The notes below the pieces were generated by a model. That model did not search any database. It had not been told where the DNA came from and worked only from the letters and a program-made list of their open reading frames with translations. Both the position numbers and the translations under genes were made by a program. From positions 1 to 40,441 of the IMG/VR virus record IMGVR_UViG_3300032516_000068: a stretch of 40,441 nucleotides of DNA; one strand, 5' to 3'. Origin of the DNA: a virus. How positions within the stretch are numbered: the stretch's first letter is position 1; each line of letters starts with the position of its first letter. Positions 1 through 40,441 of the stretch are shown piece after piece.

Positions 1-17
1 GTTCAAGTATGGCGTAA

Positions 18-383
18 TTACTTCCTTGTCCGCATTTCAGCAAATGCAGATAAGGCGTTCGGCAGAGGAATGAACTCCACATTTAGGCGGCGGCATTGCA
101 GCACGAATTCACCCTTCGATGTCGCCCCCACGTAGCCAATACCACGGGCACCAATTTCGATGTCGCCCCGCCTGACCAGCGTGCAAGCGACATCGCGGCA
201 TTCGTGATAATCCACGAAGCACACCACGCTTTGCGATTGAGCCATTTCGTAGAGAGCGGCGTAGTCACGGCTCACGCTGTATCCGTGATCGGCGCAAAGC
301 CGAACAAGTCGCGGCAGATCAACCGCCGGGACGTTCGTAGTTTGGACGGTTTCCGCCGCCTCGGAGTTTGGTTTTGGGTTCAT
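18..383 (-). CDS. Hypothetical phage protein, 121 aa
   Basis: Last gene of the leftward operon. I chose the internal ATG at 383 (protein begins MNPKPNSEAAE) because the 41 residues in front of it look like translated leader. An extended -10 promoter (444-452) lies upstream and would give a leader of about 50 nt. The protein is soluble and mixed alpha/beta in appearance, with a Val/Cys-rich central strand (VVCFVDYHECRD) and a C-terminal half rich in Gly and short strands. No signal peptide, membrane segment or catalytic motif is recognisable. Base composition is visibly GC-richer than the genes from 1533 rightward, like the neighbouring methyltransferase, so the two may have arrived together. 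Function unknown. Confidence 0.6.
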   Translation of the reverse strand: MNPKPNSEAAETVQTTNVPAVDLPRLVRLCADHGYSVSRDYAALYEMAQSQSVVCFVDYHECRDVACTLVRRGDIEIGARGIGYVGATSKGEFVLQCRRLNVEFIPLPNALSAFAEMRTRK

Positions 384-443
384 AGATTTTTCGTGCCGGA
401 GTCCGGCGGTGTCTGCGCTGTGGCGATAATTGCCCAAGCAAGA

Positions 444-452
444 ATTATAGCA
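444..452 (-). promoter_or_regulatory. Candidate extended -10 promoter
   Basis: On the minus strand this reads TGCTATAAT, a consensus TATAAT preceded by the TGn extension. No good -35 is present, as expected for extended -10 promoters. Transcription would start near 437, about 54 nt before the ATG at 383. It lies just past the stop of the methyltransferase ORF, so the last gene may be expressed independently of the operon. Confidence 0.35.
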
Positions 453-460
453 AAAGTCTG

Positions 461-649
461 TTAGCCGACGGAAATGGCTTTCGGTCGAGCGGGTCGCCCA
501 TACCATTTCTCACGCGCTAAAACTGCCTTGTCGTATGCCGCGAGGCAGTCCGTGAGATATTCCGCCAAAATGAAATCGGGAGTGTCGCTCCCGCTTTCTG
601 TGTTGGTAGCTTCGATTGCTGATTCAATGATTTTTCGTAGGTTATCCAT
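461..649 (-). CDS. Possible separate small phage protein (62 aa) in frame with the methyltransferase
   Basis: The last 62 residues of the methyltransferase ORF begin with Met (ATG at 649) and read like an independent small helical phage protein. The core is SDTPDFILAEYLTDCLAAYD followed by a KWYG tail, a pattern I recall from stand-alone short phage proteins. The 30 residues before it are His/Arg-rich and do not resemble any methyltransferase C-terminus. The leader before ATG 649 is A-rich without a clear Shine-Dalgarno, so it could be read either as an internal start or as part of the fusion. The short gene is bracketed by an inverted pair, GTCTGTTAGCCG (456-467) and its near-copy on the other strand (684-696). 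Function unknown. Confidence 0.4.
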   Translation of the reverse strand: MDNLRKIIESAIEATNTESGSDTPDFILAEYLTDCLAAYDKAVLAREKWYGRPARPKAISVG

Positions 650-1507
650 GTATATGTTTGTTGTGGTTTCCGCGTCTCCCGAACGGCTAACAAGACGGTC
701 GAGGCCTCGGCGATGGTGCGCGTGGATTTGTGGGTGATGGCCATGGTTCGCTGAAGAAATTCGTTTGATCGCCACGCGGAAGTATTCCGCATCCCGTTCA
801 ATGCCGATGAACTGCCGCCCCGTGTTCATGCACGCTACGCCAGTCGTCCCGCTTCCCATCGTGTTGTCCAAGACCGTTTGGCCTTCGTTGGAGTAGGTGC
901 GGATGAGATATTCCATGAGCGCGACGGGTTTCTGGGTGGGGTGGTTGGCAATCTCACTTCTAGCTCGGTTCCCGTTGCTGAACTCTGCAATAGATACAGG
1001 GTATCTCTCTTTCGTTGGTTCCCCCATTTTCTCCAGTCCCGCCCAGAGTTTGCTTTTACCTCCACACCCTCTACGCTTTGCCACGGCAGCTTCCCACATG
1101 ATCGGGTTGTAGATGGTTGTTCCGTAGCTGAACACTAGGACGTTTTCATGAATTTTCAGCGGTTGCCTTTTCGCCAGCATCGGGTTGCCCGATATTTTCT
1201 TGTTCCACACCCACTCATGCTTGAATGCGTGGAGATTGCTCATCACTAGGGCAGATGTGAACGGCTGGCTAGCAGTCAGAACGATCGCAGCGTTTGGCTT
1301 GCACACCCGCTTGTATTCCGCCCACAAAGGCTCAAATGGTATCACGCTGTCCCATTTGCATGATGTCGTGCCGTAGGGGAGATCGGCGCACACCATGTCC
1401 ACTGAACCGCTTTCAATCTCTTTCATCACGTCGAGACAGCATCCGAAGAACAGCGAACAAGGCGTGCGAGGCAACGCCAGTAACGTCTGCGGTTGATTCG
1501 TGCTCAT
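461..1507 (-). CDS. Beta-class DNA methyltransferase (DLPYG type) with in-frame C-terminal extension
   Basis: SAM-dependent DNA amino-methyltransferase, probably N6-adenine. Catalytic motif IV is DLPYG (residues 42-46); the family signature HPTQKP is at 189-194; SAM-binding motif I (LDNTMGSGTTG) is at 213-223. The order IV then I defines the beta class. The core ends near residue 252. It is followed by a His-rich, non-protein-like stretch (about 255-285) and then by what looks like a separate phage protein starting at Met287, all in one frame. The ORF is open upstream to 1603, but the ATG at 1507 (MSTNQPQT) avoids overlap with the deaminase gene ending at 1533. It is a clear paralogue of the enzyme at 17839-18678. 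No restriction enzyme is nearby, so it looks like an orphan protective methylase. GC-richer than the deaminase gene next to it. Confidence 0.85.
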   Translation of the reverse strand: MSTNQPQTLLALPRTPCSLFFGCCLDVMKEIESGSVDMVCADLPYGTTSCKWDSVIPFEPLWAEYKRVCKPNAAIVLTASQPFTSALVMSNLHAFKHEWVWNKKISGNPMLAKRQPLKIHENVLVFSYGTTIYNPIMWEAAVAKRRGCGGKSKLWAGLEKMGEPTKERYPVSIAEFSNGNRARSEIANHPTQKPVALMEYLIRTYSNEGQTVLDNTMGSGTTGVACMNTGRQFIGIERDAEYFRVAIKRISSANHGHHPQIHAHHRRGLDRLVSRSGDAETTTNIYMDNLRKIIESAIEATNTESGSDTPDFILAEYLTDCLAAYDKAVLAREKWYGRPARPKAISVG

Positions 1508-1532
1508 TTTCGGCGTGCCCCCACTTGATCGT

Positions 1533-2045
1533 TCATATTCCGAGTATCCTTGCTCCGTTTGGGTATGTGCCTCGATAAATTTCAGATTGGTTTTGTTTAA
1601 CAATAAACATAGACGGTTTCCCGCTGTGATCCCAGTGCGATGTTAGTTTTGGTTTCTTGAACTGAACAAGTTCAATTCCCATTTTTTCTGCAACATCAAG
1701 AGCTATAGGGTCATTTGCATAAACATTCTGGTAGATAACTTTTTTTATCTTATACGCCGCAATAGCCTTTATGCAGTCTCCACATGGAAGTAGTGTGCAG
1801 TAAAGCGTATCACCCTCACCAGGCTTAATGAATCTTAGCGCGTTCTGCTCTGCATGGATAACATACTTCCTGCGCTGATCCCTATCAGACCAGTCTTCTT
1901 TTACTCCTTGTGGGAATCCATTGTATCCGACAGAAGCTATAGAGTGGTCTTCTCGCAATATCACAGCGCCAACCTGATGCCATGGGTCTTTACTTTTTTT
2001 GGCTACGGCTTCTGCAATTCCAATAGCATATTCGTCCCAGTTCAT
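1533..2045 (-). CDS. dCMP deaminase (zinc-dependent, ComEB/T4 gp cd family)
   Basis: Converts dCMP to dUMP, feeding thymidylate synthesis during phage replication. The zinc-site signature is complete: HAEQNAL with the ligand His64 and catalytic Glu66, and PCGDC at residues 87-91 supplying the two Cys ligands. The N-terminus (DEYAIGIAEAVAKKSKDPWHQVGAVI) and the GYNGFPQG loop are typical of deoxycytidylate deaminases. At 170 aa it is normal length; the last 35 residues are a Gly/Asn-rich tail of unknown role. Its ATG (2045) overlaps the TGA of the upstream gene by four bases, implying translational coupling. It sits in the same operon as MazG, giving a nucleotide-pool module. The plain cytidine-deaminase branch is unlikely given the phage context and motif spacing. 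Confidence 0.9.
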   Translation of the reverse strand: MNWDEYAIGIAEAVAKKSKDPWHQVGAVILREDHSIASVGYNGFPQGVKEDWSDRDQRRKYVIHAEQNALRFIKPGEGDTLYCTLLPCGDCIKAIAAYKIKKVIYQNVYANDPIALDVAEKMGIELVQFKKPKLTSHWDHSGKPSMFIVKQNQSEIYRGTYPNGARILGI

Positions 2046-2218
2046 TTGTTTCCCTTATGGATTTCAATAATGTCTTTGAGCGAATTGTTCTCATCGTGTA
2101 ATTCTTGAAGTCTATTTGCAGCTTCAAGAACAACAGAATTCGCAACTCCATCATCAGACAAAATCTCATCTGAAAGAATGCGTAGTGCGCTAATAAGTAT
2201 ATGTATGTCGCTCTTCAT
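2042..2218 (-). CDS. Small helical hypothetical protein, 58 aa
   Basis: Starts at ATG 2218 (MKSDIHILISALRILSDEIL) and stops in an ATGA overlap with the deaminase start. The open frame extends upstream to 2377, but that part encodes unlikely sequence and overlaps MazG, so the short form is preferred. The protein is acidic and predicted fully helical, ending in a short coiled-coil-like stretch (LQELHDENNSLKDIIEIHKG). No known domain. One copy of the 19-bp repeat (2353-2371) lies about 135 bp upstream and may drive this part of the operon. Function unknown. Confidence 0.6.
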   Translation of the reverse strand: MKSDIHILISALRILSDEILSDDGVANSVVLEAANRLQELHDENNSLKDIIEIHKGNK

Positions 2219-2324
2219 TATTATTAGATGTGCGTAGTATTTTATTATTAAATGTGTGGCCTTTTTGCACCAGAGTAAACGGCATTGTCCCCTCACCGCT
2301 ACCACGAAACTGTTGGGGAGATGT

Positions 2325-2843
2325 TTATGTATCTGCTTTTTTAAGGTAGCTATGGGTTTGATAGGGTATATATACAATACTTCTATGGCGGTGAGATCGG
2401 AGCATAGCAGTTCCTACTTCTCCGGGTGTGCAGGCTACTTGTTCAGTTTTAACATCACCGAAATCATCCTCGATGCTTGGTTGATCGTTCTTGTCAGCCC
2501 GTGCAATTGCGGCTGCGTTAGTATAAGTTCCATTAGGGTATCGCTTGGATAACTTATCCATGTTTGCCTGGATGCATTGCTCAATCGTCATGTCCAACTC
2601 ATTAAGGATTCCTGTAAGATAGAACAAAATGTCTCCAGCCTCTTCCATGACATTGTTAAAGTCGATTTGTTTCTGATACACGCAATGCTTCTTAATTGCG
2701 TCCAGAAGCTCTCCAGCTTCGCCGGACACGCCGACTGCCATATGGAGCAGGTGGGCTTGTTGCGGGGTTAATTGCCGGATGATTTCGTCTCCTGGTTTAA
2801 CGATTGAATTTACGAATTGTTGATATGGTGTTGTGTTGCTCAT
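2325..2843 (-). CDS. mazG: MazG-like nucleotide pyrophosphohydrolase
   Basis: All-alpha NTP pyrophosphatase related to MazG; in phages it is thought to hydrolyse nucleotides or alarmones to maintain precursor pools. The metal-binding motifs are SGEAGELLD (residues 40-48, ExxE) and EEAGDIL (67-73, ExxD), with the helix DILFYLTGILNEL after it, and KLSKRYPNG closing the core near residue 105. The family core is about 100-110 aa, so the last 60 residues are extra. They are low in recognisable structure, and their end is encoded by DNA containing the 19-bp repeat, so read-through into regulatory DNA is possible. The start at 2843 lies one base after the stop of the upstream glycosyltransferase gene. 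Confidence 0.85.
   Translation of the reverse strand: MSNTTPYQQFVNSIVKPGDEIIRQLTPQQAHLLHMAVGVSGEAGELLDAIKKHCVYQKQIDFNNVMEEAGDILFYLTGILNELDMTIEQCIQANMDKLSKRYPNGTYTNAAAIARADKNDQPSIEDDFGDVKTEQVACTPGEVGTAMLRSHRHRSIVYIPYQTHSYLKKADT
2353..2371 (-). repeat. 19-bp direct repeat, copy 1 (candidate phage promoter)
   Basis: Plus-strand sequence TGGGTTTGATAGGGTATAT; an identical copy is at 4953-4971 and I found no other. It lies inside the 3' end of the MazG reading frame and upstream of the small gene starting at 2218. A perfect 19-mer recurring by chance in 40 kb is not expected. Same orientation relative to the leftward genes in both places. Confidence 0.6.
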
Positions 2844-2844
2844 G

Positions 2845-3741
2845 TTATGTGAATAGTTTTAACCAAGGCTCTATCCTATCAGACCAATTGAATTTTTCAA
2901 TCGCGTATTCTTGTATTTTTGCACAAGTGGAGCGGTATAGCTGATTGTCTTGTTGGTATCGCTGAATCGCCTCTCTTGTTTCCTTGATAAAATCATTAGT
3001 CTCAATTGAGACCATTACACCTCCGCTTTCGATTGCGTCTTCTGCATAATACCCAACTGGAGTTCCTATCGTTAATCGTCCAGCTGCGGCTGCTTCCATC
3101 ATTGGCAATCCTCCAGCCTCTTCTGTTGAAGACATCACAACACAATCAACGATCTCATAGTATGACGGCATACATAGGTGATTCATTTCCGGAAATGATC
3201 TCAAGTCAACATTCATTCCTGTTACTGCATCTTCAACCAACTTTCCTCGCTTGATCTCATCACCAAAGATGTTCTTGGTTTCCTTCATCCCGGCATATCC
3301 AACTACGAGCAGTCTATCAGATATGCTCCGCTTAAACACATCTGTATGGATTCCAAGTTTCACAATGTCTGGAATACAGGTAACTCCAAACTCAATTGAT
3401 TTATTCTTTAGGAAATCTGATATAACGGCATAGCTTTTAAGTTGCGAGTAGAAATCAACTCCAGAGTTTCGTCTTGCCTGCAAGATGTCCCATTGACCAT
3501 GTGCAATGCTTACAATCTTGTTTAGCGCAATCCCTCGTTGATGAAGCGGTATTACTGCTTCGGGCGTTGTCACAAATATATCGTATGTTCTATTTAAAAA
3601 ATCAAACTCATGCTGCGAGTATGGAATAGTCCAATCAAGCAGGTTTGCGTATATCCCGTGTTTATACAATTCCTTGCATAGCCCATGGTGGATAGAACCG
3701 AATGCCCACCTATTCTGTGTGTAGAATAGAACCCTCTTCAT
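2845..3741 (-). CDS. GT-B glycosyltransferase (GT4-like), 298 aa
   Basis: Predicted retaining glycosyltransferase of the GT-B fold that transfers a sugar from a nucleotide donor; the acceptor is unknown. The C-terminal half carries the GT4 E-x7-E-type donor-binding signature TEEAGGLPMMEAAAAG (residues 206-221) and the strand LLVVGYAG (144-151) that opens the second Rossmann domain. The N-terminal domain begins MKRVLFYTQNRWAFGSIHHG with a Gly-His loop. At 298 aa it is shorter than most GT4 enzymes (350-400), the N-terminal domain being compact. It lies four bases downstream of a second GT4-like gene and one base before mazG. No membrane segments, so probably cytoplasmic. Start ATG 3741 follows the upstream stop directly. 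Confidence 0.78.
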   Translation of the reverse strand: MKRVLFYTQNRWAFGSIHHGLCKELYKHGIYANLLDWTIPYSQHEFDFLNRTYDIFVTTPEAVIPLHQRGIALNKIVSIAHGQWDILQARRNSGVDFYSQLKSYAVISDFLKNKSIEFGVTCIPDIVKLGIHTDVFKRSISDRLLVVGYAGMKETKNIFGDEIKRGKLVEDAVTGMNVDLRSFPEMNHLCMPSYYEIVDCVVMSSTEEAGGLPMMEAAAAGRLTIGTPVGYYAEDAIESGGVMVSIETNDFIKETREAIQRYQQDNQLYRSTCAKIQEYAIEKFNWSDRIEPWLKLFT

Positions 3742-3745
3742 AATC

Positions 3746-4885
3746 TTAAATGCCTGCGTGTGACATATCCATGCTGGGGTAGAATCGTGTCATTGCGTCA
3801 ATGTCATTTCCATCTGCATACCAACCCTTGCCTGTATAAACATCCATGACATCGTTGAAATACTTCTCATACATCGGAGCTATTTTTTCTAATGTAAAGT
3901 TCTCACCAAATTTACGGCAATCATACGGGTTAATGCGGTCGATATTTTTGACAGCATCTACAAAATCACCCATCGTGCGGCAGCGGAATCCTGTAATTCC
4001 GTGCAGGTTGTTTTCAGCGAAGCTACCCCAGTCTGTAGTAATAGTAGGAGTGCCAGACAACAAGTTTTCAATCTGGACACCACCAAATGGTTCGACATAC
4101 ATACTTGGCAAGAACGATGCCTTGGCGTTAGCCATGAGTTTTTTTCTAGTTGGAACGTCAGCATACCCGACATACTCAACGTGAGCAGGCAGCTTATATC
4201 CTTCTTCCTTCTGTCCGGCGATGACCAGCTTGACCCCTGCTCGCTCCGTAGCTTGGATAGCAACATCTACTCCCTTCCCGTTGTATACTCGGCCAAGGTA
4301 GAGGAAGTAATCTTCTTTCTTGCTAACGAAGTCGAAATCTTCGACATCAAAATAGTTTGGAATAACAACGTCATACCAATCTTGGTTGCACTGACCAACA
4401 TTCTTCAACCCACAATAAGCGTGGTAGATTGCATAGCTCTCCCAGACTTTCCAACGCGCCCAATGTCCACCAGCATATCCAATTCCTGGTTCAACACAAA
4501 TCAAGTCTTGGTGGGCATCACAAATGGGGCGTACGCCAGAACCCCAGAATGGCAAGATAAACTCGTTACTCCGTTTCCGTTTGGAAATTTCACGGATAGC
4601 GTTGTCGTAAAACTTACGATACGCATGGTCGTTGACATCGAACTTAAAAAAGGTCTTGCGCCAATCATGTGATCCATAAGATATCTTGAAGTCGTCATTG
4701 GTAAGCACTGTGACGTGTTCGCTGCATTGTAGATCAGAGTCTTCATGTCCGTAGTGGATAACTGTATGACCTCGATCAGTCATCATTTTTGCAAATTTTA
4801 CTACTTTTTGCGAGTACGCGCAAGCGTTGAATCCTTTTGATGAGACTGTGTGAGGAAGTCCCAAAACGTGGAATGTGTGTTTCAT
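3746..4885 (-). CDS. GT-B glycosyltransferase (GT4 family), 379 aa
   Basis: First gene of the leftward operon. A full-length GT4-type glycosyltransferase: the N-terminal acceptor domain starts HTFHVLGLPHT with a GFNACAYSQK loop; the linker strand DYFLYLGRVYNGKGVDVAI (residues 192-210) contains the G-x-GKG donor loop; and the nucleotide-sugar signature EPFGGVQIENLLSGTP (265-280) includes the E-x7-E pair. A C-terminal FTLEKIAPMYEKYF helix is typical of the family. Sugar and acceptor cannot be deduced. Together with the adjacent 298-aa enzyme it suggests sequential transfer of two sugars. A sigma70-like promoter and one 19-bp repeat lie upstream. No signal peptide or membrane segment. Confidence 0.87.
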   Translation of the reverse strand: MKHTFHVLGLPHTVSSKGFNACAYSQKVVKFAKMMTDRGHTVIHYGHEDSDLQCSEHVTVLTNDDFKISYGSHDWRKTFFKFDVNDHAYRKFYDNAIREISKRKRSNEFILPFWGSGVRPICDAHQDLICVEPGIGYAGGHWARWKVWESYAIYHAYCGLKNVGQCNQDWYDVVIPNYFDVEDFDFVSKKEDYFLYLGRVYNGKGVDVAIQATERAGVKLVIAGQKEEGYKLPAHVEYVGYADVPTRKKLMANAKASFLPSMYVEPFGGVQIENLLSGTPTITTDWGSFAENNLHGITGFRCRTMGDFVDAVKNIDRINPYDCRKFGENFTLEKIAPMYEKYFNDVMDVYTGKGWYADGNDIDAMTRFYPSMDMSHAGI

Positions 4886-4895
4886 TGCGGTAATA

Positions 4896-4923
4896 ATTGT
4901 ATCATGGTTTCTATATCCGACAA
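4896..4923 (-). promoter_or_regulatory. Candidate sigma70 promoter of the leftward operon
   Basis: On the minus strand, TTGTCG, a 16-bp spacer, then TACAAT, ending 10 nt before the ATG at 4885. If used, the transcript would be almost leaderless, which is unusual, so the 19-bp repeat at 4953-4971 may be the true start signal instead. Confidence 0.3.
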
Positions 4924-4952
4924 GGTATATCTTAATCGGATATGGTGTTTAT

Positions 4953-4971
4953 TGGGTTTGATAGGGTATAT
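4953..4971 (-). repeat. 19-bp direct repeat, copy 2 (candidate phage promoter)
   Basis: Identical to 2353-2371. Located 67 nt upstream of the first gene of the leftward operon. Read on the minus strand it is ATATACCCTATCAAACCCA. Its position ahead of the operon, and a second copy ahead of the distal part, fit a phage-specific promoter or regulator-binding site. Confidence 0.6.
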
Positions 4972-5336
4972 TAATATCTCCCAGTTGGCTTGAGGTAAAG
5001 GCTTCAGGATGCACTTCGCCTATTGCGTAGATGAAGGGCATCAATTGACATTAAACCTCCCATATAGGAATCGGCAAATGGCACTATCAGCAGTAATGCT
5101 ACTATCTTTAACGGGCTGCACTAACACTCTATATCCACCCTTAGTAGCACCTTCGCCCACATCGCTGTGGCGTGTATCCAATTTCTTGGTGACTGGTTGG
5201 CATGGTTTCATCATTCCAGTCTGTGCATATACTTGGTGAGTGCGATTAAATTCTCGTCACCATTTTCTCGGTCATATGTCGCTTACCGATACAGCTTCTT
5301 ACAGGCTCTTTTTAGGGAACTGCCGTTAGGCTTCAT
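4972..5336. other. Gene-poor switch region with weak small-ORF candidates
   Basis: No strong gene. The plus strand holds the lipoprotein-like ORF listed separately. The minus strand holds a 57-residue ORF (5041-5214, starting MMKPCQPVTKK) without a good ribosome site. It also holds a 15-codon ORF (5004-5051) preceded by an excellent GGGAGG site. The decamer TTAAACCTCC occurs at 5051-5060 and again at 5406-5415; on the minus strand each is GGAGG followed by TTTAA just before a short reading frame. The region separates the leftward operon from the rightward virion genes and is likely regulatory. Confidence 0.4.
5078..5239 (+). CDS. Possible small lipoprotein, 53 aa
   Basis: The ORF begins MALSAVMLLSLTGCTNTLYPP: a short hydrophobic segment ending in a textbook lipobox (LTGC, Cys14), then a Pro-rich stretch (YPPLVAPSPTSLW) and a second hydrophobic segment. 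AGGA lies eight bases before the ATG. A short Pro-rich outer-membrane lipoprotein would fit an o-spanin (Rz1-like) that acts in lysis, but no i-spanin partner is recognisable. The n-region lacks a positive charge from this start; the longer start at 5009 would add an RNR segment. An overlapping minus-strand ORF competes. Low confidence. Confidence 0.28.
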   Translation: MALSAVMLLSLTGCTNTLYPPLVAPSPTSLWRVSNFLVTGWHGFIIPVCAYTW

Positions 5337-5381
5337 ACTAAAAGAAAAACCCGCCCTGATAGTCGGATATCAAGACGGGTT
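5337..5381 (-). terminator. Rho-independent terminator, minus strand
   Basis: 14-bp arms at 5348-5361 and 5368-5381 with a 6-nt loop. Read on the minus strand the two mismatched positions become G-U pairs, so the stem is continuous. It is followed by a T-rich run (TTTTTCTTTT). On the plus strand there is no T tract, so it acts on leftward transcripts, although no strong leftward gene lies just upstream of it. Confidence 0.72.
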
Positions 5382-5436
5382 ATTGACCAAGGGAAAATTT
5401 ACCACCTTAAACCTCCGACGATTCAAGTAAGATGTG
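5337..5436 (-). ncRNA. Candidate small RNA or attenuated leader, about 100 nt
   Basis: A minus-strand TATAAT (plus 5443-5448) with TTGACT 14 bp upstream (5463-5468; spacer shorter than ideal) could start a transcript near 5436 that ends at the strong terminator 5337-5381. Inside is GGAGG followed after six bases by GTG and ten more codons, with the TGA inside the terminator stem. That resembles a leader peptide plus attenuator. No known RNA family recognised. Confidence 0.25.
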
Positions 5437-5508
5437 GAAAATATTATACAGTTCTTTCAACAAGTCAAATTATTTTTGAAAGAAAAAGTAACTTGAATTT
5501 CTTTCAGT

Positions 5509-5522
5509 ATCGTTTAACAATA
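5509..5522 (+). promoter_or_regulatory. Conserved start-proximal element, copy 1
   Basis: ATCGTTTAACAATA, five bases before the ATG at 5528. It matches 13 of 14 bases of the element at 15502-15515, which is also five bases before its ATG. Role unknown: promoter -10 region, ribosome-binding substitute or operator. Confidence 0.35.
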
Positions 5523-5527
5523 GAAGC

Positions 5528-6391
5528 ATGAACGCATTTCATTCCGGCTGCATCGGAGATATTATTTATTCAATTCCTACCATGCAGGCATTAGGAGTAA
5601 CGAATCTCTACATTGATGATCGTCCGTGGACTAAACCAATCGTTAATCGAATTGGCGCATTTGCAAGGCTAATAGGGGCGCAGGGAATATCCGTGAAGAA
5701 GCATGATGGCGAGCGCATCGATGTTGATCTATCCACATACCGGAATGGGGGGATGATCTATGGACACAATATCGCTAACCGAGTAGCAAGGTGGGTTGGT
5801 GCTAAAATTGATTTGAGCAAACCGTGGATCAAGTCCGGTAAGAACAACTATACATCCGGCAAGATCATTGTAAGTCGAGGAGCGAGGTGGCATGGCGAGT
5901 TTTTCCCGTGGAAGGAAATCGTAGATACATTCTCAGAAGACATAATGTTTGTTGGGCATAAAGAAGAGTATGAAGATTTCTGCAAGAAATTCGGTGAGGT
6001 TGAGCATTTGCACACAATCGACCTGTATGATGTCGCGGAGGCTATAGCGGCATCATCACTATTCATTGGAAATCAAAGCTCGCCTAACGCCATTGCAAAC
6101 GCACTACGCGCCCCAAGCATAGTGGAAACCTGCCTATATGCGTTTGATTGCATATATGAACGGGACAATACGACATACTGCCATGATGGTAGGCTGAAGT
6201 TTGTTTTCTCAGAAAAAAGTATACAAGTTTCTGACAAAAAGCCATCGTCTGGATATAGAATAAAAATAGAAGGAAAGACGCTTTGCGCTAAAGATGAGCA
6301 TATTTGCATTGCGTTAGCCAGGGCAGATTGCTATTTACGGAAACTGAAGTATAGCGTAGATCAACTTACGCAACTGGTAGAAAGATATTAA
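5528..6391 (+). CDS. GT9-like (heptosyltransferase-type) glycosyltransferase, copy 1
   Basis: First gene of the rightward unit. Similar in plan to GT9/ADP-heptose transferases: an N-terminal HSGCIGDIIYSIPTMQAL motif (residues 5-22), the second Rossmann domain opening with FFPWKEIV and MFVGHKEEYEDFC (140-152), and FIGNQSSPNAIANAL (179-193), which replaces the usual D-[ST]-G-x-x-H-x-A-x-A-L donor site. It is paralogous to the protein at 27836-28789, sharing the DLSKPWI, FVGH..EY..FC, GNQSS.N and DCIY.RDN blocks. Its C-terminal 50 residues (from PSSGYRIKIEGKTL) look like a degenerate copy of the PPGGW module of that paralogue. At 287 aa it is shorter than cellular GT9 enzymes (about 350). Donor and acceptor unknown; it could also be a non-catalytic relative. 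Confidence 0.65.
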   Translation: MNAFHSGCIGDIIYSIPTMQALGVTNLYIDDRPWTKPIVNRIGAFARLIGAQGISVKKHDGERIDVDLSTYRNGGMIYGHNIANRVARWVGAKIDLSKPWIKSGKNNYTSGKIIVSRGARWHGEFFPWKEIVDTFSEDIMFVGHKEEYEDFCKKFGEVEHLHTIDLYDVAEAIAASSLFIGNQSSPNAIANALRAPSIVETCLYAFDCIYERDNTTYCHDGRLKFVFSEKSIQVSDKKPSSGYRIKIEGKTLCAKDEHICIALARADCYLRKLKYSVDQLTQLVERY

Positions 6392-6934
6392 ATGGCTACG
6401 ATTAAACTACAGAACGGCAAAGTTATTACAAAAGATGGAAAGGTAAGTTGTGAGTGTTGCGCTACACCATTTGGTCTTTTAGCTTCTGCTACATCTCAAG
6501 ATTTAAATCAAGGATGCAATATGGGGCCAGCTATTCAAACATATTTTATAAATCCTCCATACGTTCTTGTTAAAAATAAACAATATAAATTAAGAATTAA
6601 TTTTAGTTCTGGAGACGGCTTCTATCATGTAAATTCATATTACCAAGCTAATTATACATTAAATCCAGTTATAAATATCACATGGACAACAACATATGGA
6701 GGGACATCTGGCAATCCTTGGAGTATTACTAATGGAGGTAAGACAATAAGATATTCATTGGAGGACTCTCAAAATTGCGGAGGGTCAAATCCAAATACTC
6801 AAATAGGAACAGCTGAAGCAATAATTATAAACACAGAAAGTAAAATTACAATGGGCTTTAGTTTTACTGGAATAGCTGAACTTCAAGATTCTGGATTTGA
6901 AAATATTCAATTTTATTTAGAGGAGGTTGTATGA
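6392..6934 (+). CDS. Unrecognised protein, 180 aa, probably virion-associated
   Basis: Starts directly after the preceding TAA and ends in an ATGA overlap with the next gene, so it belongs to the same transcript. The N-terminus, MATIKLQNGKVITKDGKVSC followed by ECC, is a short beta-hairpin-like segment with a Cys cluster (CECC). The remainder is rich in Asn, Thr, Tyr and Gly with alternating hydrophobic residues, typical of a beta-sandwich or small virion decoration or fibre domain. No signal peptide or membrane segment. The gene is AT-rich compared with the GT9-like gene before it. Function not known; placement next to tail genes is the only clue. Confidence 0.65.
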   Translation: MATIKLQNGKVITKDGKVSCECCATPFGLLASATSQDLNQGCNMGPAIQTYFINPPYVLVKNKQYKLRINFSSGDGFYHVNSYYQANYTLNPVINITWTTTYGGTSGNPWSITNGGKTIRYSLEDSQNCGGSNPNTQIGTAEAIIINTESKITMGFSFTGIAELQDSGFENIQFYLEEVV

Positions 6935-7167
6935 GAAATCAAATTTATTGTGACCACCAAATTAATACCGATTCAAAGAATCTTTTTGTATGTAAAATAG
7001 GAATGTATGGAGGCCATCCGTATATTGGGAATTGTATTTCTTGCATTAAAGAAAATCAAAATAATGATGAATATGCTAAAAAAATTATTGAAACATTAGC
7101 AAGATCACACCCGTCTTCAGTTAATAAAGTATCGGGATGTTGCGACTCAGCTAAAAATTACACTTGA
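6931..7167 (+). CDS. Small Cys/His-containing protein, 78 aa
   Basis: Preceded by a strong GAGGAGG ribosome site and overlapping the previous stop by ATGA. Contains paired Cys/His positions: CDHQ near the N-terminus, CK at about 21, CISC at about 36-39, and GCC near the C-terminus. This is compatible with a small zinc-binding fold. The pattern of a Cys pair followed by a helix (ENQNNDEYAKKIIETLARSH) resembles small metal-stabilised phage proteins. No enzymatic motif. Function unknown. Confidence 0.65.
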   Translation: MRNQIYCDHQINTDSKNLFVCKIGMYGGHPYIGNCISCIKENQNNDEYAKKIIETLARSHPSSVNKVSGCCDSAKNYT

Positions 7168-7201
7168 ATAACATAATTGTTAACAATATATTTCCAAAAT
7201 T

Positions 7202-9358
7202 ATGCAACCCATAAAAACAACCAACGCAATGAATCCAGCCCCAGCAAAGGGGATTCAATCGCTTCCGACTCCGGTAATTGACGATGTCATCATTACCGAA
7301 GTAGTAAATGCGTGGAAGGGAGACTACCAGAAGTTGGAGTATGGAACGATGTGGGATACTGTTCCGCACGGATCGCAGCAAGGCAGCTTTCCAGAGCATA
7401 AGCTGGTATTCCAACAGGTATCAAGCGAAGATGGTCAGTGGGTGAAGCGTATCTGGGCTAATGATCGAGTAAACCAAGATAGCTACAACTACGCAATCAA
7501 GTATAGTGCTGGATCGCAAGATCATCCAATTTATACAAGAACATATGTAGTTCCAAGGGAAACATACTTCCCATTGCCGGATTTGACACCGGACGAAATG
7601 TTTCCCAATGCATTGCTTGTTGATGAGATTGTAGAGAGAAGTGAAAATGAGCTTGATTCTAAATATGTAACTGTAACTAGGATTTACGAAACACTGCCTG
7701 GACCAACTGTTCCAACTAAAAGATACAATGATCGAGGTGACTTAGAAAGCATAGACACGCAAACTGTCCCTCCAAGAACTCCGCCAGACCCTGACGGGCT
7801 TCTGATTACTGGATCGCAGGTTGTCCAAGAAGATGTAAGTAAGGGTGTAAAAACAACATCGTCTGTTGAAAGTCATTCTACTCTTAGGACAAAAGAAAAA
7901 AAAGAAGGTTTGCTTGGTGAAACTGTAACTACAGATGATATTGTTGTTCCATCTACTGAACCTGATGCGTTATCTGAGTCAGTTGTTGCATCTGTAGTTC
8001 AACAAACTTCAGCTACAAAAGCTGTAAAAAGAACAACTACATCAACTGGTCCCAAGACACTTTCTGGAAAAGAAAATAAAGATGGGTTGATGGGAAGAAT
8101 GACAAGAACTGAAACAATTGTTCCGATCGGAACTGCTGCTGATCCACTTACATTTAATGTAATATCTTCTGAAGTTACACCAATTGATTCATCAAAGTCT
8201 AAAAAAACAACAATAACTCATAATGGTCCAACGGCTCTAGAAGACTTTACACTTGTTGATTCTCCCGCTGGATTAATTAGGGCATCTGGAGGAACATATG
8301 TATACGATAAAACATGGCTCTCTGGTGAAGGTGTATCTGTAAATAATGGTAGCCTCCTTACTATTAAAGCTACTACAAAAGCAATTGATGAAACCAAAAG
8401 ACAAGTAGAAACTTTGAGCGTTGAAGAGTGGCCGTTACTAAGTGGCGTTGAATATGATGAAGTTTTAGGTATTCCGATTGAATACACAGAAAAAGTTGTA
8501 AGCCCAAACGAATACAAAAATCCTCCAACAAGTCTTTCAAATTCAAATAATTCATATAAGCCGCTTGATCAATGGAAGACGCTTCGCAGATCATACGATA
8601 AAGAGGCGATAGCAACTGCTCTTTTACAACAATATTTTGTAACACAAACACAGGTTCAAATAAATCTTCCAAATAAATTGCTTGAAGTTACGGCATATCT
8701 TTCAAGAGATTTTTCTAAAGGTGAAAATAAATCATTACAAGAAAATGCTGGTGGAGATGCGTATGGATACACAATTGGTGGTGGATTTAAAAGTTCCGGA
8801 AGTATATCTGCTGATGTTTATTTTAAATTAGAAAATGGATTCAATGGATACATTGATGGAGAAGAACATACATTTTTTATGGAAATTTCAGCTAACGGAA
8901 GGGTTAATAAATCAATTATACAAGAATTAAACGATAAAAATAATGGGAAAACATATTTAAGGTGGCCTAATTTAAAAAGAATAACAGAAAATGTTTTATT
9001 GTTTACTGGTGGAAAAAGTAAAACTGAATCAGAATCTAAGTCTGAAGATGTAAGTATAAATGGTTTCGCAGAAGCAAAAAGAAAAGATTGGTCGTATGAC
9101 ATTGATACAAATGTTAATACAGTAACATTGCCTGATGCGTTGCATGGAGTATTAACAGTAAATGAGGTGTATAATGGACCGCAAATACCAGGTGACTTAC
9201 AAATTACTGGAGGCGTTAAACCCAATGTACTTCCAGCAACAAATCCAGCAAAGTTTCCTATTGGTAATTATTTGGTATCATCATCAATGGATTTGTTCAA
9301 ATATGGTCTTGTTAAAGTAAAGGCAGTTACAGTAACCGTTACAGCTGATTATGTATGA
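7202..9358 (+). CDS. Unrecognised large virion-like protein, 718 aa
   Basis: A long beta-rich protein with no transmembrane segment or enzymatic motif. The N-terminal 150 residues (WKGDYQKLEYGTMWDTVPHG, then TVTRIYETLPGP) form a compact domain. Residues about 200-345 contain two to three imperfect repeats of roughly 70 aa built on KK/KR-TT-S, GP-x-x-L and a K-D/E-G-L-x-G turn. The C-terminal 350 residues include coil and beta segments and end VKVKAVTVTVTADYV. The third-codon AT content rises after the N-terminal domain, suggesting mosaic assembly. Between the GT9-like gene and the head-tail/fibre genes, it is probably a tail or fibre-associated structural protein. Start 7202 lies after a GTTAACAATA element but has no clear Shine-Dalgarno. 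Confidence 0.6.
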   Translation: MQPIKTTNAMNPAPAKGIQSLPTPVIDDVIITEVVNAWKGDYQKLEYGTMWDTVPHGSQQGSFPEHKLVFQQVSSEDGQWVKRIWANDRVNQDSYNYAIKYSAGSQDHPIYTRTYVVPRETYFPLPDLTPDEMFPNALLVDEIVERSENELDSKYVTVTRIYETLPGPTVPTKRYNDRGDLESIDTQTVPPRTPPDPDGLLITGSQVVQEDVSKGVKTTSSVESHSTLRTKEKKEGLLGETVTTDDIVVPSTEPDALSESVVASVVQQTSATKAVKRTTTSTGPKTLSGKENKDGLMGRMTRTETIVPIGTAADPLTFNVISSEVTPIDSSKSKKTTITHNGPTALEDFTLVDSPAGLIRASGGTYVYDKTWLSGEGVSVNNGSLLTIKATTKAIDETKRQVETLSVEEWPLLSGVEYDEVLGIPIEYTEKVVSPNEYKNPPTSLSNSNNSYKPLDQWKTLRRSYDKEAIATALLQQYFVTQTQVQINLPNKLLEVTAYLSRDFSKGENKSLQENAGGDAYGYTIGGGFKSSGSISADVYFKLENGFNGYIDGEEHTFFMEISANGRVNKSIIQELNDKNNGKTYLRWPNLKRITENVLLFTGGKSKTESESKSEDVSINGFAEAKRKDWSYDIDTNVNTVTLPDALHGVLTVNEVYNGPQIPGDLQITGGVKPNVLPATNPAKFPIGNYLVSSSMDLFKYGLVKVKAVTVTVTADYV

Positions 9359-9573
9359 ATGAAAATCCACAAACAATAGCAAAAGCTGGGAACCCGTCGA
9401 TTAAGTATCCCCCAAATATTTTTCAGGCTGTTCCATTTTCAAGACCTAATGTTGGACATCAAGGAAGTCCATTAGTTGATTCTTGGGCTGAAGCCCCATC
9501 AAGTGGAATATTTGTATTGGGAAGTATTGGTGGTCAAATACAATGGATTCCAACAGAAAATTGTGATGCTTAA
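9355..9573 (+). CDS. Small hypothetical protein, 72 aa
   Basis: ATG overlaps the previous stop (ATGA). The protein is Pro/Gly-rich (GNPSIKYPPNIFQAVPFSRP) with a hydrophobic C-terminal strand (GIFVLGSIGGQIQWIPTE), looking like a short structural or accessory beta protein. No known motif. Tight coupling to the 718-aa gene suggests a partner in the same structure. Confidence 0.55.
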   Translation: MNENPQTIAKAGNPSIKYPPNIFQAVPFSRPNVGHQGSPLVDSWAEAPSSGIFVLGSIGGQIQWIPTENCDA

Positions 9574-9630
9574 ATTATTTTATTGATTAAATATTATTGA
9601 GCATATAAACCTACAAAAAATAAAATTATT

Positions 9631-9741
9631 ATGGCACAAAAATTAAGAGGCGGACAAACCGCTGCATCATTTGCAGAAGCTCAAAAGCCTAAACCCCCAG
9701 GCATGACTCCATCACAATGGGAGACTGGCACAGGAAATAAA
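9631..9741 (+). repeat. 111-bp direct repeat, copy 1
   Basis: Nearly identical to 9820-9930 (copies 189 bp apart, in frame). Differences are single bases, such as CAA/CCA at codon 3 and GGC/AAC near the end. A partial third copy (about 9773-9813) lies between. Confidence 0.85.
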
Positions 9742-10551
9742 ATAAGCGTAACAGGAAGTGTTCCTTCAGTCCAATTAACTCCATCACAATGGGGGACTGG
9801 CACAAGAAATAAACCTCTTATGGCACCAAAATTAAGAGGCGGACAAACCGCTGCATCATTTGCAGAAGCTCAAAAGCCTAAACCCCCAGGCATGACTCCA
9901 TCACAATGGGAGACTAACACAGGAAATAAACTTCTTTCATATGGAACTGATTCTTCTGGAAATTTAATGACAGGTAATATGTCATACATGAGGAAAGATT
10001 TATGGGATTCTCAAGAAAAAGAGCGCCAAAATCAGATTGATGCTAGGCAATTTAAAGTTCCAACTGATATCTCTACTAACAACCAAACCCAAATAGGACA
10101 ATCATTTGAAAAAATGGGGCTTGGAAAAATTGGTGGACTTGAAGGAAGAATGGGGCAACTTGAACAAGCGTCAATGCGACTTGCTCAAGCGGCTTCAAGC
10201 AGAAGGATGGATGAAACTGAACAAGAATACAAAATGCGAGGTGCGTTAGCATCTCAAGAGGCTGCATTAAAAGGAGGATTGCTTGGTCAAGAATATGGAT
10301 TGCGTGATAATCTCGCGAAATCTCAATCTAATATTGAATCAGCGCAGGCAGCGCAAGTGGCAGGATATTCATCTCCTTTTGAAATGCAAACTGATACTGC
10401 TTCAAAAAGACGAGAGAATGAAAAAAGGCAGAAAGAGAGGGAAGCAAAGGAAAAAGCAAAGGAAAAAGAACAAGAAAGAATAGCTAAAGCAGCATCAAGA
10501 GGATATAGCGCATTTGGCAATTTGCTTCCACAATATTATCCCACTAGATGA
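9631..10551 (+). CDS. Low-complexity helical protein with internal duplication, 306 aa
   Basis: The N-terminal 100 residues consist of two near-identical 37-residue units (from MAQKLRGGQTAASFAEAQKP at residue 1, and MAPKLRGGQTAASFAEAQKP at residue 64), with a shorter third copy of the TPSQWxTGT piece between them. The rest is helical: a Gln/Met/Ala-rich segment and then a very basic/acidic coiled coil (residues about 255-290, RRENEKRQKEREAKEKAKEK). It ends with an aromatic tail (LLPQYYPTR). No enzyme motif. Its position just before a head-tail-type gene suggests a virion or assembly protein. AT-rich leader without Shine-Dalgarno. Confidence 0.6.
   Translation: MAQKLRGGQTAASFAEAQKPKPPGMTPSQWETGTGNKISVTGSVPSVQLTPSQWGTGTRNKPLMAPKLRGGQTAASFAEAQKPKPPGMTPSQWETNTGNKLLSYGTDSSGNLMTGNMSYMRKDLWDSQEKERQNQIDARQFKVPTDISTNNQTQIGQSFEKMGLGKIGGLEGRMGQLEQASMRLAQAASSRRMDETEQEYKMRGALASQEAALKGGLLGQEYGLRDNLAKSQSNIESAQAAQVAGYSSPFEMQTDTASKRRENEKRQKEREAKEKAKEKEQERIAKAASRGYSAFGNLLPQYYPTR
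9820..9930 (+). repeat. 111-bp direct repeat, copy 2
   Basis: Second in-frame copy of 9631-9741, including the start codon, so an alternative internal start is encoded in the repeat. Confidence 0.85.
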
Positions 10552-11525
10552 GAATAACACTTGCGGAAGCGAGGCAACAGCTTTATGCCTCAATTGTTCC
10601 TTCGCTTGATAACCAAGCGAACATAGATCGATTTAATTCATATCTTAACCTCGCTCAAGAAAGATTAATTAATAGCGGTAAATGGAATGGAACTATCCTG
10701 CCTGTTAGGTTTTATTCTCCAAGCGGGATGATTACGCTTCCAAGAAGGTTTACATCCGCTCTTGCAGCTAAGTGGAGTAAAGATAACGGCAGTGGAAGGA
10801 GTGCTACTGGACCAATTAAAATTCGCAACGGATGGTTCACATATCTCACGCCAATTTCCGATCTCTGGACTGCATCGTATTGGCCGAGGTATGGTTATAA
10901 CGAAACATTTTTTGATGATCTTGGGGACGGGTTTGTTACATTTGCAAATCCAACATATGAAACATTTACTCTAAGGGTTCAAATTGAAGACCCGTTGGAT
11001 GCCGGACAACATCTTGTAATTAAAGGTAAGGACGCTAATAATAAAGATGTTACTATTAGTTTTGAGCTGGATAATATTAGCACATCTTCAACGCAAGTTT
11101 TTAGAAGTTTAACATTTTTTCAAAAGCCAATTACTAATAAGGGAATTAACCTATATGCCGTAAGTGGAACGAATGAAGAACAAATAGGTGCATATGAAGC
11201 AACGGAAACAACAGCAAGCTATCATCGATATGCAGTTCCAAATGAACCATCTATTGATTATTTAGATGTTCTTTGCAAGATTCGATTTGTTCCATGCGTA
11301 TATGATACGGATGAAGTTATTGTGTCTAATCTTGGGGCATTAAAGAATATGCTTACTTCTCTTCGTTTTGAAGATGAGGCTGATCTTGATAGGTCTGAAA
11401 TGTTTTTTATGAAAGCTTTGCAGCTATTAAATGGAGAAAGTCGAGAAATACGAGGAGGCTCGCAATGGAAATTAAACATTGACAAAGCTTCAATGCAATT
11501 TGAGAATCTTTGGCCGGGGAGATAA
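10548..11525 (+). CDS. Probable head-tail or tail-tube structural protein, 325 aa
   Basis: The N-terminal helical part (ITLAEARQQLYASIVPSLDN, then RFNSYLNLAQERLINSGKW) is followed by a beta-rich middle (about residues 140-215, TLRVQIEDPLDAGQHLVIKG) and a helical C-terminus (LRFEDEADLDRSEMFFMKAL). This helix-beta-helix plan resembles podoviral head-to-tail adaptor/tail tubular A proteins, but I cannot confirm homology from sequence alone. The LPRRF and RFVPCVYDTD strands would lie in the core. ATGA overlap with the upstream gene. The product may link portal and tail; alternatively it is a tail-tip protein. Confidence 0.5.
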   Translation: MRITLAEARQQLYASIVPSLDNQANIDRFNSYLNLAQERLINSGKWNGTILPVRFYSPSGMITLPRRFTSALAAKWSKDNGSGRSATGPIKIRNGWFTYLTPISDLWTASYWPRYGYNETFFDDLGDGFVTFANPTYETFTLRVQIEDPLDAGQHLVIKGKDANNKDVTISFELDNISTSSTQVFRSLTFFQKPITNKGINLYAVSGTNEEQIGAYEATETTASYHRYAVPNEPSIDYLDVLCKIRFVPCVYDTDEVIVSNLGALKNMLTSLRFEDEADLDRSEMFFMKALQLLNGESREIRGGSQWKLNIDKASMQFENLWPGR

Positions 11526-11528
11526 ATT

Positions 11529-13616
11529 ATGTCTACATTTTCACAAACACCAGGAGAACTTGATATTGAAGCCGTACTTGGAACGGACTTTGCATTATCA
11601 TTGAATTTTTCAAATACAATTTCAGATTTTACATTTCAATCCGGCATCGTGTTAAACGAATATCCGTCTGAAACAATATTCCCAATTAACATAAGTATAT
11701 CTGGATCAAATATTGTTAACCTAACATTAAGTGATGCAAACACTGAGTCGATTGGATTGATTTCAAATAAGAAATGGTTTCTTAAAAGAACAAAAAACAA
11801 TGTTACTCAAATGGTTCTGTCTGGCAGATTTCAAATATCTGACATTCCTATAGGGCAAAATTCTGGAGTGCAACAATTTATTTTAATTAATGACTTAACT
11901 GTTTCTTCTCTTTATGCAGTCGGAGCGCAGGGTGCTACTGGAATTAATGGCAGCACTGGAGCTACTGGCGTATTGGGTTCTACTGGAGCAACGGGTTTGG
12001 GAGCAACTGGAGCTACTGGCATTGGGGCAACTGGAGCTACTGGCGTATTGGGTTCTACTGGAGCAACTGGTGTTGGAATACAAGGTCAAGTTGGGGCAAC
12101 TGGAGTTCGTGGGGCTACGGGGGCAACTGGATTTGGAGAGCATGGAGCAACTGGAGCTACTGGACCACAAGGCCCTCCTGGGCCTGCATCAACTCAAGGC
12201 GCTACAGGATCAACCGGATTCGGCGCTACTGGTGCAACTGGAGTCGGAGCTACTGGCGCTACTGGTTCATTGGGAGCCACTGGAGCCACCGGAGCTACAG
12301 GACTAGGAGTAACCGGAGCTACAGGAATTCAAGGCCTTCATGGTCAGCAAACTTCATTTTATAGATATGATGCAGATACCAGTAAAACTTCAGGATTTCC
12401 TACAAATGGAACATTGTATTGGAGTAATGCAACTCAAATTAATTCAACTGTAGTAAATGTTTCTCATATTACAGCAACATCTGAAGACATTGATTTGTTC
12501 CTATCTTTAATTTCTATTGGCAATCAATTTGTAATTCAAGATAAAGCAAGTTCAAATAGCTTCCAGAGATGGCAAGTTTCTGGAACACCAGTAAATGTTT
12601 CAAATAGTTACATTGAGCTTCCCGTAACACTTGTTAATAGTGGGGGGAATGGAAGTTCTAATTTTTCAAACAATACTAATTTAATATTTGCAATTACACA
12701 GCAAGGATTGCAAGGCGCTACTGGATTAGGAGCTAATGGAGCTACAGGATTAATTGGAATTACGGGGGCTACCGGGGCTACTGGTTTAGTTGGCGCAACG
12801 GGATTAAGTGTTACTGGCTCGACAGGAGCTACTGGTGCTGGCTCGACAGGAGCTACAGGAGTTGGATCGACGGGTGCTACTGGCGTTGCAGGAAGTAATG
12901 GAGCTACAGGATTAATTGGAATTACGGGGGCTACTGGAGCTACTGGTTTAGGTGCGACTGGCGCAACAGGTGTTGCTGGCGAACAAGGTTCTACAGGAGC
13001 TACTGGATTGGGAGCTACAGGTGCATCTGGAATTAATACATTATATAGCACCAGTAATCCAGTTCCACCTCTCTCCCCAGTCGAGGGTCAAAGATGGGTT
13101 GATACAGATACATTGGTTGAGTATCAATGGTACAGTAATACTTGGGTTGAAGTGAATGCTCCGCAACTTGGATTAACAGGAGCTACTGGATTAACTGGAT
13201 CAATTGGTAACACTGGGGCAACTGGAGCTATTTCCGCCAATCCATCATTTACAACAACGACTGTATCTGGTGAGGCTTTATTTGGCATTCCAGTCGAAAC
13301 AAAAGCATCTCCAACGATTTCTGGAGTTTCGCTTTTATTGAATCTTAGTGCAGCTACATATTTCACTGTAACAATAAATCAAGCGTCTACTGTTACTTTT
13401 TCCAATCCACCAGCATCTCCAAAAGTATTTTCGTTTACATTGCAGACAACTGGAAATGGAACTGCATATACAACAAATTTCCCTGCAAGCGTTAAGTGGG
13501 CGGAAGGGATTGCTCCAACGATTACATCAACAAATGGTAAAATTGATATATTTACATTTGTAACACATGATGGTGGAACAACTTGGTTTGGATTTATTAG
13601 TGGTCAAAACTTTTAA
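11529..13616 (+). CDS. Collagen-like tail fibre protein, 695 aa
   Basis: N-terminal domain (residues 1-130) is Ig/BppU-like ([20 protein letters not shown], then a strand-rich fold). It is followed by a Gly-X-Y triplet region (about 133-275) dominated by Gly-Ala-Thr, a globular insert (about 275-390, [21 protein letters not shown] onward), a second Gly-X-Y stretch (about 393-500), a W-D-T/Y-x-W-x-x-x-W strand pair ([20 protein letters not shown]), a short third collagen-like stretch, and a C-terminal beta domain ending [14 protein letters not shown]. Such proteins trimerise into rigid fibres or baseplate appendages that contact the host. A GGGGAGA ribosome site precedes the ATG. Threonine at the Y position is a plausible O-glycosylation site. 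The next gene is a second probable adhesin. Confidence 0.85.
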
Positions 13617-13621
13617 TTATA

Positions 13622-15451
13622 ATGGGATTTATAAGCAGAAAATTAATGGCACTTGTTAATAGTGTTTTTTTTAAATGGAATGAATTAACAGTATCATCCA
13701 ATAGAAGCTTACCAAGAAAAAGTTATGGTAATGGTATTTTTGTTTCTATTTCTTCTATTTTAAATTCTGGGCAAAACCCAGGGATTGTATATAGTAATGA
13801 TGGATTTACTTGGACTGAAGCAACGCTTCCTGTCTCTTCTAGTTGGAAAATAATAACATATGGAGCAGGTAAATTTGTTGTAATTGCTCAAAATACAAAT
13901 ATTGCATTATATAGCACTGATGGAATAAATTGGACTCAAACAACTTTGCCATCATCTGGGAATTGGGCTTCAGTAACATATGGAAATGGTAAATTTGTTG
14001 CTGTTGCTGCTTCAAGTACAGCTGGCGCATACAGTAATGACGGGATAAGTTGGACTCAAATGTCTCTTCCATCTTCTAGCAATTGGTTTTCAGTAACATA
14101 TGGGAATGGAATATTTGTTGCTATTACAGTGGGAACAGCGCAAGGATTCCCCCCAGTTGCTGTTCTTTCTAATGTTTTTGCATATAGCACTGATGGAGTA
14201 AATTGGACTCAATCAACATTGCCAGTTGCAGGAAGTTGGTATGATATTACATATGGGAATGGAATATTTGTTGCTGTTACATCTGGAAGTGTTAACGGTT
14301 TTTCAAATGTTGCAGCGTATAGTAATAACGGAGTAAATTGGACTCAATCAACATTGCCAGTTGCAGGAAGTTGGACTTCTGTAGAATATGGGGATGGCAT
14401 ATTTGTTGCTACTAATCAAGGCACTGATATTTTTGCATATAGTTACAATGGAGTTAATTGGATTCAAGGTAAAATGACATCAGTTCGTAATTGGTTTGAT
14501 ATTATATATGGGCAAGGTAGATTTTTTGTTGGGGCTTTCGCTCAAAATGTATTAGCATACACAAACTTGTTTCAATATTTTCCAAATTGGAATCAATCAA
14601 CAATGCCATCTTCTCACGTTTGGCAGTCAGTAACATATGGGAATGGTAAATATGTTGCTATTAATTCTGATTCAGATGTAGTCGCATATAGCACTAATGG
14701 AGTAAATTGGAATCAATCAACATTGCCAGTTTCTCAACAATGGCGGTCAGTAACATACGGGGACGGAAGATTTGTTGCTGTAGGTATTGGTCCCAGCAAT
14801 ATTGCTGCATATAGTAATGATGGAATAAATTGGACTCAATCAACATTGCCAGTTTCTCAAAATTGGTTTTCAGTAACATATGGGAATGGAAGATTTGTTG
14901 CTGTGGGTGGTTATACAGCAAATTCCGATATTGCTGCATATAGTAATGATGGCGCAAGTTGGACTCAAGCAACATTGCCATCTTCACAACTATGGATTTC
15001 AGTAACATATGGAGGCGATAAATTTGTTGCTGTTGCTATTAATCCTAATTCAGATGTAGTCGCATATAGCACTAATGGAGTAAATTGGAATCAATCAACA
15101 TTGCCAGTTTCTCAAAATTGGTTTTCAGTAACATATGGGAATGGAAGATTTGTTGCTGTGGGTGGTTCTACAGGATTTACTAGCAATATTGCTGTATATA
15201 GTAATGATGGCATTACTTGGACTCAAACAACATTGCCATCTTCACGTGCATGGGTTTCAGTAACATATGGAAATGGCAATTTTGTTACTGTAGCTAATAA
15301 TTCAAATGTTTATGCATATAGTAATAACGGGATTGATTGGAATCAATCAACATTGCCATCTTCACGTTTTTGGCTTTCAGTAACATATGGGAATGGAAGA
15401 TTTGTTGCTGTGGGTGGCGGTCCTACCAATGTTTCTGTATACACAACTTAA
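13622..15451 (+). CDS. Repeat protein, probably double beta-propeller adhesin, 609 aa
   Basis: Contains 14 repeats of the pattern W-x-S-V-T-Y-G-N-G-x-F-V-A-V followed by A-Y-S-N-D-G-x-x-W-T-Q-S-T-L-P. The first is at SLPRKSYGNGIFVSIS and the last at RFWLSVTYGNGRFVAVG. Each unit is about 37-55 residues, the size of a four-stranded propeller blade. Fourteen blades would make two seven-bladed propellers (inference). The pattern resembles sialidase/BNR-like or WD-type tail proteins, but no catalytic residues are recognisable. Several repeats are identical at DNA level over 68-77 bp, indicating recent internal duplication. It directly follows the collagen-like fibre and is probably a receptor-binding or tail-tip component. 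No Shine-Dalgarno; AT-rich leader. Confidence 0.75.
   Translation: MGFISRKLMALVNSVFFKWNELTVSSNRSLPRKSYGNGIFVSISSILNSGQNPGIVYSNDGFTWTEATLPVSSSWKIITYGAGKFVVIAQNTNIALYSTDGINWTQTTLPSSGNWASVTYGNGKFVAVAASSTAGAYSNDGISWTQMSLPSSSNWFSVTYGNGIFVAITVGTAQGFPPVAVLSNVFAYSTDGVNWTQSTLPVAGSWYDITYGNGIFVAVTSGSVNGFSNVAAYSNNGVNWTQSTLPVAGSWTSVEYGDGIFVATNQGTDIFAYSYNGVNWIQGKMTSVRNWFDIIYGQGRFFVGAFAQNVLAYTNLFQYFPNWNQSTMPSSHVWQSVTYGNGKYVAINSDSDVVAYSTNGVNWNQSTLPVSQQWRSVTYGDGRFVAVGIGPSNIAAYSNDGINWTQSTLPVSQNWFSVTYGNGRFVAVGGYTANSDIAAYSNDGASWTQATLPSSQLWISVTYGGDKFVAVAINPNSDVVAYSTNGVNWNQSTLPVSQNWFSVTYGNGRFVAVGGSTGFTSNIAVYSNDGITWTQTTLPSSRAWVSVTYGNGNFVTVANNSNVYAYSNNGIDWNQSTLPSSRFWLSVTYGNGRFVAVGGGPTNVSVYTT
14670..14737 (+). repeat. 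68-bp perfect direct repeat within propeller gene, copy 1
   Basis: Identical to 15048-15115, 378 bp downstream (in frame). Encodes one blade boundary (SDVVAYSTNGVNWNQSTLPV). Confidence 0.8.
14836..14912 (+). repeat. 77-bp perfect direct repeat within propeller gene, copy 1
   Basis: Identical to 15091-15167. Overlaps in content with the 68-bp repeat family; together they show two blades copied without any silent change. Confidence 0.8.
15048..15167 (+). repeat. Second copies of the 68-bp and 77-bp repeats
   Basis: 15048-15115 equals 14670-14737 and 15091-15167 equals 14836-14912. The segment is therefore a join of two upstream blades, as expected from recombination or gene conversion between repeats. 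Confidence 0.8.
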
Positions 15452-15501
15452 ATAAATTACATTTTACAATAGCAATTTAAACAAATAGTGTTATACAGAT
15501 A

Positions 15502-15515
15502 ATCGTTAAACAATA
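15502..15515 (+). promoter_or_regulatory. Conserved start-proximal element, copy 2
   Basis: ATCGTTAAACAATA, five bases before the ATG at 15521, the same spacing as copy 1 at 5509-5522. It lies in the 69-bp gap after the propeller gene, where a new transcription unit may begin. Confidence 0.35.
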
Positions 15516-15520
15516 AACAT

Positions 15521-16033
15521 ATGGCTACATCAATTGAAAAATTCGTTAAGTTCCAACCAATTCAAGATGAGTTTCAGCGTTATATGCGTGAGCGCAATCA
15601 AGAAGGTCGTCCTAAAGTAGATGAAACGCTTCGTGAGCGAGTTAATAAATATCGAGATCAAGAGTTCCTTGATAAAGAACTTGAAGACGAAGACAAATAC
15701 AAACAAGAATACATTGAAGAGGGGGATCAGCTTCCAGAGACAGATGTTAAGCCAAAGGCAAGTGAGCCTGCTAAACCTCGTAGCGAAGGCGTTCAGCGTA
15801 TGCAGCGCCGGATGCGTGAATCTCTCGGAGAGAAAGACGATACTTCCACGATTACCGTTTCCAAGAAAGCTAAAGAGCCGGAAGAAAAGAAAGGCAAAAC
15901 TATTCCTGCATTTGAGAAGGCTGGCAAACCAGCTACGATGCGCGTTGGTGGAAGCAAGCCATCATCCAGCCCAGAGCAACTTGAAGCTCGTAAAAAAATG
16001 CTTCGTAGAAATGCTATCTTTGGAAGGAAGTAA
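15521..16033 (+). CDS. Highly charged hypothetical protein, 170 aa
   Basis: Very rich in Glu, Lys and Arg, predicted helical or disordered. The N-terminal 65 residues (EKFVKFQPIQDEFQRYMRER, then DQEFLDKELEDEDKYKQEY) are helical. The middle is Pro/Lys-rich with a STITVSKKAKE segment (residues 109-118), and the C-terminus (EARKKMLRRNAIFGRK) is basic. The TITVSK motif recurs in the next protein. No enzyme motif or membrane segment. Its position directly before the ejection-type protein group suggests a virion-interior or assembly role, which is inference only. Confidence 0.6.
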   Translation: MATSIEKFVKFQPIQDEFQRYMRERNQEGRPKVDETLRERVNKYRDQEFLDKELEDEDKYKQEYIEEGDQLPETDVKPKASEPAKPRSEGVQRMQRRMRESLGEKDDTSTITVSKKAKEPEEKKGKTIPAFEKAGKPATMRVGGSKPSSSPEQLEARKKMLRRNAIFGRK

Positions 16034-16035
16034 TT

Positions 16036-17079
16036 ATGACTGAAAAGCAATTCACAGAAGCTGGTAAAACAGGTCAAAGAATAAGAGGTGCTCTTGCTAA
16101 TGCATATCGCGGATTTAATTCTGGATTTACGAATTATGTTCAAGAACCGCTTTTGAATTTGTATCCTCAAGTTATTGCTAACCCAACATACGCTGCTGCA
16201 GAGGCTATTGCGGGTGCATTGGATGTCCCGCTTAATTTAGGAAGGCTCCCATATTACGAAATTGAAACAGAGGAGGAACGCAATAATAGATTGTCTCAAG
16301 AATCAAATATTAAAAATGAAGAAGAGATTACTACTATTACTGTAAGCAAGCCCAAGAAACAACTAGCCACAAAACTATATCGAGTTATGTATGCTGGGAA
16401 GGGCGCTGAAAGCTCCGAAGTATACGAAACAAAAGAAGAAGCTGATGCTGCGTTGAAAAAAGCTGGCGGGAAGGGTGCTGTTGCTGGAGTTAATCTTCAA
16501 CAAAAAACCCGTGGTGGAGAAATGCTTTCTGCGGATGAAACGGAAGCAAGAAAACAAAAGTATGAAAAACAACTTAATCAATCCAAGATGGATAAAATTG
16601 TTTATGATAAGCAGTTGAAAAGGGCTGAATCTCCAGAATATAAGGCGGCACTACAAGAAAGAGGCAGTCTAGCTAACGAGGCTAAACTTACTAAAGACAA
16701 GGAAGCTGGCGCGGGATTTGAATCATGGCGTTCTGATGTTGAGGCGCGTAGATCATCTGAAGGTGCTATAAATAGATATAGCCAGCAACTTGGATTGCTT
16801 AAACAAGCATATAGTAAAGCAAGTAGCAGTGGTGATCCTATTGGCGCTCTTAGAATTTCTCAAGCTATACAAGCATTTCAATCTGATGTTCCTGAAGAAA
16901 TGGGCGATCGTAAGAAATATTTTGAACAAAATGCAGTTCGTGAAAGAGATGCAATGCTTGCTGAGAAAGCTAGACTGGCACAAGAAGAGGATGAAAGAAA
17001 TAGAAGGACAGCATTAGCAAATCCTGATTATACTTACAGTAATCCATTTAGTAGACGCTCTAATTTTACATATCAATAA
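16036..17079 (+). CDS. Hypothetical protein, 347 aa, probable internal-virion accessory
   Basis: A GGAAGGAAG ribosome site lies just before the ATG. Residues 10-70 are Ala/Tyr/Gly-rich (TGQRIRGALANAYRGFNSGF), possibly amphipathic. TITVSK at 100-105 matches the preceding protein. A small alpha/beta segment follows (residues about 113-155, LYRVMYAGKGAESSEVYETK). The rest is long charged helix, with YSQQLGLLKQAYSKASSSGD and VRERDAMLAEKARLAQEEDE. No catalytic motif. The helical, Ala/Gln-rich composition and location upstream of the giant protein resemble podoviral ejection-protein clusters; function unproven. Confidence 0.6.
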   Translation: MTEKQFTEAGKTGQRIRGALANAYRGFNSGFTNYVQEPLLNLYPQVIANPTYAAAEAIAGALDVPLNLGRLPYYEIETEEERNNRLSQESNIKNEEEITTITVSKPKKQLATKLYRVMYAGKGAESSEVYETKEEADAALKKAGGKGAVAGVNLQQKTRGGEMLSADETEARKQKYEKQLNQSKMDKIVYDKQLKRAESPEYKAALQERGSLANEAKLTKDKEAGAGFESWRSDVEARRSSEGAINRYSQQLGLLKQAYSKASSSGDPIGALRISQAIQAFQSDVPEEMGDRKKYFEQNAVRERDAMLAEKARLAQEEDERNRRTALANPDYTYSNPFSRRSNFTYQ

Positions 17080-17080
17080 A

Positions 17081-17842
17081 ATGGCTACAAGAAGACGTGG
17101 AACCACAATTGATGATCTTGGTATTTTTGAGGGTGGATTAACTCCTGCTCAAATGATAATGCAGTCTGAACTTGCTCAAACTCCAAGTGCATTTAGTTAT
17201 GCAGACCTTGATAAGAAGTATCCAACAAGGCAAGTTACTCCAATGGTTCCAACATACATTCAACAAAAACTTGATGAAGACCGGCTTGAACAAAAAGAAC
17301 AATTGGCTACACAAAGATATAGGGAGGCGCAGGCAAACATTTATGAATCGCAGTTGAATGAAAAAATTCAAGCTGCTGAACAAATCCCATTGGCAAGACA
17401 AGCGTTCTCGCAACTCAATCCGCAAGACCCAAAGTATCCAAAAATGCGCGATGAGATCCTAATGAACTACCCATACGTTGAAGGTGATACTGCTTTTATG
17501 AAGAGTATCGTTGGAAGGAATGATCGAGTATACGAGAACTATTTCAAAAAGAATCTTGCTGTTCAGAATCTAACTCTTAAAGACTTGGATGATTCATATA
17601 AAACAATTCAAGCTATAGAGGCAAGTGCGGCTGACAGAGGGCTATCGCCAATGGAGAATGACTTGATAAATATGCATAGGACAAGAATCAAATCTGGACT
17701 GCAACAACAAGGGGTTAGTGGCGAGGATTCCGATATTGCTCAAGCAAGAAACCTTATTTCTAAGCGACCAGAACTAAAGGATGAGGTAAATAAAAGATTG
17801 ATTTCCGCAGGAAAACAACCTATCCCTCAAGATCAGCCATGA
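17081..17842 (+). CDS. Hypothetical helical protein, 253 aa
   Basis: Starts MATRRRGTTIDDLGIFEGGL and is almost entirely helical, with a Gln-rich coiled coil (residues about 60-105) and a C-terminal helical bundle (LKDLDDSYKTIQAIEASAAD, then SGEDSDIAQARNLISKRPEL). No recognisable domain. Ends in an ATGA overlap with the GC-rich methyltransferase gene, so the methyltransferase was joined with exact coupling. It could be an internal-virion or scaffold-like component by composition and neighbourhood. Confidence 0.6.
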   Translation: MATRRRGTTIDDLGIFEGGLTPAQMIMQSELAQTPSAFSYADLDKKYPTRQVTPMVPTYIQQKLDEDRLEQKEQLATQRYREAQANIYESQLNEKIQAAEQIPLARQAFSQLNPQDPKYPKMRDEILMNYPYVEGDTAFMKSIVGRNDRVYENYFKKNLAVQNLTLKDLDDSYKTIQAIEASAADRGLSPMENDLINMHRTRIKSGLQQQGVSGEDSDIAQARNLISKRPELKDEVNKRLISAGKQPIPQDQP

Positions 17843-18678
17843 CTGCCCTCAATCAAACTCTCGAACTACCCCAAGACGCCGCAGGGCAGTCATTGGCTGC
17901 ATCGCCTTGTTCGCTGATTCTTGGCGATTGCCTAGAGGCGATAAAAGACCTGCCGGATAAATCGGTGAACGCGATCATCACAGACCTGCCCTATGGAACG
18001 ACCGCCTGCAAGTGGGATGCGGTGATACCATTCGTGCCGATGTGGGAGCAGGTGCGGCGAGTGCTGAAACAGAATGGAGTGTTTGTGACTACGGCAAGCC
18101 AGCCGTTCACGACCGCGCTGATAGCCTCCAACCTTGCGGCGTTCAAATACTGCTGGACGTGGAATAAGGGCAAGGCTGGAAACTTCGCCACCGCGAAAAT
18201 CCAACCGCTCCGCGTGACGGAGGATGTGGTGGTGTTTGCCTTCGGGCGGTCAACCTACAATCCTCAAATGACTGCCGCGCTCGCTGAAAACAAACGCCCG
18301 CGTGACCGTGCCTACGCCGCCAAAGAGGACACGACGCACGGGATAGCAAGCGGCGTGTTCAAGGTGTCTGAATCTCACGACGAAGACATGAGGCATCCGA
18401 CAAATCTGCTGAACTTCAAGTCCACCGAAGGAGAGTGCAATAACCTGAATCGCGTCCACCCTACGCAAAAACCCGTGGAACTCATGCGCTATCTTGTCAG
18501 GACATACACGAATCCCGGCGACGTAGTGCTGGACCCGTGCATGGGAAGCGGAACGACATGCCTTGCCGCCAAGCTGGAGGGGCGTGGATACATTGGCATC
18601 GAACGAGAACCGAAATACTTTGAAACGGCAAAGACGCGAATCGAGGGAGACGCGGATTTGTTTTCAGCGAACCCTTAA
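17839..18678 (+). CDS. Beta-class DNA methyltransferase (DLPYG type), second copy
   Basis: SAM-dependent DNA amino-methyltransferase, probably N6-adenine. Motif IV DLPYG at residues 49-53, HPTQKP at 207-212, and motif I LDPCMGSGTT at 231-240 followed by GYIGIE. Paralogue of the enzyme at 461-1507: both share GTT-x-CKWD, TASQPFT-x-AL and the SNL-x-AFK-x-x-W-x-WNK block. It has a clean end (DADLFSANP) without the fused extension. GC-rich compared with both neighbours (38 of 60 bases in 18001-18060 are G or C), so recently acquired. It sits between virion genes as a moron-like insertion, and there is no restriction enzyme beside it. Confidence 0.9.
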   Translation: MTALNQTLELPQDAAGQSLAASPCSLILGDCLEAIKDLPDKSVNAIITDLPYGTTACKWDAVIPFVPMWEQVRRVLKQNGVFVTTASQPFTTALIASNLAAFKYCWTWNKGKAGNFATAKIQPLRVTEDVVVFAFGRSTYNPQMTAALAENKRPRDRAYAAKEDTTHGIASGVFKVSESHDEDMRHPTNLLNFKSTEGECNNLNRVHPTQKPVELMRYLVRTYTNPGDVVLDPCMGSGTTCLAAKLEGRGYIGIEREPKYFETAKTRIEGDADLFSANP

Positions 18679-18681
18679 TGT

Positions 18682-21600
18682 ATGGGACTTTTCGACGATC
18701 TTCTTGAGGAAGATAACATTCAGACTGCTCCGAAGCGCAATGGCTTATTTGATGATCTTCTTGAAGAGGATGATCTTGCCTCCAATCAACAGCCTGTTGT
18801 AGATAACTACTTTACTCCTCGCCCACTAAAGACACAGCAAGAAGAACGCGAGATTGGAACATTTGAAGGCATTACAAATGCTGCAAAGAATGCCTTTGAT
18901 TCATCCCGCCAAGCAATGGATGTTGTCGGTGGGGTTACTCCAGAAGAAGCGCAGAACATAGCCAAGATTGAGTTTGATAAGAAATCAAGGAAGCTCGCGC
19001 CTGGTTATGATGAATACCAGAAGGCTGAAGGAATGGATGCGGTATTGGCATTTGCTAAAAACCCAATTGAGGTTACATCAAACATTGTAGCTGAAGGTCT
19101 TGCCGGTAGTTTGCCTGCACTTGGAGCTGGATTGGTTACTGGTGGCGTTGCTGCCGCTGCCGCTGCTCCAACCGTAATTGGCGCACCAGTTGCTTTTACC
19201 GCTGGTCAAGTAGCCGGAACATTTGCTGGATCGCTTGCTACTGAATATGGCGGCAAGGTTCTTGAAGAGCTTCAAGGCGAAGGAATGGATATTTCTGACC
19301 CTGACAGCATCCAAAAATTCTTTAGCAATGAAGAGTTGATGGGCAAGGTAAAGGATAAGGCGCTTACGCGAGGAGTTCCTGTCGCCGCATTTGATGCAAT
19401 ATCTGCTGGCATTGGCGGAAAACTTGGCCGAGTATTTGGAACTAAAGTTCTTACTGAAGGCGAGAAGATTATTGGTAAGCAATTCGCAACTAAAACTGGC
19501 GAAGCTGCTACCGAACTTGGAGCGCAAGCTTTAGCTGGTGGTCTTGGTGAAGTTTCTGGCGCACTTGCCGCTGGAGAGCCAATTGAAGGTAAGGCAGTAT
19601 TTGGTGAGGTTATTGGTGAGGTTGGCCCAGGTTCTGTTGAGGTTATTACAGGGCGAATTGCTGATCAGCGAGCAATGGCTAAAACCAGAGAAGAAGCCAA
19701 GATCAAGGCGACATCTGAACTATCCGCGAAACTTGAAGAGAATAGCGCACCATTGACCGCAAGCGTTGTAACATCAAAATCAGCTACAAATATTGAGCAA
19801 GACAAACTTGCCGCACAACTTGAAGAGGAACTTTTAATACAAGAAACCGCAGCCGCTGCTGCACAACTACCAACAACAGATGCCACTAAAAAAATCATCC
19901 AGCCAGAAGGCATTCGTCAAGAACCTCAAGACGGAACTCAAATCCAACAGGCCACAGGAGCAGGCGTTAGCGATAGCTTACTCAGTGCAACAAGAATCCA
20001 AGAAGAAGGGCAAGTAGCCAGAGACATCGTAAGCGAACTGCAAGCTGTATCGAGCAATACCGCCACAAGTGAGCAGATTGCCCGCCTATCAATGGAAGGA
20101 CTCGTAGATGTCCGTAGAGGCCAAGCTATCATTAACGAGGACGGAGAGGGCATTCTAGCGCAAGCGCAAGCCCCATTGCCAAAGCTCACGCCGGAAGAAA
20201 GAGTGGCTGAAGTTGAGGGGCAAGTAGAAACGCCTCAACCTACATTGAGGGACTTGGTTGTTTCTTCTGGTATTCCAAAGGAGGCGGCAGATTCATATAT
20301 TGAGAACTTAAGGAACGAGGGTCTCGATGATGCTCAAATTGGTGAGATGGCAGATAATTTAAAAACATTAAGGGAAGATGCTGATAGAAGGAATGAAGAG
20401 GATGCTGTAAGGAGCAGGGATATTGCAAGAAGAGCTAGGGCTGGAGATAAAACAGCTAGGGCTGAATTAGAAAGAGAGCGTGGAATTGTAACCGAAGAAC
20501 CTACTATTGGAGAAATTCCGCAAACTTCTCCGATAGTAGGCGAGCAAGTTACAGAGACTACTCCAGTAGAACAAGTTGCTGAAACTCAAATTGCGGAAGA
20601 ACCTATCATCTCGGAAAAACCACAAACTTCTGAGATAGTAGGCGCTGAAACTCCTGCTATTGTTGAACAAGAACAAGTTGCGCCAGTCAGTCAAGAGTTC
20701 AAAGACGAACTAATGATGTCTGGTGTAGCATATGATGGAAACACAAGATACTCGGTTCAACAATCATCTGATGGAACATTTAGGGCTGAACGAATTGCAA
20801 ATGGTCAGCGTGAAGATATTGAGATTGGTTTGCCGGATATTGAAACAGCGCAAAATGTAATTATCAATTCCGTTGGAAAAGAAATTCCTGCAATAACAGT
20901 AGAAACTCCTGCGACAACAACGCCAAAAACTCCACAGCAAGCTCCGAGTGGTATGTCAGTTGAAGAAGCTAAGGCGTATCTTGAGGGAAGAAATAAATCT
21001 ACAATCCTTGGATATTCACCAGAGGATATTATGGCTATGCAGCAAGGCAAGCGTGTTTCCAGAACTATTCCTGCCGCGCCAGTCACCGAGGCTCCCGCTA
21101 TCACGCCCTCCCCCGTAGCTGCACCAGCAGAAGCACCCGCGCCAGAGGTTGCGACTATTCAGCGTGATGTGACGAAACCAGAGCAGATGACGGAAGAAGA
21201 ATTTTCATCTTCCGGCATTGAACCTCAAGTGCATATCGTTAATCAAACTGCATCGAGACTTGGAGTTTCTAATATTAGAGATATTCCATTATCTGAAATT
21301 CATAAACAAATAATTAATGATAAGGTTGGATATATCAATCAAGCTATTGATCTTGCTAAAAATGGAATAATGAAGGGAGTTAGCAAAAAGAAAGCTAAAG
21401 AAGTAGGAAATCAAAGACTATCTTATGCTAAAGATTATAAATTTTCTGCATCTGCCGTTGATTCATACGGAATCAAACTTCCCGAAGGCTACGTCAAACA
21501 AGGAGACCTATATGTTTACCAGCCCACTCCAGCAGTATCTGAAGCTCCAACTCAGCCAGAAGGCGTCGCGGTAGGCAACCGCATCAAGCTAGGAAAGAGT

Positions 21601-24600
21601 CCACAAACCTACACCATCGAAGAAGTAATTCCGCAGACGGCAATAGAGATAGATTTAGGCGAGCAGTATTACTCTGTTAAGAACGAGCGGACAGGAGAAG
21701 TGCAAGTAGTAGAGGCAATGGACATGAAGAAGGTTGGCGGGAAGAAGGCGCGGAAGATTGCTGTTTCTACTCAACAGCAGATGCTTTGGTCAACTCCAAA
21801 TGAGGAAATAGTCACGCCAATTCCAGAAGCGAATCGCTACAAATACGAAGAAGCTGTAAAGTTGGTTGACTCCTACTTTGACAAGGAAGGAATACCAGAA
21901 GGCATTGTTATCGTAAACAATACTACTGATCCAGACCTTGAGATGAAGGCTGGATACTTCGTAGATCGTGGACAGATCGTGATTAACCTAGCGTATATCG
22001 CTAAAGGAGAAAACCTATCGGATATTATTTCACACGAACTTGGTCACTTCATCTTTAGTGATCCACAGTTTCAAGCTGACTTCAAAGCATTTTGGGACTT
22101 GATGACACCAGAAGAGCAAGCTGATGCAGATAGAATCATCAACCAATTTTACAACAAAGAAACTGGAGCAATCCAGATGGAAGAGAAGCAAGTCCGTGCA
22201 TTCATGCAGTTGATCCAAGAGAGCAAGGCAATGCCGAAGTGGAAGCAACTTCTGGACAGCATCAAGCTTTGGATCAACGAGAAACTTGGAACTAACTTCC
22301 TTGTTACGGATAGAGGCGCATTGTCAGTTCTTGCTGCCGCACACAAGCGATTCAAGAGTGGTGAGCGCATCATCCGTGAGATTGATTCTGGTGTGCTGAA
22401 GACAGCAGAGACAGCACAGGATGCGGAGTATCTTGCAGCAGTTGAACGTGGAGACATGGAGACTGCACAGAGGATGGTGGATGAGGCGGCAAAGAAGGCG
22501 GGGTATGATATTAAGGGATTCCACGGAACAAGATCACAGGAGCAATTTAATGTTTTTAAACCTAATCCAGCTCTTGGTGGAGCTATTTTTGTAGCAACAG
22601 ATATAAATGAAGCGTCTGTTTTTGGTAGGGTTATGCCTGTATTTTTTAAAGCCGAAAATGTTAGAAAAGGTGTTGTTCGTTCATATAATGAAGTTCAAGC
22701 TATCGCAAAAGCAAAAGAAAGAGGTCAAAACGCTATTCGTGTAACTGATGGGATGGGCGCACCAATCAACTATGCTGTATTTAATCCAGAACAAATCAAA
22801 TCTGCAGACCCAGTAACCTACGATGACGCAGGCAATGTGATCCCTCTCTCGCAGAGGTTCCGCACTACATCTCCAGACATCCGAAGGATGGTAGCAGAAC
22901 CTCGCCGCGAGCAAGTAGCTGGCAGGGAGCGTGGAGACATTATCACAACTCCAGAAGGAATTATCAAGCAAACCAACGAGGTATTGCGTAATAAGTTCTT
23001 TGATGGATCAGAGGTATCTGATGAGGCTACTTTAAACGCATGGAACTACATAGAGCAAATGCTTGATATTAAATCCGGCGCGGCTAACGATCTTGCTGGG
23101 CAAATCAATGATGTTGTAGATCAAGAGACAAATTCTGATACAAGAATTGGAGCAAGTTTGTTTTCCGTATCGCTGGCTAATTACGCTGCAAAGTTAACCG
23201 CTCAAGGTGACACAACAATGATTTCATATATTATCCGTAGGATTAATCGTATGCCTATTGATAAACTTGCTGGAGGAATAAGCGAATCTGCTGCTGCATT
23301 AAGAGCGAAAAGAGAATACAATATTGATGGATTCAATACGCTTAAAACTGAAGGAAAGTCTAAAGTAGAAAGAACAGCTGCCGCATTGTTTGGAACAGAT
23401 AGGCCGAGTGAAGAGCAGGTAAAATCTGTTGATGATGCTATTAAAGCATCGGAAGATACATCTATCGGAGAACCAGAAGAAGTTGCTGGAGAGATTGAAA
23501 AGGTAGAGAAGAGAACTGGTCGAAAAGTTGTTAAGAAGATTGAGGATAAGATTAAAGAATCTACTGAACCAAAGAAAGAAGAGCTTCTTATTTCATTCCA
23601 AAACCTTAATGCAGATAAGAAAATAAAAGGCATTAAACTTACCTATAGTCCCGAGAAGGTTAATCCTTCTAAAAACATTAAAGACTTCATTGTTGGCAAA
23701 CTCGCCGACTATAGAAAGACGCTTGTCAATCAAGGGGCTGGTGGACTTGAATCCACATTCTGGCAGACGATGAGCGACCAAGAGCGCAAAGAGGGGCCAC
23801 TTGCAGAACTTGATAAAGCTCAAAACAACGAGCTTGCGAAGATCGTCCAGAAAACGCTGATTGATCTTGGACTCAAAGGTGAGCCGCCTAACACCAAGAT
23901 GACCGACATTGAGAAGGTTGCGTCTATATTGAACGAGAATAAATTGAGTGATGAGAAGAGGATTGAAGCTGACCAAAGAATCGTAGCAGAGATTGAGCGC
24001 AGGAGAGAAGGCGAGCTTGCCGCTGGTTATACGCCAGAAGCTGTAAACGCAAAATATGACATTATTCTTGATGCGTGGAACCAGTCAATGAGCAGACAGC
24101 TTAATATGCCTGTTAGTGACAATATGCTTCAGCGTCTCATTAGCTCCGAACTAAAGGAGCAAAAGAAAAAGATTAGTGAACTGATTGACGAGCCGGACGG
24201 CAAGGTTACAGTTAAAACAAAGCGGAACATCGTTGATTCTATTATTCGTAAAATCTACGGAGTATCAAAAGAGTTTGAGACTGGAATAGAGATAGATGAA
24301 AACTACGATGGTCTTAAAGGCTATCTGGAGAAATCCATTGATAATATGTATGCACGGCAAATTGAAAAAAAGAATGCCGCATATGCAAAACGCCAGGCTA
24401 AAATATCATTGCGTAATAATGTTGAAGGTCAAGCGCAGTCCATTATCGATCAACTTGCAAACCAGCTATCCGACACTCCAGTTTTCCCTCAAAAGGAAGA
24501 GAATCAAATCAAAGCTATTGTTCAACAAGACTTGAGGCAGAAGCCAAGAATGAACCGCAAGGAAGCGTGGACAAATCAACTTACCGCTAAACTCATTCAA

Positions 24601-27216
24601 GCTGGCGCAAGCGAAGCACAAGCTCTCACAATCTCAGATCTTGTCTGGAGGCAGCATGAGATCAAGGCGATGGATCGTGAGCTTAAAGAGCTTCAGACGG
24701 CAGCAGAGAAGGGTTCTCTCGCGGTCATCATCCAGCGCATCAAAGACACTCCACTTGAAGATCAGCAGAATCCGGAATGGATGCAAGGTGTGATCCGTGA
24801 ATACTTGGTTGAGGCAGGACTATCAAATCAAGCTGCAGACACCGCAGCAAGGCTATATGAGAGCGTAATCGCTGAAAGGTTCGCAGAAGCCAAGCAAAAG
24901 GCATTTGAGGCAACGCTGGCTAAATCTGCGCCATGGAATAACTATCTATCCAGAAACGCTCAACTCGGAAAGAATGCGCTAAAGAAGATTCAAGACGCAA
25001 TCAGAACTGGAGTCCTCGATCCAACGCAGACTGCCGAAGGCATCATTGCTAAAGAGAGCGGATGGTCTGGATTTAGTAAAGAACAACTTACTCGCATCGT
25101 TCAGTTAGATGGGGTTCTTTCTGATGAGAATGCAAATCAAGCAGACAAGGCTGAAGCGATGTCTGAACTTAACAAGATTATTGTTAAGGCAAAGATGCCG
25201 GTAAGGTTTAAGGATGCAATTGGCGCTTACTATGTAGCGCAGGCACTCATGGGTATTCCGACACTCTTGGTTAACATCGTTTCTCCAATTGGATTCTCTG
25301 TGCGTAATATGATTACCGACATTGGACGCTATGCGTTTACTGAACCATCGCGTATCCCAATGGCACTTGAAGCATTCTTGGATAGTATGAAGTCTTGGTA
25401 TAACCAGACATTATATGCGTTCAAGAACCAGATTTACATGAACGATGTGGTTGAATATCTGCAAGGTCAGAATGTTCTTCGTGAATTGTTTGACAAGGGC
25501 AAGGATCAATGGGCTAAAGGCGACTATGCTAACGGCATGGCAAATATGCTTGTTGGTATGACGCAGATTACTGGACGGGTTCTTTCCTCTCTTGATCAAG
25601 GCGCTATCTCCGCACTGGAAAATCAGAACATTACTCGCTATGCAATGGAGGCAATGAAGCAAAACAACATTCCACAGAACAAGCGTAAGGAGTTTGCCAA
25701 CATGATCCTGCATTTACGTAGGCAGACATATATGCAAAATGTGTCTAATGGCATGGCGAGTGATCGCGCTGGAGTCTTGGCTGATCTTGCTGTTCGTAAT
25801 GAGATTGTAACCGGACTTTCTTCGCTTGGAATAAGAGACAGAGTATTGGATTCAGCAATCAATGATGCGCTTCAAACTGTTGGTAGAAATAAAACGCTCA
25901 ACATAGATAGCCTTACTGAAACAACAAAGAAACTTTCTGACGATGGCATTCTTTCTTACCTGCCAATTTCATTCCTTGAAAATATTGCAGAGGCTGCTGG
26001 ACGGCAAGGCCCAGCAATGCAGGTTTTTTCTAAGATGCTTTATGGTTTCGCTCTTGTTCCTGCCCGTGTATTTCATACGACTGCATGGTTTTCTCCATAT
26101 GGATTTGTTCGTCTTGCTGTAGATAAATACAAGAAAAACAAAGGCGAAGACTCTCCATACGCAATGAGTCTTCAGACTGAACTTCAATACAAACAAAGAC
26201 TTACTGAAACTATTGCTGGCTCTGTCGTTATGCTTGGACTTGCGGCTCTTGCCGGAAGCTCAACCGACGAAGATGACGAGAAGAAGTTTAAAATTGTTAT
26301 TACTGGAAATGGGCCGAGCTATAGTGCAGACAGGCAATATTTTGATGCATGGCACAAAAAATATAAACCATACAGCATTAACATTGTTATGGGAGATACG
26401 GTTATCCCAATTAACATTGGAAGAGGTGGTGAAGCATTGTTCTTCCCAATTATGCTTGCTGGCGGGTTGGATGATTGGCGCATCAAAGAAAAACTTAACC
26501 TTGCTAAAAAAGAGCCAGAGAGCTTGAACCTTGCCGCAGAGGTGTTGGGGTCTGCATTCTTTGCCTTGGCTCAAAGAGGCCCGTATGCTGCTTTTACCAA
26601 GCCTTTGTTTGATGCCTCAAAAGATGGAAAGATCACAGAAGAACTTGTTGGTCAAGCCGGGTTCTTTGGTAAAACATTTATCCCAATTGTTGGATCATCC
26701 CTATCAAGGAACATTTCGGATTTCATTAGTGATCCAGTTGACAGGTCTTCAATGCAGGGAGCCATCTATGCTAATACCCCTATTGTTGGGCCGTGGTTAG
26801 GCACTAAGGCTCTTAATGCTCTCGGACAACCAATTCGTGCTGATGACTGGGGAGACAGGCTATTTAAGCTCGGTGTGCCTGCTGTGTTTTCATTCCCTAA
26901 AAACACTCCAGAAAATGAACTCAATGAACTGATCTTGAGCAAAGGCAGCGGCCCATCCATTCCTACAAGATCAAATGCACAAAAACGCTTTGGCGATGTT
27001 CTGACAGACAAAGAATTTGAGGTATATGTTCGTGAGTATGGACGTATTGTATCTGACAAAATGTTCAAAAATCGGAAGAGACTTGAAAGTTTACCTGTAA
27101 ACAAATATGATGATGAACTTGAAAAGTATGTTCGCGGATATTCAATTGATGGAATCAAAGTCACAGGAGCTTCCGACATGGCAGTTCGTGCTGTGAAGAG
27201 ATTAAGGAACGAATGA
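18682..27216 (+). CDS. Giant polyvalent/internal-virion-type protein, 2844 aa, with metallopeptidase and ADP-ribosyltransferase-like domains
   Basis: About one fifth of the window. The N-terminus has a tandem GLFDDLLEED motif (residues 2-11 and 21-30), then a hydrophobic Ala/Gly-rich stretch (about 134-190) and a long Pro/Glu-rich low-complexity linker (about 380-860). HELGH at 1118-1122 is a zinc-peptidase HExxH motif in a segment with a preceding Ile-rich strand. Residues about 1250-1386 carry the linker DAEYLAAVERGDMETAQRMV followed by a GFHGT (1279-1283) ADP-ribosyltransferase-like fold with GGAIFVATDINEASVFG. Then come some 700 residues of charged helix and a C-terminal region with hydrophobic segments (for example GSVVMLGLAALAG near 2510). 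This is the plan of phage polyvalent proteins ejected with the DNA. The role may be host takeover or defence counteraction; the catalytic activities are inferred from motifs only. Confidence 0.8.
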   Translation: MGLFDDLLEEDNIQTAPKRNGLFDDLLEEDDLASNQQPVVDNYFTPRPLKTQQEEREIGTFEGITNAAKNAFDSSRQAMDVVGGVTPEEAQNIAKIEFDKKSRKLAPGYDEYQKAEGMDAVLAFAKNPIEVTSNIVAEGLAGSLPALGAGLVTGGVAAAAAAPTVIGAPVAFTAGQVAGTFAGSLATEYGGKVLEELQGEGMDISDPDSIQKFFSNEELMGKVKDKALTRGVPVAAFDAISAGIGGKLGRVFGTKVLTEGEKIIGKQFATKTGEAATELGAQALAGGLGEVSGALAAGEPIEGKAVFGEVIGEVGPGSVEVITGRIADQRAMAKTREEAKIKATSELSAKLEENSAPLTASVVTSKSATNIEQDKLAAQLEEELLIQETAAAAAQLPTTDATKKIIQPEGIRQEPQDGTQIQQATGAGVSDSLLSATRIQEEGQVARDIVSELQAVSSNTATSEQIARLSMEGLVDVRRGQAIINEDGEGILAQAQAPLPKLTPEERVAEVEGQVETPQPTLRDLVVSSGIPKEAADSYIENLRNEGLDDAQIGEMADNLKTLREDADRRNEEDAVRSRDIARRARAGDKTARAELERERGIVTEEPTIGEIPQTSPIVGEQVTETTPVEQVAETQIAEEPIISEKPQTSEIVGAETPAIVEQEQVAPVSQEFKDELMMSGVAYDGNTRYSVQQSSDGTFRAERIANGQREDIEIGLPDIETAQNVIINSVGKEIPAITVETPATTTPKTPQQAPSGMSVEEAKAYLEGRNKSTILGYSPEDIMAMQQGKRVSRTIPAAPVTEAPAITPSPVAAPAEAPAPEVATIQRDVTKPEQMTEEEFSSSGIEPQVHIVNQTASRLGVSNIRDIPLSEIHKQIINDKVGYINQAIDLAKNGIMKGVSKKKAKEVGNQRLSYAKDYKFSASAVDSYGIKLPEGYVKQGDLYVYQPTPAVSEAPTQPEGVAVGNRIKLGKSPQTYTIEEVIPQTAIEIDLGEQYYSVKNERTGEVQVVEAMDMKKVGGKKARKIAVSTQQQMLWSTPNEEIVTPIPEANRYKYEEAVKLVDSYFDKEGIPEGIVIVNNTTDPDLEMKAGYFVDRGQIVINLAYIAKGENLSDIISHELGHFIFSDPQFQADFKAFWDLMTPEEQADADRIINQFYNKETGAIQMEEKQVRAFMQLIQESKAMPKWKQLLDSIKLWINEKLGTNFLVTDRGALSVLAAAHKRFKSGERIIREIDSGVLKTAETAQDAEYLAAVERGDMETAQRMVDEAAKKAGYDIKGFHGTRSQEQFNVFKPNPALGGAIFVATDINEASVFGRVMPVFFKAENVRKGVVRSYNEVQAIAKAKERGQNAIRVTDGMGAPINYAVFNPEQIKSADPVTYDDAGNVIPLSQRFRTTSPDIRRMVAEPRREQVAGRERGDIITTPEGIIKQTNEVLRNKFFDGSEVSDEATLNAWNYIEQMLDIKSGAANDLAGQINDVVDQETNSDTRIGASLFSVSLANYAAKLTAQGDTTMISYIIRRINRMPIDKLAGGISESAAALRAKREYNIDGFNTLKTEGKSKVERTAAALFGTDRPSEEQVKSVDDAIKASEDTSIGEPEEVAGEIEKVEKRTGRKVVKKIEDKIKESTEPKKEELLISFQNLNADKKIKGIKLTYSPEKVNPSKNIKDFIVGKLADYRKTLVNQGAGGLESTFWQTMSDQERKEGPLAELDKAQNNELAKIVQKTLIDLGLKGEPPNTKMTDIEKVASILNENKLSDEKRIEADQRIVAEIERRREGELAAGYTPEAVNAKYDIILDAWNQSMSRQLNMPVSDNMLQRLISSELKEQKKKISELIDEPDGKVTVKTKRNIVDSIIRKIYGVSKEFETGIEIDENYDGLKGYLEKSIDNMYARQIEKKNAAYAKRQAKISLRNNVEGQAQSIIDQLANQLSDTPVFPQKEENQIKAIVQQDLRQKPRMNRKEAWTNQLTAKLIQAGASEAQALTISDLVWRQHEIKAMDRELKELQTAAEKGSLAVIIQRIKDTPLEDQQNPEWMQGVIREYLVEAGLSNQAADTAARLYESVIAERFAEAKQKAFEATLAKSAPWNNYLSRNAQLGKNALKKIQDAIRTGVLDPTQTAEGIIAKESGWSGFSKEQLTRIVQLDGVLSDENANQADKAEAMSELNKIIVKAKMPVRFKDAIGAYYVAQALMGIPTLLVNIVSPIGFSVRNMITDIGRYAFTEPSRIPMALEAFLDSMKSWYNQTLYAFKNQIYMNDVVEYLQGQNVLRELFDKGKDQWAKGDYANGMANMLVGMTQITGRVLSSLDQGAISALENQNITRYAMEAMKQNNIPQNKRKEFANMILHLRRQTYMQNVSNGMASDRAGVLADLAVRNEIVTGLSSLGIRDRVLDSAINDALQTVGRNKTLNIDSLTETTKKLSDDGILSYLPISFLENIAEAAGRQGPAMQVFSKMLYGFALVPARVFHTTAWFSPYGFVRLAVDKYKKNKGEDSPYAMSLQTELQYKQRLTETIAGSVVMLGLAALAGSSTDEDDEKKFKIVITGNGPSYSADRQYFDAWHKKYKPYSINIVMGDTVIPINIGRGGEALFFPIMLAGGLDDWRIKEKLNLAKKEPESLNLAAEVLGSAFFALAQRGPYAAFTKPLFDASKDGKITEELVGQAGFFGKTFIPIVGSSLSRNISDFISDPVDRSSMQGAIYANTPIVGPWLGTKALNALGQPIRADDWGDRLFKLGVPAVFSFPKNTPENELNELILSKGSGPSIPTRSNAQKRFGDVLTDKEFEVYVREYGRIVSDKMFKNRKRLESLPVNKYDDELEKYVRGYSIDGIKVTGASDMAVRAVKRLRNE

Positions 27217-27839
27217 TCAAATACGAGTATATTGATAAATCAACATCTCCTCCTGGCGGATGGAAGATTAAAGTTCCACAGACTGGCATTGAGTTCAAAC
27301 ATTACGACTATCGGGCTATATGTAATGCATACAAAAACCATTGTGCAGCTAATGGGATATTTCTTACTCCAACATGGGAGGAAGAGTTTATTTCAGAGAT
27401 GTGCAAGCAAAACACGCATTGGGGAAGATTGTGTGTAAGTGCAGATATGAAGAAAATAACAAGACGGAGACTTTCACTAACGTCTGTGCTTTCATTTTTA
27501 AACATGATGAAAACATGGGCGCAATCAACTTTGTCCGGCAAGGCTGCATTTGTTAGCCAAGAAGAAGCTGAGAAACGGGCTACAATTTGCGCTGCTTGCC
27601 CAATGAATACTACACTCCAATTTTCATGTGGAGCGTGTATGGGTGCTGTTCTAACGCTATTAAGCTCTATCCTTGGAAATAGAAAGACAGAACGAGACAA
27701 TGAACTGGGTGCTTGCTTGGTATGTAGTTGCTCGTTGAAAGCTGCCGTCCATGTCCCGCTTGATGTGCAGAGGGAAGGATTGAATGAAGAGATTAAACAA
27801 GACTTTGAGAAAATAAAACATTGCTGGAAACATATATGA
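27213..27839 (+). CDS. PPGGW-module protein with Cys-rich (zinc-type) C-terminus, 208 aa
   Basis: ATGA overlap with the giant gene upstream and with the GT9-like gene downstream. Residues 7-50 form a small module (DKSTSPPGGWKIKVPQTGIE and then a helix ending CAANG). The same module is found at the C-terminus of the following GT9-like protein. The second half is a Cys cluster: CAACP (126-130), CGAC (139-142) and CLVCSC (168-173), consistent with one or two structural zinc sites. A hydrophobic stretch (ACMGAVLTLLSSILG) lies inside the cluster. I recall similar two-part proteins in other phages but cannot assign a function. A role with the glycosyltransferase is likely from the shared module and coupling. 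Confidence 0.65.
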   Translation: MIKYEYIDKSTSPPGGWKIKVPQTGIEFKHYDYRAICNAYKNHCAANGIFLTPTWEEEFISEMCKQNTHWGRLCVSADMKKITRRRLSLTSVLSFLNMMKTWAQSTLSGKAAFVSQEEAEKRATICAACPMNTTLQFSCGACMGAVLTLLSSILGNRKTERDNELGACLVCSCSLKAAVHVPLDVQREGLNEEIKQDFEKIKHCWKHI

Positions 27840-28789
27840 ACTTCTTACACGAAAGAGACTTTGGTGATATTATTCTAAGTTTGTCAGTTGTTAAGTCTGC
27901 AACAACAAGCAAGTCAAACTACTACATTCAAAATAACCCTAATGCCGTTAAGTTACTATCGCCACTTATTGAGTTTCAGACATATATAGATAAGTGCTGT
28001 AGCTATAAAAATCAAAGCATTGACGAGTCATTTGTTGACTTTAGACGTGGTGGTTTAGAGTGGGGAAAACCGCTTATAGTAAATCATGCAAGTTGGGTTA
28101 AGCGAGAAGTGGATTTGTCTAAACCTTGGATAACTGCTCCTGTAGATAAGAAATACAAAGGATCAATTATTGTTAACAAGACACAAAGATATGCAAATCC
28201 GCTATTCCCGTGGGTTCAACTTGTTAAAATACTTGGCGACAAGATGCTATTCGTTGGACATGATAATGAATATGATATTTTCTGCAATAAGTATGGCAAG
28301 GTAGAGCGATTGATAATCAATAATTACCTTGAACTTGCAACTGCTATAAATAGCTCTGATTGTTTTATTGGTAATCAGAGTTCTTCAAATTGTGTAGCTG
28401 AAGGACTAAAGCATAAAACAATTCAAGAGGTTTGTTTATGGCAACCAGATTGTATCTATAAACGAGACAATGCTGCATTTTGTTACGATGGAACGATAGA
28501 CACAACAATATCAGGAATTGATATTGAGATAACAAGAGAGATACAGAGGCTTGATAGGCACGAATCACCTCCTGGCGGGTGGAAGCTAACGACAAATGTA
28601 AAGACGCTTAAAAGTTATGCAATTGATGTTTTAATAAACGAAGCAAGAAACAATGGTGTTGTTGGAAAGAATAAAGAGATTGAAGAGAAGATTATCTCTG
28701 AAACTTCCAACGATAAAAAGTATGACCCAATTGTCGAAAGATTCATGCATGATATAAAGCGTGTTGAGGAATTACTACAGGAAGCATGA
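27836..28789 (+). CDS. GT9-like glycosyltransferase, copy 2, with C-terminal PPGGW module
   Basis: Start chosen at ATG 27836 (MNFLHERDFGDIILSLS), which overlaps the upstream TGA; the upstream ATG at 27821 would add five residues. Blocks shared with the protein at 5528: HERDFGDIILS (5-15), VDLSKPWI (92-99), FPWVQLV, MLFVGHDNEYDIFC (137-150), FIGNQSSSNCVAEGL (177-191) and DCIYKRDN (205-212). These follow the heptosyltransferase plan, with GNQSS in place of the usual donor loop. Residues 244-250 are SPPGGWK, opening the module shared with the 27213 protein. The last 50 residues are charged helix. Substrates unknown. Ends in an ATGA overlap with the Dam-type gene. Confidence 0.65.
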   Translation: MNFLHERDFGDIILSLSVVKSATTSKSNYYIQNNPNAVKLLSPLIEFQTYIDKCCSYKNQSIDESFVDFRRGGLEWGKPLIVNHASWVKREVDLSKPWITAPVDKKYKGSIIVNKTQRYANPLFPWVQLVKILGDKMLFVGHDNEYDIFCNKYGKVERLIINNYLELATAINSSDCFIGNQSSSNCVAEGLKHKTIQEVCLWQPDCIYKRDNAAFCYDGTIDTTISGIDIEITREIQRLDRHESPPGGWKLTTNVKTLKSYAIDVLINEARNNGVVGKNKEIEEKIISETSNDKKYDPIVERFMHDIKRVEELLQEA

Positions 28790-29709
28790 AGATATTTACA
28801 CCTCCATTAAAAAGTCAGGGTATTAAGACGAAGTTAGTGCCGTGGATAAGAAATGTAGTGGGTCATGAATTTGATAATTGGATCGAGCCCTTTATGGGCA
28901 CAGGAGTTGTCGGTTTCAATATGCAGCCAACATCCGCGATTTTTGGCGACTCGAACCCGCATATTATTAAATTCTATAGCGCCATACAAGCGGGCACAAT
29001 TAACCCCGCATCGGTAAAAGAATACCTCGTTAAGGAAGGGGATTTACTGAGAAACGCCGACGATGACGGCTACGATCATTATCGATGTGTGCGAGATCGT
29101 TTCAATGAATCGGGTTCCCCCCTAGACTTCTTGTTTTTATCACGCGCTGGCTTTAATGGTATGATGCGTTTCTCCAAAAAGGGCCGATGGAATATTCCAT
29201 TTTGCAAAAAGCCAGATCGTTTCGCACAGGCGTATGTTACTAAGATCGTAAATCAAGTAGATGTTATCGCAAAGATTATTCGTCCAAACTGGAGATTCCT
29301 AAATCAGGACTTCCTAGTGTCCATTGAATCCGCAAAAGCGGGTGATGTTATTTATTGCGACCCACCCTATTTGGGGCGATATGCTGACTATTATAACAAT
29401 TGGACAGAGGAGCATGAGGCAACTTTGGCACGCGCACTAAGTATCACGCCCGCCAAGTTTGTTATGTCATCATGGCACCATAATGATTATCGCGAGAATA
29501 TAGCGATCCCAAAATATTGGTCGAGTTTTAATATCTTAACTCGGGATCACTTTTACCACTCAGGAGCAAAGGAAGAAAATCGCAAGCCGATTGTTGAGGC
29601 GCTTATATGTAATTTCGACTTAGCCGGATTCGATCTGCATAACCACGGCATTATATCCAAACCTGAACAGCTCATGCTACTAGAGCCGCAAACACCCTAC
29701 GTGGCGTAA
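28786..29709 (+). CDS. dam: Dam-family (D12-class) DNA adenine N6-methyltransferase
   Basis: SAM-dependent N6-adenine methyltransferase of the alpha class. Motif I EPFMGTGVVGFN (34-45) precedes motif IV DPPY (192-195), the alpha/D12 order. Also visible are FLFLSRAGFNGMMRF (target-recognition region near 115-129) and the C-terminal block HFYHSGAKEENRKP. Length 307 aa is normal for the family. The target is likely GATC-like, but specificity cannot be read from sequence. GC content is intermediate between its AT-rich upstream neighbour and the GC-rich methyltransferase that follows. A hairpin resembling an integron attC site starts 22 bp after its stop. No cognate endonuclease in view, so probably protective. 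Confidence 0.88.
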   Translation: MKIFTPPLKSQGIKTKLVPWIRNVVGHEFDNWIEPFMGTGVVGFNMQPTSAIFGDSNPHIIKFYSAIQAGTINPASVKEYLVKEGDLLRNADDDGYDHYRCVRDRFNESGSPLDFLFLSRAGFNGMMRFSKKGRWNIPFCKKPDRFAQAYVTKIVNQVDVIAKIIRPNWRFLNQDFLVSIESAKAGDVIYCDPPYLGRYADYYNNWTEEHEATLARALSITPAKFVMSSWHHNDYRENIAIPKYWSSFNILTRDHFYHSGAKEENRKPIVEALICNFDLAGFDLHNHGIISKPEQLMLLEPQTPYVA

Positions 29710-29731
29710 CAGAAGGCAAAATAGAAAATAC

Positions 29732-29787
29732 GCCCAACGACAAGTTCAGCGACGCCGATAGGCGTTCGCTGTAACGCTTTGTTAGCC
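29732..29787 (+). repeat. attC-like integron recombination site, 56 bp
   Basis: Outer boxes are GCCCAAC (29732-29738, fits R'' RYYYAAC) and GTTAGCC (29781-29787, R' GTTRRRY with one mismatch). Inner stem CAGCGACGCC (29747-29756) pairs with 29761-29771 over 10 bp around a GATA loop, leaving one unpaired T like the extrahelical bases of attC. The right half resembles common cassette sites (AACGCxTTGTTAGCC). No T tract follows, so it is not a terminator. It lies between two methyltransferase genes; no integrase is in the window. Confidence 0.55.
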
Positions 29788-29803
29788 ATCTTCTTCTTTC
29801 TTT

Positions 29804-30664
29804 ATGACCGACCGAAATAACACCGACCTCCCGACAAACGAAATCTTCACCGGCGACAATGTAGCAGTGCTGCAAACGTGGCCTGACGCCTGCATCGACC
29901 TAGTGGTAACGTCGCCCCCCTACGACAACCTGCGAGCCTACGGAGGCCATAACTGGGACTTCGAGGGCGTGGCGCGTGAACTGACGCGAGTGCTAAAGCA
30001 CGGTGGCGTCATCGTGTGGGTGGTGGCAGACGCTACCGTAAGCGGAAGCGAGACGTTGACCAGCATGAGGCAGGCAATCCACTTCAAGGACGTTTGCGGA
30101 CTGCGCGTGCATGACACCATGATCTACAAAACGAATAAACCGCCCCAAAACGGAACCAGATATGAACCATGCTGGGAATACATGTTCGTTTTCTCTAAAG
30201 ACGCACCGAAAACATGGAACGCCCAGCGGGAAAAAAGCATCGCTCCCGGCGCGAGCAACAAAGGCGGGATGCGTGGCGAGGACGGACAAATGCGCGAACG
30301 CACCTACAACAATCGGACAGGGGAAACCAAGGTGCGGGAAAACATCTGGTATCTCCCCCGCTCGCCGCATAGCGACGGCAAAGAGCGGCACGGACACCCG
30401 GCAACCTACCCAATGGACTTGGCGCGGCTGCACATCCTCTCATGGAGCAACGAAGGCGACGTAGTGCTCGACCCGTTCGCTGGCAGCGGCACGACCTGCG
30501 TGGCGGCGAAGGAGCTAGGACGCCGCTTCGTCGGAATCGAAGTTAATCCGGCCTACGTCGAAATCTGCGAACGTCGGCTGGGTAACTCTGGATTTGCCTT
30601 GGCTAACAAGGCGATGCAGCCAGCATATCTTTCCAAGAGACAAACAGCAGGGATTGATCAATAG
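29804..30664 (+). CDS. Beta-class DNA methyltransferase (TSPPY type)
   Basis: SAM-dependent DNA methyltransferase, N4-cytosine or N6-adenine. Motif IV TSPPY (36-40) in the context DLVVTSPPYDNLRAYGG, then motif I LDPFAGSGTT (222-231) followed by GRRFVGIE; order IV-I gives the beta class. TSPPY is common in N4-cytosine enzymes. The core ends near CERRL (255-259); the last 27 residues (GNSGFALANKAMQPAYLSKR onward) are not typical of the family and are encoded by DNA containing an attC-like half site (30599-30619). Clearly GC-rich. A TTCTTCTTTC leader gives no Shine-Dalgarno. Its stop overlaps the convergent terminase gene by seven bases. Confidence 0.88.
   Translation: MTDRNNTDLPTNEIFTGDNVAVLQTWPDACIDLVVTSPPYDNLRAYGGHNWDFEGVARELTRVLKHGGVIVWVVADATVSGSETLTSMRQAIHFKDVCGLRVHDTMIYKTNKPPQNGTRYEPCWEYMFVFSKDAPKTWNAQREKSIAPGASNKGGMRGEDGQMRERTYNNRTGETKVRENIWYLPRSPHSDGKERHGHPATYPMDLARLHILSWSNEGDVVLDPFAGSGTTCVAAKELGRRFVGIEVNPAYVEICERRLGNSGFALANKAMQPAYLSKRQTAGIDQ
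30599..30619 (-). repeat. attC-like right half site, inverted
   Basis: Read on the minus strand, GCTGCATCGCCTTGTTAGCC plus flank matches the right half of the site at 29768-29787 at 17-18 of 20-21 positions and the common cassette form. It points toward the upstream site, so the methyltransferase is bracketed by inward-facing copies. No left half (GCCxAAC) is found beyond it. Confidence 0.35.
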
Positions 30665-32451
30665 ATAGATCGAAATTTGCTGAATGCTTGCTTCCATCCG
30701 CTGCTTGCAACCCTATTGTTCGTATTTAACGCTTTTATTGCTTTAGAGCTATCAAGGTTCAATCTCTCCCTCGCGAGAGCTAATAGACCCATCCCCGCGT
30801 CAGCAATGTCGGGCGATATGCCAAACCTTGATTTCATTTCCGACTTAGGCAGAACTTTAATGCGGAGAGCTAGGTTTTTCTCTCCATTAGGATCAAGCTT
30901 CCTCATGCACATTTCCCGCAATAGATCATCACTGATTCCTTTGATCTGACCAGTTCGCATATACTCTTTAGCTGAATACCAAATCTCAGATACAGAGTTA
31001 ACATATCTTTCGTGTGATGGGGTCGGATCATAAGCTGACACTGGATTTTCAGATGCTCGTCCACCAAATTGAAGGCCATATACATCTTTTGACCATGCTA
31101 CGGAGATAAAATCTCCTAGTGGACCACCGGCGCCAGACTTATCGTATCCAGCATTCTTTGGTTGAACGCCCCTAGCTAGGCATTCGTTTCGAAACCATTG
31201 CACAACTTGCTGTGATCTTGTCATTGATTTGTCAGTAACATCCTCGCTGAATACAAGAAACTCATCATACTGAAGTCCTCGATAACCATGTGGTTCAGCA
31301 AGCTTCCCAACGGTTCCGAAGTAAAGCACAGTTCTGTCTCCACCATTGGTAAATGAAGGATCAAGGAATGCAACCTTCGCCTTATCATTATCAAGCCATA
31401 CAGCTTTATCTGTAGCCTTTGAATTTAGTATTTCAATCTCTGAATATATTTGATCCGTAATTCCAGCCGGACACCAGAATCCGCGATACATCCTCCAGAA
31501 CGACGAGGTATTTTTTGCATCTTCTGGAATCTTCTCAAAATCTTGCGGTCCCTCCATCCATGAGTAAATCTTTTTTCTGGCAACCATGTTTGGATTCTTC
31601 AACCCATCAAAATGCAAACACACTCCACGATCTGTCTTCCACTCTTCATCGTCTACATCAATTGAATCCCATCCTTCTTTTGGTTTAGCAAACTTACCAA
31701 AAGCATCTACATATGAAGCTGGGTTTGATATTCCGATAAATTGGAATCGCTCGCAACCCTTAGACAAGTTAAAAAATGCAACTTCAGTAATAGCCTCAGA
31801 AAGCTCAGAAAGCTCGTCTGCAACGAAGATCACGTTTTTGTTGTGGATACCTTGCATCTTGCCAGTAGCATCACGCTCTTTCTTTTTCTCACCAGGAATA
31901 AGAACAATACCAGAAAGGTCTGATCGCTTTCCGCCAATACCAACAAAGCTGATTTTATTCTCTGAATCCACAAGGTGCCCCGGTAAACCAAGCTGCTCGC
32001 ATACCCCCCAGTATCGCGTGATCTTTCCCCAAATACGCTGCTTGGATGCTTTGATAGTTGTTGATGTAGCAAGAACCGTTGTGTTCTCTGGATCGGCAAG
32101 ATAGTTGATGATTGCCCATATTGCGTACGCTTCCGACTTACCGCAACCACCGGAACCTGCAATTGCAAGGTATTCATGGTCACAAGCGGCACGAATCATT
32201 CGCTCAGCCCATGGATGCCATATAAAATTAACGGTAGCCTTGCTGTCACGCTCAGGCCAAAATGCCTTAGCTATCCTTTGAAAGTGATGGAATGTATCTA
32301 CAGCGCCAGTATCAGCGGGTATTCTTTTTGTTATCTTCTCACGGAACATAGCTAACTCAATAGCTATTTGGTGTGTTCCCTTACGCCAGTTAAATCCATA
32401 TTGGTGAAGGTATCCTTCAATTGGATCGCCAAAAATAGGAGCAAAATTCAT
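30658..32451 (-). CDS. terL: Terminase large subunit (packaging ATPase-nuclease)
   Basis: Drives DNA translocation into the procapsid and cuts genome ends. Walker A GSGGCGKS (99-106), Walker B NVIFVADE (206-213), and the RNase H-like nuclease acidic residues D364 in AFLDPSFTNGGDRT and D437 in AGYDKSGAG. 597 aa is normal for large terminases. No small-subunit gene is recognisable nearby. It is transcribed opposite to portal and capsid, being convergent with the methyltransferase and divergent from the 118-aa gene. A TTGCAA/TATAAT promoter with a 16-bp spacer lies upstream. Inverted terminase orientation relative to the capsid genes is uncommon, as packaging and head genes usually form one operon. 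Confidence 0.92.
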   Translation of the reverse strand: MNFAPIFGDPIEGYLHQYGFNWRKGTHQIAIELAMFREKITKRIPADTGAVDTFHHFQRIAKAFWPERDSKATVNFIWHPWAERMIRAACDHEYLAIAGSGGCGKSEAYAIWAIINYLADPENTTVLATSTTIKASKQRIWGKITRYWGVCEQLGLPGHLVDSENKISFVGIGGKRSDLSGIVLIPGEKKKERDATGKMQGIHNKNVIFVADELSELSEAITEVAFFNLSKGCERFQFIGISNPASYVDAFGKFAKPKEGWDSIDVDDEEWKTDRGVCLHFDGLKNPNMVARKKIYSWMEGPQDFEKIPEDAKNTSSFWRMYRGFWCPAGITDQIYSEIEILNSKATDKAVWLDNDKAKVAFLDPSFTNGGDRTVLYFGTVGKLAEPHGYRGLQYDEFLVFSEDVTDKSMTRSQQVVQWFRNECLARGVQPKNAGYDKSGAGGPLGDFISVAWSKDVYGLQFGGRASENPVSAYDPTPSHERYVNSVSEIWYSAKEYMRTGQIKGISDDLLREMCMRKLDPNGEKNLALRIKVLPKSEMKSRFGISPDIADAGMGLLALARERLNLDSSKAIKALNTNNRVASSGWKQAFSKFRSIY

Positions 32452-32504
32452 TTAAAAAATATTATAATAAAACAAAAAATATCGCAATTAGTTATTGCAA
32501 TAAA

Positions 32505-32532
32505 ATTATAGTCTGTTATTTTATTTTTGCAA
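32505..32532 (-). promoter_or_regulatory. Candidate promoter for terL in divergent region
   Basis: Minus strand TTGCAA (32527-32532), 16-bp spacer, TATAAT (32505-32510). The 80-bp region between the divergent genes is extremely AT-rich. It also holds an inverted repeat GCAAT/ATTGC around TAGTT that could be an operator. A second TATAAT lies closer to the terL start. Confidence 0.4.
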
Positions 32533-32888
32533 TGACACTCCTACAAGAACTGGGAATCCAGAAAACTAAGTCAGAGATTTTTATTGACAAGAAGCGTCCA
32601 GACATTGATTTTAAAATCATAGTTAAACCAGAAGATTATGTTAATGGAATTAAACATGACCCCACAAAGTCTCCACTTGCTATTGCGGTATCACGCGCAA
32701 TCAATGGCAGTGGATTCGCGCTTGATAGGGCAGGCTTTAAAGTTATCATTATTTCTCGCGGCATTTACGAGTATGCTTTCTTTATGCCTCGGAGGGTGTG
32801 GAGGAAGGTGAATTGCCAAGAGTTCGTTGATGAACGATATCCATCGTCTCCGATAAAGTTCACGGCAACATTCACAATGTTATTTTAA
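32532..32888 (+). CDS. Hypothetical protein, 118 aa
   Basis: First gene of the rightward head module, starting from an AT-rich divergent promoter region. Mixed alpha/beta: DFKIIVKPEDYVNGIKHDPT, then a helix (SPLAIAVSRAINGSGFALDR) and strands (FKVIIISRGIYEYAFFMPRR). It ends only two bases before the next gene. It has no membrane segment and no known catalytic motif. The repetition of short strands around a helix could be a small nucleic-acid- or protein-binding fold. Function unknown. Confidence 0.6.
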   Translation: MTLLQELGIQKTKSEIFIDKKRPDIDFKIIVKPEDYVNGIKHDPTKSPLAIAVSRAINGSGFALDRAGFKVIIISRGIYEYAFFMPRRVWRKVNCQEFVDERYPSSPIKFTATFTMLF

Positions 32889-32889
32889 T

Positions 32890-33840
32890 ATGAAGCTAGT
32901 AATACCAGTATCTCGGCATGATCGTTATTTGATCCCTGCCTTCTTAAAATCAATCGAAAAATTCAATCCAGGCTCAGAGCATGAACTTCTTGTATTTGGA
33001 TCACGCGAGGTTGAACGTGATGTCATTGATATTGAAAGTAAGATTAAACATCTATTTGATTCATCTGAAACTCTGATTATTGATGACACAATACTTGGAT
33101 GGCCAATGTCATGTAACTTCTACTTCCAGCAATTATGCAGATACATTTCTGGAAAGAGTGATATCGAGGCGTTTATGTGGTTTGAATTGGATACTACAAT
33201 TATAAAAGACAATTGGCTTGATATAATTTCTGACGTATACTATTCAGATGCAACTAAAGCAGCTAAAGAAAAACGTGATCCTGCAATTTACCTTGGATCA
33301 AGAGAGAGGGTTTATGAGGGTAATAATGGCGAGCTTTTGCCCGAGTCATTAGCTGGTCAGCGTATGGCTCCTGTTGGAGTGTATTCCAGAGAGATATGCT
33401 TTTCACCTGTATTAAATTCCTTGTCACTTACAAACAGGCATTGGACGCATGTCATCCAATGGTATGTTGTTAATAGACTAAAAAACTCTTCATTGATTCA
33501 AAATAACTGGCGCACAAAAAACTATCGCCATGAAGATAAAAACATTGTGTGTGATTCTGATGCCAATTTAGCTTGGGATGTTCACTGGAATAAACCAGTT
33601 GATGAAGGTGCTGTCCTTGTGCATGGTTGCAAGGATAGTTCTCTTTTCAAGTTATTGTTGGACAATAATAATAACGATATGAAAATGGTAAAAAATTTAT
33701 CAGTTGATGATGCTGAAGACATCTTGGATGACATCGAGGATGTTACGGATTCTGATGTAGAAAAACATTCTAAATTGCATAGACAACGCATATCAAACAT
33801 TAAGTCCCTTAAAAAGAAACAAAAGGAAAAAGAAGAATGA
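32890..33840 (+). CDS. GT-A-like glycosyltransferase, 316 aa
   Basis: Begins with the GT-A/GT2-type strand MKLVIPVSRHDRYLIPAFLKS and the nucleotide-binding helix. A DxD-like metal/donor motif is seen in FMWFELDTTI (ELD at residues 99-101). A C-terminal VHGCKDSSLF segment (about 255-265) could supply the conserved His of such enzymes. The last 60 residues are a charged tail (DDAEDILDDIEDVTDSDVEK, then KSLKKKQKEKEE) not needed for catalysis. Being squeezed between the head genes (ATGA overlap with portal) it suggests modification of a virion component. Sugar and acceptor unknown. Homology rests on fold-level motifs and is not certain. Confidence 0.6.
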   Translation: MKLVIPVSRHDRYLIPAFLKSIEKFNPGSEHELLVFGSREVERDVIDIESKIKHLFDSSETLIIDDTILGWPMSCNFYFQQLCRYISGKSDIEAFMWFELDTTIIKDNWLDIISDVYYSDATKAAKEKRDPAIYLGSRERVYEGNNGELLPESLAGQRMAPVGVYSREICFSPVLNSLSLTNRHWTHVIQWYVVNRLKNSSLIQNNWRTKNYRHEDKNIVCDSDANLAWDVHWNKPVDEGAVLVHGCKDSSLFKLLLDNNNNDMKMVKNLSVDDAEDILDDIEDVTDSDVEKHSKLHRQRISNIKSLKKKQKEKEE

Positions 33841-36131
33841 GCGATGTATTAGCAACACTTTCTAAAGATGGAACGCCTCCCAGTTCAAGAATTAAGGATG
33901 CAAAATCAGCCTATGAGATTTGGGAGACACTACGACGAGCGGATGCCGTATCTGCTTTTGACCGCAGTAAGATTGATGCTGCGTATGACAATGAAAGACC
34001 ATACGATGAAAGGGCGCTGATCAATGCGGGTCAGTCATATCGAGTAAATGTATCGTGGGGATTTGCAAAGCAAGTGCTTGATACTGCTCTTGCTGGATAC
34101 ACTGACATCATTAATGCTCCACAAACATTCTTTTCATGCCCAACGCTTTTTGGATCACAGACGGAGAACGATGAGCTTTCTCAAGTTGTAGCCCAAGAAG
34201 TAACTGCTGCAATCCGTTCTTGGAGGAACTTTTTCCCAACATACCTAAAGCTCTGCAATAGCTTTATCAAGCATGGTGTAGGCGTGGTTATGTTCAACGA
34301 CGAGTGGGATTGGCGCTGGAAGTCTACGGATATGTCTGACTTCAAGATTCCGCGCAAGACTGAGATCGGGCAAGACAACATCGATGTTGCCGCTTGTTTG
34401 CGTTTCTATAGTCCCACGCAGCTCTATCAGTTGATTAAGGATGAAGAGATTGCCCAAGTCCACGGGTTCAATATTGAGGCTTGTCGCAGGGCAATTATTC
34501 AGTCTGTAAATAATAACAACAATTATTATAACTTCCGGCAATACGATTGGGAGAAACTTGAAATGGAGTTAAGGAACAATGATTTGTTCTTTACTACTCA
34601 AGCTGCAAACCAGCAGTCAATTCGTGTCGTTCACTTGTGGGTTACTGAGTTTGATGGGCGTGTATCTCATTACATGATTAATGATGATAACTCTGTTCAA
34701 GATTTCTTGTTTAAGAAAGTCGGAAGATTTGAGAACAGCTATCAAGCATACACAGTATTCACATATGGAGTCGGAACGAATGGATACTACCATGGCGTTC
34801 GTGGACAAGGATACGATGTGTTTGCGATTAATGGTGCTTTGAATCGGGCATACTGCTCATTGCTTGAGATCGCATCATTTGGTTCTGCTCCTACATTCCA
34901 ACCAAAAGATGAGACCGCCTTGCAGGAAATGCAGTTCATCCCAAATGGAATCTATAATTTGCTTTCACCTGGAATTGATGTTATTAAGGATACTATAGTT
35001 CCCAATGTATCAAGCGGAACATTGCCTATTGTAAATGCATTCACACAACTTTTCCGTGAGAGGACATCGGCATACAATACGGAGTCCTTGGTAAACACAT
35101 CAATTGAGAAGTCAGCAACACAAGTACGCGCTGAACTTAGCAATATTGCTAAAATGAGCGTGTCAAGTTTGAATCTTTTCTTTGATCCATGGGAATCATT
35201 GATGCGTGAAATGGTTCGTAGAATGAAACGAATAGACTATGATGCCCGTGAACCTGGTGGCAAACAGATCGTTGAACTCCACAAGCGTCTCCTCCGCAGG
35301 GGGCAAGAATCGTTTGGTGCAAAGGATAGGTATCTGCAAGCTTTTTTGAATCTTGATGTTGATAGATTGCGTGTTACTAAACCTGTTGGTGCTGGTTCAG
35401 AGGCTGCTCGTATGGTATCATTTGATCGACTAATGGGGATCTTCGGTAGCTTGCCAGACTTTGGTAAGCAGAACCTTATTTGGGACATTGCATCTGAAAC
35501 TGCGGGATATGAGAATGCCGCTCGTTATGCAGTGCAGCCTGGTGAATCTGAGCGACCAACTATTGATGCATCAATTGCACAAATCGAAAACAATCAACTT
35601 GTCGCTGGAAGTAATATCCAAGTTCTGGATGGTCAGAATAATCTTGTTCATGCAAAGGTTCATGTTGAGGCGCTTAATCCGCTTGTTACTCAAGCGCAAG
35701 AGTTGCTTGAGCTTGATCCAATGCAGCTTGCGCCAATGCTTGGCGGTATCAATGCGCTTAATGCACACGTCGCACAACACGTTGAGCTTCTATCTCAAGA
35801 CCCAGCAATGCGTAGTGAGTCGGCTATGTTCCGTCAAGTCCTTCAGAACGCAGATGAAATATTGCACAATGGAACGCTAAAGGTTCAAAAGTTGATGGGG
35901 CAGCAAGAACAACAAGCGATGATGCAGGGAGAAGAGCCGCAGCCGCAAATTGATCCAGCTGTATTGGCTAAAATTGATTCTGATCGAGCTATACGACAAG
36001 CAAAACTTGAAATGGATATGCAATCACATCAACAAAAAATGGTTATGCGTCAGCAAGAGGCATCTCAAAAACTTGCCTTGCGTGACGCAGAGGTTGCTAG
36101 TAAAATTCAAACACAAGGAATTAGAGCATGA
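33837..36131 (+). CDS. Portal (head-tail connector) protein, 764 aa
   Basis: Forms the dodecameric ring through which DNA is packaged and ejected. The N-terminus (DRSKIDAAYDNERPYDERAL, then SYRVNVSWGFAKQVLDTALA) and the segment NSFIKHGVGVVMFNDEWDWR fit podoviral-type portal proteins. The C-terminal 150 residues are Gln-rich helix (MQSHQQKMVMRQQEASQKLA), like the barrel and crown helices. Length is in the range of large podoviral portals. It is followed at once by small genes, a scaffold-like protein and the capsid, the standard head module order. The assignment rests on composition, length and order rather than on a single invariant motif. Confidence 0.75.
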   Translation: MSDVLATLSKDGTPPSSRIKDAKSAYEIWETLRRADAVSAFDRSKIDAAYDNERPYDERALINAGQSYRVNVSWGFAKQVLDTALAGYTDIINAPQTFFSCPTLFGSQTENDELSQVVAQEVTAAIRSWRNFFPTYLKLCNSFIKHGVGVVMFNDEWDWRWKSTDMSDFKIPRKTEIGQDNIDVAACLRFYSPTQLYQLIKDEEIAQVHGFNIEACRRAIIQSVNNNNNYYNFRQYDWEKLEMELRNNDLFFTTQAANQQSIRVVHLWVTEFDGRVSHYMINDDNSVQDFLFKKVGRFENSYQAYTVFTYGVGTNGYYHGVRGQGYDVFAINGALNRAYCSLLEIASFGSAPTFQPKDETALQEMQFIPNGIYNLLSPGIDVIKDTIVPNVSSGTLPIVNAFTQLFRERTSAYNTESLVNTSIEKSATQVRAELSNIAKMSVSSLNLFFDPWESLMREMVRRMKRIDYDAREPGGKQIVELHKRLLRRGQESFGAKDRYLQAFLNLDVDRLRVTKPVGAGSEAARMVSFDRLMGIFGSLPDFGKQNLIWDIASETAGYENAARYAVQPGESERPTIDASIAQIENNQLVAGSNIQVLDGQNNLVHAKVHVEALNPLVTQAQELLELDPMQLAPMLGGINALNAHVAQHVELLSQDPAMRSESAMFRQVLQNADEILHNGTLKVQKLMGQQEQQAMMQGEEPQPQIDPAVLAKIDSDRAIRQAKLEMDMQSHQQKMVMRQQEASQKLALRDAEVASKIQTQGIRA

Positions 36132-36466
36132 CACAAAGACAACTATTTCAACTATACTCTGACAAAGTATCTCAACTAACTGCCATCTTAGATTCTCCCG
36201 TTATTAAAGAGGCGTTTACTATTGTTAGACAAGAATGTAGTCCGAAAGCACCAACAGACATTGAAGCTGCAAAGTCTATTGGGGCTGAGGATTTCTTTAA
36301 TAAGCTAACACTACTTACTAAGGTATCTCAAAAGAAGTTGAACGATTTGGACAAAGAGTATATTGTTCAAGCGAGGAGAAAGCTTTTGTCCACCGGACTA
36401 TATACGGAGGATGAAATATTGGAAGCAGAACGCATTTCAATGGAATCAAACAATCAACAGGAGTAA
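36128..36466 (+). CDS. Hypothetical protein, 112 aa
   Basis: Overlaps the portal stop by ATGA. Helical, acidic/basic mixed (YSDKVSQLTAILDSPVIKEA, then VSQKKLNDLDKEYIVQARRK), ending in an acidic Gln-rich tail. Possibly a head accessory or completion protein given its place between portal and scaffold. No recognised domain. Confidence 0.55.
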   Translation: MTQRQLFQLYSDKVSQLTAILDSPVIKEAFTIVRQECSPKAPTDIEAAKSIGAEDFFNKLTLLTKVSQKKLNDLDKEYIVQARRKLLSTGLYTEDEILEAERISMESNNQQE

Positions 36467-36470
36467 TATT

Positions 36471-36596
36471 ATGAAAACAAAAGAAACAGCAGTAAAGCCA
36501 ATGGCAACTAAATCACCCGCTTTGGGTAAAAAAACAAGCGTCACAACCAAGGGTAAATCCTGGGGAGATCGTCATCGCGCAGGCATTAAGAAATAA
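36471..36596 (+). CDS. Very small basic protein, 41 aa
   Basis: A good AGGAG ribosome site sits five bases ahead of the ATG, which decides this start. The peptide is strongly basic (MKTKETAVKPMATKSPALGK, then SWGDRHRAGIKK), with many Lys/Thr and no hydrophobic core, so probably disordered. It could bind nucleic acid or the scaffold. Preserved spacing between two head genes supports it as real. Confidence 0.5.
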   Translation: MKTKETAVKPMATKSPALGKKTSVTTKGKSWGDRHRAGIKK

Positions 36597-36601
36597 AGTA
36601 T

Positions 36602-37762
36602 ATGTCAGAACAAACACAAGAAGCACCACAATCCACAGATTCAGCAATCTCCAATCTTAGGAGTGCGCTTACATCAATTGCAAATAATGACCTATCAGTC
36701 ACGCCTCCGAAAGAGAGCAAGCCTATTGAACCTTCTCAGCCTGCACCAGCAGCACCAGAAAAACAAGAGGCGCAAGTTCAACCTGAAGGAGGAAGCGAGG
36801 AACCTAAAGCTGAAGCTCCTACAAAAGATGTTCAGTCCGAAGTAGAGCCTTCTGAAGATAAGGCAAAGATTCGATGGAAGGAACTCAAGCAGGCTGAGTC
36901 TGATCTAAAGAATGCACAGCGAGAACTTGCTGAACTGAAGGCTATGGGTGAAGAGAGTCAGCAAGCCGCAAGGGAAGTTGCTGAACTTAAAGAACAGCTT
37001 GAAGCGATCCAGCAAGAGCGTGAAGAACTCGATGGTGAACTCTATATGTCTAGGGTTCAATCAACCCGTGAATGGAAGCAGTATATTACTGAGCCATTGA
37101 ATCAAATCATTCAAGACGCTGAATTCTTTTCGCAAAGAAACAAGTCTGATACGGGAGAGCTTATTGATGCGCTCCAAGCTGATACGAATGGTGATCCAGC
37201 TAAACTTGAAAGCCTCATTGCCGATTGGTCTGAGCGTGACAAAACAAAAGTGTGGGCGCTGGCTGACAACCTTCTGCAAATTGAAAAGCGCAAGTCCGAT
37301 CTTGAATCCAATTCAAAGGCTGCATACGAAGCTTCTGTGGAGCGTTATGGAAAGGAACAGCAAGAGCAATATCAGCAATATATCGCGCAGCGTGAAACCG
37401 CTGTGAGCGAAGTTCTGCCTAAGATCAGCGAAAAGGTATTCAACCTATTGCCGGAAGACAAGCGTCCAGACATTAATAAGCTTCATCAAGAAGTTATGGG
37501 TTACGATGAGTGGCCTGAGAACTTAAAGGTTTATGGAATCCTTGGAGCGACAGTTCTTCCAGACTTGGTTGATCAAATCTCTTCATTGCAAAAAGAACTG
37601 AGCGAAGCGAAAGATAGCAATGTTAAGCTCCGTGGAGGCGCTCCCGCCGCTGCTGGCGGGAATTCCCCTAAGAGTCCAGTAGAAACAGCAAGGTCAGTTG
37701 ACTACACTAAAGTAGACACTGATGACTTTGTTAAGAGTCTTGTAAGTAGGATTTCTGCATAA
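36602..37762 (+). CDS. Capsid scaffold-like protein, 386 aa
   Basis: Acidic, long coiled coil. The disordered N-terminus is Pro/Glu/Ala-rich (residues about 35-85). It is followed by a heptad-rich helix (KRWKELKQAESDLKNAQREL-type, about 90-150) and a second helical region to about 260, and the C-terminus ends with Gly/Ala-rich and charged segments. The gene order portal - small genes - this - major capsid is diagnostic for a scaffold protein that is removed during maturation. No protease motif is visible. A terminator follows (37788-37823), separating it from the capsid gene so that the latter can be expressed at a higher level. Confidence 0.75.
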   Translation: MSEQTQEAPQSTDSAISNLRSALTSIANNDLSVTPPKESKPIEPSQPAPAAPEKQEAQVQPEGGSEEPKAEAPTKDVQSEVEPSEDKAKIRWKELKQAESDLKNAQRELAELKAMGEESQQAAREVAELKEQLEAIQQEREELDGELYMSRVQSTREWKQYITEPLNQIIQDAEFFSQRNKSDTGELIDALQADTNGDPAKLESLIADWSERDKTKVWALADNLLQIEKRKSDLESNSKAAYEASVERYGKEQQEQYQQYIAQRETAVSEVLPKISEKVFNLLPEDKRPDINKLHQEVMGYDEWPENLKVYGILGATVLPDLVDQISSLQKELSEAKDSNVKLRGGAPAAAGGNSPKSPVETARSVDYTKVDTDDFVKSLVSRISA

Positions 37763-37787
37763 CATTTGCGTCTGGTGTAGATGCTCA

Positions 37788-37823
37788 ATAGAGTGGGATT
37801 AAAAACCCCACTCTATTTTTTTT
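37788..37823 (+). terminator. Rho-independent terminator after scaffold
   Basis: 10-bp perfect stem, 37788-37797 with 37807-37816 (ATAGAGTGGG / CCCACTCTAT), 9-nt loop, then a run of seven T. Ends the portal-scaffold transcript before the capsid gene. Confidence 0.85.
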
Positions 37824-38069
37824 ATTATTGTTAAAAATAATGCTTGCATATTTTAACAACTTAAATTATTTGTCGCAATGCAAGTTGTAAGGCTTGTTTA
37901 AAAATCTTACATGGATCGCTGATTCCTTAACATCAGTAAATAAACTGAGCTTATAAATCCGCAAGGTCTTTGATGTGGCTCACCAAAGAAAAAAATAACA
38001 GAACTGCATTTGGCAACTAAACACATTTGTAGTTCATAACTTAAAATTTAATTAGAAAGATAAAATAAT
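37824..38069 (+). other. Capsid gene leader, no ORF
   Basis: 246 bp of AT-rich DNA between the terminator and the capsid ATG. No coding frame is convincing. It must hold the capsid promoter; several TTGxxx and TATAA-like words are present but none has clear spacing. A short inverted repeat, CTTTG/CAAAG, is at about 37969-37989. The ATG at 38070 is preceded by GAAAGA and AT-rich sequence rather than a strong Shine-Dalgarno. A transcript leader of this length could carry regulation of capsid output. Confidence 0.4.
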
Positions 38070-39257
38070 ATGCCACAATATAATCTCGCTGATGTAAACA
38101 ATCAGCTTCAACAGGAAGCAGGACGTATCGGTGAAATGATCTCGTCCAAACTCATCGCAACTGACCCTTGGAATCGTCTTGTTAAACAAGATACATTCCC
38201 TGCTGGAATGGGCGAATCTATCCAGACCCTCATCCAAGAGCGTACAACTGTTCCTAACGCATCATCGACTGCGTGGGAAGATGTTGGCACTAACGATGGC
38301 GCTGGCAACACTTGTAACCCAACCCCTCAAGTTGTTGAGTTTGCTCGCACACTCAAGAGCTACAACCTCCAGCAGTCCGCTATCCGTTCACCTGGTTTCT
38401 GCGTGAATGATCTTCGCACTGCATGGAAAGCTGAAGAGCAGCTTGCTGGTGAAGTTAAGGTTCTTAAAGAGAACTCGCAGTGGTTCTGGAGCAATCGTTA
38501 TCGTGATGAGTTTTCTCGTCTCGCTGGCAACAAGGTTGTGACTGACGTGAATGATACTTTGGCGATGTCCACAAGCACATCGAACCAAGCATTTCCTGCT
38601 GCTGCTCCTAAATATGCTCTTGATCAAGGTATCCTCGATCAGTTCTATCTCGACCTCTCCCGCGATGCGGCTGAAGGTAATTACGCGATTGTTGATGGTG
38701 AGCCTCAGTACGCTCTCATCTGCTCTCCTGAAACGAGTAACTACCTCAAGAAGCAGAATGCAGATATCCGTCAGGACTTGCGCTTTTCTTCTCAGGTTGA
38801 TGAGCTTATCAAGCCATTCGGCGCTGCATTCAGCTACAGTGGATTTGTTCACTTGGTTGATCGCCAAGCTCCTCGTTATACGTTCACTAATGGAGCTTTT
38901 GTTCGTGTGCCATTCTTCACTACATCCCCAGCTGGTACTGGATTGAAGGCTGTTGTGAACCCGGCATATCGCACTGCTCCTTATGAAGTGTCGTTCATAT
39001 ACAATCCACATGTCTACACCTCGCGTGTTGCACAGGTCATCACAAGCCCAGGCTCCGGTCTGAAGTTTGATCCTGTTAACTATCGTGGTGAGTTTATGTG
39101 GATCAACAACAAGGACAATGCAAACAACATCCTTGGTGTGAATGGTTATTTCTACGCTCTGTTCATGCAGGGCTCTCAGCCTAAACGCACCGAGTGGGGT
39201 TATGCTATCATGCACCTTCGTTGCGGTCCAGCTACGCGGTATCAGTCCTGCTCGTAA
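38070..39257 (+). CDS. Major capsid protein, 395 aa
   Basis: Builds the icosahedral head. Directly downstream of the scaffold, framed by strong terminators on both sides, GC-richer and codon-optimised compared with neighbouring genes. These are all signs of a very highly expressed gene. The sequence starts with a helical N-arm (YNLADVNNQLQQEAGRIGEM) and continues with PAGMGESIQTLIQERTTVPN, a long helix region (LRTAWKAEEQLAGEVKVLKE) and beta segments (YEVSFIYNPHVYTSRVAQVI), consistent with an HK97-type fold of podoviral size. The Pro/Gly loops around GTNDGAGNTCNPT look like the E-loop region. Assigned from position, size and fold-like pattern; no catalytic motif is expected. Confidence 0.85.
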   Translation: MPQYNLADVNNQLQQEAGRIGEMISSKLIATDPWNRLVKQDTFPAGMGESIQTLIQERTTVPNASSTAWEDVGTNDGAGNTCNPTPQVVEFARTLKSYNLQQSAIRSPGFCVNDLRTAWKAEEQLAGEVKVLKENSQWFWSNRYRDEFSRLAGNKVVTDVNDTLAMSTSTSNQAFPAAAPKYALDQGILDQFYLDLSRDAAEGNYAIVDGEPQYALICSPETSNYLKKQNADIRQDLRFSSQVDELIKPFGAAFSYSGFVHLVDRQAPRYTFTNGAFVRVPFFTTSPAGTGLKAVVNPAYRTAPYEVSFIYNPHVYTSRVAQVITSPGSGLKFDPVNYRGEFMWINNKDNANNILGVNGYFYALFMQGSQPKRTEWGYAIMHLRCGPATRYQSCS

Positions 39258-39270
39258 GAGTCGGTAATCT

Positions 39271-39306
39271 AATGCGGGGAGGATAAAAACTCCCCGCATT
39301 TTTTTT
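39271..39306 (+). terminator. Rho-independent terminator after capsid gene
   Basis: Stem AATGCGGGGA (39271-39280) with its complement at 39291-39300, 10-nt loop, then six T. A strong hairpin suited to a highly expressed gene. Confidence 0.85.
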
Positions 39307-39327
39307 AACTTTAAAGAAAGATTTAAT

Positions 39328-39624
39328 ATGGAAGGTGAAAAAAAAGGTGGTGTTGCGGTAATGGTTGGGATGGGAGGTATGTCTAATGAGGTTAGGTTTC
39401 CAGTTCCAGAAGGCATGGATGTTTCTGAAATGGAAGAGGGTGATGAAAAGGAAATCCTTGCAGTAGTGTGTTATTGTGGTGACGGTGAATTTAAATTGGT
39501 TTCTGTTGATGGTTATCCATTGAGTGAAGACGAAGAGGAGATGCCAGAAGGATACGATGAAGAGATGGAAATGGAGGAAGAATCCTATCCGCAACAGCTT
39601 CAGTCTCGCGCGGGTTTATCGTAA
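39328..39624 (+). CDS. Acidic hypothetical protein, 98 aa
   Basis: Met/Glu/Gly-rich; the C-terminal half is strongly acidic (GYPLSEDEEEMPEGYDEEME). The middle (EILAVVCYCGDGEFKLVSVD) is a small beta-hairpin-like segment with a CYC pair. A run of eight A near the start codon (GAAAAAAAAGG) could be a slippery or indel-prone site. The gene follows the capsid terminator, so it needs its own promoter. Could be a head decoration or acidic regulatory protein; unknown. Confidence 0.55.
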   Translation: MEGEKKGGVAVMVGMGGMSNEVRFPVPEGMDVSEMEEGDEKEILAVVCYCGDGEFKLVSVDGYPLSEDEEEMPEGYDEEMEMEEESYPQQLQSRAGLS

Positions 39625-39625
39625 T

Positions 39626-39778
39626 ATGGCGCAACTTCCACGACACGATGATTCTGAGTACAATCTTATTGTTAAAATAGCTAAAAATTTTGGTGTTATT
39701 GTAAATAAAGGTGACTCAAAACAAGTTTTACTTTACAAAATTGCAAGTAAAACTTATGAGATAGCAAAAGGAATTTAA
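39626..39778 (+). CDS. Small protein resembling a fibre N-terminus, 50 aa
   Basis: Starts MAQLPRHDDSEYNLIVKIAK one base after the preceding stop. It contains the block EYNLIVKIAKNF and, later, LLYKIASKTYEIAKGI. These match the start of the next gene (NYNLLFKIASNTYDIAQG), so this short gene appears to hold the virion-anchoring N-terminal module of the fibre without the fibre. Possibly a separate small virion protein, or a leftover of duplication. Confidence 0.55.
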   Translation: MAQLPRHDDSEYNLIVKIAKNFGVIVNKGDSKQVLLYKIASKTYEIAKGI

Positions 39779-39782
39779 TTAT

Positions 39783-40441
39783 ATGGCACTTGCTCCAGAA
39801 CATGCTGATGGCAATTACAATCTATTATTTAAAATAGCTAGCAATACATATGATATTGCACAAGGCGGGGATGGTGGTAATGGAGGTAATGGAGCTACAG
39901 GAAGCACGGGCGCAACAGGCGTTGCTGGATCACAAGGTTCTACTGGGGCTACTGGTATCGGAGCGACTGGCGCAACTGGCGCGGGGGGGGTTGGCGCGAC
40001 CGGGGCTACGGGGGCAGGTTCAGTCACCAGCATCACGGCAGGTGCAGGTTTAACTGGAGGAACAATTACTACTTCTGGAACCATTGCTGTTAATCCAGTT
40101 TATAGTTTGGAAATTCATGTCAGCAAAGATGGTAACGATGCAACTGGAGACGGAACGATTCTAAATCCAGTATTGACTATTACCAAAGCGCTCACATTGG
40201 TTGGTGCTGGAAAGAATACTGTCATTGTTCATCCAGGTGGATACACCGAAAGCCCAACCGTTACATCAACTAACACGACAATTGCAACGTCTGGGCTGAC
40301 AGGTGCAAACACGCTTTTAACTGGAACGCTGACACTAAATGCTGCCGCTCGCGTTTCTGGCTTAAAGATGAGCAACCTGACAATTACTGGGTCAGGCAAT
40401 ACATACATCTCAAACTGCACTGTTGATACGCAAGTTATTAA
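39783..40441 (+). CDS. Collagen-like tail fibre, partial (runs off window)
   Basis: Starts MALAPEHADGNYNLLFKIAS and is open to the end of the window (219 codons). The N-terminal anchor module (residues 1-27) is followed by a Gly-X-Y collagen-like stretch (about 28-75, Gly-Ala-Thr-rich with a GGDGGNGGNG start). Next is SVTSITAGAGLTGGTITTSG, a motif often found at fibre domain joints, and then a DUF1565-like parallel beta-helix start (HVSKDGNDATGDGTILNPVL). So it is a second receptor-binding fibre or spike, probably trimeric. The rest is outside the window, so domain content beyond the first coils is unknown. Confidence 0.8.
   Translation, partial: MALAPEHADGNYNLLFKIASNTYDIAQGGDGGNGGNGATGSTGATGVAGSQGSTGATGIGATGATGAGGVGATGATGAGSVTSITAGAGLTGGTITTSGTIAVNPVYSLEIHVSKDGNDATGDGTILNPVLTITKALTLVGAGKNTVIVHPGGYTESPTVTSTNTTIATSGLTGANTLLTGTLTLNAAARVSGLKMSNLTITGSGNTYISNCTVDTQVI

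Follow-up and report, generated by a model that had tools for sequence, protein, structure and literature searches.

A single integron-type methyltransferase cassette in a tailed phage genome and the matching empty site in a sister phage

The virus record examined here, IMGVR_UViG_3300032516_000068 (the window: the whole analysed stretch of 40,441 nt), contains at 29732-29787 a hairpin that its sequence identifies as an integron attC site. The segment 29738-30606 is very probably a complete mobile cassette, inserted by recombination of the integron-integrase type into an attG-like GTTGGGC site in the gap between a Dam-type and a terminase-like gene of a tailed phage. The observations behind this reading are a precise filled/empty pair formed with a sister phage, the architecture and polarity of an attC, and the location of both breakpoints at G^TT.

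The sister phage is represented by a viral contig of 6573 bp, IMGVR_UViG_3300031885_001155 (L003), found when the neighbouring Dam-type protein was used as query; among the viral contigs searched for further empty sites, it alone has one. On the left, window positions 25526-29738 align with it at 99.93% identity (3 mismatches in 4213 bp), and on the right positions 30626-32925 align at 99.4%, while exactly 869 bp, window 29738-30606, are missing from L003. When this segment is deleted in silico, with AAC split between its A and C, the sequence left is exactly that of L003. The empty junction reads ...AAAATACGCCCAAC AAGGCGATGCAGCC..., and the window junctions read ...GCCCAAC GACAAG... on the left and ...GGCTAAC AAGGCG... 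on the right, with a 3-bp overlap (AAC) at the insert ends. The original prediction had suggested that a cassette recombination site would explain how the methyltransferase was captured, and this explanation holds, since the sister phage lacks both hairpin and gene and its breakpoints fall exactly at the attC boxes. It had also named as contrary evidence relatives that keep the gene arrangement and lack the hairpin. This contrary case did not arise: the relative found here has the same surrounding genes and lacks the hairpin together with the methyltransferase.

At both ends of the insert the break falls at A|C within AAC, a position that on the other strand corresponds to the G^TT cleavage point in the R boxes of integrons. 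Integron integrases cleave at G^TT, and their secondary-site motif is GNT or GTTRRRY (PMC10127599). The empty site of L003, ACGCCCAACAAGGCGATGCAGCC at 4205-4227, reads GTTGGGC on the minus strand, a perfect GTTRRRY, and thus has what defines an attG or secondary site: GTT at the crossover, extendable to GTTRRRY, with no need of L boxes. The left half of this target persists in the window at 29732-29737 (minus) and together with base 30607 rebuilds GTTGGGC. The other cassette boundary, mapped from the L003 junction to 30601-30607 (minus), reads G^TTAGCC (GGCTAAC on the plus strand), in which TTAGCC belongs to the cassette and G to the phage. Because the record derives from an uncultivated virus, a bacterial cassette might have been joined to a phage contig during metagenome assembly; however, the sequence on either side of the insert is that of one and the same phage, in register with L003, and the two joints lie at recombinase cleavage points, and such a chimera is extremely improbable. 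At 30637-30643, some 30 bp outside the cassette, the window also lacks 42 bp that L003 and more distant relatives have between two GAGACAA direct repeats, probably a slippage deletion.

The 56-nt imperfect palindrome is present at 29732-29787 as predicted, and its fold stands out from dinucleotide shuffles (z = -2.9; 3/200 shuffles equally good). By covariance model R1 and an architecture scan, the attC as present in the phage occupies 29732-29787 on the minus strand and comprises an R'' box GGCTAAC (29787-29781, complement of 29781-29787), spacer'' (29780-29773), L'' box (29771-29766), upper stem and loop (29764-29753), L' box (29752-29747), spacer' (29746-29739) and R' box G^TTGGGC (29738-29732, complement of 29732-29738). 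One unpaired T had been proposed for the inner stem; the plus-strand fold has two, bulged at 29772 and 29765. The former is the first extrahelical base, which sets strand choice, located on the L'' arm and here a T where G is usual; the latter, 7 nt away, is the second extrahelical T of the attC bottom strand, which corresponds to the plus strand of the window. The scanned dimensions, spacer'' of 8 followed by the extrahelical base and an L'' of 6, and spacer' of 8, are like those of real attCs, and L'' is paired at 6/6 positions plus two further pairs.

In the circular form of the cassette the outer R boxes become GGCTAAC/GTTAGCC, complementary at 7/7 positions and each one base off RYYYAAC/GTTRRRY, as in some real attCs. 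The inner L boxes form a 6-bp stem, the R''-L'' arm carries two bulged T, the central spacer is unpaired, and the bottom strand of the circularised cassette shows the classical attC fold of outer stem, unpaired spacer and inner stem with two bulged T. The deviation of GTTAGCC from GTTRRRY at one position, already pointed out for this site, recurs in the R' box of 2/28 real intI-linked attCs, and GGCTAAC likewise serves as R'' in 2/28. The first 15 nt of the window attC, GGCTAACAAAGCGTT, are identical in one real attC (L154); a search of viral contigs for an attC beginning with the same 15 nt found none.

R1 was made for this analysis, and is not the model of IntegronFinder, from 27 trimmed and aligned attCs taken from bacterial arrays linked to intI. 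Matches above cut-off to TIGR02249, the integron integrase family, were present in 56/299 genomes, all drawn from one phylum, and attCs were collected from the DNA on the array side of the intI genes, with orientation set by intI position; region 1-20000 of R751, considered as a further source of attCs, had no cassettes in its gene list. The collected sites are built alike (R'' 7, spacer 8, one extrahelical base, L'' 6, ... L' 6, spacer 8-9, R' 7), and usually R'' is followed by AA and GTT is preceded by C. For the window site R1 gives 41.2 bits (E 2.5e-8) on the minus strand and 8.6 bits on plus. In 679 kb made up of the window and related phage loci no other match exceeds 14.4 bits, and other integron loci, some of which overlap or are partly in the training set, reach up to 61 bits. 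The covariance-model check proposed for the site, in which the lack of a hit would have spoken against it, thus returned a strong match, and the attC-type identity was borne out.

A palindrome just downstream of the Dam-type gene could also be an intergenic terminator or some other unrelated structure, particularly as attC hairpins may themselves be weak terminators. Nevertheless, a scan found no plus-strand terminator at 29732-29787 and no T tract after the hairpin, in agreement with the original prediction. Together with the 41.2-bit score and the exact insertion ends this leaves the idea next to impossible, and the filled/empty pair refutes it.

The polarity of the site differs from the one first assigned to it. 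On the R''-L'' arm of an attC the extrahelical bases are a conserved G and then a T 6-8 nt further, the spacer on that arm is A-rich, and C precedes GTT (PMC2727003). The minus reading agrees with all these rules except that T takes the place of G as the first extrahelical base, a change that reduced VCR recombination only about 1.8-fold (PMC2727003), and its crossover lies at the R' box, as expected of normal bottom-strand recombination. The two boxes of the original prediction, GCCCAAC as R'' and GTTAGCC as R', are indeed present, but their roles are reversed: because the attC reads on the minus strand, GCCCAAC (29732-29738) is mostly phage target and the true R'' of the cassette is GGCTAAC. 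The opposite polarity would give a forward gene with its attC at the 3' end, inserted through the normally inactive top strand. It has some appeal, as the layout resembles a forward cassette, the gene starts 16 nt after GTTAGCC and the circular form places a stop codon (TAA) within the attC. Even so, this arrangement puts the extrahelical bases on the wrong arm, has neither AA following R'' nor C preceding GTT, requires the disfavoured strand and scores 8.6 against 41.2 bits, a value at which the plus-strand reading was rejected; we regard it as very unlikely and take the polarity, judged from these sequence features, to be minus.

Delimited in this way, the cassette (29738-30606, minus, 869 bp by comparison with L003) reads TTAGCC...GTCG from G^TT to G^TT and is a discrete unit between cleavage points, with one attC, one methyltransferase gene and ends that are exact against L003. 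Its GC content is 57.4%, against a mean of 42% for other segments. The gene, at 29804-30664 on the plus strand, encodes an N6_N4_Mtase DNA methyltransferase (PF01555, E 1.8e-42) of 286 aa as it stands; 267 full codons come from the cassette and the last 18-19 residues (KAMQPAYLSKRQTAGIDQ) from phage DNA past the right junction. The enzyme is of the beta-type N6/N4 class, and both N4-cytosine and N6-adenine enzymes are among its relatives in the PDB, so that it may modify either base. Gene on the plus strand and attC polarity on the minus strand make a minority arrangement, matching orientation being typical but not obligatory. Two more N6_N4 methyltransferase genes, at 461-1603 (minus) and 17839-18678 (plus), both lie in GC-rich stretches (about 53-55% versus 42%), and the window phage has four DNA methyltransferases, counting the Dam-type and cassette genes.

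The site was correctly placed between the Dam-type gene and the GC-rich methyltransferase. The former, at 28786-29709 on the plus strand, belongs to the D12 class of adenine methyltransferases (PF02086, E 1e-35) and is 100% identical in the window and L003. Its possible status as a second cassette was rejected: the upstream gene runs over its start, and the window has no second attC. On the other side lies a convergent terminase-large-like gene (30658-32451, minus; weak tblastn matches to annotated phage terminases), kept in 63 viral loci, several of them on contigs of 67.8-69 kb. Comparison of a 764-aa protein with 50,697 phage records gave no match. Neither the 40-kb window nor six relatives of 67.8-69 kb has a tyrosine integrase of the Phage_integrase family, and the integrase that acted was for this reason presumably the host's; without such a gene in its 40-kb record, the window does not hold a complete integron of intI, attI and cassettes. 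A lytic lifestyle is plausible for this phage.

Between orf322 and the terminase-like gene lies a hotspot of gene exchange in which relatives carry different genes: in L013-L075 one to three other genes stand where the window phage has the Dam-type gene and the cassette, and the DNA that adjoins the target on its right is a 3' remnant from one such gene. Entry of the methyltransferase by ordinary illegitimate or homologous recombination, with attC-like ends arising by chance or carried along, would suit such a locus, and routes of that kind have been proposed for phage attCs (Qi et al. 2023, PMC9892861). It would, however, have to place both breakpoints exactly at the R-box cleavage point with only 3 bp shared, and to yield a circle that closes into a perfect attC; we consider it highly improbable.

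The direction of the event is best read as gain in the window lineage and not loss in L003, by parsimony, because the cassette is absent from all other relatives; a single empty-site contig is known. The reverse course, in which the ancestor had the cassette and L003 lost it through precise excision, would leave a footprint identical to that of insertion, and only two Dam-bearing members are known in this phage group. Yet the other 60-odd loci with a related terminase-like gene have neither an attC nor a copy of this methyltransferase, so that gain is the shorter story, and excision is expected to be rarer at a site without L boxes. Loss is accordingly unlikely.

The insertion may have proceeded as follows. 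The bottom strand of the free circular cassette (plus strand of the window) would fold with two bulged T, and IntI in a bacterial host would join the cassette to the R-type box of the phage while phage DNA is in the cell, the product of attC x secondary-site recombination being resolved by replication. Co-directional with the Dam-type gene and just downstream of it, the methyltransferase would be expressed from a phage transcript and could help phage DNA to escape host restriction.

An integrase or a donor integron with this cassette was not found in 84,980 genome species, plasmids, phages and viral contigs. Among viral contigs a close relative of the methyltransferase (78-80% identical) occurs only in L002, which has no attC. 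The search of the 84,980 genome species returned 14 relatives, the best of them 54% identical over part of its length and 40-50% over the rest, and in plasmids and phages identity is at most about 48% among the matches listed. In contig L079 a methyltransferase with 49% identity precedes an attC-type hairpin (5888-6015), after which comes another cassette-like unit with its own hairpin (6514-6622), and the genome bin of L079 has an integron integrase at 425 bits. R1 scores on these hairpins, which have long loops, are weak (20.5 bits, and 9.3 bits unfiltered), and their attC assignment rests on fold and architecture. The stretch L079:5080-6640, in which the methyltransferase appears cassette-like, is part of a Chloroflexi-binned contig and may reflect bin contamination. 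Methyltransferases of this type probably move in cassettes elsewhere too.

Cassette arrays do occur in viral records, as one exact-pattern scan returned viral contigs with at least one good attC each (L177, L178, L186, L187, L188, L190 and L194-L197; up to 64.8 bits), and L190 has about a dozen good sites in that scan. In virus records of 8-12 kb (L180, L183, L191, L192 and L193) a common palindrome, GCCTAAC...GTTAGGC, was not scored by R1 at E 0.01; L183 has about 520 extra bp between two copies of the right half of this palindrome, as if units had been inserted there too.

The pair described here is a natural before/after record of cassette entry into a phage genome with breakpoints resolved to the base, and it speaks for the entry of cassettes into phages through the site-specific action of an integrase, whereas the published survey was able to suggest only non-specific routes. 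It suggests that insertions with one attC, which standard settings remove, are worth seeking in viral collections. Integrons are now regarded as stores of anti-phage defence genes, and a DNA methyltransferase as cargo fits a trade in anti-restriction genes between integrons and phages. It is tempting to speculate, although we hold this to be somewhat short of an even prospect, that virulent phages take single cassettes from host integrons during infection, by means of the host integrase and at scattered GTT sites, and retain those that are of use, anti-restriction methyltransferases for example. If so, phages would routinely draw on the cassette pool and transport its members, and would have been overlooked because surveys demanded two attCs.

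Reverse-oriented gene cassettes occur in chromosomal integrons, and as in these the gene runs here against attC polarity, with the difference that it resides in a phage and is co-directional with the neighbouring phage gene. Cassette recombination sites are also less of a novelty in lytic phages than their supposed rarity suggested: attCs and cassettes have been reported from temperate and virulent phages, with five predicted methyltransferases, including N6_N4_Mtase, among the cassette genes and 5/6 tested phage attC sites functional with IntI1 (Qi et al. 2023, PMC9892861). Only clusters of two or more attCs were admitted to that survey, which suggested homologous or illegitimate recombination without settling the entry route. 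Both studies concern an attC with a methyltransferase cassette in a phage; the present cassette, with its one attC, falls outside the scope of that survey, and its filled/empty pair shows base-exact entry. Phage attCs, some with methyltransferases, were thus known already, and what is new is the lone cassette with its matched pair. Cassettes leaving an integron insert at attG sites in bacterial genomes (Loot et al. 2024, as related in PMC12901181 and PMC12444791), and the present case likewise has a cassette joining a GTT or GTTRRRY site elsewhere (PMC12901181, PMC12444791, PMC10127599). The cases that these accounts describe concern bacterial chromosomes and plasmids and are largely experimental, whereas the event reported here is a natural one in a phage genome. 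As far as the accounts describe attG insertion, the finding joins the phage attCs of Qi et al. (2023) with the attG-site cassette insertion of Loot et al. (2024).
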